From: Macrocystis pyrifera
Taxonomy: Eukaryota > Sar > Phaeophyceae > Laminariales > Laminariaceae
Length of the DNA stretch: 64,000 nucleotides
Assembly: GCA_031763025.1 (NCBI GenBank)
Contig: JASSKH010000001.1
Location: 9,109,024-9,173,023 of the forward strand
Direction of reading: 5' to 3'
Of the stretch, positions 1 through 64,000 are shown piece by piece. The stretch's first letter is position 1, and every line of letters begins with the position of its first letter. Position numbers and translations under genes: made by a program. Under the pieces are notes generated by a model. It did no database searches and was not told where the DNA came from. It was given only the letters and a program-made list of their open reading frames with translations.

Positions 1-1060
1 CGGCGCTCCGCGGACGCTTCACGCCAACTCGGAACTGTTCCTCTGCCGTGCAGTAGTTTTGTTTTCAATTCGCCGTCGAAACTAGAAACTCGCATTCGCT
101 GGCATTACTGTACACGTACGGGTGCGGTAGAGTGGTCCTTCTTCATAGTAGTACCGGTTTAATGTTGCCGATGCCTGATGTAATATGTCGGTGAAACTAT
201 ACGGCACATATGGGATTGACCAGTGTGGCGGTGTGCAGAATAATCCAGGTGCCGGTGTGTTGGCCTGATATTTATAGCACATACCGGGATCATAAAGGGA
301 TGCGTCCGCTACAGTAGTAGTAAAGTACACGGGTACCTGGTATGGTACGATGCGTTGTAGGGTACCTGGTTGGGCGTAAGAGGGAGGAGGGGCCGGGAGG
401 AGGAGGAAAAAAAAAAAACGGACGTGCTGTTGTTTTTGACGTGTTTTTCTTACGAAATGAGACGAAGTGAAGGAAATGGCATGTGACCCAGCCGTCGTTC
501 CTCTTGCCCCGATTAAGCTTGGGTGTCGAAGTACCTGTGTGTCTGAGCTGGCGTATGGGTGCCTTCGCTTGTGTTGAGTCCGGTTCTGCTGGGGTTGCTG
601 GCCTCCGCCTGGTTCGGTGTGTTTTGCCTCTTCTGAGTTTATATGGGTGGAGCGGCACGACTGCGTGAAACGGCACACTATTGTATGACACGACGCAGGG
701 AAGTGTGAAACGGCACGGGTTGAGGCGGGAAACGCGACTGGCGAGTGGTGTCGTGTTTCGTAATATCGGCCAAACGAGTGTACCGAGCGGATTCACGTGC
801 GTCTTGAGGCAGCCGAACGCCGTGGTGCCCTTTTTTTTGTGTGTTTTGTCGTTGTCGATTCGAAGTCATTGTCGAGCGGCCCGGGGGCCGCTCAACTTGT
901 AATGGTCTAGTTGGCTTACCAGCTATTGTATACCGTATCAGCACTTCGGTTCCGCTCAAGCAAGCGGAGGGTGGCTTCGAAACGTGACTCGTGCTGTTAT
1001 TCCGTTCATCGAGCCATGTTTCTTTCCATCAGTTTTTCAACTTTTGTGTGCGCTGCGTCC
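1..1060. other. No recognisable gene
   Basis: Open frames occur on both strands but none has a recognisable motif, and those overlapping the A-run near 405 are low complexity. The sequences GGTACCTGGTATGG (near 330) and GGTACCTGGTTGG (near 360) belong to a short motif that recurs across the window. Confidence 0.5.
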
Positions 1061-1074
1061 GCTCGGCTCAGCCC

Positions 1075-1175
1075 CCACCGTACCGTACCCTACCCAACCC
1101 TACCCTGCCCTGCTTGCCATGCGCTTACTTTATGCCTGTCCTTACCTTGCCTTGCCTTGCCTTATCTAGCCGTAT
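1075..1175. repeat. Pyrimidine-rich pentamer repeat
   Basis: Imperfect CCTAC / CCTTG pentamers in tandem (TACCGTACCCTACCC, then CCTTACCTTGCCTTGCC). A related CCTGGCCTGGCTTGG tract lies at 1425-1475. The open frames here are produced by the repeat. Confidence 0.6.
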
Positions 1176-1849
1176 CTCCTGTTCGGCTTGCTAAGCAATA
1201 CGGTATTTACTACCAGGTACTCTCGTTTTATTGTCCAAGGTGTGCAAGTTTACTTCAGTTATGTTTGTAGTCTACCGTCGAATACTGTTTTTTTTTGGGG
1301 GGGGGGGGGGGTGTTCTTTCACTCCAGAGTTGCTTGGAGCGTATCTTAAGACCACCGGCTAGACTATGGCGATGCGTCGATGTTAAAACAACATGAACAG
1401 CAACAACTACAACAACGTGGCCCTTCCCTGCCTTTGCCTTCCCTGGCCTGGCTTGGCTTGGCTTTGTCTGGCCTTCGCTGACATGGCGGTTGCTCGCGTT
1501 GCTGTGCACAACTCACCCGTCTTTGTTGGACCGCTTTGGCCCGCAGGGTCGGTCGCTTGGTGGTGCAGTGGGTGAACACACGGCTTACGCCACGCACGGA
1601 CGAGGAGTGCAAGTGGAATTGGTGAGTTTTCGTTAGATGCCGATCGAAGGAGGCGTGTTGTCACGTTTTGTTGGGGTAAATATGAAGTACACAGCACCAA
1701 CATAACTTTCGTGCTTGTGTGTACGTACGGCGAATGGGCGCTCGTTGTGTGAGTGTGTTTCCGCTGCACGATAGACGCAGCCGTGGGCGTGAAAGCGACG
1801 CCGGCAGTAGCTAAACAGTAGTATTAATATAATAGTAGTATTTAAACTA

Positions 1850-1957
1850 TTACGGGGGACCGTAGTAAATAGGTCCCAAATGTTGTCGGTAAAAATAGGT
1901 AAATATATAGGTTTTTGTGTGTGTACCATAGGTCCTATTTACTATTGTCCCCCGTAA
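1850..1957. mobile_element. MITE-A, full copy
   Basis: Palindromic ends TTACGGGGGAC...GTCCCCCGTAA flanked by TA on both sides. The inner arms read toward GTAAATAGG / CCTATTTAC and the centre is AT-rich (AAAATAGGTAAATATATAGG). About a dozen complete or partial copies lie in the left 43 kb. No coding capacity, so a non-autonomous DNA element. TA flanks fit a Tc1/mariner-like or other TA-targeting transposase, but the autonomous partner is not in the window. Confidence 0.8.
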
Positions 1958-1974
1958 TAGTTTCAATACCACTA

Positions 1975-2228
1975 TTGGCAGTATTAGCAGTAGTAGGTCC
2001 AGTAGCAGTATTGCCAGTAGCAGTATTGCCAGTAGCAGTATTGCCAGTAGCAGTATCGCCAGTAACAGTATTGCCAGTAGCAGTATTGCCAGTAGCAGTA
2101 TTGCCAGTAGCAGTATCGCCAGTAGCAGTATTGCCAGTAGCAGTAGCAGTATCGCCAGCAGCATTATTGCCAGTAGCAGTATTGCCAGTAGCAGCAGTAG
2201 CAGTATTGGCAGTAGCAGTAGCACTATT
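1975..2228. repeat. 15-bp minisatellite
   Basis: About 16 copies of a 15-bp unit TTGCCAGTAGCAGTA with small variants (TCGCC for TTGCC). Because 15 is a multiple of three it gives long artefactual Leu/Ala/Val or Thr/Ala/Asn frames on both strands. No other sign of coding. Confidence 0.9.
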
Positions 2229-2259
2229 GGCACTATGCACAGCCACAGCTGTAACACAC

Positions 2260-2745
2260 CGATAAAAAGACCTAATCGTTACGATTTCGATAATATTCGA
2301 TGTAATACCAGGGTGCCGTACAGGTAGTACGTAAAAGAAAAAGCACGTTCAGCCCGCATGACATTAGCCCGCGAAAAAACGGCGACGCTGGCAGGGAGGG
2401 GATGGGTTGCACAAGGTATACCACCAAGATAAGTTGTCGGCACGATGTCCAATACGCCGCAGTAAGTACGTGGCCGACTATTTTTGCGTTACCCCCCCGA
2501 GGTATTATCCCACGTCTCGGACGGACAGGTCATGATCTATCTAGATCACCAAAATTCCTAGCATAGTACTACAGATCCAACCCAGCCAACACGCCCTTTT
2601 GTAGGCCATGCAGGTAAATCGTTCAAGATCGATTCTATTGATAGATCTATCTGCCTTGAAATATGTAGATCATCCAGGGGGGATCGATGATCTGCCGGAT
2701 GATATGTCCGAGCTGTGGAGTATTCCAACCTACCAATGGTGGTAG
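2260..2745. other. No recognisable gene
   Basis: Unassigned unique-looking sequence between the 15-bp minisatellite and the G tracts. It contains several GATC/TAGATC-rich stretches near 2530-2690. No motif seen. Confidence 0.4.
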
Positions 2746-2746
2746 G

Positions 2747-2837
2747 GGGGGGAGTCTGGGGGGGGGGGGGGGGGGGGGGGGGAGTGTACTCAATATCATG
2801 CATGGCCGTTGTCATATGACCATAGACCCTCGGGTCT

Positions 2838-2921
<84 letters not shown>
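2747..2921. repeat. Long poly-G tracts
   Basis: Three G runs: about 2759-2782, 2838-2874 (37 G) and 2877-2921 (45 G), broken only by the short R-type tail and a TT. Such runs are expected to form G-quadruplexes. Gly and Pro frames through them are artefacts. Confidence 0.9.
2783..2838 (-). mobile_element. Retroposon R, 3' end only (minus strand)
   Basis: Read on the minus strand this gives GAGGGTCTATGGTCATATGA, an ACGGCCATGCATGATA-like stretch, then TGAGTACAC and a C run. It matches the last ~50 bases of retroposon R (see 13123-13610). Only the 3' end is present, as expected for 5'-truncated retroposition. Confidence 0.65.
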
Positions 2922-2923
<2 letters not shown>

Positions 2924-3068
2924 CCCGCGGATTTTCTTCCTGGCCACAGATGACTGCTGAACCTATATTGTCAGATTTTCGATTTTTTTTTTTTTTTTTT
3001 GTGTTGGTGCGGTCCAACTTGCTTCCTTGCGGGACGGACCTCGTTCCGATAATTTCTGCCGAGGAGCC

Positions 3069-3328
3069 GTTCTACGATAGAGGTTCAAGCCTAAATTTTT
3101 TGAGGCTCCTCACTTGACCTTAAGGAGCGCTATCCATACCTCACCCGAAAACCGACTTCAGCCGAAATCAAACTGCATCCCGATGAATAATCCCATGGCC
3201 CCAAGCATACGGAAATGTATTTTTTTTCGAAACAAAGATTTTGGTATTCCGACGGCTTTTGGGTTAAGGAGCCCCCGTCATTCAGAAAATGTTTTAGCGG
3301 ACATGTGCTACCACCTCTACCGTAGAAC
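3069..3328 (+). mobile_element. MITE-C, copy 1
   Basis: A 260-bp segment bounded by 16-bp inverted repeats GTTCTACGATAGAGGT and ACCTCTACCGTAGAAC. The interior includes GACCTTAAGGAGC, CACCCGAAAAC and ATCCCGATGAATAATCCCAT. The same element lies in reverse orientation at 37177-37423. No coding capacity was recognised, so a non-autonomous TIR element is the best label. Confidence 0.7.
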
Positions 3329-3559
3329 GCGTCTGCCGCCGCGCGTGCGTGTTTGTGCCCCGTGCGTGGTCTGTGCTGGAAGAGCCTGAGAGGAACCCGA
3401 CGGTGCCGTAAAGCGCACGCACCGAGCGTCGCACCCGGGGTATACCACCCGAGGCCCGGGTGCATCTGCCACATATCCCAACCGGTATTGTGTCGGCAAG
3501 CATCCAAGCGTGTTTTATCGCTCCCCAGGAGTGCGTTTATGGTAGGGTGGGTGTACGCT

Positions 3560-3940
3560 CTGGTGTACCCGGGTGCGAAACCCGGCTGTTCATGATCGTT
3601 TTTCTCGGGTACCGAACCTGGTTGCTACATGGTCATACTCGGGTACCAAAACCTGGCTGATATGGTAATACTCGGGTACCAAACCTCTTTTTTTTTTTTT
3701 TTTTTTTGTCATCCTCGGATATCAAGCCTGGAGTTTTATGGCCATCCTCGTGTACCAAACCTGGTTGTCAGGGTGGTACTCGGGTACAGACCAAACCTTG
3801 GTTGGCATGGTCGTACTCGGGTACATACCAAAGCCTGACTGTTATGGTCGTACTCGGGTACATACCCAACCTGGTTGCCTGCCATGGCCATGTTCGGGTA
3901 CAATACATACTCGGGCACAATACGTACTCGGGGTGTACCC
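3560..3940. repeat. Minisatellite, unit about 36-45 bp
   Basis: About nine degenerate units each containing ATGGTCGTACTCGGGTAC followed by ACCAAACCTGGTTG-like sequence. A T run interrupts it near 3687-3707. The units carry GGTACC and CCTGG, relating them to the ACCAGGTA motif seen elsewhere. Confidence 0.75.
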
Positions 3941-3979
3941 TCGGGGAGGAAATTCTGAATTGAATAAACAGGGGCGTCC

Positions 3980-4245
3980 GTGAAAAAAAAAAAAAACGAC
4001 ACCCCCAGAGGTCGGAATGGAAAAAAAAAAAAAAAAAAAAACACCCCAAAAAATAAAAAAAAAAAAAAAAACCGTTGCAACCGTTGTGATCACATGATGA
4101 AGTAACAAAAAATATCTTCTTTTTTTCCTTTATTTTTTTCATTTTTTTTTCACTTGGTTCTAGCAACCCCCCCCCCCCCCCACACACACACCTCCCTGTC
4201 TAGCGAAAGAAAATTCTGTGACGGTTCACATTTTTTTTTTTTTTT
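3980..4245. repeat. Homopolymer cluster
   Basis: Successive A runs (3982-4070), T runs (4119-4151), a C run (about 4167-4180) followed by (CA)n, and a further T run (4231-4246). Phe/Lys-rich frames here are artefacts. Confidence 0.85.
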
Positions 4246-4412
4246 TCCGGGCGCGCTTGACGTGAACACCTTTTTTTGTGGTGCTGTGTTCTTTTCATGG
4301 CGAGGGCGGTCGGTCGGCGTTCCCCGCGTCAAGCCAGAACAGTTCGGGTGGATTCTCTGGTCCTCGGCACACCTTCGTGGCTGCAGCACGCTTCGCGCTC
4401 TCGCTTAGCCTA

Positions 4413-4478
4413 TTACGGGAGACCATAGGTAATAGGACCCACGGCACACACACTCATATAAATACAACTATAATTACG
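4413..4478. mobile_element. MITE-A, partial copy
   Basis: One arm only: TTACGGGAGACCATAGG followed by TAATAGGACCCACGG, (CA)n and CATATAAATA. The second arm is missing or decayed. It lies just upstream of the C-rich putative exon at 4722. Confidence 0.6.
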
Positions 4479-4721
4479 ATTTTTGAGGTCGTTGTCACTT
4501 GCTAGCTCTTCGCAGACAGACCGACTGATAGACAGCTCTTCGCAAACAGCCCTTCTTCTTTGAAACAGCCGAACAGCCAAACAACCTTTCTTCTTTCTTC
4601 TTCGCCAAATAGCCATACAACCTTTCTTCTTTGTTCTTCCGCAAACTGCCAACCAATAGACAGCTCTTCGCACGGCGCCTAAAAGAGGCGTCTCGCCTTC
4701 GACGAACGGCATAGATAGGTG

Positions 4722-5090
4722 CAGCTGTCGGCGTCCAAGCTGCTGCTGTCGGTGGCGAACCTGCTGGTGCTGCAACCCCCGCCTCTCCCTTCTCCACGCC
4801 CCCTAAGCTCACCTCCCCCTCGTCGAGAGGCGCGTGGTCCTCGCCCTCTGGCAAGAGAGCGGCAACGACAAAGACCGACCTGGTGCCGGCTGTTGTTTGC
4901 GACCAGTGCACGGACCAGCACTTGGTCAAGAACTCCGCGCCTGGTGGCAAAAAAACGTGGCCTTCGCCACCAGCAAGGATCTCACGTGCGTGGTGGCGGG
5001 ATCATCCTGACAGGGCAACCGACTGCCAGTTCTGTGCTCGCCCGATCAAGGAAGGGACTGTCTCGTACTCCCTCGAGACTGCTGACAGTG
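4722..5090 (+). CDS. Putative exon, cysteine-containing, unrecognised protein
   Basis: An open block ending at a good donor (G|GTGAGT at 5091). The reading frame gives a Pro/Ser-rich segment, then a C-x2-C (CDQC), an ARG/TRP-rich linker, and a second C-x2-C in the stretch DCQFCARPIKEGTVSYSLE. C-x2-C-x3-I-x-x-G resembles the first half of a PARP-type zinc finger; the W-x-H...C half is not seen before the donor. An in-frame stop just upstream (4712-4714) means the exon must start at an acceptor, for example after GCAG near 4723. Exit phase is 1. It precedes other Cys-rich blocks but no partner with matching phase was found, so membership in the same gene is inference. Confidence 0.35.
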
Positions 5091-5359
5091 GTGAGTGTCT
5101 TATGTCTATTGTGCATGCTGTATGTTGCCAGTACGTTTTTTTTGGGGGTTTTCAATTGCCTTTTTGCATACAAACCTAAGTCAAAGCGTTTTTTTTTTTT
5201 TTGACTCATCCATGCTCGTTCTTGCTCCCCTTTCCCCCCTTCGTGCGTTGCGTCGGCTCCTCTTACACTCAGTGCACGCGAACGCGCACATGCACAATTG
5301 TTTGCGGGACGTGAACGAAGGAACGGAGGATTCAGCTGTCGCCGTCACCGCTGCACCGA

Positions 5360-6850
5360 ACGACGTGAGTGCTGCTGCTACTGTGGTGCATTTTCGGTGC
5401 ATGCACACGATTTCTGTGTGTACATGTTTGGGTGACCTCACGTACTCATTTTGCTCGTTTTCGGCTGCCGCTGCTGCTGTGCTGCTGCAGCTGTCAGCGC
5501 CACGCCATGAGTGCTGCTGCTGCTGTGCACCTGCTTCTCCTGTGCACTCGCTGCTGCTGTAGTGCTGCTGCGTTGTTGCCGTGCTGTGCACCTGCTGCTC
5601 CTGTGCAATTGCTGCTGCTGTATGTAGTGCTGCTGCGTTGTTGCCGTGCATCATGCTGGAAGCGTACATATTTTCGGATCGTCAATTCCGTAGGTTTTGC
5701 GATGGCGGCATACCAGGGTACATGCTTTTTTTCTTCCTTATTTTCATATCGTTGCTATGCTGCTGCTGCTGCTGCCAACGCTGCCAACGCTGCGGCGATT
5801 CGTTGCAGCTTCTGCTGCTGCTAATGCTGTAGCTGCTTCTGCTGCTGCTGCTGCTGCTAATGCTGCCGCAATATCCACTGAATGTTCGTATGTACTCGGA
5901 TTACTGTCTTTCTTGGTCGTTTTTGTACTCAAATGGTTCCTTTTGATACGTGAAAAAATATTTTTGTCGTTTTGCTCCTGCATTTTGCGTACGTACTGCA
6001 ATTTCTCGTTTTTGGCTTGGTTATTTTCATATATATATATCGTTGCTATGCTGCTGCTGTGCTGCTGCTGCGTTGTTGCCGTACATCATGCTGCACTTAC
6101 TTGTGTGTGTACATATTTCGGTATCGTCAATGAAATTCCGTAGGTTTTGCGGTTGCGGCATACCAGGGTACATACTTTTTTTCTTCCTTATTTTCATATC
6201 GTTGCTATGCTGCTGCTGCCAACGCGGATTATTGTTTTTATTAGCCATTTTTGTACCCAAATGGCTTTTTTGATACGTAAAAAAAATATTTTGGTCGTTT
6301 TGCTCCTGCTTTTGCGTACGTACTACTTTTTCTCGTATTTCGTGTTGTTGCTATGCTGCTGCTGCGTTGTTGCCGTACAGCATGCGGAGGTGGGTCTATA
6401 GTGAGGTACCAAAAATACTTTTCGGACGGCCTCGGGGTACATACGTTTTTTCTCCCTTCTTTTCATATCGTTGCTATGCTGCTGCTGCCAACGCTGTGGC
6501 GATCCGTTGCTGCTTTTAGTGCTGCCGCAATATTCACTGAATGTTTGTATGTACTCGGATAATTGTGTTTCCTGGTCGTTTTGTGGCGCTGGTGCGTTGT
6601 TGCCGTACATCATGCTGGACATGATTTGTGTGTCTATTACACTTAAACTTGTGCGTGTGTACATATTTCTGTATCGTCAATGATTTTTTTTGTGGTGCTG
6701 CTGCGTTGTTGCCGTACATCATGCTGGACGTGATTTGTGTGTGTACTGTACTACACTTGTGTGTGTACATATTTCTGTATCGTCAATGAAATTACGTACT
6801 TGCTGCTTCTGCTGCTGCTGCTGCCGTCGTATAGCAAGCGATTACGTACT
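5360..6850. repeat. CTG-rich compound repeat region
   Basis: Short (CTG)n runs embedded in larger repeated modules. One is TTTTCATATCGTTGCTATG followed by CTG repeats (near 5740, 6030, 6190, 6460). A second is CTGCGTTGTTGCCGTACATC (near 5628, 6065, 6590, 6698). A third is CGTCAATGAAATTCCGTAGG. They recur at irregular spacing, so this is a scrambled higher-order repeat rather than a simple microsatellite. Leu/Cys/Ala frames are artefacts. It sits between two putative exons and could be intronic. Confidence 0.75.
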
Positions 6851-6961
6851 GCTGTTGTGCCGCTGTAGAGTAGTACAAATAATGAACTCTGCCCCCCCCT
6901 CCCCCCCTCCCCCCTCCCCCGCCATTCCCTGCACGCCACTCCCGCCCCGCGCACCCTATAT

Positions 6962-7482
6962 GTTTACTTCGACCAGGTCCGTGGCAAGTGCTACAACTGC
7001 CGCCTGAGGGATTCCACCATCAAAGACGGAGACATCATCATCAAGCGCAAAAAAGACTCCCTTCCATTTCGCCTGCTCCAGGGCTTCACGGAATTCCGAA
7101 GCAGTACACCAAGCAGATTGTCGCCATCCAGGACGAACGAAAGGAAACAAATTGTTTGCCACATTTCCCAAAATCACGATTATTTCTTCCTACACATAGC
7201 CAACGGGTTCAACGGCGAACAGATCCACATTCTGGGCCTCCCGCCTCGTTACTACAGCATCCTGGAAGACTATTTACATATATATATATCATGTCTCATC
7301 CAAACTCCTATGCTGGCTACATCGAAATCGCGGCCGCCCAGCAACTATACAACATTTCCATAACCGTTGTCGTTGCCGGCACTGCTGCTTTCTCTCCTGT
7401 CCCAAACCTTCCTTTAAACAACAGCCTGTATGTTGTATATCATCCACGTGCCAAGCACTACTCCACTCTCTCCCCACACTGA
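6962..7482 (+). pseudogene. Zinc-finger-like plus OTU-like coding fragment
   Basis: The first frame (6962-7363) begins GKCYNC and continues through IKDGDIIIKRKK, a C-x2-C ... I-x-D-G-D pattern like half of a PARP-type finger. It then runs into HIANGFNG ... YYSILEDYLH. After an (AT)n run at 7275-7290 the next frame (to the stop at 7480-7482) reads SYAGYIEIAAAQQLYNISI and later AKHYSTL. These match the C-terminal part of OTU cysteine proteases (G-G-x2-E-L-x-A, I-x-V, then H-Y). Aligning YFFLHIANG with the usual CLFRAIA puts Tyr where OTU has its catalytic Cys, while the late His is kept. An inactive or decayed OTU domain, interrupted by the AT microsatellite or an unseen intron, is the best reading. 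AATAAA lies at 7565. Confidence 0.42.
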
Positions 7483-7564
7483 TGAAATATGTTATTCTTA
7501 TTATTAGACGAATGTCATTCTTACTCTTGCGTCACCCGATCTTACGTTTCACATTACATTCATA

Positions 7565-7570
7565 AATAAA
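7565..7570 (+). promoter_or_regulatory. Candidate polyadenylation signal AATAAA
   Basis: AATAAA 83 bases after the stop of the OTU-like frame, in AT-richer sequence. Position fits a 3' untranslated region, which supports a real gene end here. Confidence 0.4.
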
Positions 7571-7705
7571 CGCGATTATTACATCCTTCACCGTTTCTTA
7601 CACAAATACATTTAGTTTGGTTGGCTTTGGCTATGTCGCCAATTAATTGCAGTTATATGTACACGAAACGACGGAATACCCACTCCGAAGGAAAGCCTTG
7701 TATTT

Positions 7706-7756
7706 CCATATTTTTACTAGCAGTATTTGGTCCTATTTTACTATGGCCCCCCGTAA
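7706..7756. mobile_element. MITE-A, partial copy (right arm)
   Basis: TTTTTACTAGCAGTATTTGG then TCCTATTTTACTATGG and CCCCCCGTAA. The left arm is absent. Confidence 0.65.
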
Positions 7757-7970
7757 TAGGAAAAAAATCGAAGAGAGTGACGATGGTATAGGGGTGCACC
7801 TGTGTACATTCCTTTTTTTTTCTTTTTTTTTTTTTTTCTCGGGGTCTCCTCGCTTGTGGAGCTTTATGCTACGTACTACAGTAGTAAATCAGTTAGTAAG
7901 TCACCCGAAAACTGACTTTCTGAGAAAATAATGAACAACAAAATGGCCCACCTGTTATTCAGGTTACAAA

Positions 7971-8010
7971 CAGTAGGTAGGTACGTAGGTACGTAGGTAG
8001 GTAGGTGTAC
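7971..8010. repeat. GTAG/GTAC tetramer microsatellite
   Basis: Tandem GTAGGTAGGTACGTAGG. Confidence 0.8.
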
Positions 8011-8740
8011 AAGGGATATCACGTTCAACAAAAACATGGTACTCCAGCGATTTTTTTTGTCTCCACCGAGCTCGGAAAATCAATAATCGTGTTCACTTAC
8101 TGCGTTATTCACCATACGAGTACGACGCCGCTCTCTCTCGTAATATATCACACGGGTACGACCTCGTGCACCCCACCTTGCGCTTAAACAACATTGGGTA
8201 GGATTCCTCGATTACCCCTTTTAGGACCGCAGTCCAGATTCGGGGGTTAAGGAGGCCTCGTCGGTCAGTTTTTTTTTTTGGCGAAAATTGGCTGCGACCC
8301 CTATCATAGGGTGTCGCTGTCGAACCCCCCCCCCCCCCCCCCCCTCTCCCCCCGCTCTACCGCGCTCAATACGTGCCTAGCGTAGCGTACCGGCCGCTTC
8401 ATAATGTATTCCTGGTGCCAGATGCCAGATTTTGTTTTTTGTCGAGCAAACGCGTATGTACGACAGGTCTCAGCTGTCTTGCCTCACCGACGGTCGCTGC
8501 CCCTTATTCGTTCGTTCGTTCCTTTTGTTCGTTCCTTTGTTGGTTCGTTTGTGTTTTTCAATCGTTTTGCCCCAGACAGTCTTTTGCTTTGGTTGATGTT
8601 GTGTTTTTTTTTTTACATGTTTGCCCCGCCGACAAATGTGTCGTGTTTTTTTTTTTGTTTTTTTTTTTTTTTCAAAATTAATGTGCGGTGCGGTTCCTTC
8701 CTTTCCTTCCTTGTATTTTCGTTTTTGGTTTGTTGTTCAG
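8010..8740. other. Unassigned, homopolymer-rich
   Basis: Contains a T run (8271-8279), a C run (8327-8344), GTTC tetramers (8509-8550) and long T runs (8647-8672). The last 40 bases (TTTTCGTTTTTGGTTTGTTG then TTCAG) form a good polypyrimidine tract and acceptor for the exon at 8741. No gene recognised. Confidence 0.5.
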
Positions 8741-8897
8741 GGGTCGTTGGAGGTGCGACCCCCAGTGCTCGTGCGTGTACAAGTACCGGTTCGGAGACTA
8801 TGCGCCCGGGAGATCGTGCCGCCTCAGGCCCCCGGGCGAACGCGGCCTCCAGACATGCGATCCAGAGGCGGGAAACGATGTGTCGCTGCTAGAAAAA
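8741..8897 (+). CDS. Putative internal exon, cysteine-rich domain copy 1
   Basis: Flanked by a pyrimidine tract with TTCAG (acceptor, ends 8740) and a GTGAGG donor (8898). One frame is open: entry uses one base from the exon plus two from upstream, and exit is on a codon boundary. It encodes a Cys-rich stretch with R-W-x-C-x-P-x2-S-C, then V-Y-K-Y-R-F-G-D-Y-A-P-G-R-S-C-R. The same spacing of residues appears in the product of joining 10249-10411 to 13897-14184, with mostly synonymous codon differences. This is the strongest sign of a real host gene in the window. I do not recognise the family. Metal binding by the Cys residues is inference. A PARP-type or other small zinc module is possible. 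Confidence 0.55.
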
Positions 8898-9642
8898 GTG
8901 AGGGTTCTGGGAGGCAGGATGGGGGGGCGAGGGGGCGGGGCAGGGGGGTCGCAGGGGATTTCCCTTTGCTGTTGTTTTCGGCCCCCATACAGCCCTATTA
9001 AAGTATGGCCGACTTGCTTTGGACAAAGAAAGAGGGAGTTTTTGTGAGTGGGTTTTTTTTTTTTTTTTGTTTATTGTTTTTGTTGTTTCGTTCGCCCGGC
9101 TGGAGGCTGGTGCCCTCTCGGTGCTCGCGCGCGCTTGGTGATGGTGGTTTGCTGGATTCGTGCGGGGGGGGCGGTTTTGATGGACAGCGCTTCGTTCTGT
9201 GCTCTGTGGCGCGCGCGACCATGTTGGCGTGTCCATGTTGGTGTGGCCGTGTTGGTGTTGACGCATGCCTTTCGAGTTGTCTCGCCTTACAGCTTCCAGC
9301 CCGAATGAACAGACGGTGTACTTGGGAGAGTGTGACCAGGACTGCACCGTTGCCGGTTCCTCACCTGCACGTTGGGTGGCGCAGACTCAACCATCGCCGT
9401 TTCTTCCTGCGTACGTTTTTTTTGTTGTCGCTGTGGCGCAAAGCGCTTTTCGTCCGGCGTGTTCCGGACGCGTACCCGGTGGTAACGTCGCAATTGTTGA
9501 TGAGATCAGTGCTGCCACCTGGCGGTGCTGTACATGATGTGGTGGAGCTGTTGCTTGCAGGACCAGCCACGGCAATAACCACAGCGGCATCGGGGCAAAC
9601 ATTTAGTGCGCCGCGGTTGTATCCCCCTCCCCCCCCCCCGCG

Positions 9643-9775
9643 CCAATGTCTGCCCGGTCGGTGAACACACGACGCGCTCCGTCCCGGCATTGTAGAGATG
9701 TGAGGGTCTATGGTCATACGACTACGGCCATGCATGATAATGAGTACACCCGCCCCCCCGCCCCCGCCCGCCCCT
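9643..9775 (+). mobile_element. Retroposon R, 5'-truncated copy
   Basis: Begins CAATGTCTGCCCGGTCGG and runs through CCGTCCCGGCATTGTAG, GAGGGTCTATGGTCATACGA and AATGAGTACACC into a C-rich tail. It lacks the first ~300 bases of the element, as expected for 5' truncation during target-primed insertion. Confidence 0.7.
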
Positions 9776-9952
9776 TTCTTTTATCTCTTGCTCCCTTCTG
9801 TATTCCCTCTCGCCCTCTCTGTCATTCCATGTATCCCTCCCTCTCTTTGCGTCTTGCTGCGTCCCTGCCTTTTCGTGTCTTCACCACGTTTGGCACCTCG
9901 CCTTCACCTGGTTGAAACTGTTTCCTGAAGAAGCGACACCCACACTTTGCTC

Positions 9953-10205
9953 TCAACACCTGCGCCTGACATTTGCACTTACTTCTCACTTGCACTTGAA
10001 CTTACACTTGCACTTGAGCTTACACTTGCTCTTGAACTTACGCTTACAGTTACACTTGTGCTTGCACATACAGTTACACTTACACTTGTACTTACACTTA
10101 CACTTACACTCATACTTTCGCTTAAACTCACACTACCACTAACACCAACACTTACACTTACATTTGCTCTCACACTAAGACACACGCAATTCACACACAC
10201 ACTCA
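9953..10205. repeat. Hexamer minisatellite (ACTTAC / ACTTGC)
   Basis: About 40 six-base units TACACT/TGCACT, grading into CACACA. It lies just before the acceptor of the exon at 10249 and is therefore probably intronic. Leu/His/Thr and Ser/Val frames through it are artefacts. Confidence 0.85.
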
Positions 10206-10248
10206 CTCTCACACACCCACGCGTCTCGTTCGTTGCAATTTTCCGCAG

Positions 10249-10411
10249 ATTGGCGTCGTTCGTGGCCAAGTCGGCCAAACGCACCTGGCGCTTCACGGCA
10301 GAGAACGTGATCCCTCAGACCGACAAGGATTGCCGCTTCTCCCTGGCGCACAGCCTCGAGGAGAAGCGCTTTGTCTGCTCGCCGAGGAGATCGTGCGCCT
10401 TCCACTACAAG
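10249..10411 (+). CDS. Putative internal exon, first half of cysteine-rich domain copy 2
   Basis: Acceptor CAATTTTCCGCAG ends at 10248 and donor AAG|GTGATG starts at 10412. The open frame enters with one base and exits on a codon boundary. It encodes TWRFTAENVIPQTDKDC, then EEKRFVCSPRRSCAFHYK. R-F-x-C-x-P-x2-S-C-x-F-x-Y-K matches R-W-x-C-x-P-x2-S-C-x-Y-x-Y-R of the exon at 8741. Copy 1 continues with FGDYAPGRSCR; here the continuation FGDVHPGRSCR is found at the start of the exon at 13897, in the right phase. The upstream partner is not settled: exit phase of 8897 does not fit, so another exon (possibly starting after TTACAG near 9288) would be needed. Confidence 0.55.
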
Positions 10412-10548
10412 GTGATGTCTCACACTTGCCATTGCCGTCGTCCAGTGTAGTTCGCAGTACAATACGCTCTCACCAGGTACTTCGTAAGACAGTACACTAA
10501 ATGTATACATACTCTAGGCCGAAATAGCACAGAATGCGCTTGATACTA

Positions 10549-10770
10549 TTGCGGGGGACCATAGTAAATAGGACCTACGGTGGACACAAAAAACCTATAT
10601 ATATATATATCTATTTTTACTATTACGGAGGACCATAGTAAATAGGACCTACTGTGCACACACAAACCTATATATTCCCCTATTTTTACTAGCAATAGTT
10701 GGTCCCATTTACTATGGTCCCCCGTGATAACAATATTTGGTCCTATTTACTATTGTCCCCCGTAATATCT
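10549..10770. mobile_element. MITE-A, compound cluster
   Basis: Two left arms (TTGCGGGGGACCATAG at 10549 and TTACGGAGGACCATAG near 10621) and two right arms (ending CCCCCGTGATAA near 10727 and CCCCCGTAATA near 10767). Either nested insertion or unequal exchange between copies would produce this. Confidence 0.7.
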
Positions 10771-10784
10771 ATAGGAAAAGTACA

Positions 10785-10850
10785 CTATAAATACCACTCT
10801 TATCCCGAAATTACTAGGACATTTTAACGGTAATGTTCAGGACAAGCGGT
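10785..10850. mobile_element. MITE-B, degraded partial copy
   Basis: TACCACTCTTATCCCGAAATTACTAGGAC resembles the left end of MITE-B (CCACTCTGACCCGAAATATA). The right end is not clear. Confidence 0.35.
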
Positions 10851-10949
10851 CATTATATGCAGGGGCTGGCGTGGTACTTCGCAGTACAGCACACCTATAA
10901 ATCAGCACTGCGGGAGTGGTTGCCGCGGCAGCACCGTCGACTGCATTTT

Positions 10950-11053
10950 TCGGGGGACCATAGTTAACAGGATCTACGGTACACACAAGAACCTAAATAT
11001 TTACCTATTTTTACCTACAATATTTGGTCCTGTTTACTATGGACCCCCGCAAT
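10950..11053. mobile_element. MITE-A, full copy
   Basis: Left arm TCGGGGGACCATAGTTAACA, AT-rich centre ACCTAAATATTTACC, right arm TGTTTACTATGGACCCCCGC. Both outermost ends have drifted. Confidence 0.7.
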
Positions 11054-11381
11054 ACGACGACAACCGTTGTGTACTGCAGCAGAGTTGAACTGAGACGCGA
11101 TGACCTCTCTGTTATTGTAGGCGTAGGTGTGGTGAGGTTGGATTTTTTTTTTTTTTTTTTTTTGCCCCACCCGAGGAAAAAAAAGTGGAAACGAAAAAAC
11201 AAAAAAACAAGTACCAGGTAAACGGGTTAACCTCGCAAGCGTTGGTGCATCGGGGCAAGGCTCTGCCTTTGCAAGGCCAGGCCCCTCCCGGGGGTCGGTC
11301 GTGTCGTGTTTTCGCGACTGTGCAACAGAAAAGCGAACAGAAATGTACACCGCGCGAGTTTTTTTCTTCTTGTTGTATTTT

Positions 11382-11520
11382 TTGGAAACGACGTAATGAT
11401 AGAGGCCCAACTGTTGGAGGTGTCTCTATTTGGCGTAGGAAGCGTGCTCCGTCTCGATCGGCGTGCGTACCATTGGTAAAATGCGTAAGACAAGCCACGA
11501 GCGAGTACCCCCCCCTCTCC
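11382..11520 (+). mobile_element. LINE, 3'-terminal fragment
   Basis: Encodes WKRRND then TVGGVSIWRRKRAPSRSAC in one frame, matching the end of the LINE at 34255-35475 (WKQRNE...VGGVSIRSRNGAPSRKGC). Just as there, it finishes with GAGTAC and a C run (11503-11515). Extremely 5'-truncated. It abuts the T run that starts retroposon R copy 1. Confidence 0.7.
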
Positions 11521-11521
11521 T

Positions 11522-12040
11522 CTTTTTTTTTTTTTGGCGGTTGCCACGGCTGGCGGTCAAGTTATAGATCATTTTTTTGCGGGGAGAACCTTGGTACTCC
11601 GCACAAGGGGGGATTATCGTATCACGTACCACTCTGACCCGAAATATAGGGACCGTTAGCATATAATCGCTCAATCAAAATGGTCCTTATATTTCGGGTC
11701 AGAGTGGTACCAGGTATTGTGTTGTACATGGTGAGACACCCACGAGGCAGTTACATAGTAAACCCGTTGCTGTCTCTGGAAGTGGCCACACCAGAAATTA
11801 AATCAGTTCATTGATGCTGTCATCCATATGCAAGAAAATCCGCCTCTAAAGCGCGGTTCTTAGTAGGATGCAGCTCACCTTTCACGCGACTCGCCGAACA
11901 CCTCACGGCGCTTAGCGTGCGCTTGGTGCAAGCAATGTCTTGCCTGGTCGGTGAAAACCCGACGTGCTACTCCGTCCCGGCATTGTAGGGATGCGAGGGT
12001 CTATGGTCATATGACTACGGCCATGCATGATAATGAGTAC

Positions 12041-12071
<31 letters not shown>
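11522..12071 (+). mobile_element. Retroposon R, full copy carrying a MITE-B insertion
   Basis: Starts T(14)GGCGGTTGCC, and continues through GCTGTCTCTGGAAGTGGC, GCGACTCGCCGAACACC, CCGTCCCGGCATTGTAG, CTACGGCCATGCATGATA and AATGAGTACACC into a C run. The copy at 13123 lacks the inserted segment 11629-11707. No ORF was recognised. Pol III boxes are not evident, so its class is uncertain. In the opposite orientation the T run would be a poly-A tail, but the truncated copies always keep the GAGTAC/C-run end, which argues that this is the 3' end. Confidence 0.7.
11629..11707. mobile_element. MITE-B, intact 79-bp copy
   Basis: Near-perfect terminal inverted repeats starting CCACTCTGACCCGAAATATA, 26 bp long with one mismatch, flanked by TA on both sides. 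The paralogous retroposon R copy at 13123-13610 has an empty site (ATCACGTAGTG) here, so TA was the target and was duplicated. This is diagnostic of Tc1/mariner-type (Stowaway-like) insertion. Confidence 0.85.
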
Positions 12072-12074
<3 letters not shown>

Positions 12075-12146
12075 CCCCCCCCCCCTCCCGCCTCCCGCCC
12101 TCCCTCCTCCTGCCGCACCTGTTCCCGGACGTACGCTACGGCAACT

Positions 12147-12180
12147 ATTACGGGGGACCATAGTAAATAGAACCATGTAG
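12147..12180. mobile_element. MITE-A, single arm
   Basis: TTACGGGGGACCATAGTAAA and a short extension, directly before the MITE-A array. Confidence 0.6.
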
Positions 12181-12185
12181 TGTTA

Positions 12186-12572
12186 TTACGGGGGTCCATA
12201 GTTAACAGGACCTATGGTATACATAAAAACCTCTATATTTACCTAGCTGGGTAACTATGGTGTACATAAAAACCTATATATTTACCTATTTTTACTGATA
12301 AAATTTGGTCCCGTTAACTATGGACCCCCGTAATAGTAAAACTAGGTAAATATATAGGGTTTTATTTACCTATTTTTACTAATAAAATTTGGTCCCGTTA
12401 ACTATGGACCCCCGCAATAGTAAAACTAGGTAAATATATAGGGTTTTATTTACCTATTTTTACTAACAAAATTTGGTCCCGTTAACTATGGACCCCAGTA
12501 ATAGTAAAACTAGGTAAATATATAGGTTTTTGTGTATACCGTATGTCCTATTAACTATGGACCCCGTGATAA
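12186..12572. mobile_element. MITE-A tandem array, 84-bp period
   Basis: One left end (TTACGGGGGTCCATAGTTAA) followed by several repeats of CTATTTTTACTAATAAAATT then GGTCCCGTTAACTATGGACC and CCCGTAATAG. TTAACTATGG recurs at 12314, 12398 and 12482, an exact 84-bp step. The element has been amplified in tandem while sharing its terminal repeat between neighbours. Confidence 0.8.
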
Positions 12573-12732
12573 GGGGACGACTAATTTTTTCACGCTCCTT
12601 CCTCCCTCGAAGAGCCCCTAAACCTTTCAGGACTGCAAATGCAAATCCCGTTTTGGAGACAAAAAAAATGCTTGAAATTTGAGTGGTTTGTCTCCCAAAA
12701 CGGGGCTGACTGCAGTTTTGCCCTAAATGGGT

Positions 12733-12738
12733 TGATGG

Positions 12739-12768
<30 letters not shown>
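12733..12768. repeat. A homopolymer run
   Basis: About 30 A residues. Flanking TTTTGGAGACA / TTGTCTCCCAAAACG form a loose inverted repeat at 12645-12700. Confidence 0.6.
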
Positions 12769-12770
<2 letters not shown>

Positions 12771-12838
12771 GGCCTTAAGAATGAACGAAAGTGCAAGACC
12801 CTCCGAGAAAATCCCGCGACCTGTATATGAAGGTGTAC

Positions 12839-12926
12839 AGCACACTCTGTCCCATGATAGTAAGGAGGGTGTGGATGACATGTTAGTAAACAAAATGGTT
12901 CCTTTCATTTCGGGACACAAAGGTGG
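12839..12926. mobile_element. MITE-B, diverged copy
   Basis: TA-flanked; left end CAGCACACTCTGTCCCATG, right end TTTCGGGACACAAAGGTGG. Size and layout match 11629-11707 but the ends have drifted. Confidence 0.5.
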
Positions 12927-13122
12927 TAGCGGAACAGTATCGTTGAAAAAAAAACGCAAGTAGCATGCCAATAATATTTTTTTGAGTAGCTCCGCGCGTA
13001 AGGACCCCCCCCCCCCCCCGCCCTACTCTCTATATATGTTATATATGGGTTGGGTTGGCGTCGGTTGGCAACGACACTGTAAAACATGCCGCTCACTACG
13101 TGAGCTAGACATCCAGGTTACC

Positions 13123-13561
13123 TTTTTTTTTTTTTTTTGGCGGTTGCCCACAGCTGGTCGTCTAGTTAGATCATTTGTGCGAAGTAAAGAACCTTTACTC
13201 TGTGCAAGATAATTGATCGTATCACGTAGTGTTCAAGGTAAGGCACCCAAGAGGCACTTACATTGTACTCCCATTGCTGTCTCTGGAAGTGGCTACACCG
13301 GAAATTAAACTAACTCATTGAAGCTGTCATCTATATGCAAGTCCGCCTCACCAGCGGTTCTTAGTAGGATGCAGCCCACCCTTCATGCGACTCGCCGGAC
13401 ACCTCACGGCGCTTCGCGATTGGTGCAAGCAATGTCTGCCTGGTCGGTGAAAAACCCGACATGCTCCGTCCCGGCATTGTAGGGATGCGAGGGTCTATGG
13501 TCATACGACTACGGCCATGCATGAGATCGAGTACATCTCTCTTATTATATCGAGTACACCG

Positions 13562-13610
<49 letters not shown>
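13123..13610 (+). mobile_element. Retroposon R, full copy (reference, no insertion)
   Basis: T run (13123-13138), GGCGGTTGCCC, a ~400-bp body, CCGTCCCGGCATTGTAG, GGTCATACGACTACGGCC, GAGTAC, a short extra segment with a second GAGTACACC, then 49 C residues (13562-13610). It shows the pre-insertion state of the MITE-B site in copy 1. The duplicated GAGTAC suggests slippage at the tail. Confidence 0.75.
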
Positions 13611-13616
<6 letters not shown>

Positions 13617-13896
13617 ACACGACAAAAACCTCGGTCGAAATGTTGTACAGTATCATGCCCCCTTGTCGTACATACGTAGCACGCATCCCCCTGTTTCGTG
13701 CACTGGTATCGCAACCTCGCGCTTTATTTTAGCTCTTTGTTATCTCGCCCCCAAGAAACCGTTTGTTTGTTTGTTTGTTTGTTTGTTTGTTTTTTTTTTT
13801 TTTTTTTTCTCCCGCTCCGTTGTTCTGTTGGTGTTGTGTCGTGTTGTGTTGTGTTGTGTTTGTTTGTCTATGTCTGTGTCGGGATCAACGTTACAG

Positions 13897-14184
13897 TTTG
13901 GTGATGTGCACCCCGGTCGATCTTGCCGGCGACGGAAAGCCGGCGACGAGTTCTCCCGAGGCGTCGTGAAGGCAGGCAAGGGAAGCAGCAGCAGCGGCGG
14001 CAGCAGTAGCAGCGGCGGCGGTGGTGGTGGTGGCGGCGTCGGCGGCGGCGATCGCGGAGGGCGCTGGTCGATGTTCGACGGAGGGGAGAAGAGCGGTCGC
14101 CAAGATGAAGAATACGAGGAGTACGATGATGACGATAGAGAAGAAGGGTTCTTTGACTACGAGGAGGACGATTATCTTTTGTAG
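13897..14184 (+). CDS. Putative terminal exon, completes cysteine-rich domain copy 2 and has acidic tail
   Basis: Starts after TCAACGTTACAG in phase 0 and ends at TAG 14182-14184 (96 codons). The first residues FGDVHPGRSCRRR match FGDYAPGRSCRLR of the 8741 exon; of the shared residues, most use different synonymous codons (TTT/TTC, GGT/GGA, GAT/GAC, CGA/AGA, TCT/TCG), as selection on protein would leave. Then come a Ser/Gly-rich linker (residues about 28-50), a basic patch, and a very acidic C-terminus (EEYEEYDDDD ... YEEDDYLL). An acidic, flexible tail often mediates protein or histone contact, but the function here is unknown. Confidence 0.6.
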   Translation, partial: FGDVHPGRSCRRRKAGDEFSRGVVKAGKGSSSSGGSSSSGGGGGGGGVGGGDRGGRWSMFDGGEKSGRQDEEYEEYDDDDREEGFFDYEEDDYLL

Positions 14185-14189
14185 ACCTC

Positions 14190-14630
14190 CAGCACTACAG
14201 CAGTTTATGCCCGGATGCTTCTCGCTCGCCCCTTCCCGCCCCCACCCACCCCGTGTACAGGCGGGGCGTCGGTGGTGTCTTCGTCGAACATTTGAAGTGG
14301 TCCTGGGTCGAACTGAACGTTAGGGATAGAAATGTTGTGCAATATGTGGTGGTGGCTTGCATGAGAGGTGCGGATAGGAGGTTTGCTGTATGTGGCAGTG
14401 GCTTGTTTCGTGAGGGTGGTGGGGGGTGTTGGGGTGTTGTGGGGGGGTGAGGAGGATGTGGCCGCTCAATAGAAGGAAGCTATACCTATAGTCGATGGAG
14501 CATTAACTCTAAACCTGTTATGCACAAATCGTGACTCTACAGATCAGTTGTGCACACATGGCGGTGCTTGGGGGGCCGGACGTTGCCGAACGCCGAACGG
14601 GGTGGTGGTAGTGGTGGAGGTTGGTAGGGG
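14190..14630. other. Probable 3' flank, no gene recognised
   Basis: GT-rich downstream sequence (GGTGGTGGGGGGTGTTGGGG near 14420). No AATAAA was seen close to the stop at 14184. Confidence 0.35.
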
Positions 14631-14636
14631 CGGAGT

Positions 14637-14700
<64 letters not shown>
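14637..14700. repeat. 64-base poly-G run
   Basis: Uninterrupted G. A second G run lies at 14893-14914. Frames through both are artefacts. Confidence 0.95.
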
Positions 14701-14701
<1 letters not shown>

Positions 14702-15223
14702 ACACTGTTGATCGCTCGATGCAAAAAGGCTGGAATGAGCTACATCGGTAGCAAGATGAAGCAGCAAACAGTAGTCGGGCGCATGCACACGGCTGGGGTG
14801 TTTGGTGGCTGGGCAGTTTGCCAGATCGAGTAGCACAAAAAAAAAACTCGTTTCGCAACGGCGGGGCAAACAACGAAGCACGCAGGTGGAGGAGGGGGGG
14901 GGGGGGGGGGGGGGAGGGGCGTGCTCATTTGTTGCTTGCCTTAGTCTATCTGACCATTGGCCACGCGCGGGAGTCGTCTTGTCTTGAGTTGCGCTCGCAC
15001 GAGTGCGCCACGCAGAGCGGCAGCCGCACGAGCAAGCTGCAAGAGATTCCTTCTCCTGCCAGATTTCTCCTGCCGCGCGGGTGTTTTTGCGTCCCCCCCT
15101 TTTTTTTGTGTAAATTTTGTACTACTGCAGGATATAAATATATGGGAAAACATTGAAATGTAAAGCACTCAGGTCATCACTTCATGCACGAGTACGAGTA
15201 GCGAGCGGGGGGCGGGTGTGTGC

Positions 15224-15332
15224 CGGGGGGGGGGGGGGGGGGGAGTACGTTTGATTCATTACGTGACAAGCGGCGGGAATTGAAGGGATGGGGTGGGGTG
15301 GGGTGGCATGGAATATTGGGGGGGGGGGGGGG
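15224..15332. repeat. Poly-G runs around a GGGGT pentamer repeat
   Basis: G runs at 15224-15243 and 15319-15332 with GGGGTGGGGTGGGGTGG between them. Confidence 0.8.
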
Positions 15333-15439
15333 ATTTGAACGGGACGGTGACCGCGACGCACTGCAGAGGGATATTTGACGATCTTGGCCCACGGAGAGGC
15401 GGATAATCCGTGCTGTTTCTGATAGCGTACTCAATAAGT

Positions 15440-15689
<250 letters not shown>

Positions 15690-15690
<1 letters not shown>

Positions 15691-16195
15691 AGGTGATTAC
15701 CCGACCATGCGATGATACATTTGCTTGCATCAGGCAGGCTAAGGCCAAGACTGTCTTGTCAACATCTTCGGGTGAACGGAAGTACCGTAAAAAGTACTAG
15801 ACTACAGTGGCAATACTGAATTCGACTCGTGCTCTCTATTTCCGGCACTAATTATCAAGGGTTTGTGGTGTTGTTCAGTTTTTTTTTGTTTTCGTTTTTT
15901 TGTTGAAAGGTGTTCATGATGATGCTCTTGGTGGTGGAAGACCTGCTGTTAATATTTGTACTTGGTGACCGTGTCTTGCGTGTGGAGATGCTTTTTTTTT
16001 TTTTTTTTTCGGATTATACGCACTACGAGTTGGCATATAAACACCGAGAGGGCTGATGTGTGGGGCGGGCGTGGCGCGGTCACGGTGTCGCCGAGGGATC
16101 TGGTGACGCACGACTCGAGCGGGTTCTCCGCGGGGCTTGCCGAAACCGGCGTGAAGAGTCGTTTGGACTTCACCACCATCATTACTACCGAGCAG
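15690..16195. other. No firm gene
   Basis: T runs at 15880-15903 and 15991-16009. Several open frames on both strands. None recognised. Confidence 0.35.
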
Positions 16196-16199
16196 CATG

Positions 16200-16405
16200 A
16201 AATAAACCTTATGCCCAAAAAAGACTCCGACTCGGGGGAGAGGACCATATATGCATGTGCCCCCCTCGTCGTGCATCGCCCGCGACCTTCTCGACACGCC
16301 CCGCTGACCGCCGGCCGGAGCCTATTTACCGGTACTAAATGCTTCGAAGTATGTGTCGGTCGAATGCCGGTTCTGCGCGACGGGGAGAGGTGGTGCCATT
16401 TCAAG
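16200..16405 (+). CDS. Possible exon with C-x3-C segment
   Basis: One frame gives SDSGERTIYACAP, then GTKCFEVCVGRMPVLRDGER followed by WCHFK, ending at a possible donor AAG|GTTCGT (16406). Ending H-F-K on a codon boundary recalls H-Y-K at the end of the exon at 10249, and K-C-...-L-x-D-G-x-R recalls the other Cys blocks. The acceptor is not obvious (GAGCAG near 16195 is one choice) and no FGD-type continuation was found downstream. The opposite strand is also open, so this is tentative. Confidence 0.25.
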
Positions 16406-18119
16406 GTTCGTGGGAGTTTTCGAGGCGTATACAGCGCGGTGGTTTTATTGGATTGTTCGCTAGTAGCCAGTTGTTGGCAAAACAACGAAGCTATAATCCT
16501 GAGGTGCAACAAATTGCGATACGGAAGCCACTGGTCAGCGGTAAGCGTGTGTGTGTGTGCGTGTGTGTGTCCGTGTGTTTTTTTTTTTTTTTGTATTTCT
16601 TTTTTGTATTATCGGAAAATCGTTCGGAACGTGTACTTGCATATGCGACGCAGTGCCGAGTCGCAACGAATCGGTTGGCGCGTGCGTAACTCTGGTGCGG
16701 AGTTTTTTCTTCGAAATTTGAGTCTCGCATTTCTGAAGGGGTCAAGTCAAATTTGCGTGAACCTGCTGAATGAGAGGGTGTGATCGAACATCGTAGTGGG
16801 GATGAAGACACACGTCAGAGCCTACGACAGCCGGGGCACGGATCTAGCGGGGTACGAGGGACCACGAGCGTGAGTGCCGTACAGACGGCGCTCGTCAGCT
16901 CAACAGCTACGCTATGGTCCTGCCTCTGAGTGGAGCTCCTCACCAGTAGAATGGCGCAGCGTGACGTCCGACCATCGTGTCGCGCTGTTGGGCCCGTCGT
17001 GTCACACGCATGGGAGACAGCCGGCCGTGCGGCAAGCAACGAGGGAGTTTCACACCTGGCGATATGGAGACCCTCCTTGGCGGGCGGCACACGCGAGGGG
17101 CGAAAAAGCCAGGGCTTGGAGATAGGAAAAGGTGTAGCATCGCCGAGGAGTGTGGAGACACCAAGCAACAACCAAAAAAACGCTTGGGAAGAACATACCG
17201 CAGCATGCATGCATCGCAAGCACGCAACACTTACGTGAGACGGCTCCTGGAAAGGGGGGGGGGGGAGGGTCAGACGTGGTACTTCCTAAAAAAAGAGGAC
17301 AGGTCGATTCGTTCCCCACGGCCTCGTTGCGTTTTCAGTCGTTCGGGCGCACATCGTCCAAGAATATGCCACCCGAAGGGAACGTTCAAACCGCACCCGT
17401 TGGATGTGCGTAGGAAAAGTCGGGGACGGACGCTAGGCAAACATGACCACTGTACGAGCAAACTACGTGGACTCCCCGAGACGGTTCGCAAGGGGGGGGG
17501 AGAACGGCGCGGCTACGATGATGCTGATGGAGTTCGTTTTCACTGCTTTTGGGCAAGATAGGCTATAACGGGGGTTTCGAGTGTTTTAGAGGCAGTCTAA
17601 CAGACTGACCTGGCGGAAGGCACAAGATAGGCTGGAACGGGGTTATTTTTTTTTGGTGTACGGGCGTCTGATGGACTGAACTGGCGCGTGACTAAAAAAC
17701 AGCCTGTGGCCACAAACGTGCGACTCGGGCTACCTGCCTTAATTGGGTAACGACACCGTGCCGCTCGAATCACGGTAGTGTCGCCAGTGATGACCAAAAC
17801 CTGGGCATAAACCCGCGCGGTACGATCAACCCCCAGCCGCCGGCAAATATTTCCTTCCAGGACAGACGCCACGTCACCAGACGCCATCGTCGCCCCCAAG
17901 GGGCTCGCCGCTGTCTACGGTCGAAGACGCTGTCTTCGCCAATACCGTTGCTGCCGGGACCATCACACTGCTGTGCAAACCCGTGACGAGGCCTTGTGAA
18001 ACGCAAGCCTTGGGCCAAGGCTACGGTGAGGAAGGGCGCCCGTGTGTTTTCACTATACCTGCTGTCCGTAAAAGAGGGTTGAGTTTGCGCATGGATGGAT
18101 GCGGTCTTTTTTTTTTCAG
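16406..18119. other. Unassigned region
   Basis: (GT)n at 16545-16575 and a T run at 16578-16591. An open frame 16977-17561 (+) has no domain and its reverse is also open. The pyrimidine tract TCTTTTTTTTTTCAG at 18105-18119 is a good acceptor. Confidence 0.35.
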
Positions 18120-18270
18120 AGCTGTGTGTTTCCAGAACGGGAAGGGCGCTGCAGAGTTCGAACGTCGCATTTTTGGGAAGGCTCTCGACCAGATCGTTCC
18201 GAAAACGCCCTATGTTGGAGGAATTTTTTGCGAACCTTCCCCGATCTCGAAAAAAATCGAGCGGCGGTAA
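18120..18270 (+). CDS. Possible terminal exon, FIST-C-like
   Basis: After the acceptor at 18119 one frame reads AVCFQNGKGAAEFERRIFG, KALDQIVPKTPYVGG and IFCEPSP, then reaches a TAA (18268-18270). The pattern Phe-x-N/C-G-x-G ... P-x-x-G-x-F-C recalls the C-terminal FIST domain of F-box/sensor proteins. The usual G-E-I-G that should follow is replaced by EPSPI. A second frame here is also open, and no upstream exon was identified. Confidence 0.28.
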
Positions 18271-19200
18271 AAAAAAACAAAAAAAAAAAAAAAAAAAAAC
18301 GATCGCAATCCCCGTGCGAACACGATTCAACCATTTTTTACGGTAGGTTTAGGCCACTCGTGCGAGTGGCTCTGCGTACTGCACTGAAAAACACGGGACC
18401 TCCAAAAAAACTTTTTTTGTTGGCGCAGCTGCGTAGCAAGGGCTCTCGTTGGCGACGCGAAGCAGAGTAGCACGACGGCGGACAGTACGACTACAAAGAG
18501 CAGTATGTAGAGCCACGCAGGCGAGCGACTCCAAGCCGATGGAACGAACTCGGCCCAAACGGTGACCCCCGTAGCGTGGAGTGGGTTAGGGGACGAGCAG
18601 GAAGTCACCGGGCGGAGGGAAATGACGTAATACGTAGCCGATGTACACGTATATACCTCTCTTCACGATACCTTATAATACTCTTAGGGAGGGGGGGGGG
18701 GGGGGGGGGGGGGGGTCCTGATGATGCCTTTACCGCGGGCCTTCGTATCGGCGGTGAGGGGTGGGGGGTGGGGGGGGGGGGGGGGGGGGGGGTGATACTG
18801 AAGCTCGCTTACAGTATCTACGTCCGAACGGTTTAAAAAAAAACTGGCAGTGGGCAAGCACACAGCTGGCCGACGTTGAAAGAGAGTGCCAGGTTCGTGC
18901 TTTCGCGTTCGGTATATACTTGTATGGATAGTTGGTTAATTACCGGTCAAGATGCCCCAAGAAATGATGCTGCCCGCTCGGCTGTTGTGGCCGCGGAGCA
19001 TGCTCGAGGTGGGCCTCTCCAAGAGAACAAGCAGCGCCGCTTATGGTGTGGTGGGCCCAGTCAGACGATTGCTGTTGGCCTCTTCGATACATGCCAAGAA
19101 AGGTTCCCGCGGGCGTTGCCTGGAGACTCTCGGAGCTGCTGCTACTACTACCAATGTTCGACGCACCCACTATCGACCAGAAGCGACCCAGGGTTCGAGG
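18271..19200. other. Unassigned, G-tract-rich
   Basis: A run (18276-18299), G runs (18691-18715 and 18771-18792). No gene recognised. Confidence 0.4.
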
Positions 19201-19215
19201 GGACTCAATATTCAG

Positions 19216-19259
<44 letters not shown>
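19216..19259. repeat. 44-base poly-C run
   Basis: Uninterrupted C, preceded by GGGGACTCAATATTCAG and followed by a GTTGGTG-type trinucleotide tract (19265-19325). Confidence 0.9.
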
Positions 19260-19684
19260 TGGCAGTTGTGTTGGTGGAGGCGTTGATGGTGTTGGTGTTG
19301 TTGGTGTTGATGGTATTGGTGGTAGCGTCGTTCGTTGGGGTTGTATAATAGTGGAACTTGACCATATGGACCCCGTTAGCTGCCCGCGGGACCCGTAGCC
19401 AACAGGCCGCGGGGAGAGTGGGGTCATTTTTCCCACAAAATCGGTGGGGCTTCGCAATCTTGAGCGGCCCGGCGGTGGCTCGATTCTGGCCTCGTGCCGG
19501 ATCGAACGGGCTGCGTACGCTAGGCCCGAATCATCCCTTGAGGGAAACCATTGTTTTCTTAATTTTTTTGTTTTGGTCGAGATGCGTGCACCGTGAAAGC
19601 GGCATGGAAGTGCCATGTGATCTACAAGCCATAGATGTCCGTGTGATCCACTAGGCAGGGTGATCCACTACGACATTGCATCGT

Positions 19685-20765
19685 CATGGGGAATCCATGG
19701 GAGCACCATGGAAGCATCGTGGAGGCCTCATGGAAACACCGCGGAAGCGTAATGGGACTTCAGTACTACCGTGGATGCACCATGGGAGCACCATGGCAGC
19801 ATCATGAAAGCGAGCACACCACCACGAAAACACCATACAAACCCAACGGAAGTTTCTAAAAGAGGGACCGTGGGAGTGTATGGACTTTTCAGGGAAGCAC
19901 CGTTTAAGTTCCATGTAAGCACCATGGGAGCGCATGAAGGTCCGCGGAAGAGAAGAACCATGAAAGCACCATGAAAGCCCATACGCTACCATGAAAGCAG
20001 CATGGAATCCTATGAAATTCCATGGAAGCATCACCATGCAATCGCGTAGACGCCATGAATTCACGACGGAAATCCACAAAAGTTCGACGGAAGCCCCACA
20101 GGAGTCCATTGGCGCATACGCCACCAGTTGAGCACCGTGGAAACCCATAGAATTTCCATGGAAGCACAGTGGAAATTCCACGGGAGCGCCATGGGAGTAC
20201 CACGGGAGCACCATGAGACCACCATGAAAGTCCATCAACCACTGTTAAAGCATCCTCAGACTTCTGTGCGAGACTGGGTGAAAGAATCCTTGCACCAGGG
20301 CACCATGGGAGCCCACACAAAAAGTCTCATGCCATGCAGCCACTACGGGAGCCCATGCAAATTCCGTGCAAGCACCATAAAAGCGCCACGGGAGCAAATG
20401 GGTGCATTCACCTCCGTGACAGCGCCATGGGAGTCCATGGACGTCCATCGGAGGCTTTCGTGACATCACCATGAAACTACTGTAGTACGATGCCACCCTA
20501 TGGGGGCCCATGGAAGCACCTTGGAACCACGACGAAAGCACGCGCACACCACCACGAGAGGGAAGCCAGAGTCCACGAACGCCGCATGGGACCCCATATG
20601 GAAACATGGTGCTTGCACGGTGCTTCGATGTAGTACTTCCTATCTATGATGCTTCCGTGTGAGAGTGAAAACAAAATCCCATCCATGGTGCTCTTCATGG
20701 TGATGCGTATGGGTTTCCCTGGTGCCTCGATGGGACTCCCATCATGGGTTTTCAAGTAGCTGCGA
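19685..20765. repeat. Degenerate minisatellite, GCACCATGGAAG-like unit
   Basis: More than 60 loose copies of a 12-16 bp unit such as GGGAGCACCATGGAAGC, CCATGGGAGTCCATGG, GCACCATGAAAGC. The unit is partly palindromic (CCATGG), and the tract flips orientation near 20600 (CCATGGTGCTC, GATGGTGCTTC). Long Met/Phe/His/Gly frames on the minus strand are products of the repeat. Confidence 0.8.
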
Positions 20766-21094
20766 TGCAGGCGCTTCCATAGTGCTCTGATGGCGGTGTG
20801 CGTGCTTTTTGGTGCCTCGATGGTACATTGCTGGCGCGTTCATGTTTGGCACTGGTCTTTTCGTGGGTCTCCCGTGAAGCTCCCGCGGGACGTGCCTGTC
20901 AGTGACACGTATTCGAAAGCACTTGCGACGTAGGAATGCACCATCAGTTCTATAGTCTCCATAAATAACCAAAACAATGTGGAGCCGCTGGCATTCCGCC
21001 GCTGCGATTCTACGCGTCTTTTCTTTTGTCGGGGGGACCAGTCCAGGGTGGGACTACTTGTGTAAATTACAATACACCTCGACACTAGAAGAAA

Positions 21095-21330
21095 TCGACT
21101 AATTCAAGCATGTCATCCATACGCAAGAAAGTCCGCCTCACACGCGGCCCTTTGTACGTCGCAGCTTGCCCTTCATGCGACTCGCCGAGCACCTCACGGC
21201 GCTCGGCGCTTGATGCAAGTAGTGTCTACCCGGGCGGCGAATGCCCGACGTGCTCCGTCCCGGCATTATATGGATATGCGAGGGTCTACGGTCAGACTTC
21301 TACACGTCCAAGCATGGCACGACTACACCT
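21095..21330 (+). mobile_element. Retroposon R, old diverged copy
   Basis: Matches R from CATGTCATCCATACGCAAG through GCGACTCGCCGAGCACC, CCGTCCCGGCATTATA and GAGGGTCTACGGTCAGAC. It ends CGACTACACCTCTCTC, without a long C run. Confidence 0.65.
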
Positions 21331-21760
21331 CTCTCACCTTGCCCGGTCGCAACGTCAACGTCGGGAAATGGCTGTGCGCGATACGCTGAGGACGAGTTGA
21401 GCCAAGAGCTGAAATGCCAGCACAAACATCAGCTCAACCCTTCTACGTGCCAATATGATATTCATGCCTATGGTTCGAGGACGCCTATCGCGGTATTTTT
21501 TCAGCGTGTCAGGTGTGTCTTACCGCCCTAGGCGGTATTTTAAGAGCCTTAAAAGCCGTTTGTTGTTCTTCGTATTTACGTCGACACCCCCCGTAGATTT
21601 CCGCGCAGGTGGTACTCAACTACGTTCTTTGAACTATCAAGGACTTGAGTCAGTTAGCGTTGTATTAGGTTTCCCTTCGCCTCAAAAGCACAAGGTGAGC
21701 TTACGAAAATATATATATGGAGCTGCGAAAGTCAGGGAGTGTGCCTAGGATAACACCATA

Positions 21761-21865
21761 TTACGGGGGACCATAGTAAATAGGACCTACGGTATACACA
21801 AAAACCCATATATTTACGAAATTTTACTAATAATATTTGGTCCTATTTACTATGGTCCCCCGTAA
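21761..21865. mobile_element. MITE-A, intact reference copy
   Basis: TTACGGGGGACCATAGTAAA ... TTTACTATGGTCCCCCGTAA, 105 bp, TA on both flanks. The asymmetric centre (TACACAAAAACCCATATATT then ACTAATAATATTT) sits between near-perfect 29-bp arms. Confidence 0.85.
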
Positions 21866-21959
21866 TAGTACGGCGCCAAGTGTCAAAAGGGAAGATATTT
21901 CAGCACTGCGACACAGCTGGCGGTACACATCAATCCATATTGATTCAAGACATTGAATA

Positions 21960-22440
21960 GCTTTAGCCCACGAGATGCACAATATTATACAAGTATACGC
22001 CAACACTCAAGAACACGGGCACTACGAACAGCGAGTGTGAGAGAACTATGCACGAAAATAAGAAATCCGGCGGGGCCTTTTCCAATAAGGTAAGAAACAG
22101 TTCAGCCTGCCTCCGTCTTTCTGCTTTTTCGTACAGGTTGCAACACATATGTCTTGTACTTCTGTGTGCACTCCCGGACCGCTGTTGACCCACGGAGGCT
22201 TTACTGAAAGGGCAGAATGACCAACACCAATAGTTGGAAACGAAACCGCCGAAGGACTCGTCCAGCCAGCAACGAAAGTATACATCGACCCTTGCGGGGC
22301 TGAGGCGAGCGCCGACCCTCAGAGGATCGCGATTTTGTGACACCCAGGAGGAGACTGGAGATGGAGGAAAACAACCACCACGAAATCGTCCGGGGGGGGG
22401 CATAGAGGACGTTGCTATCGCTGGAGGTCGGAGGTAGAAT
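21960..22440. other. Unassigned
   Basis: Open frames on both strands, no motif recognised. Sequence is close to 50% GC without repeats. Confidence 0.35.
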
Positions 22441-22465
22441 CCGCCGCCTGCGGCTACCGCTGTTC

Positions 22466-23075
22466 GTTTATAAAGGATAGACCACTGCGCTACTCAGTCA
22501 GCGCTGACTGAGTAGCTCAGTGGTTTGTCCTTTATAAACGAACAAAAGAAGTACCTTAGGGCTCGATACGGCCTCCCGCAGATAACATCTTCCGGGGTTG
22601 ATCAAGCCCCAGATCAGCGCCTGGTTTTTCCTTCCTGTTGTCCCCCTCCCTAGTCGTGCCCCGGACTTGTTTTGTTCGATTAAGCTGACTGAGTAGCTCA
22701 GTGGTCTATCCTTTATAATCGAACAAAACAAGTCCGGGGTTCGAGTCCCACCAGACATCGTACTTCCGCTTTTTCTGCCGTGGGTGGAAAAGGGAAATCA
22801 AGTGGAGAGAACCGCTATAAAAGAACACTCGACCAGAGAGTCGAAAGTGGAGCGAACCACTTGAGTAAAAGAACGCACGACCAGGGAGGGGGACAATAAT
22901 ATGAAGGAAAAAACAGGCGCTGATTAGAGGCTTGATCAACCCCTGAAGATTCTATCGGCGGGAGGCCGTATCGAGCCCAAAGGTACTTCTTTTGTTCGAT
23001 TATAAAGGATACACCACTAAGTAAGCTACTCAGTCAGCGCTGACTGAGTAGCTCAGCGGTCTATTCTTCACAAAC
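22466..23075. mobile_element. Cluster of tRNA-like repeats in inverted arrangement
   Basis: The unit GCTGACTGAGTAGCTCAGTG followed by GTCTATCCTTTATAATCGAA occurs in plus orientation at 22500, 22683 and 23037, and in minus orientation ending at 22466-22502 and 22990-23040. Pol III-type box A (TAGCTCAGTGG) and box B (GGTTCGAGTCC at 22738-22748; a decayed GGCTCGATACG near 22560) are present. The arms 22500-22680 and 22870-23040 are inverted copies of each other (AAGTACCTT...GCTCGATACGGCCTCCCGC). A cloverleaf does not close at the D stem or acceptor, so these are tRNA-derived SINE-like units rather than a tRNA gene. Confidence 0.65.
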
Positions 23076-23079
23076 CAAC

Positions 23080-24015
23080 AACCGCCGCCAAACAAGCACG
23101 GGGTGCACTGTACGAACACGCGCTACGTAGCTAGCGCTTCATGGAAGGTGTTGTTGTGCAAGGAGAAGCTACACATAACTCAAGGAGGGAGCGGGGTGTG
23201 TTTGGTGCGCTGTGGGACGAGGGTAAAGCACACACTTACTACAGCTGTAGCGATGCGTTGTGATTGTCTCATCCAGCCGCAAACCGGGGGGTCTTAACAC
23301 GGTTGCAGGGCGGGGGTGGGGGGGGGGGGGGGGGTGAGCCGCCGGAAATTCTCTGTCGTATGCACTGCTACTGTGCCGGCCGCTCACATAAGAAGGAAGA
23401 GCCCCCATAAGGAAGTCAGTCTGAGATTTTCCGCTGAGAAAAAATAAGGAGTCCGAGAGCGGTTACATACTACCAGGTACTTTCAACCTTGCCACAACCT
23501 TTACTACTGGTATACCGTAGTGTGTGGAATGCGCTCTTTCACGGGAAAATAATCTATGAATGCGTAGCCTGAGGCAGTAATCTGGCTTCTAACTAGAGGG
23601 CCGGCACTACCGCCTGTAGTGTACTGCAGATTATCCGGTAAACCTTTCGGGGGCTGGGACGAGACGACACAAGAACGCCTCTTCCTGTTTAAGCCCCTTT
23701 CGGCAGAGCTGCGAGTCAGCAGGATTTCACTTACAACAACAATAACTACCGGTAGTCGGCAATTCGGTTGACGAAGCCAGCTGACGGCCAGCGGACTTGC
23801 CGATTTAAGCCAGGCGAGCGAAACACGGCCCATCTCGGCCGCGGGGGCCCCCCCGCCCGAAAATAGAAAACCAACATGCCCCATCTCAACAACCCTTCCT
23901 ACTAACAGGTAGTGTAGTGTAGACACCCAATAAGTCGGATGGTCGGCCACCCCCGGGAAAACGACCACTAGTGACCAAATACACTCTAAAAAAACAACTA
24001 TTTATTGTTGGTGAG
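23080..24015. other. Unassigned
   Basis: G run at 23318-23333, and ACTACCAGGTAC at 23472, a copy of the recurrent ACCAGGTA motif. No gene recognised. Confidence 0.35.
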
Positions 24016-24020
24016 ACCTA

Positions 24021-24124
24021 TTACGGGGGTCCATAGTTAACAGGACCAAATATTGTTAGTAAAAAAAGTAAATATATAGGTTTTTATGTATACCACAGGT
24101 CCTGTTAACCATAGACCCCCGTAA
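24021..24124. mobile_element. MITE-A, full copy
   Basis: TTACGGGGGTCCATAGTTAA ... AACCATAGACCCCCGTAA with TA flanks; centre in the inverse orientation to 21761. Confidence 0.8.
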
Positions 24125-24341
24125 TAGTTCTCTACGTTTCTTGGGGACTCGAAGAGGAAAAACTGTAAAAAAAAAACAAGTGAGGACACTCGCAGGCATC
24201 GATCCCATGGAGTAGCCGGGGATGCTGCTGACACGGTGGTGGTGGTGGGGGGTGTACTACTGTGCCGGAGCTACAACACAAGAGAGGACCTCCCCGACTC
24301 GAGCGCAGCACCATGTACTATTTCGGAGGAATATATTGATA

Positions 24342-24467
24342 TTGCGGGGATACCATAGTAAATAGGACCTACGGTACACACAAAAAACTACCAGGTATAT
24401 ATATATATAATATATATACCTATTTTTATCAACAATATTTGGTCCTGTTTACTATTGCCCCCCGCAG
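24342..24467. mobile_element. MITE-A, copy with (AT)n and ACCAGGTA insertion
   Basis: TTGCGGGGATACCATAGTAA ... TGTTTACTATTGCCCCCCGC. The centre is lengthened by CTACCAGGTATATATATATA, so the ACCAGGTA motif lies inside the element here. Confidence 0.75.
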
Positions 24468-24469
24468 TA

Positions 24470-25305
24470 GTGCATAATGTAACTAACTATAAACCTGTTT
24501 GGGTTGGTCGGTGCTTACTTGCCCGGTGGGTACGAACAACGTTCTTATTTTTGTTCGTACGTGGCTTTCAGTTCTATTAATAGTTTCTTTTGTCAATGTT
24601 CTTCGTTCCTTGCCCGGTGGCTCGATAATATGTAGGTACGAGTACGTGGCTCGGTACGAGCAACGACCTCCTACTAGTCGTGTGCTCCCCCCCATTTCAG
24701 CTTGCGGCGCCTCCGAGATAGAAAGTCAACAATGATCCCGAAGGGGAGCCTTGTAATGCTCTATGACGGACATCCTCCCTGAAACCGCGCTCCTCGCGCA
24801 AATGTTGGACGCATTGGCCGATTGGGTCAACTCCTTCGAGAGCTGAAACGACGGCTGGCTGTCTGTATTTTTTTCAATTTATTCTGCGTGGAGATACTAA
24901 ATATATAGCTTCGGGAAGTATTTTATGTATTCAAACACCAACAAGCAGGCAAAAGATTAAGAACTTGGCAGTGGAACTGGCCTGGGGAGGCAGAGACCAG
25001 ACGTGATTCAAGCAGTACGCAACACTACTGCCTGTTGTACCTGTTGGGAGTAAGTAGTACACGTGAAATAACGCGATCGAGGTGCCTCAACTCATTTACT
25101 TTTACAACGTGGGATAGGGGTGTGAATAAATCGAAGGCTGGTTGATGCCGATACGTCGTGGCAGCTTCCATCTTGTTTTTTATTCGCCTGCACATACATT
25201 TTATGATATCATCCAGCTCGTACACGACTCGCACGTACAGAGAGCAGAGAGCGATAGCGAGCCATTATTGACGTGTTTTTAAAAAAAAAAAAAATTAATA
25301 ATCCC
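24470..25305. other. Unassigned
   Basis: A partial direct repeat (TTGCCCGGTGG...TACGAACAACG and TTGCCCGGTGGCTCG...TACGAGCAACG) at 24518-24670. No gene recognised. Confidence 0.35.
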
Positions 25306-25311
25306 TTTCAT

Positions 25312-25639
25312 TTTCCAGCTCAATTAACTCGAAGGAGGTTTTACTCTCAGCGGTCTTCTTCTGGATATTGTCAAGCCGTGGACACAGGTGTCGTTCCTTG
25401 TTCCCCCGGTACGTGCCTTCATTTCTTCATTTTTTATCGCGCATTGATAGGGTTCAGCATTCCAACTGCTCGTCGACTTTCATCGAAGTAGCTAACTCAC
25501 GCTTTCGCTCTTTCCGCTAATCGATTTTTTTTTTATACAAGAAAAAGTCCTCACGAGTATGCACTTGGTGAGACTTGAACCCACGAAATTGATCTTAGTA
25601 GGCACGCGGACTACCTACTATGTCACCAGGGGACGCCCA
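25312..25639 (-). mobile_element. tRNA-derived SINE, copy 1
   Basis: On the minus strand the head carries box A TGACATAGTAGG (25614-25625) and box B GGTTCAAGTCTC (25570-25581), with a 5-bp T stem (GTGGG/CTCAC). The body continues for ~250 bp to AGCTGGAAAA. A second copy lies at 26449-26743. The acceptor stem cannot pair, so it is a SINE and not a tRNA gene. Confidence 0.8.
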
Positions 25640-25670
25640 CTGACACGTACATATATATATAATATGTGTA

Positions 25671-25945
25671 CAGTACGCGGCATCAGCTAAGAATTTCCTA
25701 TTTTTGCTGAAGGCTGGCGACTTCTAATGGTGTCAACGTTTTTTTACCAATCCGCCGAAAAAATTGATAAAACAAATAAAACAAAAACGTCGAGCACGGT
25801 CATATGTATACAGTACGCGGCATCAGTTAAGAAATTCCTATTTTTGCTGAAGGCTGGCGACTTCTCATGGTGTCAACGTTTTTTTACCAATCCGCCGAAA
25901 AATTGATAAAACAAATAAAACAAAACGTCGAGCACGGTCAGGCTC
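25671..25945. repeat. Tandem duplication, 140-bp unit
   Basis: CAGTACGCGGCATCAG starts at 25671 and again at 25811. Each unit contains GAAGGCTGGCGACTTCT, TTTTTTTACCAATCCGCCG and CGTCGAGCACGGTCA, with only a few differences, so the duplication is recent. It begins just past the SINE head. Confidence 0.9.
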
Positions 25946-26448
25946 TCAAAGACTAATGTACCTGGTACCTGGTAGGATTTAGAGCGGCGTACTTGCTGAG
26001 CACAAATAGCCTGTTAACAACTGCGGCATGATGTAAAAGTCCTTTTATACCTTGGTACCTGGTGTGAAAAATCAGCCTGAAATTCCTGACCAACGCATAT
26101 TCTTGGCGTATGACGCGATCTGACCGTACATATATATACGATGCATATTACACTCGTATACGCGTACGCACGTACGTACGGCCGGTCAGCATGGTGACAC
26201 AGGCAAAGACAAAAAGAAGAGCTCTATGTTTCAAGACGAGCAATCGATGTTGTAACAATGCAACCCAACACCGTTTCTGGTTGCCAGGCACATGTGGCTC
26301 GAAGGGTCTGTTGTCCGCAGCATGTAATGACTGACATATATCGAGGGGTGCACGCCCGTTCTTGATCAAGATCCCACCGGGAATAAGTTTCTCTTTCTCC
26401 ATGCATTCATATATATATCGATATATATATTTTCATCATCACTTTTAC

Positions 26449-26743
26449 TTTCCAGCTCACTCGTAGGAGGTTTTACCCTCGACGATCTTCTGGACAAGCC
26501 GTGGTCACAGGTGTCGTCCCTTCTCCCCCCCGGTACGTGCCTTTTTTTGTCGCGCATAGGGTTAGGCATTCCCACTGCTCGTCGATTTTCATTGAATGTA
26601 GCTAACTCACGCTCTCGCGCTTTCCGCTCATCAATTTTTTATTCAAGAAAAAGTCCCTACGAGCATGCACTCGGTGAGATTTGAACCCGCGAAATTGATC
26701 TTGATAGGCATGCGGACCACCTACCAAGCCACCGGGGACGCCG
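26449..26743 (-). mobile_element. tRNA-derived SINE, copy 2
   Basis: Minus-strand box A TGGCTTGGTAGG (26720-26731) and box B GGTTCAAATCTC (26676-26687). The body matches copy 1 (CACGAGTATGCACT/GCATGCACT, ATTGATGAGCGGAAAGCG, CGACGAGCAGT, ACGTACC). An (AT)n run borders the 3' end. Confidence 0.8.
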
Positions 26744-27455
26744 GCAGGTATGCATGACCACGTGCTCGGATTGCTATGATTATTGTATCCGAACATCTAT
26801 AGCGGGCCGGCGTTGTCGCCTCGCCGATTTCCATTGCAGAAGTTTGGACAGGGGAATATTCCTTTTTGCCGGGCTCCTCACGCTACTTATGCTCAGGGCA
26901 AACTCATACATGCGTTGTTGCCAACGTGTTCATTGTGCCATTGCGTCTTAGCAGCCCCCGTTGACACACCTTGTCCGGCTCTTAGGATCTATCAAGGCGG
27001 CACTTCTTGTCTGGTCATCCTGTCGCTGCGTGATTGTTCGTTCCAGCTCTCGTCGGTAAGATGAGTCATGTCAGGGGGATAGTAGACTGATGCCTCACTT
27101 TTGCAGGCACTCCGTGTGTCATGAACGAGGGATACGCACAATAGACCCATTCGGCCGCCATGTCGAAAACCCGAAAAGCGAACACAAAAAAAAAACGTGG
27201 GGCGCAGCGGGCGCAACAACCGTGTACTATCCTTGACGACCCTGTGTACGATAATGCATGCCACAACCAACCCGTACGGCCACTAATAATAATAAGTGGT
27301 GGAAGTCGCTGGAAAATCTGCAGACATTGATCTACAGTGCAGCACATTCGTTGGGCCAATAGCCGCTCGCATTTTGCATCTGGACGCGTTTGCGACGTGG
27401 CGACATATCGCTGATTTCCACCCAGCAGTAGACTGCTGCGGCCCGTACATGAGTG

Positions 27456-27530
27456 AGCGCGCCGGGGAGGGGTACTCATTAACATGTACGGCCGCAGTCG
27501 TATAACCAGAATGAGGGGGGGGGGGGGGGG
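27456..27530 (-). mobile_element. Retroposon R, 3' end only, between C runs
   Basis: Minus strand: GGTTATACGACTGCGGCCG then TACATGTTAATGAGTACCCC. A G run (plus strand 27513-27530) flanks the inner side. Together with ACTGCTGCGGCCCGTACATG at 27430 it makes a foldback. Confidence 0.55.
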
Positions 27531-28244
27531 TGGTTGAGAACAGCAGGTCAGTGAGTGGAGTAGAGCGACACGGGCCGTTGCCATGTGCCGCCTTGGTGTG
27601 GGGCAATTGACAGAGAGTGTCGATGGTTCTTCGCGTATACACACGCCGAACAATACGTAGACGCGGGGGGGGGGGGGGAGAGGGCTGTATCATATGAGCA
27701 CATACATGCTATTAACAATATTTTTTGTGTTGCGTTTCAACTAAAAACCTCAACTATTGCTCTTTGATTTAAATTATGTCTAAAAATCGATCGCGGTTCA
27801 AGTTATGTCTGCAATATCGATCTACAGTACTATTATTTCTTTTGTTGAGACTGTATCTTTTTTTTTTTTTTTTTTTTTTTTTTCAAATTTGTCCTTTGAG
27901 CCGTCCGCATGGCCTCTCATCGCCATGCCGTGGTCCCACAAGACCACGAAAGTTCTCTGGCTCGTCGCTTGGCGCCTCCGGTGCCTGTTACACCTTGTAT
28001 ATATGGTGGTACTGCTAAATTACTACTAGGTATATTTTATACCAGGTGTACTACGGCGTAGCATATGTCTTCTCGTGTCCGCTCCTACCACAAGAAAGCC
28101 CTGTGTACGCCACTGAACAGGGAACACCACATTGATTGATTCCTAGACTGTATTTAGTGGTGTTCGTTGGGGGAGTGCGCCAACCCACGATTACAGGCTA
28201 CCACGCTACCAGAGACCCCGAGAACTGGCCACCACGTTACCTAC

Positions 28245-28560
28245 CACAGCTTGTTCTTTAGAGTCTCGTGCAGAAAAATGATATCGGCTGCCGCCTATCC
28301 GATCGTTCGAGCGATTTTGCGCTTCTTCGTGAATCGCTATTCCTCCTACTCCGAGAACAGGCGTTCCGACGCGGCGGATGATGCTAGCACTACGAGACAC
28401 TTGCGGGTCAACTTGGCGACGTGGTTTTGCTTTCCTGCCCACCACCTAGGGGGGGCAGCCCCGAGGATTTTCACAAGGTTGAAGCCGACTTGCTTCTGGT
28501 TCCGGCAAAAGGACCGTTCGTTCATAATGGTGTCCTTCACCGAAAGAGCGGCCATAGTCT
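28245..28560 (-). pseudogene. hAT-type transposase, C-terminal dimerisation domain remnant
   Basis: On the minus strand PPRWWAGKQNHVAKLTRKCL followed by VVLASSAASERLFSE matches the hAT C-terminal domain (W-W ... A-x3-L-x-[VL]-x-A-S-S-x2-S-E-R-x-F-S). Past the SERLFS motif the matching end, ADIIFLHETLKN (near 28260-28300), is in another frame, so the gene is broken at least once. No ends of the transposon or upstream catalytic part were found. Confidence 0.7.
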
Positions 28561-28569
28561 TACGTGCGG

Positions 28570-31500
28570 GGAATGGGGGGGGGGGGGGGGGGGGGGGTCT
28601 GCGCCTACATCTACTTCGGCATTAGCCTGTCTGGTTTGTTTCCCTTCCTTCAACAGATGCATGAGAGACGTTCTATCTTACCCCCCCCCTCTCTGATACC
28701 ATATGATACGAATGTGGGGGGGTACCTCTCCCGTTAGGTTGATCGGGTTACTCATTCGCAGCGTCATTGGTCCCCCGTAGTGGCGAACTTGTAGCGACTG
28801 CTTCGTCTGCGGCTACACAGATACCCTTCTCTGCTCTCTGCAGGCTCTGTCAAGAAAACGCCTCGAAAGGCTGGCTGAACTCCGCAGAAAAAAAACAAAT
28901 ATCCGCGATTTCAATAATCCTAACCGATAACTTGATTTTCGATTTGAAGAAATCTCGATCGACATCTCGATCAGCTTTTGACCCGAACATCAAATATCGG
29001 AGCAACTTGTTGTTCATGGTTGGGACGAAACACTCATCATAGGATATTTCTATCCTGTATACAGCTCGGGGGAATAGCCCTCACGCCTTCTACTGCACGG
29101 ATAACCAGCGCTGAAGAGGGAATGGCCCTCCGTCGTTCTACTGCACGAGTAACCAACCCCAAACCCTTGTTAGTCTCCGTCGTTCAAGGCCTGTGTGGAA
29201 AAGGAGTGCTGGAAGAACAGGAATACTGCCCGCCCACATACAGGTTTCGGCCGGCTCGTAAAACGGGACCGAGCCCAACCCAAGCGCATACATACACACG
29301 TACACGCGTGCTCACGTACCATACAAAAGTTCCACCTCCGCTGAACTTTTCGCTGACAACCGGGCCCCCCCTGCGCACACAACAGACGTCGCGGCCATTT
29401 TGGGCTGCATTGTTCGCCTCAAAACAATGTGCACCCGCTTTTTGTACGTTGGATTGCCCGCATCGGAGTATGTACGCAGCCATAGCGCACTGTTTTCATT
29501 TCAACTCGTGGGGTTGAGCATTGAGCAGGTACACAGGCGCGTTGCCGGAGATTTTCTAATACGTAGATACCACCACCGCCACCACCACCACTGGAAAAGG
29601 TGTCGATTTCATGACACATTCTTGAGACTGTCACCGCCGGCTTGCCCCAAGCCGGCAGAGTACGAACGAACGAACGAGCACGTACGGTACGTACACATAT
29701 ATATTCAGATATACAGCGGTTGAGCGCTGAATCCATCCGTATCATGTCGGGATAGCTGCCCACTGCTGTGCTGGTGCCGCCACGACCCGGCTGCATCATC
29801 ACCGGTAAGTACCCCGCCCTACAGAACTGAAGACGAAGCGAAAGTCGCATACATCATACGGAGGGTTCCAAGGAATATTGCGGTTCCGGGGCCCGGTAGA
29901 ATTGGCATAAAAAAAAAACACAGACACGCCTATCTTGTGTACGAGCCTAAGGTAGAGAGAAAGCGAAAGCCCTCCCCCCTCGGGAGGCCAGTCCTCAAAC
30001 AACCCTGCTCAGCCTCTGCCACTAAAAAGAAACATGGGACCTCATTCCGCATCAATCAGTCAGAGTTATTCATAGCAGAACCTGAGGGAGTCGGTGATGG
30101 CCTCGGCGCAGATCCTAGCCCTTGTGGGATCAAGTGTTTTCGGACCGCTAGGTCGCAGTAGCAACGGCCACCTTCTTCAACCTCGACATCACTCGTCATC
30201 CCCGAAACGGGCGCAGGAGCACCCACGTTCTCCACCGCCCATCATGCTGCAGGTAGGTCTGCTCATCTTCATGCTCGCATCCTCCGGGTCGAACCCGCCG
30301 GGCCTCGCGCATCTCACATGAAATCGCATCGCATCCCGGGCTCGCAAATCCTGTAGAGCAGGAACCATCGGCGCAACGGCTGCATGCGCGTCCGTCCGTA
30401 GAATACTGTACATAATCCATCTCCCCATCTCTCTCTCTGCATGAAAAACTGTCACCTTTTCCGAACCTCCTGTCGACGACAGAAGAAAACAAAAAAGTGG
30501 CCTGCTTCAGGTTTGTCGGCCGCTTGTTCTTACTGCAGCACCTCTTGCCTCGTCGGATCCGACCCTCGCTTCGTGGAGTACGACGGCTAGATGTCGAGAG
30601 CTCTCTTCTTTTGGGCACCTTCCGGACCGTATGGAGCGCCCTCCCTGCTGAAGAATGGCGTCTACAAGAACAACTGACGGATAGGTGAGTGAACCCGCTA
30701 ATCGCGCGACGACACTATATGGACTTGTTGTGCAGGATCGCTCGCCCCCCCCCCCACCCCCCCCCCCCGCCCTACTCGAGAGGTGAAATAAAACGTGTAA
30801 TTGTGTTGCTCAACGCTTGGAATGGCTTATATACCGTAGAAACTCGAATCTCCTACTCGAGAAAAGCAGCTTCCACCGTATACTCATCTTGATACAGATG
30901 CAAACCTTTGACGTCACAGTCTACATATATATGTAGTGCTAGCCTGAGAGCTGTAGATGTTTGGAGTTGCAAGGTCCATCACTATGGGTCCATCAAAATA
31001 TATATGCACCACAGAGATATGTACGCGCTTCTTTTACACCTTTTCGTCGTTGATAGCTTTACTTGTGGCTTTTTGTTTTGTGGAAATGTAGGTCTTCGGT
31101 TGGCGGTTGCCTGCGTGGTAGCTACTGCAAAGCGGAGCCGGCTTTTCGCCGAAAGCCACACACACACTCATTTAGCGCGATTTAATCGTCACCACATTAT
31201 ACTCTTCTGAGTATGAGCAAGACTTGAGTGGCGCGTGGTGACCCAGCAGTACGCAAGATAAAACGGAGGATTTTCGTGCTATTTCCAATGCTGCCATGCT
31301 GCAAACGACATGCACTCCATTTGTGCGCTTATAGTCCGCCACTTTCACCCTGTTTCCACTGTAATATACGAAAAACACGCACACACACACACACACTTTC
31401 TCGCTCCACGGGCCTAGTCACCGTGTCGCTCTGGCAACGTATTCATCATGGACGTTTGTTCCCACGAAGATACCGCACCTTCTAGAGACTTTTTGCGGAC

Positions 31501-32330
31501 ACATATGTGCGGTGGTGCGCGTTGATTTTCACCCCCCGCCGCAACTTGCCGTACAAATGCCACACGCAGGTGCCAGCTACAGACCCTTGTGCCGAGGGCC
31601 TCCGCTTGATTGACGGGTATCGCGCCGTGAAATGCCTCGAGATACCGCAGTCGCCAGGTACCGTATGCATATACCGAGGTAGTCTGTTACCCTAAGGTAT
31701 CGAGGGGATCAGTTGCTTCGTGCTACGATTCACGAGCGTGGCCAATATTGCATCCGAGCATAGCGAGTTCGCGACGTACCTTTGTTAAGCGTCACAGTTT
31801 TCCTACCGTGGGACACGGTGCTAGCATAGAGTGGCAAATACAAATCTTGAACATCCGATTTCAGCGCTTGTATCTGTTTCACACACAGAATAACGAGGAT
31901 TGACCTTGAAACGGAACGTCCACCTCAAGGCAGTCCGTGACGTGACACGCGGACCTACAGTACCATTTTCAATCCTGACATTTAAGAACACGTTCGACTT
32001 TACAACCTCTAGTAGAAAAGTTCGGACCCCGATGCTTCAACATATTCTCTTTTCTCTCTCCTTTTTTTATAGATCGTGATCTGACGCTCGCGTAGGCACA
32101 CTGCTGGATGAAATACTAAACAAGGACGGAGAACACGGTGCATCCCGTGGCTTCGAGTGTTATCGTGATACTGCTGAAATGCTATACGTATACGTACATG
32201 AGAACACAACTATTTTCTTCACGCTACGTACAAGTATCGAACCCCCCCACCACCACGACGGCGTACAAAGAGAAATCGACAAAACAAGCACGTACGTAAG
32301 GTATTGCAAAACAGAATATACTAGCAAGCA
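28570..32330. other. Mostly unassigned region
   Basis: G run at 28573-28597, C run near 28680. Open frames at 28978-29517 (+) and 30094-30321 (+, begins MMASAQILALVGSSV, possible signal-like start) are without family matches. (CA)n at 31378-31396, which with C runs at 30744-30769 are the only repeats of note. No gene supported. Confidence 0.35.
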
Positions 32331-32335
32331 GCATT

Positions 32336-32450
32336 GAACCAAATCGGCACCCAGCACAAGTGGGCAGACGACCTCACCATCGGCGTCACCAGCTGCCAGC
32401 TGCTGATCGCGCGCGATTATGGTGGATGGGATCGCCGTCGTCGAAGAAAG
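32336..32450 (-). other. Segment paralogous to 35745-35865
   Basis: Minus-strand reading IIARDQQLAAGDADGEVVC aligns with IVASAPQLTAGASDGAVVC read from the plus strand at 35770-35840. A 45-base core is about 80% identical. Either a pair of related exons or an unrecognised dispersed repeat. Confidence 0.45.
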
Positions 32451-32499
32451 TGGTGTAGCAAGCAAAGGCTGACCTCGCAAGCACGGGACAGGAGGCGGC

Positions 32500-33225
32500 T
32501 ATGGGACGGCGGCGGCGGCGACGGCGGCTCGAGCTTTCGTCCTCCCCGCTGCCGGCGGAGGAGGAGGAGGAGCAGGAGGAGGAGAAGGAGGAGAGAACGA
32601 GGGGGAGGAAGAGGAGGAGACGGACGAGGAGGGGGAGAAGGAAGAGGAGAATGATGAAGAGAGGGAGGAGGGAGAGGAGAAGGGAGGGGGTGCGAGGGCG
32701 AGGAGGAAGCGAAGGAGAAGGCGGGAACAAGACGCGTAGGGGCAAGGGGAGGGAGACGGAGGAGGAGGAGGAGGAGGAGGAGGAGGAAGAGGAGGAGGAG
32801 GAAGGTTGGGAGGAGGGGAGATACGAGGAGGGGAGATACGAGGAGGAAAAAAAAAACGAGGAGGAGGAGGAGGACAAGGAGGAGAAGGAGGAGAAGCAAG
32901 AGTACGAAGATGGGTGGTGTAAAGAGAGCCGGACGAAAGGGAGGGGGAGTGCTGCGGGCGAAGGTGAGCGTGTGTGTGCGTGTGAGGAGACTTGCGTGGA
33001 TGGGTGCTTTCGCCCGGCAGAAGAAGTTGGAGTCAGGGGTCGACGCCAAACGGGGCCGATTAGATTGTCGATCGAGGTACAGCCTTTGCTTTTTCTCGAA
33101 ATAGAGTTGTTCTCCTGCGTCAGGATAGATATCCTCGAGCGAGGAAGGAAGGAACGAAGCAAGGAGAGAAGGAATCAAGGAAGGAAGGAAGGAAGGAAGG
33201 AAGGAATGAATGAATGAACCTCAGA
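32500..33225. repeat. Purine-rich (GGA/GAG)n tract, then (GGAA)n
   Basis: Nearly all-purine plus strand from about 32555 to 32905 with GAGGAG repeats, CpG-containing interruptions, and a GAAG/GGAA tetramer run at 33145-33215. Gives Glu/Arg frames on plus and Ser/Pro/Leu frames on minus that stay open by composition. Not annotated as genes. Confidence 0.8.
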
Positions 33226-33327
33226 AAAACATTGGTGCACGCCTACCGCGCGTAGCATGCGTCAGCAAGCAAGAGTACTGAAATCCTGTCTGCCCCAAGC
33301 CATGCTATCTATACCGTGCGTAGAGTA

Positions 33328-33408
33328 CCATTCTGTCCCTGACTACAGGGACGGTTTGTATACTGATATTTAATCAAAATGATCATTCTATTTAGGGACA
33401 TAGTGTTA
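33328..33408. mobile_element. MITE-B, diverged copy
   Basis: TA-flanked, about 81 bp: CCATTCTGTCCCTGACTAC ... ATTTAGGGACATAGTGTTA. Interior AATCAAAATGATC is shared with 11629-11707. Confidence 0.55.
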
Positions 33409-33419
33409 TACCATGACCC

Positions 33420-34250
33420 CTGCGACGAGAGGGGTGGCAATGTTTCGCCGAACTGTCGCGGAGACTGACTTGACGAGGGCTCCTTAACCGAGGGACTACC
33501 GAATAAGGCATGCATCATCGCTGGAATACTCTCCTGTTTCCGTTTTATTATGTGTACATGCTTATAGTGCTATAGGCCACAACATTGGTTGCCCATCGGG
33601 TTGCCCTCGATTTGTTTTCATCGGCGGTCGATTATTGGGTGGGGCATCGATAGAGACGTCCTCAAGTAAGGAGCGCCGGAAAAATTAGGGGTACTTCTAT
33701 CGTAGTATCTCTTAACTATACTGCACTATATACTGCACTATACTATTAGCGAGTTCATAGCCCCAGTTGAATGTTTTCAACTTTTGACGGGCCTCCTGCA
33801 CTGGAAAAGTCCCTGATATCTTCGCGAACCCCCTCGTTTGTGTTTTTTGCTCGTGGTGCAGTACGTAAACAATATAACTGCTCGTCGGGCACACAGGTTG
33901 CGAACAATAGTGCCGGACAAAACCGCCTTTCTTTACTGTAGTTAGGGTACACGTCAGTACAGTACCGCGATCTGGGGTATGCGGACAAGTTCACCAAGCC
34001 CTGGCGTTGACCTCGACCTACCGTTTGTAGCTAGCTCTATCAAGATGGTTCCCCTTACATCACAAATAGGGGGATACATGACGTACTTCCTTGGACACTA
34101 CGACCGCGCCGTGGTAGGGCGTTACGGGCAGACAATATATTGGAGCATCGAATTCGTCTTGCAGAACCAGCAGACCCCTTCCAATGAAACGCACGAAATT
34201 GAACCGACAAGGCACTATCTATGTGTGCATATTTACTGATCCCCCCCCCC
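33420..34250. other. Unassigned
   Basis: Contains pieces recalling MITE-C (GACTTGACGAGGGCTCC, TTCTATCGTAGTATC near 33690) too short to bound. No gene recognised. Confidence 0.35.
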
Positions 34251-34254
34251 CCCC

Positions 34255-35475
34255 GGTAAATTTCAGTTGGAAGTGGGGAGAAGATGAATTGCCAATCGTA
34301 GACCTGTATGCATACCTTACGCGTAGATATCTCAAAAGACTTCTCTTGGAATACACAAATAGCAAAAGTAATAGGAAAGGGTAAAGCGCACAGGCAAGAT
34401 GGATGCGATCCAAACTGACTCGCACCTTGACAGTAGGCTTAAGAAATGTATCCTGAAGAATGTGATAGTGCCAAAGCTACGGTAGAATATGCAGGAGAAG
34501 TATAGGAAGGGAACGCGAAACTCGTAAAACAGTTGGAAACAACACAGATGGCAGCTGCTAAAAAAAACCCTAAGATGCTCAAGCACGACTAGTAACAAAG
34601 TATTCAGAGCAGAACTGGGAATTAACACACTCAACACGAATAGAGACATGAGAAAGTTGAACTGGTAATATACAGTAAGGAACATGCCAAAAAAGAGGTT
34701 GCCAACCATAGTTGGTAGAGCTGTATGGGAGAAAGTAACCAAAGAGCGAGCTGAAATAAGGTGGAATGGCGTGGTTGAGAAAGAATGGAAGGATATAGGG
34801 GGAAACCAAGAAGAGATGATGTCCGCCGGGAAGTTTGGGAGATACAAGGCAGAGGGAGAAGAAAGGATAGAAAGAAGGGAAAGGCTAGCACTAAGAAACA
34901 AGGCGGAATCGAAAAAAACACTTAAGAGATATACGGGGGATTGAGGAAAGGAATAGGAACGAAAAAGTATTTGCATGGCCCAATGGACTCCGCGAAAAAC
35001 GCTGAAACTGTGCTTTCGTGTAGGTGACCTGGACCTGCCAGAAAGAAGAAAGAGGCATACCAGTAGCCAGGAGGAGGAGGAAGTAGATGCACAGATGCGC
35101 CCGTGTGGCAAAGCAATAGAGAGTAAAATTCGCGTAGTAGGAGAATGTGAAATATACAAGGAGGAACGGGATGAAGAGGAGATGAGGGAATTATACGAAT
35201 GTGGCATGGAGGAGTTTGAAACACTGAATAGCAGCGAGAAAAACGATCGCTATCCTAGGAGATAGATGGTGGCCACAGGCGGCCAGACAGGAAGGGGATA
35301 AGAGTAGCAAAAAGTTTCTATGTAATATATGGAAACAACGTAATGAGCGCCTAATTGTTGGAGGTGTCTCTATTAGGAGTAGGAACGGTGCTCCGTCTCG
35401 AAAGGGATGCGCGGTCAATGGTCAAATGACTAGGGCAAGCAACAAATGAGTACGCCCTCCCCCCCTCCCGCTCCC
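34255..35475 (+). mobile_element. LINE, 3' half with C-rich tail
   Basis: Plus-strand frames show the end of a LINE reverse-transcriptase ORF: DISKDFSWNTQIAKVIGKG, then LVKQLETTQMAAAKK and AELGINTLNTNRDMRKL, GRAVWEKVTKERAEIRW, VVEKEWKDIGG, ERIERRERLALRNK, and near the end PCGKAIESKI...WKQRNE and VGGVSIRSRNGAPSRKGC. Open blocks are 34684-34944 and 34975-35265, and stops and frame changes separate them, so it is not functional. The final TGA (35447-35449) overlaps GAGTAC (35448-35453), directly followed by the C/T-rich tail. So almost no 3' UTR. Which LINE clade is not decidable here. Confidence 0.8.
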
Positions 35476-35479
35476 CACG

Positions 35480-35590
35480 CTCGCTCCGTCTTGAAAGGGG
35501 TGCGTGGGTCGAAAGTTGAACGAGTAAGGCGAACCATAAATGAGGTTCCCCCTCCCTCTCCCTCACTTGATGTACCCCCCCCCCGTCTTA
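35480..35590 (+). mobile_element. Second LINE tail in tandem
   Basis: CTCCGTCTTGAAAGGGGTGC...AACGAGTAAGGCGAACC then ATAAATGAGGTTCCCCC repeats the layout of 35390-35460 in degraded form, again ending in a C run. Confidence 0.55.
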
Positions 35591-35744
35591 TTCTCACCCT
35601 CTCTCGTTCGTGCATGTGGTGTCTGCCGTATTCCCATCCTCTCCCTCATCTCAGGCGGAATAAGCACTACATCTCATGTTGAGGTCGCCGTCATCGTCAT
35701 ACGTTGCCCCTGTCCCTGCTGCGAGATCGGCCGTGCTCACCACC

Positions 35745-35865
35745 ACTTCTGAAACGTCGACGATCCTGTCTCCCATTGTCGCGAGTGCTCCGCAACTGAC
35801 AGCTGGTGCCTCTGATGGTGCGGTGGTCTGCTCACTGGGGGCAAACACGTGCGTGCTGCTGCTGA
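35745..35865 (+). other. Segment paralogous to 32336-32450
   Basis: Frame reading TILSPIVASAPQLTAG then ASDGAVVCSLGAN. Conserved residues Q-L-x-A-G-x2-D-G-x-V-V-C with the minus-strand segment at 32.4 kb. Function unknown. Confidence 0.45.
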
Positions 35866-36477
35866 TATTCTGCTTTCGGTGCCCAACGTTTCTTGAGTTA
35901 GTTGAGTCCGATTTCCATGCTGGCCCATGACGGGGTTGTAGGGGGGACAATATTACGGTTTCGTCGAGCACAAACAAACACATCACAATGCTCGACACGA
36001 CGACATCGCATCACCGATATCTACTGCAATATGTGGTATATACGTACACAACCATACGCTCTTTCGGACATCCTATGACTGATACAGCCGTATTTCAATA
36101 GTGTCGGCAGCGTTGACACGTTTCCACGTTGCGATTCTGATAGTCCACCACTGATGGGTGGCCGTTTGGAAAGTGTAGTATTGCGCGCGGCGGAGCCTCT
36201 ATCGACTGAGTTCGGCAACCGTAATTGAGGTCCCTAAATGTGAATGGTGCCGGCAAGCGCATTTGCCCATAGCAGGAGATGAGTGCTGCTGTGTGAACGT
36301 CTGTGGGGTGGAGGGTTCGCCGTGGCCCTCTTTTGTAAGATGAAGAGGCATGAAGAACAAGGGCCTTGCTATATTCCGCAGAGCACGGGGTCTTGTCGCC
36401 GAAGCGGCCTGTGGGAGGGAAGCTTACAACTTACTCGAGAAAATGCCTGAGGTTTACTGTGTACGAAGCGAATAGTA

Positions 36478-36502
36478 CAAAACCTAACCCTATCCCTAAC
36501 CC
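36478..36502. repeat. Short interstitial telomere-like repeat
   Basis: AACCTAACCCTATCCCTAACCC: four imperfect CCCTAA units. Too short to be more than suggestive. Confidence 0.4.
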
Positions 36503-36599
36503 TCAGCCAACCAGACTCATTCAACCGTCGGCTAGCAGAAGCCCCGTTGCCTCGTACCCAGTGTACGCCAACTTTTTTTTAGGATAAGGGGTAAGCTCT

Positions 36600-37170
36600 A
36601 CTGGACTTTGAGACCGCGAAGTTTAAGTCGTGCTTCTGTCATCCCCCATCAAAGGCGGCCTTTCAGACGGTCAGGGGGTGCTTGGGATATGGCGCCGACG
36701 CCAGCATGGCTGAACTTCCTGATGGAAATGGGGTTCGTGTTGGAGGATATCAAGCGCGGCGCACGGTACCCTAAAGAGAGACGGCGGCCACAGCAGCAGG
36801 AGCCGCGCCGGCAACCTATGGGACTTCAAGAGCCGGACTGAACCGTCTTCATCGTGCACACCTGCTGACCTTCTATTCGGTATGGTCCACGGTCGTCGAA
36901 GTAGCTGCGCTGGTGCCCAGGATGTATTGTCCGTAACAGTCCCTCTCGTACTGTAGTCACCCACGTTCCCTGACGACCTGTGCCTGGCGGCCTCTCGTAG
37001 TGCCTAGAGCGGGTGCTCGGTCTCGAGTTCGCGTGCTAGTCGACACCAATGGTAGACCCCCGGATTTTGCAGAGGGGCCGATCTATCTTGAAGAAGCGTT
37101 TCGACGTTTGGTACGGACAGGGGAAGCGCTCTTTCCGAACGATCTTCGCTCTGGTCCTCTACTTGGTTGC
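36600..37170. other. Unassigned
   Basis: A frame 36690-36840 (MAPTPAWLNFLMEMGFVLED ... stop) looks protein-like but has no match and no splice support. No gene called. Confidence 0.3.
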
Positions 37171-37176
37171 GGACGC

Positions 37177-37423
37177 GTTCTACGATAAAGGTAGCGCATT
37201 TCCGCTGAAACGTTTTCTGAACGGCGGGGTTCCTTAACTCCAAATCATCGGAAGGCCAATCTTGTTTCGAAATATGACGTGTTCGTGTACTTGTGGGCCA
37301 TGGGATTGTTCATCGGGATGCAAATTTGATTTATCCTGAAGTCAGTTTTCGGGTGAGGTATGGAGCTCCTTAAGGTCAATTGGGGAGCCTCAGAAAGTTT
37401 AGGGTGAACCTCTATCGTAGAAC
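37177..37423 (-). mobile_element. MITE-C, copy 2 (inverted)
   Basis: 247 bp bounded by GTTCTACGATAAAGGT and ACCTCTATCGTAGAAC. The interior (ATGGGATTGTTCATCGGGAT, TTTTCGGGTGAGGTATGGA, CTCCTTAAGGTCAA) is the reverse complement of 3069-3328. Confidence 0.7.
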
Positions 37424-37429
37424 GCCTCT

Positions 37430-38127
37430 GCGGTCATCCCGTGGGGCGATACCTCGTCTGTTTCCGCGTACTCCGACCAAAGGACGAAGCCTCGTCGACG
37501 TATGGGGGATTCAACAAAGAGAGAATAAGCGGGGTACCCTTACACACGACGTATATTCCGCACGCTACTGCTTGAACTAGATATTAGCATGTGCCATGCA
37601 CCACCTGTATGCGTGCTGGAAGCAGAGCATCTACGCACCGCGTACCATAATCTGGTCACGGATCACAGCCACACCGCTGTTCTTGACGGCGATGGCGGTA
37701 ACTACAGCCCGACAAACGAAACCAGTCACCTTGAAGCTCTTCAAGAAGTCCCGGGCAGAGGCGGCGGAGTAAAGATAAGGAATACGCCCCAATGGCCTCG
37801 ATGCTTGAGGGTGCCACAGTTGATTTAATGGACGTAGTTTTTGCGCTTGTTGTTGCAGTACCGAGGTCCTAAGCACTTCTCGCACTGCATTCATTATATG
37901 CTTCGTACCGGGTGGTACCTGACAATTAGGCGTAACATATCAACCTATGGCCGGTCGTGGCCGTGGTCTCGTATTCTTCTGCGACACTCCAAATAGTAGC
38001 GATCTTGGTATAGTGGTATCACAAAAGTGCTACCCTGTTGGGATACCTTGTTTGCACCTATTGATGGTGCATTTAATCCCAGTATCTTTTTTCATGTGTA
38101 TGGATTGAACAATTGAGTTCGCCCACC

Positions 38128-38158
<31 letters not shown>

Positions 38159-38926
38159 GATTGCTCCCACCGTCTCTACTCTTCAGCTGTTTCGGTCGGT
38201 TTGTTGTCTTGGAAGCACCAGGAAAGTAAGGCCCGACCCGTCAAACGGCCTTGGAAATCATCGACTTTTTACACCCGCGGCACCACCCCTCCGCAACGTC
38301 TACACCACCGGATGGCGGGCCCTACCTCTTCCTACAAGATCTACCGCGCGGGATTTCGGCAGCCTGGATGCGTTTGTACAGGGTGTGCCATGCCACCATA
38401 CGTAACCTTCGTGGGTGAGTACATACGTACGCGGCCGTGCATGCCGCTCGCGCTTCGGGGAAGAAAGTCAAAATGTCAAGTCCGTTGCGATGTTCACAAA
38501 TGGAGCTCGGGTTAATAAGTCCGCTCAACGGCTAGCACGCGTGCAAGAGCGTAAACCCAATGTATGTGCTTGTTACAGTACCTTGGTCCCCGGCGGTATT
38601 TACAGCAATGTGAGATGTGAAAAAAGTAGGGAGACGCCTCCGGGGACACCGTAGCTCAACGCATCCATCTAACGGGGGGATACGTTTGGGTAGAGGGCCC
38701 CCAAAAATAGGAAGCGTGATGCATGGCGCGATGACGGCGACCGTAGGACACTTGACCTGTCTAGAGGTCGTCTACGGTATCTGTTATCTACTGCCGCGGC
38801 GGGTGCAAGTCTGTATGCAGTCATTTCGCTGGTGACCGCTCCCTGCCCGATAAACGTACGTACGTGTTCGTTAATCGTGATCTCTTCAATCATTGTTTTG
38901 GGACACACTAAGCTAAAGTACTTGCC

Positions 38927-38928
<2 letters not shown>
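37430..38928. other. Unassigned, with C run
   Basis: C run 38129-38157. A frame 38190-38413 (+) ending KIYRAGFRQPGCVCTGC ... FVG before GTGAGT (38414) may be an exon but is unrecognised. No gene called. Confidence 0.3.

Positions 38929-38996
<68 letters not shown>
38929..38996. repeat. 68-base poly-C run
   Basis: Uninterrupted C. Confidence 0.95.
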
Positions 38997-38998
<2 letters not shown>

Positions 38999-39829
38999 TG
39001 CCCGTTATATACATACGTGACTTTGGACCTGGCTACGAAAGAGAGAGAGCGGGGAAGAGCACGAAAAGTGAATATGATCGGCGGAATTATAAATTTCCAG
39101 ATATTATTCAGTATACATCGAGCAAGGTCGGATGGGACAGACGAGATGGACGTACTGGTCAATTGTTTGGGCCTCTGGCTTCGCATTAAATGAGGAATGC
39201 TCCCTAGGGACATGATGCCTAACTCGTGCCATCCCAATGCATTTGTCAAGGCTATGAGAGAGTGGCGAGCTGATAACTCCCACTGCTCCATAAGTCGTAT
39301 ACGTCGTCACTTTCATTGGATACGAAAGAAATAATACAAAAGCGGCATCTCCAAACAAACAGAGTAGAGCAGGAACCGCAACGGCCAATGCACGAAAACA
39401 ACAAAAAGCATACCACAGCAGTTACATCAACACTTTCAGTGAAATGCTTGACACACAACAGAGGAGGAGGGGGCACGGAGACACAATGTTCTTGCAAAGT
39501 TCTGTTTCATGCCTACTACTGCTGTAGTATCATACAGCAGTAGTTCAAACACGTTGTGTCGTACCGGTATTCGTAATGCTTCGTATTGTTGTTGATCTCA
39601 CATAACCTCATTGCCATAACGCTGTCCGTGATCACTGGACAGACCCCGACATCTCTGGAGTCTGGAATAATGGCTCACTCAGGGAGAACAAAAACTCCCA
39701 GGAAACGGCAAGGCTCCGTGGCTGACGCCACCCGCAAAACTAAGCGAGTCCAAGATCTCGACAACGACGACGGCTGATTGCTACAACTGATAGATCTATA
39801 TTGATTTGCTTTCGATGTCGAGACATCAA

Positions 39830-40090
39830 ACTTGACTAGAGTCCAGAGTGGGGATCGAAATATAAATGTTTTCCGTGTTGGCGTCGAAAGCAAGTTGTTT
39901 TTTATGTGAGTAACCGGAATCGACTTGGTTTTTGCGTGCGGGCCGAACACGACTTAGTTTTAGTCTTGGCATCGAAAGTTACTTGGTTTTTGTGTGAGTG
40001 GTCCAAATTTACTTGATTCCACGATGGGGGATCGAAATGAACTTCATTTCAGTGTAGGGACCATGATTGACTCGGTTTTTGTGCACGGAT
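39830..40090 (-). repeat. 29-bp minisatellite, inverse orientation
   Basis: Loose units such as TCGACTTGGTTTTTGCGTG, TCGAAAGTTACTTGGTTTTT, TCGAAATGAACTTCATTTC. Reverse complement of the unit at 50840-51600. Confidence 0.65.
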
Positions 40091-40667
40091 GGACGTCTCT
40101 AAGGGATGGGTCGGCACTTTTTCGGAGCGTTGTTGCTGCCTCCTATCCTAACTAAAGAGAGACGGCAACCAGATCCCTCTTGGTCTGCGCCTTTCCACGA
40201 AGCAGGGATTTCTGTCCGGAATTTCCTTTTTGCGTACCGGTACATTTTAATTTGGTCCCTTGATGGGTTGTGACAGGTTTGCATTGTGGAAGCGTGATTA
40301 TTTGTTGACCTGTGAAGCGGGCAGATCCCATCTCACATGACTTGCACACACAAGTGCAGGAAACGACGCACTCGAATCCACGTATCCGTGCATCCGACTG
40401 CGCTGGCTGTGACCTTCACAGATGCCCCATATTCCGCTGCGTGTGTCCAGCAGCTTTACGGCCGTACCGTGTTCCGCTGTGCGTGTCCATCAGCCCCCGC
40501 TACGTCTGTGTCTCTTCCGAACGCAATTCCAAGCTGTGTGGACATGATCCGATTCGCATGAACCGTACACAAGAGTACAGCAAACTACGCACAAGAACCC
40601 ATATGCCCTTGCGTTTGACCGCGCTGGCTGTGATCTTTACTGGCGCCCCGCGCGTAGAAGTCGTACT

Positions 40668-41135
40668 CATGTCTCGTGTCCACTGTGGGTGCGTGTCCAT
40701 CATTGCTATTTTGCCATTGTTGTTTGGCTTCTCGTTATTTTTGCGGGGGTGAAGGACACACCCAAGAGCATATTACACTGACATGTGGCTTATATCTTGG
40801 CTCTAACGGTTGCGCTCTCCGGTTATTTTCTGTTCCTCGCTTTTAGTTTCCTTTTTCATTTTCATGGCGTTGACGGGGGGCAAAGGGACGCAAAGGGACG
40901 TACTGACGTCTCGTATCCGCTGTGGGTGCGTGTCCATCATTGTTATTTTGTTCCTTATTGTTATTTGGTTTCTCGTCTTTTTTGCGGGGGTGAACGACAC
41001 ACCCAGTAGCATATGTCACTGACGTGTGTCTTATATCTTGGCTCTAACTGTTGCGCTCTCCGGTTCTTTCTGCTCCTATCTTTTTTGTTCCCTTTTCATT
41101 TTCATCGCGTTGACCGGGGGCAAAGGGATGCCTTC
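40668..41135. repeat. Two tandem copies of a 238-bp unit
   Basis: TGTGGGTGCGTGTCCATCAT at about 40684 and 40922. Each copy also has GCGGGGGTGAA-GACACACCC, CTTATATCTTGGCTCTAAC and GCGTTGAC-GGGGGCAAAGGG. A decayed further part lies at 40330-40660. Confidence 0.85.
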
Positions 41136-41424
41136 GTCGAAAGGGAGCTTGCCACGGCATGAAATTACCGTACATCCACCGAGGGGTTCAGACACCCACC
41201 AGCTCGTATCCCTAACGCGAAGGCAGCAGAATGACTCCCATCTAGGTCAGCCTTGGTCCTGTTCCCGATAGGTTTCGCAATATGTAAGAAGGCCGGTGAC
41301 GGTCTCTCGTCAGCGGCAGGTGTGCGACTGCAGAGGTCGTTCCTGGCAAGTTCGCTACAGTGACCACAACTTGGGAGGGGCTGACCCGCCGCGAGATCGA
41401 GCAGTTGTATAGCTGAAGATGTGG

Positions 41425-41910
41425 AGCATCACGCCCCGTACATCACTCCCCGGCCCCCACGCCTTACCCGTGCGCCGTTCCCTTGTTCCGAAGCTTTGCC
41501 CGTGCACCGCTCCCTCACTTGCTCGTGAGCCGTATCCTCGTTCCGACGCCTTGCCCGTGCGCCGCTCTCGCGCTCCGACGCGTTATCCGTGCGCCACACC
41601 CTCGCTCCGAAACCTTGCTCGAGCGCTGCTCCCTCGCTCCGACTCCTTGACTGTACGCCGCTCCCTCGCTTTGACGCCTTGCCCGTGCGCCGTTCCCTTG
41701 TTCCGAAGTCTCGCCCGTGCACCGTTCCCTCGCTCCGAAGCTTTAATCGTGCGCCGCTCTCTCGCTCTGACGCCGTGCACGTGCGCCGCTTGCCCGCACC
41801 TAGGCCTTGCCCGTGGGTCGTTCCCTCGCTCCGAAGTTCCGCCCGTGTGACGCTGCCTCCCTCCAATGCCTTGCCCGTGCGCCGCGTTTTGACTCCGAAG
41901 CCTTGATCGT
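41425..41910. repeat. 32-bp minisatellite
   Basis: About 14 units of GCTCCGACGCCTTGCCCGTG followed by CGCCGCTCCCTC. Exact 32-bp steps at 41540, 41572, 41604, 41636. As 32 is not a multiple of three each reading frame sees a 96-bp superperiod, yet the frames are stop-free on both strands. The Arg/Ser/Pro and Arg/Gly frames are artefacts. Confidence 0.9.
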
Positions 41911-41999
41911 GCTTGCCAACGAACAGAACTGGGAAGAGCTGACCCGCCGCGGAATGGAGCAGTTGCAGGCTTGAAGCGATCATGGGCGTTCGGCGAGGA

Positions 42000-42900
42000 G
42001 TCGATGCTCCTGTTCTTCGTTGTTTTGTGTTGTCATATAAAATAATATGGGCCCTGCTTGTAACAGCTAGTCGATCTGACGTGGAAACAATTGGATATGA
42101 ACGTGTGCGATATTGGATGCATCTTGTGAGTACGTGAACGTATGAATGTTAGGATGCGTGGGAGTGTACTCTTTCGTACCTGGTGGTGTGCCGATTTACG
42201 CAACGACTTGAGCCCCTCGTGCATTTAGCATTTGATTTTGAACGGCTCGAATCCCACCGGCGTTAGCTTTTGACGCGTTCAGCGAAGGCAGAGAGAGCGA
42301 CTTGAGCTTGGACATTAGGGGACTTCCGTTCAGGGGGCCAATCTACGGTTGTTTTACGTCCGTCCCGTTCAGAGGACAGATATGTGGCGGTTTAAGTCCA
42401 GGAAGAAAGAACTACGCGCCTGCTTCATGTTCGAGCAGCGTAGGGCTAGTTCCAGCGAATAGGAGTCCAGGCGGTCAAACTAGCAGTGAGGAACACACAG
42501 GGGAGAGCGTTTTTATCGGGGATTTCCCTCGAATGGCCCCTGTGCTTGTTTCAGTTTTTCCGCCTATCCCCGAGACCATTTTTTTGTGAACGATTTTGGG
42601 GCTCTTTTTCCTTGGTTGTAGTCATTGAACCGCTTTAGCATATTGTGCACGCACCTGTCGCATTGTGGTTGGGGGAATGTTACGGTTTCAGTGACGATTT
42701 CAGGAATACCGTTCTTGTGGGAGTAGTTGTGTTTTGCAACAAAAAGGGGCCACAGCTGTTTGCAGCCCCTCCTTGTGGGAATTGGATCTCACAGCCTCCT
42801 AGTTCTCGTTTCTTCCACCTTTCTCCCTGTGCCGGACGCTAGCCAGAGAATAAGCGATCAAAGACCATTCCCTTGTCTGGAGACCACTACCACCGGAAAC
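42000..42900. other. Unassigned
   Basis: CCGTTCAGGGGGCCAATCTA / CCCGTTCAGAGGACAGATAT is a short direct repeat near 42330-42380. The frame 42302-42589 (+) is unrecognised. Confidence 0.35.
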
Positions 42901-42902
42901 TA

Positions 42903-43007
42903 TCAAGGGGGGCCATAGTAAATAGGACCAAATATTGTTATTAAAAATAGGTAAATATATAGGTTGTTATCTATACCATAGGTCCTATTAACTATGGACC
43001 CCCGTAA
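42903..43007. mobile_element. MITE-A, rightmost copy
   Basis: TCAAGGGGGGCCATAGTAAA ... AACTATGGACCCCCGTAA, TA at the right flank. No MITE-A copy was seen to the right of this. Confidence 0.7.
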
Positions 43008-43261
43008 TAGGAGCCTTCCAGGCTTATGCAACTACGAGCGCAACTCTAGACTCGGTCGGATCATCGCCAGATTTGAGGTTGGTCTGATTATTGTTTGTTC
43101 CCATGAATATCGCAGGCATGGTGTGATCCGGTTTTATTTTGTTACAGAGTTGAACGTTGACCCTGCGAGTACTTGCATGGATAGCCTATGCGTGGAATGT
43201 TTGCTTCATCGTGACCCTAGACTTCATGGTTTTGGTAGCTTTTCGATCGCTACAGAATACC

Positions 43262-43540
43262 TGTTGATTGATCTCTAAAGGTATAGGCGCAGCTGGCACG
43301 GGAACGCGTGGTTGACTCCAGACAGTAACACGGAACTCCTCTTATATTATATCCGAGCTGTCGAGGTGACAGCTCATGCATCGTACGCAGGTTATTATCT
43401 AACATGACGCGGGAATAAACCTCCCGTTTATCCTCCCGATAACCCGACTAAATATCCTTCTCCTATAATCCTACATCAATATATGGAACTCCCTAATATT
43501 AGATGTAACGTCTCCGTCGTGTTTCTGAGCACAATCAATA
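43262..43540 (-). repeat. Copia LTR (element's 3' LTR)
   Basis: TGTTGATTGATCTCTAAAGG ... GAGCACAATCAAT. Purine-rich AGCAGGGGAGAT lies just inside (minus strand), a fair polypurine tract. Confidence 0.9.
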
Positions 43541-44200
43541 TCTCCCCTGCTCATTATACACGACCATACTTTAATATCCCCCCCAGCTCTGTACACTACA
43601 ACGTACGACTCCGCTGGGTGGAAACATCTCAATATTATGACCACCTCACACGAAATTCAGAAACATGATTTCACTCAGAACCAAAAATCAAACTCTCAGT
43701 TTCCAAAATACTATCCAAACTCTCCAACCCAGAAAACATTTTCTATGGACCACACACGCCCCCAGGCGCTTCATAGTCTCTCTTCAACCTTATAAAAAAA
43801 ATCTCCCTCTATTTCATGAGGAATTAATGCAAATCATATAAAATATCACAGTAGTCATACTCATCAAAATACAAATTAAGGCAAGAAAATAAATGCCAGA
43901 GATCGCAAGGAACCCCGTTCCCCCGGACAAGAGCCTCCCCTTGTCCCATACTCCCGCCATAGATACACAGATCGCGACGGTAATGCGAGATAGCATACAT
44001 TCCTTCACTTGAATTTTATTTGACGTTGGGACTACTCAAAGACACCAAAAACTCTCGAAATCCATCACCAGGAACGAAATGGTATCATCCTCGGAATTAG
44101 CCAGGGAAAAAAAAAAAAAAGCATCTTCGGATTTATACCTAGTTCAGACAAATCCTTCGCTCAAAAATAACATAAAACCTCCCACCTCGGAAAAACCGCG

Positions 44201-45580
44201 TCAAATATTCGTCAGAAAATCCCGGTGGTAACGAAACACCGTGTTGTTGAGCGGCTTTGTCAAGAAGTCTGCATGCTGTTTCTCCGACTCTACATGGGTA
44301 ATAACAAACTCCCCCTTAAAAATAAGCTCGCGCAAAAAGTGGTGTCGTACGTCAATGTGCTTCGAATTCGACGTGCACACTGGATTTTGTGCCAGGTGCC
44401 TTGCCCCCTCGTTGTCCTCGAAAACCGTAACACATCTCTCCCCAAACCCCGGAAAAATAAAACTCCATACATAGCGCATGAACATTGCCTCCTTGATAGT
44501 GTCTGCCAGTGCTACATATTCGGCCTCAGCGGTTGAGAGTGTGACGCATTTCTGCGTCCTAGAAAACCAGCACACACACGCCCCAGCACACATGATAGCC
44601 CCACCGGAAACTGACCTCCTGTCAGTGGCTTTGTTGGCATAGTCTGCATCTGCAAACGCTACCAGCTCAAGCCCGCTACCCTTCTGGAACGTAATGCCGA
44701 AATCACTCGTAGAAAATACATACTCTAAAATACCGACTGCTGTCTTCCAGTGTACTTCCCTCGGCCTATTCGTGTACCTCGCTACCGCCCTCACCGCGTT
44801 CGCAATATCCGGTCGTGTTTGGTTCGCTAGCCACATCAAGCACCCCACCAAATCGCGGAAAGGCCAATCACCCACGGGCTCATTCTCGTCAAACTCCTCG
44901 AGCTTCACACCAGTCGAAAGCGGGTTATTCCTCCCAGAACTAACACCAAACCTCGCCGCGGTATTTTCAGCGAACGCATGCTGCGAAATCGTCAAAGTAC
45001 CAGCATCCCAATCCCTCGAAAAACAACAACCAGCATACCACCGCAACTCGCCCAGATTGTTGATCGGAACAAGGTTGTTCAGGTCTTCACAGAACTGATC
45101 GCATCTAGCCTTGAGTCCTACAGCAAAAATATCATCCACATGAACTACCGTTACAATGGAGTCAGAGCCCGACTCGACCAACCTCATGACACACGCGTCA
45201 GCGGGGCTCTGCTCAAATCCTAGACTCTTCATGTGAGTGAGAAGGTGGTTGTGCCACGACCTCGACGCTTGCTTCAAGCCGTAGAGACTGCGATTCAAAC
45301 TGATTACCTTACCAGACATTTCGCCGCAGCCGGGGGGTAGTCGCATGAATACATCCTCATCCAAACTCGATTGCACGAACGCCTGCTCAGCATCAAAATG
45401 ACACAAATCCAAACCCAACTCGCACGCAATAGCACCCAACAAACGGAAACAAGACGCTGCAGGTGTCGGAGCAAAAGTTTCAAAGAAATGAATACCCTCA
45501 CGCTGCTTGAGACCTCGTGCCACCAGCCTTGCTTTCGCCCGCACCACGTCACCATGCTCGTTGGACTTCCAGGCGAACAC
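44201..45580 (-). CDS. Copia reverse transcriptase and RNase H block
   Basis: Starts KSNEHGDVVRAKARLVARGL, the usual start of the copia RT domain. It contains VHVDDIFAVG (catalytic x-x-D-D box), LNRSLYGLKQASRSWHNHL, and an RNase H region with ADADYANKATDRRSVSGG, TLSTAEAEYVALADTIKEA and SKHIDVRHHFLRE. This is the best-preserved part. In the element it makes cDNA from the RNA copy and removes the RNA strand. Confidence 0.95.
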   Translation of the reverse strand: MFAWKSNEHGDVVRAKARLVARGLKQREGIHFFETFAPTPAASCFRLLGAIACELGLDLCHFDAEQAFVQSSLDEDVFMRLPPGCGEMSGKVISLNRSLYGLKQASRSWHNHLLTHMKSLGFEQSPADACVMRLVESGSDSIVTVVHVDDIFAVGLKARCDQFCEDLNNLVPINNLGELRWYAGCCFSRDWDAGTLTISQHAFAENTAARFGVSSGRNNPLSTGVKLEEFDENEPVGDWPFRDLVGCLMWLANQTRPDIANAVRAVARYTNRPREVHWKTAVGILEYVFSTSDFGITFQKGSGLELVAFADADYANKATDRRSVSGGAIMCAGACVCWFSRTQKCVTLSTAEAEYVALADTIKEAMFMRYVWSFIFPGFGERCVTVFEDNEGARHLAQNPVCTSNSKHIDVRHHFLRELIFKGEFVITHVESEKQHADFLTKPLNNTVFRYHRDFLTNI

Positions 45581-46156
45581 CCACTTCGCCGAGATGACGT
45601 TGAGCCCCTCTGATTGCTACGTCGCTCCACACGTCCCCGCGTCCGCCAGCCCATGGTACCCCTTGTCCATTGCCTGTCTCCAGATGGCCGAATACTCGTC
45701 CGCACACGCTTCAGCGTACGAGTTCGGCGTCGAGAGCTCGCTCGCCGGGCGTGTGGGAAGGGGAGGGTTCTCGCGCGGTGGGGCTTGGTGGAAAAGTACA
45801 TGGCCTATACCTTCCCGTGCTGCCATCAACGACAGCAGCCCATGCCCCATAGCCTCGCGGTTCCGCGCAGTCTCCCCTCTCGTCCGCCCCCTCAGCACAT
45901 CTCCACCTTCCGGGTGTCGCCCAGCTTCCCCCCTGGCCCGATTACCCTGCACACCACCACCACCCTCCTGGTGTCGTGCAGTCTCCCCCCTTGTCCGCCC
46001 CCTCAGCACATCGCCATCCTCCGGGTCCGGGATATAAGGACCCAGTGCCCGGGCAGCACGCTACGAAAGCTGTGGCTGCGGTGATTGCTGCGGCAGCGAC
46101 GGCGATGATAACGGCGGCGGCGGCGGTGACGGTGGCTGTAGCGGCGGCGGTGACGA

Positions 46157-47050
46157 TCACGGCGGCAGCGACGGCGACGGTGACGGCGATGGCGGCGGCG
46201 ACGGCGACGGCGGCGGCGGCGGCGGCGGCGGTAGCGGCGGTGATGACGGTGGTTGCGGCGGCAGCAGTGGAGATGGGGACGGTGGCTCGGGCCATACGTC
46301 GGGGCCCCTCAGAGGCTCCGGCGCACCCGGCGGCGGTGGCGACGGCGACGGTGGCGGCGGGGAACTCTCCTCCTCCGAAGGCAGAAACCCCACAAACGGT
46401 TTCCTCGGGTGTTCCCAAGTGACGTCACGGGAGAACGACATCCGGCCAGACATCAGCAGGATCTTGCTGCAGTCAGCTGCGTGGTGGTTGCCGCCGTTGA
46501 GGTAGAAGCAAGCCTCCGCTTTCGGCTCGGTCTTCAGGGCCCTCCTGACGTGGTGGAAGCCCGGCTTCAGAAACGAGAGCAGCCGCGCAAACGGTGGTCT
46601 CCCGTAGAATTTGCGGTACGGCGAGTGCATTTTCGGCTTGTCCCTTACCCTAGCCGTCATGTTGATCACATCGCTCGCGTACACGCATGACTCAGCCCAG
46701 AGGGGCTGAGTCGCCGGCATCCTTGCATCGCCGAACAGGCAGGTGGCCTCCAGGCGAGACGCCATTGCAAGCTCCAGCGTCATGGCGATCCGTCGCTCGA
46801 CCACCCCGTCATGCTTCGGAGAATCGACGGGCGTGTACTCGCGGCGGATGCCGTGGTGGTTGAGCAACTCCACGAACTCCGCCTTGGTGAACTCGGTGCC
46901 GTTGTCCGAGCGAAGGCACTCCACGATGGACGGCACACCCTTCGCGTTGATGTCGGCCAGGAAACCAGCGAAGACCTTCGGGACGTCGGACTTCCGCTTC
47001 AAGAAATACGGCCACCCCAGTCGCGAGTAGTCGTTGACGATCATCATCAA
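46157..47050 (-). CDS. Copia integrase core block
   Basis: Carries DDYSRLGWPYFLKRKSD, CLRSDNGTEFTKAEF and DSPKHDGVVERRIAM, so the D-D-E residues of a retroviral-type integrase core are visible. A Pro/Ser-rich tail from a GGC/GGT repeat follows. It would join the cDNA into host DNA. Confidence 0.92.
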   Translation of the reverse strand: MMMIVNDYSRLGWPYFLKRKSDVPKVFAGFLADINAKGVPSIVECLRSDNGTEFTKAEFVELLNHHGIRREYTPVDSPKHDGVVERRIAMTLELAMASRLEATCLFGDARMPATQPLWAESCVYASDVINMTARVRDKPKMHSPYRKFYGRPPFARLLSFLKPGFHHVRRALKTEPKAEACFYLNGGNHHAADCSKILLMSGRMSFSRDVTWEHPRKPFVGFLPSEEESSPPPPSPSPPPPGAPEPLRGPDVWPEPPSPSPLLPPQPPSSPPLPPPPPPPPSPSPPPSPSPSPSLPP

Positions 47051-47140
47051 GTACTGCGCACCGCCAGCAGATGTAGTCTGTTATCCCGACAGATCCACGA
47101 ACAGACGCTCCAGAGGCCTGGTAGAACGGCACTCGGTCGT

Positions 47141-47665
47141 TCACGGCACCGCCATCCTCCTCCCTTTCGCCTCAGAACACCCAGCACACGGAACCAACTC
47201 CCCAAAAACCTTAATGCCTATCTGGCGTGCCGTCTCACGGAGAGTGTCAGCATGGGAGTGGGCAAGGGCAACGTGAAGGTCGTTAATATCGATCCTCCGC
47301 ATTTTTCCAGGAGCCAAAACAACGGCAGCAATCGGGGTCTCTACAATCCGCGTGGCGTCTACGTATGAACCCGCGTCCCTACGCACGAAAGACAGCTGTC
47401 CATTCAACGTGTGAGCTCCCTGAGCATCAAGTGTCACCGGGCATTTCAACATTACTGCATGAAGCGAAAATAAGTTGAAGCGAACACCGGGTACGTATGC
47501 TACGTCCATCAGCCTAACTTGAACGTCACCCTGAGAGCTGTGCATCACAATTGGAATCTGGCCGAAGTGCTCTATCTTCAGTGACCTCAGGTCACCGACC
47601 ACCAAACGTCTCTTACCAGGGGGAGGGAGAGTACAGTTTACCATACCAAAAGGGTTACCAGTCAC
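47141..47665 (-). CDS. Copia protease / pre-integrase block
   Basis: Contains GNPFGMVNCTLPPPGKRRL, VRLMDVAYVPGVRFNLFSL (protease downstream region) and a GAG-pre-integrase zinc segment, H-x-H-x...C-x2-C (ALAHSHADTLRETARQIG then CAGCSEAKGRR). The D-S-G-A protease site lies just before this open block. Confidence 0.88.
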   Translation of the reverse strand: MTGNPFGMVNCTLPPPGKRRLVVGDLRSLKIEHFGQIPIVMHSSQGDVQVRLMDVAYVPGVRFNLFSLHAVMLKCPVTLDAQGAHTLNGQLSFVRRDAGSYVDATRIVETPIAAVVLAPGKMRRIDINDLHVALAHSHADTLRETARQIGIKVFGELVPCAGCSEAKGRRMAVP

Positions 47666-47688
47666 ATGAAAGGTTGCTCCCGAATCCC

Positions 47689-48219
47689 CTACCCACTCTT
47701 CTCTCCCATTAACCCAAACAAATCATCAGTCGCCTTGCCTTGGTGCGTAAACTGCGCGGTGAGGAGGTGCGGATCGAACGTAGGCGTAGTGTTGCCGCTG
47801 TTCGCTGGGCCAGGGGAGGGGGAAGTGCTGAAGGAGGGTTGTTGTGGCGGGGAAGCTCCGGCCGAGGTATACCCACCACTGCCGTAGGGCGTCTCCTGCA
47901 GCCAGCCACCTCCGTAGTATGGTTGTTGGGCGGGTTGAGTTGAAGCGGCACCCGGGAAAGCGACATTCATTTGCGCGGGAGCTGCCTGGCATTCCGCGGC
48001 GTGGTGGCCCGGTCTGCCGCACCGGAAGCAGGGCCCCTTCCGCCTCCATGTGTTATTCGGTGGGGGACCCCAGCCTGCCGGAGTCGCTGCGGGCGGCGGG
48101 AGCATCGGCGGCAACGTCCCTGGTGGTGGGTCGGTAGGTACCCAACCCATGGGGGGGACTACTCCACCCGTACCGAAGGGGTCTGGGGCTGAGTCATCCC
48201 AACGGTACCTGCAGGCCAC
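47689..48219 (-). CDS. Copia gag, zinc-knuckle block
   Basis: Pro/Gly-rich block with one CCHC knuckle CFRCGRPGHHAAEC, which binds the element's RNA in the particle. Confidence 0.88.
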   Translation of the reverse strand: MACRYRWDDSAPDPFGTGGVVPPMGWVPTDPPPGTLPPMLPPPAATPAGWGPPPNNTWRRKGPCFRCGRPGHHAAECQAAPAQMNVAFPGAASTQPAQQPYYGGGWLQETPYGSGGYTSAGASPPQQPSFSTSPSPGPANSGNTTPTFDPHLLTAQFTHQGKATDDLFGLMGEKSG

Positions 48220-48245
48220 GGCATCCCAACGCCATTTTGGGCCGG

Positions 48246-49553
48246 TTATCCCACCGGACGAAGCTCCTCCCCGGTTGCCACGTTGCTGATGGGGGCGGTG
48301 CTGCTGCTGCTGTCGCTGGGGCTGCTGCTGCTGCCGTTGCTGCTGCTGCTGCTGCTGCTGAGGCTGCTGCTGCTGATACTGCTGCTGCTGCTGCTGCTGC
48401 TGATACTGTCGCTGGAGCTGCTGCTGCTGCTGCTGCGGCTGCTGCTGGGGCTGCTGCTGCTGCTGCTGCCGATATACTGCCGCTGCTGCTGCTGCTGCTG
48501 CTGCTGCCCATCCTTGAGCCTCCCGCCTCTCCTGTTCCTCCTTCCCCCTCCTGGACCCGCACCTCCGCCACCGGCAGGCTGCGCACCTCCGGCGTACAAG
48601 GCATGCTGATCTACCACTTCCTGCACGCCCAACGCCCTGGAAACCATCTCCTTCTCTACCTTGTCGTTTGCATACGCGTCACGGATGATCTCATCGATCT
48701 CGGAACGGGGGATGGAAGGGCGGGAAAGAATTGATTTGCTTTGAATAGTATACAAAGATGAGAGGTTGGTAACAATGTGGCGGTTTACTTCCTCTGCACT
48801 CTTGCCACATCCTAACATCGCCAGCTCATCTGCTGCCTTGTCCACCCTTCCTAGGAACAGCAAGGGGTTTTCGTCCTCAGCCATTCGGATAGTATCAAAC
48901 TCCCTCCTCAATCTGTGTGTTGCTGCTATCGTCTTAGGCATGTAATAGTCTTCGAACTCCTTCCAAGCACCACTCGGAGACATTGCCTTCTGCATTCTAA
49001 ACTCAGCCATAGCGTATCCTGTCATGGCCTCCATCATCAATCCATATACCAATCGCGCGTCCCTAATCTCCTGGGGGGAATGTCTGGAGGCTAATTCCTC
49101 CGGCGAAACCCTCATGTCACCCACCATAACTGGGTTTGCTGTGCTACTGAGTACATGCAAGCACCCAAGCGATGATAGGTATGCCAAAAACTTACTACGC
49201 CACATGCTAAAGTGGGCCTCTACATTTTCGAACTTCGGGGGCCTCGACTGGGACAAACTTGGGCGGTACAAAGAAGGTAATGACATGCCTGATCGGGCCT
49301 CCAGCCCAGGTGTCAGCACCGTCGACGCTGCTTGTTGTCTTCCAGCAGTTCCTTCTCCTCTCGTCCCCCCACCGGCCCCCCCTTCCTTTCCTGCTCCCTG
49401 AGCGTCCCTCTCGGCGCGTAGTCTCTGCTCCTCCATCGTCCTTTCCAGGACCTCTATTTTCTTCCTCCTCTCCTCTATGATCTTTTCACTCTCCACGCTG
49501 GCTTCTTGACTGGGCATATCCTCGAAACTAGGCATGCCGAAGCAGGTTCCCAC
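48246..49553 (-). CDS. Copia gag, N-terminal block
   Basis: 435 codons. A coiled-coil-like ESEKIIEERRKKIEVLERTM near residues 22-45, then a UBN2-like copia gag core: WKEFEDYYMPKTIAATHRLR, FDTIRMAEDENPLLFLGRVD, LYTIQSKSILSRPSIPRSEI. The C-terminal ~110 residues are Gln/Ser-rich, coded by a CAG/AGC repeat (48290-48500) that has grown within gag. Confidence 0.88.
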   Translation of the reverse strand: MGTCFGMPSFEDMPSQEASVESEKIIEERRKKIEVLERTMEEQRLRAERDAQGAGKEGGAGGGTRGEGTAGRQQAASTVLTPGLEARSGMSLPSLYRPSLSQSRPPKFENVEAHFSMWRSKFLAYLSSLGCLHVLSSTANPVMVGDMRVSPEELASRHSPQEIRDARLVYGLMMEAMTGYAMAEFRMQKAMSPSGAWKEFEDYYMPKTIAATHRLRREFDTIRMAEDENPLLFLGRVDKAADELAMLGCGKSAEEVNRHIVTNLSSLYTIQSKSILSRPSIPRSEIDEIIRDAYANDKVEKEMVSRALGVQEVVDQHALYAGGAQPAGGGGAGPGGGRRNRRGGRLKDGQQQQQQQQRQYIGSSSSSSPSSSRSSSSSSSSDSISSSSSSSSISSSSLSSSSSSSNGSSSSPSDSSSSTAPISNVATGEELRPVG

Positions 49554-49610
49554 CTCTCTAGGTTGGCCTTGGCTACGCTTGCCAATAGAAGATCGCCGGA
49601 CTCACTAGTG

Positions 49611-49888
49611 TGTTGATTGATCTCTAAAGGTATAGGCGCAGCTGGCACGGGAACGCGTGGTTGACTCCAGACAGTAACACGGAACTCCTCTTATATTGTA
49701 TCCGAGCTGTCGAGGTGACAGCTCATGCATCGTATGCAGGTTATTATCCAACATGACGCGGCAATAAACCTCCCGTTTATCCCCCCGAAAACCCGACTAA
49801 ATATCCTCTCCTATAATCCTATATCAATATATGGAACTCCCTAATATTAGATGTAACGTCTCCGTCGTGTTTCTGAGCACAATCAATG
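49611..49888 (-). repeat. Copia LTR (element's 5' LTR)
   Basis: Same start TGTTGATTGATCTCTAAAGG and end GAGCACAATCAAT as 43262-43540. About eight differences across ~278 bp. Confidence 0.9.
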
Positions 49889-49893
49889 ATACC

Positions 49894-50835
49894 CTTTCAA
49901 TGTTCCTCATACGAAGTGAAGAAAAAGCTTCAATATCCCACTACAGCTCCCACCGAAGCCCGCTACGTAATCACCGTAACCATTTGGCTTGACTTCCTTC
50001 TCGGGGTCGATTGCATGCCACACTGATCATAATGTCGGGATCGCCCTTCCTCGAAGCAACGCCTATAATTGGCCGGCTACCAGGTACAGTGGTATTCGCT
50101 TTCAGTTTGGCAGGATGCCCATGATGCGTTTTGGGAGCTTTTTCCCCATCCGACTGTAGTTGAATCGGACAATACTTATAGCAGTAGTACGTCGTGATGA
50201 CTACTGATCCTCCGCATTTTGCGCACCTACATATCAGGGATATTAATTAAAATAACTAATGAATATCGGTGTATGTAATGGATATTCCATCATCAAACAC
50301 ATTTATAAATCAGGGGTTTGTTCGACGAACATATACAGTAGAGAAGAAGCGAAAATTATAAGAAAAGCGAAGAACTCGAGCGCGATATCGTACTTATGTA
50401 CGTCGGGTAAACGTGGAAGAGACCGGACGAAAATACCTGTAAAAATGAAAGATAAGCGGAAAGATGGATGCAAAATAAAGGACAGAACAACTCACGCCAA
50501 GCAACAAATACGCCCGATGTGAAAGCAAAAGAAAACGCGAAACCTCAGTTTGATATCTTACGTGAAAAGTGATGGAAATACTTGAGAAGTTCTTGGGGTT
50601 GAGAATAGTGTACCAGGTAGCAATTTATAGGTAGCTATATTTTTGGCATCTCCTCCCCGACCCACACGCCTCCATACGTACTGGAATTCTTCCTGTCATG
50701 TCAATATAGTATTATACCTGGTAGCTAGGATGTCAATCGGTCCTTTAAAGGGGTTTGCCTAGGATTTCATGTGGAATGGTACACATCGTGCGAGAGCGAT
50801 GTACGCTTAACTCGATGGCTGAGTCAATTTCGATG
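49894..50835. other. Unassigned
   Basis: ACCAGGTA copies at 50083, 50612 and 50717 (the last as ACCTGGTA). No gene recognised. Confidence 0.35.
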
Positions 50836-50839
50836 CCCC

Positions 50840-51600
50840 GACGCAGGAAAAACAAGTCAATTCGACCACCCACACAGAGACAATGGCAATCTACCCTCAC
50901 ACTTGAAAGCTGTCATTTTCAGCCCACAAACAAACACCAAGTCAATCTCAATACCTACTCAAAAGCCAAGTTAATTTCCATTAGGTCATGCCAACTTCGA
51001 CCCGGCTCCAAACTAAAAACGAGGCATTTTCGGCCCGTGAAAAAAAAAACATGTCAATGTCAACATTCCGCCCAAAACAAAGTCAATCCCGATTCCTATA
51101 CTGAAACTAATTCAATTTCGACCTCCAAACTGAATTGAGGTCCGACCACCCCGACAAAAACCCGAGTTAATTTCGACCACCCCCACAAAAAACCGAGTCA
51201 ATTTCGATACCCAAACAAAACCAAGTCCAGTTCGGCCCGGAAGCAAAAACCAAGTCAGCCAATTCCCGCACTGGAAACAAATCATCTGTGGCCAGCACAA
51301 TAAACAAAGTAGGTTTCCATCATCATACTTAGACCAAGTAAACTGTGATTCCTAAATTAACACCAAGTCAGTTTTGTTTCGCATGCAAGAACAAGGTCAA
51401 CTTTTGTTCCTCGTGCAAAGACCAAGTCAATATTGATCCCCGCACTTGAACCAAGTCAATTTCGACCCCAACGCCGAAATCAAGTTAATTTCGATCCCTA
51501 CTTCAAACGCAAGTCTAGTTCGATGCTCCGATGCGACAACCAAGTCACTTTTGATACAAACACTAAAACCAAGTCGTTTTCGACCCGTACACTACTGCTG
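50840..51600 (+). repeat. 29-bp minisatellite
   Basis: About 25 loose units of AACCAAGTCAATTTCGACCC. AAGT steps of 29 bp at 51424, 51453, 51482, 51511, then 51542 and 51571. Inverse relatives are at 39830-40090. Confidence 0.8.
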
Positions 51601-52044
51601 CTAGGTGCTGTAGATACGACAGCAACATCGCTCCCTTCACAAGCGAAGAGAGGTCCAACGACAAAGGGAAGAGGGACGGCGTGAATTTTCTTGCATCTCT
51701 GCGTCGTGGAAAACCGGACGAATGCGAAGCTTCGCGGTACGTAACCGGCTGAAACTTGAAGTTCTAAGAATAGTGTAGGGGTGTTTACCCATAGGATGCA
51801 GGGTACAGGGTCTTTTCTTGCTTCCTCTGATCACTCGTGAATGCACTCTTTGGCAGCATAGTCACATTTACGTCCTCGAGTTTTCTGCATCCTTGACCAT
51901 ATCGGGCGTGCGCCGAGGCGCAGGCAGGCGTCAGCCCGCGGCGAAGCCCCCTTGGAATTGCGTAGGATGATCATACGTACGAGTTGCGTGCCAGTATATA
52001 CCTGTACGTACTGTACGCCTGCCTGAACGTAGCCCGTACGGCAA

Positions 52045-53030
52045 ATTAATCAAATGTGCGACGACCGCGACGACGATAATGATCATAATCACGACGACCA
52101 TCCTGATTACGATCATCAAAATGACGATCACGCTCACCATAGTGATGACTACGACGATGACGACTACCACGAACATGACCATGGCCACGACGGCTATGAT
52201 CATGGCCGTGAACACGACAACGATCACGATGACAATGGCGCTCACCATCACGATCAACGACATGACGATCACGCTGACGACAGTGACGACTACGACAATG
52301 ACGACTACGATGACTTTGACCATCGCGACGACGACCATGATCATAGCCGTAAGCGTGAGGTGTCCTCGACAATCATCACGATCGCGACTACGATCACGAT
52401 AATAAAAACAATCACCATTGTTGCTCATGATCACGACGACGATCACGACCACATCACGGTGACGAGGATGATCACCGCGTCGAACAAGATGACGACCGTC
52501 ACGCCACGATCACCATAACGATCACGATCATGATCACGATGACGATTACAGTCACACGACGACGACAACGACGATGACAGTCACGACCACGACGACCATC
52601 ACGACCACGGCGACGATGGCCACGACGATGACGCTAAAGGCGATCATGACGATAACCATGACGACGGCGACAACGACCAGGATGATACCACGAAAACGAT
52701 GACGATGGTGATGACGATTATCGCGATCTTAGTCAGCATTACCCATCACGACGATGATATCGGCGATGCTCACGATCACGACAACGATCACGATCACTAC
52801 GTCGATCACGATCATATCACGATGACGACGACGATGATTATGACGGTGACGACAAACATGGTGATCGATACTGCTTATGACGACGACTATGACCATGACG
52901 ACGGCATGACGGTCACCATCGCGACAACGGCGATGGTCACCATGATGATCACGATCACACGGCGATCACGATTGCATCACGATCAAGATCACGACGAAAA
53001 TCTCGACCACGAAGGCGAAGACGGTGTTTA
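52045..53030. repeat. GAY/CAC trinucleotide-based repeat (Asp/His coding in one frame)
   Basis: Nearly 1 kb of ATCACGATCACGACGACGAT-like sequence without a fixed unit length. One plus frame is Asp/His-rich (DDRDDDNDHNHDDHPDYDH), others Thr/Met/Ile or Val. No start, domain or splice support, so a repeat rather than a gene. Confidence 0.75.
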
Positions 53031-53469
53031 TGACGATGGCGACGATGGCCGAAGGGAGCACTTATCCGGCGCCAACATCAGACGAGGAAGACGAAAACGA
53101 AGATCAGTAAAGGAGCAAAAGCCCCGACACCTTCATCACGAGAGTCATCTTACTTCTGAGCGATTACGTTGTGCTCAGAAGCTCAAGTGTGACTCTGGCT
53201 CACGCTCCCCCCTGCGTCTTCTACGTTGTCGTGAATGTATCAGGGTTTCAATCTAAATGGCGATAGCGACGGAAAAGGAGAAAGGGGAGAAGGCGGGGTA
53301 GGGGGGCGGGGCTCAGGCGCAGAAAAATAACATGAATCATTCGTCAAAGGGGATTTCCAAACAATACATGCGAGGTATGAGACTGACGTAAGGGAGGGGG
53401 TGGCCTATTCAAAACGAAAGGTCGGGTGGGCGGTCAGATCTACCAAAACCTTTGCTAAAGCCAGGGTCC

Positions 53470-53790
53470 TCGTCCGTAACGCCTTTTTTAGGCGGAGGTG
53501 GGGCAGTATTGCCATACCGGTATGGCGGTTATGTGCTGGTGGTAGGTGGTTTTCCGCTCGTCGGCGGTTTCGACTTCGGCGGAGCCGGTAAAAACTAACG
53601 TGGCGGTAAACCGCCGGCGGTAATATGCCACATGGCGGTTATTGTTTCGGTGGTCGGCGATTTGTCAGCGTATGGCGGAAACGCTTAAGCGCAGGTGGTA
53701 CCATAAAAAAGGCGGTAAACTGCCGAAAGTAACGTGACATAGTGGTTAGCGGCTTTCCGCTTTTTCGGCGGTAACATCAACGTAAACTCA
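53470..53790. repeat. GGCGGTT-type repeat
   Basis: About 15 scattered units of TGGCGGTT / GGCGGTAA (for example CATACCGGTATGGCGGTTAT, GTGGCGGTAAACCGCCGGCG). Self-complementary subunits (GGCGGTAAACCGCC) give small hairpins. Confidence 0.65.
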
Positions 53791-53799
53791 AACCTTGGC

Positions 53800-55855
53800 G
53801 CCATGGTGGTATTTACTATATGCGTTTGGCGCCCGATCAAACAGCAGACCTCTTCTTGTGATGGTGAACCTCTTTGCTATCTAGCGCCCGTGTTCAAAAA
53901 ACAAGGCACACGCGAAAAACACCAAACCACAACTATTTAAGCTTGACTCGGGGGTCTACAGTATTTTTCATGCACCATACCTTGATGCTTCGTATGTATT
54001 TATATATGATACTGTGTGATGTAAATGGGTATATCTAGGCCAATGTCTGATGGCTTTCGAGATTACAAGACCGCCCTCGATATCCACTAAGAGCGCCAGG
54101 ACTACTGTTCTTATACGGAAACGGGTACGCGGCCATTCGATGCCTTGTGCGATTCTGGCAGGCCATTTTCCTCATGTCTCTTCTGTAGTCGAGTATTCAC
54201 GATACACATCTAAACACATGCATAACTGAGTGATGTATCACCAAAAATATTCAGTTTACATATTGTCTGCTACTTCGAACACCCACTGCGCCCACGCCAC
54301 CACGCTGCACGTTGCAAATATTTCCGCCCTAATGAGAGCTACACACTACGGGACATCGCGAAGCAACCCACGAGTACCACGTTATCTATGAATCTCCTGG
54401 AGGACCTCGGTTGAGTCGCGAGGCAAGCAGTGGTCAACAGCCGCCCATGTTGTCGACGGTGCTTGGAGGACGCTCTAATTCGTCAGGGCTCAACCATCAA
54501 GCGCACCTGCAGGACGACACACTTGAAATGCTGCCGCGAAAATATTCGGAGGGTTTATGCAAGCAGCTCCACGTACGTTTCAACTTGGCGGCCGTTAGAC
54601 CAACTCGTCTTCCGGACCATAGTTAGGTTTACGCAAGCGTGGCATGCGGTACAATAGGACTGCAAAGGACTTCTGAATCCGTATCACATACTTGTTCTAC
54701 CTATCTAGCTATCGACAGTGGCACTAAACAAACGAGCCCCACTACTTGCGAGATCTGCACCACTAGAGTAGTTCGTACTTCGTTGGGCACGAGTTTCGCC
54801 GGCGCGAACCCTGAAATCCCCCGCGCTAGTCGGTCTACGAGGGAAATATTCGTGCTTCCGGTCTCTGAACGCCTAGGTGGTATAACAACTATCTGATGTC
54901 GTCACTCGAGAGGTCGCCCGTCGTGCCTGTGCCGTTTCCGAAACGTTAGTTGTCATGGCATATACTGTCGACAGCATGCCGAACTCATCTTGTACTTTTC
55001 ACCGACAAGAATACCGAACTGACGCCAATGATGAAACAGTCACATACATCGTTGGTTCGAAACTTCTCTGCATACAAGGCATGCCATAGTGGCAGGGACA
55101 TACGATACGGCACACCACACGCGGGGGCATACCTTCAATATGTGCCGCGAAGAGCATACTGAGTCCGAACGCGCCAGTCTTGAAGGTCACGTTTACCACC
55201 CTTGGCCATGTTCCGAAAGACGCTCGTTTCGGATACAACATGTGCGGCGGCATGGTAGGCAGCCGGTAGATGATACTGCAATGAGAATCGCTCACCTCAA
55301 CACGGCTGACTCAGTCGTTTTTGGCGAGGACGACGGTCGCGAATGCCATCGTTTCTACACCGATGCCTGGAAACCGAGTGTGGTGTAGGTAGGTTCCGGG
55401 TTTGAATCTATTCGCCTACGACGTCACCATTCACAACTGCCTGGGGAGGAAACAACACAACTACACCGGCACATACACGGTAGATAGACGGGTATGTGGG
55501 TTGTGAGTGGGCCAGTAGTGGCGATTTGTTATTACTGACGTATCATTGGCGATGACAACAAAGGAAATGATTTGGCACAGATCATGGAACTATGCGCGCC
55601 ATCAACAAATATATTGAATTCGTATTGTGGAGTGGTCGCTCACGATCACTCGTTATTTTCGTTCCTAAACCCTCGTGAGCAGAGATGGGCTCGAAAATAT
55701 TTCTTGAGACTATCCCACCCACCCTGCAGTGGAGTCAGTAATCATAGGCTGAGATTCTCAGATCATTGGCAGGTACTAACCCCGCGCAGAGCATGCGACA
55801 CGCTTGTCCACTTAGCGCGGGGCGAACTACCTGGCGAGGAACCCTGCTGGCGCAG
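53800..55855. other. Unassigned
   Basis: Several plus-strand open frames (54411-54657, 54639-54896, 55089-55388) are Cys/His-containing but match no family I know. No splice-consistent model. Confidence 0.35.
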
Positions 55856-55857
55856 GA

Positions 55858-55970
55858 GGCCTCATCCAAAAATCCAATTATTACATCGAATGATCCCGGA
55901 CATCGAGACAATATGCTGTCTCGATGTCCTGGACCATTTGATATAAGTATTTTTGGATGTGGCCTCCTGT
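55858..55970. mobile_element. 113-bp palindrome (foldback element)
   Basis: AGGCCTCATCCAAAAATCC ... GGACATCGAGACA meets its near-reverse complement TGTCTCGATGTCC ... GTATTTTTGGATGTGGCCT around a centre at about 55914. The arms are ~50 bp with several mismatches. Confidence 0.7.
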
Positions 55971-55972
55971 GC

Positions 55973-56052
55973 CGACCAGTGGTCTCGCGCATACATGGTT
56001 GCGTCGTTGGATAGAATTTTGTTTTGTGATACCAATGGACCACTGGTCGGAT
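55973..56052. mobile_element. 80-bp element with 13-bp inverted ends
   Basis: CCGACCAGTGGTC (55973) and GACCACTGGTCGG (56040) face each other around GCATACATGGTTGCGTCG. It abuts the palindrome at 55858. Confidence 0.6.
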
Positions 56053-56077
56053 ACGTAGTTGTCGCACCCAAGCTTCC

Positions 56078-56730
56078 TTACTCTTGCCTCAACCCTTCTA
56101 GCACATGCCGCGAACTCTTTCTCAATTCGGGCGGCAGAGAAAGTCGGCTAGCGTCCGCGTAACTCTTGCCGCGTTTTCTCTTGCCTTCCCGTACCCGGCC
56201 ACTAGAAGTAGCGCCGATGTAGTACTTTGCTATTGACTTCGTCTTCCAGCCCCCTATCTTCATGATCTTGTCCAAGGCCGTCCCGGCCAGAGGTTTGGTG
56301 AGGAAGCCTCCCACTCGAAAAGGAGTGCATCGTGATATGGTTCGGTAGGCCTGTCTCCCGCAAATACGCTTGCTGAGGAAGCGGTCGTTCGGGCTGCGGA
56401 GAGGGGCCGAGAACCCCGGTCACCCTCCGTCGTAACCACGGGTAAAAGGTGCCCGGCGGTTAGATCCCACCCAACCCGCTGCGCGGCGGAGATGTACGCC
56501 GTAACCGCCCGGCACTCGCACGTCTCCGGGTAGTCCCTGTCTGCCAACGCTACGCCCGCCTCGCTAGAGGCTCGCAAAATCTTCCCACACTGAAAATTGA
56601 ACATCAAGCTCCTAGACTCTGAGAGCCTCAGAATTCGCGACCCCAGAGTAAACGAGAGGTCGTATCCCCTACGTATATACCGCGGTGAGGTAAATCGGTT
56701 CCACGCAGGGGCGGGATTATGCACTCTTGG
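56078..56730 (-). mobile_element. Tyrosine-recombinase element fossil (Crypton- or DIRS-like)
   Basis: Minus-strand blocks show an N-terminal helix-rich part (CRAVTAYISAAQRVGWDLTA) and a C-terminal catalytic part (LAGTALDKIMKIGGWKTKS followed by IAKYYIG), the layout of eukaryotic tyrosine recombinases. A basic tail (REGKRKRGKSYADAS) ends it. The copy is broken in about two places. No reverse transcriptase was seen next to it, which slightly favours Crypton. Old. Confidence 0.65.
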
Positions 56731-57204
56731 TAAGTTTTACTGTGTTTGTTAGGAGCGAAACGTCGAAGCGATGCTGTGCATCTAGGCGGGTCGTCAAGAA
56801 CACATGACAACTGCACAGACACTGGCCACGCAACTCCTGGCGAATCTACAAGTATACACACTACAGTAACCATGAAAGTTTGATGACGAGTTGCGCTGGT
56901 GTCGCAGTACATTGGGTTCGTCACTAGCAAAAAGGGAAACAAGGCACGTTAATGACAGAGTGAATGTGGGCGTGTCGTGAGCCGTAAATGAAATAATAGT
57001 AGGATAAATAAAACGACAAAAAGAAAACCGGGACATTTCGGTGAGCCGATAGTATCGTGAGTCCAGCGAATCCTTTATCTTCTCTCTTTCTCTCCCCCCC
57101 CCCCCAACGTCCAACGGACACAATATGAAGCCAAAGAGCCTGAAGAAGGGTGCGTTGAAAGCACCCACCAAAGAAGCTCGGCACACTCCAAACTCTATTA
57201 CTCT

Positions 57205-57690
57205 TACGGGGCATCCCGGCGGTCGCAACCATGTAACTCATATGCAGCAACGTTAGGCAAGATGATCGTGAAGGTGTATTGACGCGAGTCGGGTGAAACC
57301 CACGCCAAGCCAACACCGGCCCTTTGTATCAGCATATCGCAGCCCCGTGGCCGCGCGGTGACTCCGAGAAACAGAAGCTTCTTACAAAACAGCCAAGCGG
57401 CCGCAGTCACCTACCCCGCGAGCTTTTAAACGCTTCAGGGGCAGCCGGCGGTCGCAACCACGTAGCTCATGTGTCAATATGATCGTGAATCAATATTGAC
57501 ATGAGTCGGATGAACACCAAGGCTAACGCCTGAATCAAAACCGGCCCCTTGTCTCGACATATCGGAGCCCCGCGGCAGCGCGGTGACTACGTGAAACAAA
57601 ACCTTCTTACCGAACAGACAATATGAAATTGGACACGATAATCGTGAGTCACTGTCGACGCAAGTTGGGTGACGTACCCCCACCCAAAAC
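57205..57690. repeat. Tandem repeat, unit about 229 bp
   Basis: CCGGCGGTCGCAACCA at 57216 and 57445. Each unit also has GACGCGAGTCGGGTGA / GACATGAGTCGGATGA, GCCCCGTGGCCGCGCGGTGAC / GCCCCGCGGCAGCGCGGTGA and a CTTCTTAC-AAACAG stretch. A third partial unit follows 57620. Confidence 0.8.
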
Positions 57691-57869
57691 GGAAATCAAA
57701 AGCTAGCGCCAAGAATACTCTTCGCTGTGAACAGTCCCAAACCGATGGGGAGATCGGCTGCCTTGCGCACGGCGTGCTCGACGTGGAGCCACTTGTAAGC
57801 CCCCGCTCGAATTGCGCTAGGCGTTTGTCATGCCAACGATTGCACTACTTGAACTGTCGCCGAATAAGA

Positions 57870-59455
57870 ACAAGGCCGCGGGGAAGGATATAGGTAAGCA
57901 CGCGAGCACCGCCGTACTAGACCCGTCAGCATCTTACACTCCTATCAGCAACATCGCCCGGAGGGCAGGCACAGTCGTGCCCGACGTACCGTACAAATCA
58001 AACAGCAGCATCGGGCCACATCAATCAAATTAGTGATCATATTGAGCGAAAACGTAGCGTCGAACGCTCGAGTGCATAGCGGCGTGCGCACGCTATCAGC
58101 AGAAACAAGCCGGCACGGTCGATCCCGACGCCGCGGCATTGTATACTCCTACACAGCCACAACGGACGTATCCGAACTCGCTACCAAGCAACGAGCGGGC
58201 ACAGCCAAACCAGGCACCTCGGCATCAAACGCACCAGCACACCACGGCGTGTGCGCGAAATGTAGCCGAGAAACAAGCGGGCACCGCGGTACCAGACGCC
58301 TCAGCATCAATCACTCGAGTACACAACAGCGTGTGCGCGCAATTTGCAGAGAAACGAGCGGGCACAGCCGTACCTGACACCTCAGCAACCAACTCTCCCG
58401 TACACAATGGGACGTGCATCTAATTAGCAGGGAAACAAGCGGGCACAGCCGTACCTGACCCTCGGCAACAAACGCTTGCATACGCAACGGGGTGTGCACG
58501 AACTCAGCAGATGCACAAGCGGACACAGCCGTACCAGACACCTCGGCATCAAACGCTCCAGCGCACCGAGGCTTTTGCACGAAATTTAGCTGAAAACGAG
58601 CAGGCACCACAGCACCAGACATCTCAGCACCAAGCACTCGAGCACATAACGACGTGTGCACGCAATTCGCAGAGCAACGAGCGGGTACGGCCGCACCTGG
58701 CATCTCAGCAACCAACGCCCCACAACGGCGTGCGCACGAACACTAGGGAGAAACCAGCGGGCACAGTCGTGCCTGACCCTCAGCAACAACGCTCACGTAC
58801 ACACGGCGTATGCACGAACTTAGCAGATAAACAAGAGGTCACATCTATACCAGGCACCTCGCCACCAAACGCTTCAGCACCCCAAGGCCTGTGCATGAAA
58901 TTTGACCTAGAAAGGAGCGGGCACCGCGGTACCCAAAATACCAGCATCCGACACTGGAGTGCACAACAGCGTGTGCACGCAATTTGCAGAGAAACAAGCG
59001 GGAACGGCCATACCTGACACATCAGCAATCAATCAGTCAAGTGCACAACGACGTGTGCACCAGATTCGCTGAGGAGGCGTGTGCCCGAACATAGCAGAAG
59101 CAATTGCAGAGAAGCGAGCGGGCATAGCCGTGTCAGACACCTCAGCATCAACCACTCGAGTCACAACGGCGTGTGCACGCAATGGCAGAGAATCGAGCGG
59201 GCACCGCCGTACGCCGTACCTGACACCTCAGCAACCAACGCTCCCGTACGCAACGGCGTGTGCCGGAACTTCGCAGATAAACTAGCGGGCACAGCCGTAC
59301 CAGACACCTCCGCATCAAACACTTGAGTACACAACGGCGCGTGCACAGACTTATCGGAGAAGCGAGCGGCCACCGCCGTACCAAACACATCAGCATCAAA
59401 CAATCAAGCACACGACACGAGGCACACTTCAATCAGCCTCGAATACACAACGGCA
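57870..59455. repeat. 80-bp minisatellite
   Basis: About 19 units. GAAACAAGCGGGCACAGCCG then TACCTGACACCTCAGCAACC and a CACAACGGCGTGTGCACG stretch. Steps of about 80 bp at 58358, 58439, 58519, 58601, 58680, 58758. The Thr/Ser/Arg frames are artefacts. Confidence 0.88.
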
Positions 59456-59459
59456 CGTG

Positions 59460-61055
59460 CACAACTACGTTAGTCGTCTTTTTCATGAGGTATGTTTTGG
59501 TAGTACACCAAGCAAAGCTTGTTGTATGTTCTCCGCAGCACATATATATATATATGTATTGTTTTTTTTGGTCAAGTTCATCCCTCGGCCTGCACACATG
59601 CGTGCAATTTGCTGCTGTATAACTAGTATCGCCTGGCTATGTCTGCACTGACCGTATTCTATGAGATTAAGTGCCTGGCGTTTTCTCATCAAGTACTTCT
59701 CCATAAAATTCTAGCGACCGGCGGGTATCCGGCCATTACGCTAGAAGGGGCACGACGTTCGTTGCACATCTCGTCTTTGAATACCTCTGATGTAGAAGGC
59801 TAAACCTACCACGGTTTGATTGTATATACTTTGAATGCCTGACACACCAAGATTGGTATATATACAAGATGCACCTTCGGGATGCGGGTAATGTGAAATC
59901 CCGGTGGCGTCGCAAGACGAAAAGGGAGTCACAGGTAACACCCGTATAGCTGTTCATGGCGGAAACGGGAGCCATGGACTAGCGTGTTGCCCGAAGGAAG
60001 GAGTAATAATTGGGGGGGGCTTAAGGCGGGGAGTGGTCGTGTGTTTGTTAAGATCAAGTTTGCGGGACACTTTGAATCCCTGGACAGGTCTGCCGTTTAA
60101 GCTGGTAATCGTTGGTACTCACGTGTGTTGTTTGCTTAGCTATGGAAGAAGAGCAGTTTTATTCCTTCATGCACGCGAAGACTGAGACCAAGCTCGTGCG
60201 CCTCTGGAAAACCCCTGGTTTCCCATCTAAGATGCGCCTTCTAAGTACTACAAATACGTTCCCAGTGACTGAACCCAGGTAATTATCGGGCTTTCAACCT
60301 CATACAAAGCAGTATCATAACACTAGCCCACTCTGATGAGCCGTATATGCAGAATTATGGGAAATTCATGGAAACCCCGATTCCACGAACTAGAACATGA
60401 GTCGAAGATGCGGCTCATCAAAACCCACTCCCACACCTGTGAACGGCGAGGCAACGAAGCGGGCAAAGTACGTAGAAAAAAAATAAAGAGAAGACTTAGC
60501 CTTAAGGGGTAGGAAGGAATCATCAAGGAAAGCCATCGCCATGCCGCCCGGACGGGGGGGGGGGCGAGGAAGATGCACGGAAAAGCGAAAAGTGAGTACG
60601 GGAACGAAAAGAAAAATAACACCGAAGACGGCAAGAACCACCTAAACCCAGTCCACAATTCTGAAAGGGCGTCCTGGGCCGCAAATGAGCGGCCGAGTGC
60701 CCGGACCAGTCCCGACACTGAGCGGGGGGGGTAGGCAGAACAAAATACGCAAGGACACATGCCCAACCCAGTCCAAAAAAATAGGAAACACACCAGAAAC
60801 ATATCGAGCAGACAAAAATTCATCCCCCAAAGTCCAGGAAGACGACAAAAAAAAAATAAATAAATAACGAGTGCAGTCAAGAAGCGAAAATCAGCTATCC
60901 ACGGCGGCACCTCGAGATTCTTCTACGTTACGCTGGACTCCCCATGTAAACGCGCTAGCCAAGTGAATTTGCAGACACCAAGAACTGCGTACAGCTCTCG
61001 TCAAAGTCGTGTAGCGCGCCGGAGAAAGAGGAAGCTTGATTGGTCCCGGGTCGTC
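59460..61055. other. Unassigned; probable 3' flank of the gypsy element at its right end
   Basis: A G run at 60553-60561. A hydrophobic minus-strand frame 60323-60910 has no homology that I recognise and is not called. An LTR for the neighbouring gypsy element could lie here but cannot be bounded with only one end in the window. Confidence 0.35.
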
Positions 61056-61061
61056 CAAAAA

Positions 61062-62105
61062 TCAAACCAAATATACTCCATCCATCGGTGTAGTGGCGCT
61101 GATTTTCCCGAGCCACCACAGACCGTCGTCTCCCTTGTACCAAAAGTGGGCCCCGTTGGGATGTACGTTGTTGCTGTGTCGGCGGAGCCAATCGGCGTGC
61201 GATACGCAACCATAGCCGGGTGCCAGAAACCGCTCGCCGTTACTCCGAGAAAGCTCCCGTTTTGCCGCGCCAATTCTCATGCGGCGGTACAAGCGGTTGG
61301 TTTGGCGGTGTTGGTTCGGGGTGCCAGCCCAGTAGCGCAAGATGGCGTGGCGAGAAAGCTGAAGGTCCATTTCCCGTTCCCAGGATGGTCGGGATAGTCC
61401 CTTCGAGTGCGTCTCGTACATCACCGCGATGAGGCCACCTCGACCTCTAACCGATTGATGTCCAGTAATCTTTTCCACTTCGAGTCGTTCAAGAGGGGTC
61501 GAAACGTCGTCCTCGGTGACGTGGTACGGAGGGGATTTCTTGGAGAAATGGTTGAGCACGTATTGCGTCCACCCCGCCGGCAAATACTTCGGCATGTCGC
61601 CACGGTCGTGGGGGTTGGCACAGGGCTTGCAGCGTTGAACAGATACGCGCCGGCGAGCCTCAGCGCCGGGCATACCGGAAGGAAGATCCAAATACAGGGG
61701 CTTTGCTCCGAGAGGAGATCCGTCCGGGGTGTCCGCTGAGGAGCAGGGGCCAACTGCGAGGACTTTGTAGGGGCCCGTCCAGTTGAGTGAGAGTTTGGCC
61801 TTGAGGACTTTGACGTCCGTGTCGGGTTTCGCGCCCTGGCGGATGGTGGCCGCTGTATTGTACACCCACACCCAACCACCAACGCCAAATTTGGGGACCT
61901 GACGCTGAGCGTCGGAGAGGGCGGAGTTGCGGCGGTTCACGCGAGCGACATTGAGGGCGTGGTGTTCTCGAACGATTTCGTACACGCGCTGCTGGCGGTC
62001 CGTCGCCAAGTCGCAATAGGCGAGGTGGTCGTGGACCAAGCTCTGGTGACCGGCGACTCCAGCACGCTCGAAAATCGTGAGAGGGAGGCGTGGGAGCCGA
62101 CCCAT
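61062..62105 (-). CDS. Gypsy integrase C-terminus with chromodomain-like module
   Basis: 347 codons. The integrase C-terminal GPY-like segment is LSLNWTGPYKVLAVGP. Further on, EVEKITGHQSVRGRGG, YETHSKGLSRPSWERE and a following aromatic stretch resemble a chromodomain, which in chromoviruses steers integration to marked chromatin. The last ~50 residues (WLRRHSNNVHPNGAHFWYKG, then DGLWWLGKIS) look like a small Tudor/SH3-type barrel, an unusual addition. Confidence 0.8.
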   Translation of the reverse strand: MGRLPRLPLTIFERAGVAGHQSLVHDHLAYCDLATDRQQRVYEIVREHHALNVARVNRRNSALSDAQRQVPKFGVGGWVWVYNTAATIRQGAKPDTDVKVLKAKLSLNWTGPYKVLAVGPCSSADTPDGSPLGAKPLYLDLPSGMPGAEARRRVSVQRCKPCANPHDRGDMPKYLPAGWTQYVLNHFSKKSPPYHVTEDDVSTPLERLEVEKITGHQSVRGRGGLIAVMYETHSKGLSRPSWEREMDLQLSRHAILRYWAGTPNQHRQTNRLYRRMRIGAAKRELSRSNGERFLAPGYGCVSHADWLRRHSNNVHPNGAHFWYKGDDGLWWLGKISATTPMDGVYLV

Positions 62106-62396
62106 ATGTACCTCGTTGGGAGCCAGACCCGTGGCGGCACTGCCGGAATCGTTGTGTTCAAACTCGACGTGAGGGAGCTGTTCATCCTAGTTGTTTTGGA
62201 GCTCGCTGACGACCATTGGCAACATCTGGGCCATCGTGTGGTTTACACGTTCCACCCCACCGTTGCCGTTTGGGTGGTAGGAGCTGGTGGCAATTTTTCG
62301 AACCCCGAGAAGCTGATATACGGCGTGCGAAAGCTTGGAGCAGAACTGGAGGCCGTTGTCCGAGAGGATGCTGCGCGGGCACCCCCAAAGAGGGAT

Positions 62397-63041
62397 CTAC
62401 CGGTTGATGAGAATGTTAGCCGTTCCCTCAGCGGTGAACTCTGCCGCTGTGACGGCGTACATGACAGCTCGGCGGCTGAAACGATCAGTGAAAAGCAAGA
62501 TGTAGGTATTACCTCGAGGCGTGACCGGGAGGGGGCCAAAATAGTCGATGCTGGCGGCGATGCCGGGCCCTTCTGGCAAGGGCAACGTGATGGAGGGCCA
62601 CCGGACCGTCTGCCGCGACGTTTTCCGTGCTTGGCACTTTAAGCAGTTGCGTAGCCACCACCGGGTGCAGATGCTCGTGCCGATCCACCAGCAGAAACGT
62701 TCGAGCATACGTAGGGTGCGCGCGGTTCCTAGGTGGCAGGAAGCCGTGGAATGGCAAGCCTGCATGACCCAGGGGCGCATGAGCAGCGGAACATAAATGC
62801 GAATAGGCTCGTCGTTCAATAAGCAGGCCGTACGACCCACCGGGCGTGGCGTATCCAACGCAGAGGGGGGGAGAAGGCTGTCGGACAAGTAGAACAATGC
62901 CCGCGTCAGTGGTGTGTAAGCGGCCTTTGTTGGCCAGCTCTTGAACCTCCGAAGAGGGAGGGCGCTGGTGGGAAGAGAAACCTGACAAAAAGTCATCTGG
63001 CTAAACTTCCGGTCGGCCAGTAGCGCATGGCGGCGTTGCAC
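62397..63041 (-). CDS. Gypsy integrase zinc-binding and core start
   Basis: Contains ACHSTASCHLGTARTLRMLE ... NCLKCQARK (H-x-H ... C-x2-C zinc region) and IDYFGPLPVTPRGNTYILLF then TDRFSRRAVMY, the first Asp of the D-D-E core. A typical Ty3/gypsy arrangement. Confidence 0.85.
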   Translation of the reverse strand: MQRRHALLADRKFSQMTFCQVSLPTSALPLRRFKSWPTKAAYTPLTRALFYLSDSLLPPSALDTPRPVGRTACLLNDEPIRIYVPLLMRPWVMQACHSTASCHLGTARTLRMLERFCWWIGTSICTRWWLRNCLKCQARKTSRQTVRWPSITLPLPEGPGIAASIDYFGPLPVTPRGNTYILLFTDRFSRRAVMYAVTAAEFTAEGTANILINR

Positions 63042-63766
63042 GCGGGCTCGGCCTGTTGTTCCCGAGCCCAGTCGGCGTGCGAATAGCGCGCTGCGGAATC
63101 ACCGAACTGAAACTCGGCATTTGCGAGGAGGGCGTCCAAGTCGGTCGAGGTGACGGGAGGTGCGTCAGTTGGCGGCGGAAGTCGTAAAAGAGGAGTTTCC
63201 ACGGGCTCGGTGCGGTCGCGGTTGGACGGAATGGGTACCGCCGGGACGGACGAGGCGGCAGGAGTCGGGGCCACAACGACGGGTGCGGGCGGTCGCGGTC
63301 GTGGGGCTCGCAGCGGGGTGATAGCACGCCGGGATGATGGTCTAGGGGCCCCGCCGGGCCCGAAGTCATAATCAGCAGCAGGCGGCACGGTGCCAGCGGT
63401 GGCGGCTGTTCGTCGGCGCGTCCGAGATGAGATGCGGCCTGAAGACGGCAAAACGTTCGGAGGCGCCGGGTTGCCAGGCGGCGATGGGGTAGACGCGGCC
63501 GGATCAGTGATCACAGCTGAATATTTTCCCTGTAAAGTGCTCGTCGGGGGAGGAGCGCGCTGGGCGACAATCGTCGCTGCATCGGGGGCTTCTGCAGAGC
63601 CCTGACCTGAAAGGGAAGACGCGGCCGGAGCAGTGCTCACGACGGAACCTTTGACCTGTAAAGTGCTCGTCGGGGGAGGAGCGCGCTGGGCGACAATCAT
63701 CGCTGCAGCGGGGGCTTTTGCCGAGCCATGGCCTGAGAGGGAAGACGCGGCCGGAGCAGAGCTCAC
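62993..63766 (-). CDS. Gypsy polyprotein spacer with Pro/Ala repeats
   Basis: 257 codons: repeated AAATIVAQRAPPPTSTLQ-type units, then a Pro-rich region, ending LLANAEFQFGDSAARYSHAD and WAREQQAEPACNAAMRYWPT, the type of segment between RNase H and integrase in gypsy polyproteins. Confidence 0.6.
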   Translation of the reverse strand: MSSAPAASSLSGHGSAKAPAAAMIVAQRAPPPTSTLQVKGSVVSTAPAASSLSGQGSAEAPDAATIVAQRAPPPTSTLQGKYSAVITDPAASTPSPPGNPAPPNVLPSSGRISSRTRRRTAATAGTVPPAADYDFGPGGAPRPSSRRAITPLRAPRPRPPAPVVVAPTPAASSVPAVPIPSNRDRTEPVETPLLRLPPPTDAPPVTSTDLDALLANAEFQFGDSAARYSHADWAREQQAEPACNAAMRYWPTGSLAR

Positions 63767-63866
63767 GACGGAATCTGCGGCCTGTAAAGTGCTCGTCGGG
63801 AGAGGAGCACGCTGGGCGACAATCGTCGTTGCAGCGGGAGCTTCTGCAGAGCCCTAGTCGCCCCCG
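63490..63866. repeat. 126-bp in-frame tandem repeat (three units)
   Basis: TGTAAAGTGCTCGTCGGGGG at 63531, 63657 and 63783, exactly 126 bp apart (42 codons), so the frame is kept. It lies inside the gypsy spacer. Confidence 0.9.
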
Positions 63867-64000
63867 GGGGGTACGACAAAAACCGAAGCGAAAGCGTGGT
63901 TGGCGGGGGGTGAAAAAGCCCCCAAGCCAGGAAGGCGGTCGACGGTGGCGACGGAAGCAGATACACGAGCGACGAATCTCCCCGAAGGAGCAGAGAGGTC

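Follow-up and report, generated by a model that had tools for sequence, protein, structure and literature searches.

A split gene of the brown alga Macrocystis pyrifera probably encodes a secreted protein with two cysteine-rich domains and an acidic tail

Results

The window analysed here, a stretch of 64,000 nucleotides from the brown alga Macrocystis pyrifera, probably holds the 3' portion of a genuine nuclear gene with several exons, for a secreted two-domain Cys-rich protein with an acidic tail. As read from the sequence, the protein would count about 320 residues and begin with a probable signal peptide and a short helical stretch with charged residues, followed by two tandem Cys-rich domains, a Gly/Ser linker and the acidic tail. 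The start of the gene, with the signal peptide, probably lies some 11 kb 5' of the window; exons upstream of the window offer a hydrophobic N-terminus and a matching phase 2, exon E1 being assigned solely by hydrophobic N-terminus, phase and position.

Within the window all exons and inferred introns lie on the + strand. Exon E3 (1547..1621) codes for a linker helix and the N-terminal half of domain 1 (VGRLVVQWVNTRLTPRTDEECKWNW), and a check of frame and splice signals places phase 2 at both its acceptor (cccgcag) and its donor (gtgagt). It is the window's best match to the peptide YVLTRTVPPTDAECDFN of a paralogue described below, with a score of 47 that was reached by 0 of 1000 shuffled paralogue queries in positions 1-8740 (maximum 41). 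Another segment, 5000-5100 (RATDCQF), was tried for the N-terminal half of domain 1 and was outscored by 1547-1621. The inferred intron inside domain 1 (1622..8740) spans 7.1 kb, is repeat-rich, with 24% of it matching other places in the window, and would join TG/gtgagt to ttcag/G in phase 2/2. Exon E4 (8741..8897), bounded by ttcag and by AAAAA/gtgagg, reads GRWRCDPQCSCVYKYRFGDYAPGRSCRL... and encodes the C-terminal half of domain 1 and a linker, starting in phase 2 and ending in phase 0. The original prediction had a Cys-rich domain present twice with the second copy split; two copies and the split of the second stand, but the first copy is split as well, with its N-terminal half in 1547-1621, an exon missing from that prediction.

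An inferred inter-domain intron of 1.35 kb (8898..10248; 10% of it matching elsewhere in the window) leads to exon E5 (10249..10411), which encodes a linker and the first part of domain 2 (LASFVAKSAKRTWRFTAENVIPQTDKDCRF...CSPRRSCAFHYK) and ends in ...VCSPRRSCAFHYK/gtgatg. The inferred intron inside domain 2 (10412..13896) is 3.5 kb long, has GT-AG borders in phase 0/0 and is crowded with short inverted-repeat (MITE-like) units, counting 79 inverted-repeat pairs, and 48% of its length has matches in other parts of the window. Exon E6 (13897..14184) starts after acag, opens with FGDVHPGRSCRRR, the end of domain 2, and continues through a Gly/Ser stretch and the acidic tail to a stop codon at 14184. 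The join of 10411 to 13897 proposed earlier holds, since the frames and splice signals agree and either side is in phase 0. Exons E4, E5 and E6 have 0 repeat matches each elsewhere in the window. An extra exon near 9293 (ECDQDC) was rejected, since its phase, checked by hand, does not fit E4 and the segment is absent from the paralogue. A tRNA scan with the bacterial code and an Rfam scan of the window returned no hit.

The junction between E4 and E5 is the one place where the model does not close as assembled: donor 8897 ends in phase 0, whereas acceptor 10249 calls for phase 2, so that the best splice sites are one base out of phase. Together with the repeat-rich introns of 7.1, 1.35 and 3.5 kb, this mismatch is what would be expected of a recently degraded or silent gene, whose exons would be true remnants, with the frame broken between the domains and the introns swollen by repeats. 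We consider such decay unlikely. The assigned exons are free of stop codons up to the final one, the remaining junctions are in phase and both domains keep an intact cysteine pattern. Moreover, canonical in-frame alternatives are available at E4/E5, namely donor 8897 with acceptor 10271, or donor 9043 (gtgagt), 8881 and other phase-2 donors with acceptor 10249. The mismatch also sits at a run of five A at 8893-8897, and assembly length errors are common at A-runs.

Compared with the + strand frames of the window, the E4 core RFGDYAPGRSCR has a self-score of 70, followed by 52 for the E6 site and 26 for the third-best place. The best of 500 shuffled E4-core queries reached 42; the second PGRSC copy, pointed out in the original prediction, thus lies above every control. 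The two copies share 14 of 23 aligned residues (CDPQCSC...PGRSCR and CSPRRSC...PGRSCR), and 8 of the 14 use different codons, the original prediction having stated that shared residues mostly do. A genome search with the domain-2 peptide also recovers the exon at 8741-8897 (E 4.7e-5).

We found a paralogue in the same genome, on contig C211 at about 14867697-14871779 (L004, L007, L008), by a genome search at E 0.006; within the same genome, it provides the homologue that the original prediction asked for. After the exons had been joined by the analyst, comparison with the window protein gave 59 identical positions of 175 (34%) across both domains, with an E of 3e-27 for this single comparison. 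Domain 1 is 51% identical between the two genes; in a comparison of 39 codons, 24 residues are identical, and 11 of these 24 have different codons. The two genes share the intron of domain 2 down to the residue and the phase (FHYK/FGD and LKFR/WGD, phase 0); it measures 1.06 kb in the paralogue against 3.5 kb in the window gene. Like the window gene, the paralogue has a hydrophobic N-terminus and a tandem pair of domains, the first with six cysteines and the second with four; the maxima of the Kyte-Doolittle scale over 15 residues are 2.21 and 2.56 for the N-termini of the two genes, E1 being provisionally assigned. In contrast, a single exon of the paralogue covers domain 1 and the larger part of domain 2, and the other two introns that interrupt this part of the window gene are absent there. 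As judged from these sequences, the two genes form one family. Two further genome matches, L005 (E 0.5) and L006 (E 1.2), do not carry the motif and were regarded as chance matches.

The domains of both genes share an even number of cysteines, six in domain 1 and four in domain 2, as is general for secreted Cys-rich proteins. After the second cysteine the spacing is 4-2-15 in both copies of domain 1 and 6-15 in both copies of domain 2; between the first and second it is 15 residues in domain 2 of the window protein against 9 in the other three copies. The third and sixth cysteines are absent together from domain 2 of both paralogues and may therefore pair with each other, as this joint absence suggests. 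The paralogue, which keeps both domains, most of the Cys spacing and the domain-2 intron, thus supports the original claim that the gene encodes a genuine protein, one that ends in an acidic tail and repeats a Cys-rich domain absent from the catalogues.

Discussion

The domain was originally predicted to be undescribed and, in agreement, no model reached its cut-off in a profile search of Pfam and NCBIfam. Hits to DUF4294, the TNFRSF11B death domain and the Rv0361 C-terminus were weak, below the cut-off or at chance level, and all fell outside the Cys domains, while the designed protein 7upo matched the helical stretch at chance level (E 0.76). Membership of the EsV-1-7 family was rejected, as a pattern search for its motif, C-x4-C-x16-C-x2-H, gave no match in the window protein or in the last 155 residues of the paralogue. 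According to passages of PMC7457493 and PMC12993054, EsV-1-7 / IMMEDIATE UPRIGHT is a Cys-rich family of brown algae of unknown function which, like the window protein, has a repeated Cys-containing motif. Scans of viral contigs, and of prokaryotic genome contigs with one peptide pattern, gave no relative. A literature search for brown algal Cys-rich secreted, orphan and matrix proteins returned one matrix-protein item and one unrelated item; it covered words only, so the family may already be published.

Another explanation is that the domain is not a new fold and represents a very diverged apple/PAN-type module that binds carbohydrate or protein, which we regard as very unlikely. In apple domains a helix packs against a curved beta-sheet and the disulphides follow a characteristic pattern; the order predicted here is a helix followed by short strands. 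The profile built from the four domain copies matches the micronemal protein 4 entry 2ll3, an apple domain, over 51 positions at E 0.022, a weak match that serves as a lead. Chance level is nevertheless close to it because a Myb chain reaches E 0.53 with the same profile. Searches of Pfam-A with the four copies gave no family for any of them (HMMER filters on, E up to 10), single-sequence PDB searches of the domains were empty and fold comparison with the PDB gave no match of weight. Besides, the helix ahead of the first Cys contains no cysteine. Confidence in the AlphaFold models is low to middling, with a mean pLDDT of 45 for the 125-aa exon and 67 for domain 1 alone.

That chance ORFs in repeat-rich DNA produced the motif by coincidence is hardly credible: the window holds 135 long spurious ORFs of at least 100 aa, but this reading is already contradicted because a paralogue with both domains exists, and also by the common intron position and the outscored shuffle controls.

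For the secreted two-domain protein that we favour, a possible though rather unlikely role is suggested by its charge, with a computed pI of 9.6 for the Arg-rich domain pair and of 4.05 for the acidic tail. The protein would be secreted and its basic domain pair, held by disulphides, would bind alginate or sulphated fucan, anionic polysaccharides of the wall; the acidic tail would bind calcium or mask the basic face of the pair.

It is also conceivable, if rather doubtful, that the domain defines an uncatalogued family of secreted brown algal modules that organises or senses the cell wall, which is anionic and gelled by calcium. Such modules would be built of a helix and short strands with two or three disulphides and would occur in tandem, accompanied by an acidic segment at one end of the protein or the other. 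Should the domain prove widespread among brown algae, it would become a candidate constituent of their wall or secretome, of which little is known; otherwise, the window protein would be one more lineage-restricted secreted protein. The four-copy profile, which has no matching Pfam entry, is now available, and the case indicates that reading raw sequence can recover a gene whose exons are scattered among many repeats. Regarding the acidic low-complexity part, it forms a C-terminal tail in the window protein, whose ten cysteines outside the signal peptide all lie inside the two domains, whereas in the paralogue it is a long N-terminal first exon that carries further cysteines outside the domains.

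A probable two-domain gene and its paralogue

Exon 8741-8897 (E4) and the join 10411/13897, both proposed in the original prediction, are present in the sequence. E4 encodes CDPQCSCVYKYRFGDYAPGRSCR, and exon 10249-10411 (E5) joined to 13897-14184 (E6) encodes CSPRRSCAFHYK/FGDVHPGRSCR, with GT at the donor, AG at the acceptor and phase 0 at each. The core RFGDYAPGRSCR scored 70 against itself on the plus strand of the window, 52 at the E6 site, 26 at the next place and at best 26 on the minus strand, while the maximum among 500 shuffled queries was 42, against 52 at the E6 site. Between the two domain copies 14 of 23 aligned residues are identical, and eight of these 14 use different codons.

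The assembly (537,376,219 bases in 223 contigs, with 26,510,325 in C189, which carries the window at 9109024-9173023) was searched with the joined domain-2 peptide. Six places were found: three window exons, a place on contig C211 at E 0.006, and two weaker matches (E 0.5 and E 1.2) that lack the motif and were discarded. The copy on C211 is the only other family member that this search found. The first exon of this paralogue (stretches L007/L008, C211 about 14867697-14869402) encodes a hydrophobic N-terminus followed by a long acidic low-complexity stretch. In its second exon VPPTDAECDFNWSRLRCEPKCLCGARLRFGDYTPGRTCRL precedes most of the second domain copy, which runs up to LKFR/gtgagg, and the following exon begins with WGDLTPSGACRL. 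The low-complexity stretch exceeds 500 residues and is rich in Gly, Ser, Asp and Glu. With exons joined, the window protein and the paralogue are identical at 59 of 175 residues. The domain-2 intron lies at the same residue and in the same phase in both genes, which constitutes the strongest evidence that the join 10411/13897 is right.

Exon structure

Only the second domain copy had been described as split, by a 3.5-kb intron; this holds, but the first copy is split as well, by an intron of 7.1 kb, with its N-terminal half in 1547-1621 (E3, plus strand). The paralogue domain 1 opens with PPTDAECDFNW, a segment absent from E4. E3 ends in VGRLVVQWVNTRLTPRTDEECKWNW/gtgagt, matches E4 in phase 2 and scores 47 against the paralogue peptide, a value reached by 0 of 1000 shuffled peptides in 1-8740 (maximum 41) and by 0 of 500 on the whole plus strand of the window (maximum 42); the second-best place on that strand is domain 2 itself (36). 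E3 is the counterpart of the paralogue segment, so that both domain copies are split.

E4 ends at 8897 (AAAAA/gtgagg) in phase 0 and E5 at 10249 needs phase 2. The mismatch may mean that the assembly has the wrong length for the A-run, that the frame truly breaks here, or that splicing uses another site. Canonical in-frame alternatives include 8897 to 10271 (seven residues lost), 9043 to 10249 (about 49 added) and 8881 to 10249. From the last Cys-Arg-Leu of domain 1 to the shared Leu-Ala-Ser, the linker counts 24 residues by eye in both proteins, and their alignment has no gap across the E4/E5 point, so that an ancestral E4-E5 join at this point is likely. A decayed gene, the main rival explanation, seems unlikely to us; a real, probably functional gene for a secreted two-domain protein is, with good confidence, the most likely reading. 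A strong-looking donor, TTTTT/gtgagt, was also noted in 9038-9050, right at the end of the E4 open frame and in phase with E5, as a possible alternative E4 end adding about 49 residues.

Two candidate exons upstream of the window fit in phase. One, helical and charged (6846-7001 of the upstream stretch L009, at about -3154 to -2999 in window coordinates), falls partly within the alignment with the paralogue. The other, beginning MARGWLYAACVVMLVLAAGTGGGTVEAS (8996-9120 of stretch L010, about -11004 to -10880), would fit the gene by its hydrophobic N-terminus, phase and position. The gene so deduced would span about 25 kb in six exons, and may have more.

Cysteines, charge and domain history

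Outside the probable signal peptide the window protein has ten cysteines, six in domain 1 (115, 124, 128, 130, 145 and 158) and four in domain 2 (199, 214, 220 and 235). The paralogue likewise has six plus four in its C-terminal part, with a few more in its acidic first exon. Neither domain-2 copy has the third or the sixth cysteine of domain 1, a joint absence that suggests that they pair with each other. The first and second cysteines are 15 residues apart in domain 2 of the window protein and 9 apart in each of the remaining three copies. Between the two genes domain 1 shows 51% identity, whereas the values for the two domain-2 copies against the paralogue domain 1 are 28% and 36%; these pairwise identities suggest that the domain doubled before the gene. 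The domain region has a basic pI of 9.62 and the tail an acidic one of 4.05. Given this charge, the likelihood that the protein is secreted and what is generally known of brown algal walls, it might conceivably bind polysaccharide, a role that we regard as doubtful.

Introns and putative mobile elements

The exons had been predicted to be hidden among repeats, and indeed E4, E5 and E6 are unique islands whose DNA occurs just once in the window, while matches elsewhere in it cover 24% of intron 1622-8740, 10% of 8898-10248 and 48% of 10412-13896. Many short inverted-repeat copies around TATTACGGGGGACCATAGTAAATAGGACC, MITE-like by eye, lie in 10547-12565, and a similar stretch at about 1844-1960, in intron 1622-8740, has matches also near 21.8 and 42.9 kb. 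The repeats 11723-12095 and 13230-13613 are 82% alike, and part of the repeat recurs near 21.1 kb. On the minus strand, long ORFs in 44204-49601 resemble by eye a copia-type LTR retrotransposon (reverse transcriptase/RNase H, integrase, protease and zinc-knuckle gag), and those in 61065-63098 the integrase part of another LTR retrotransposon.
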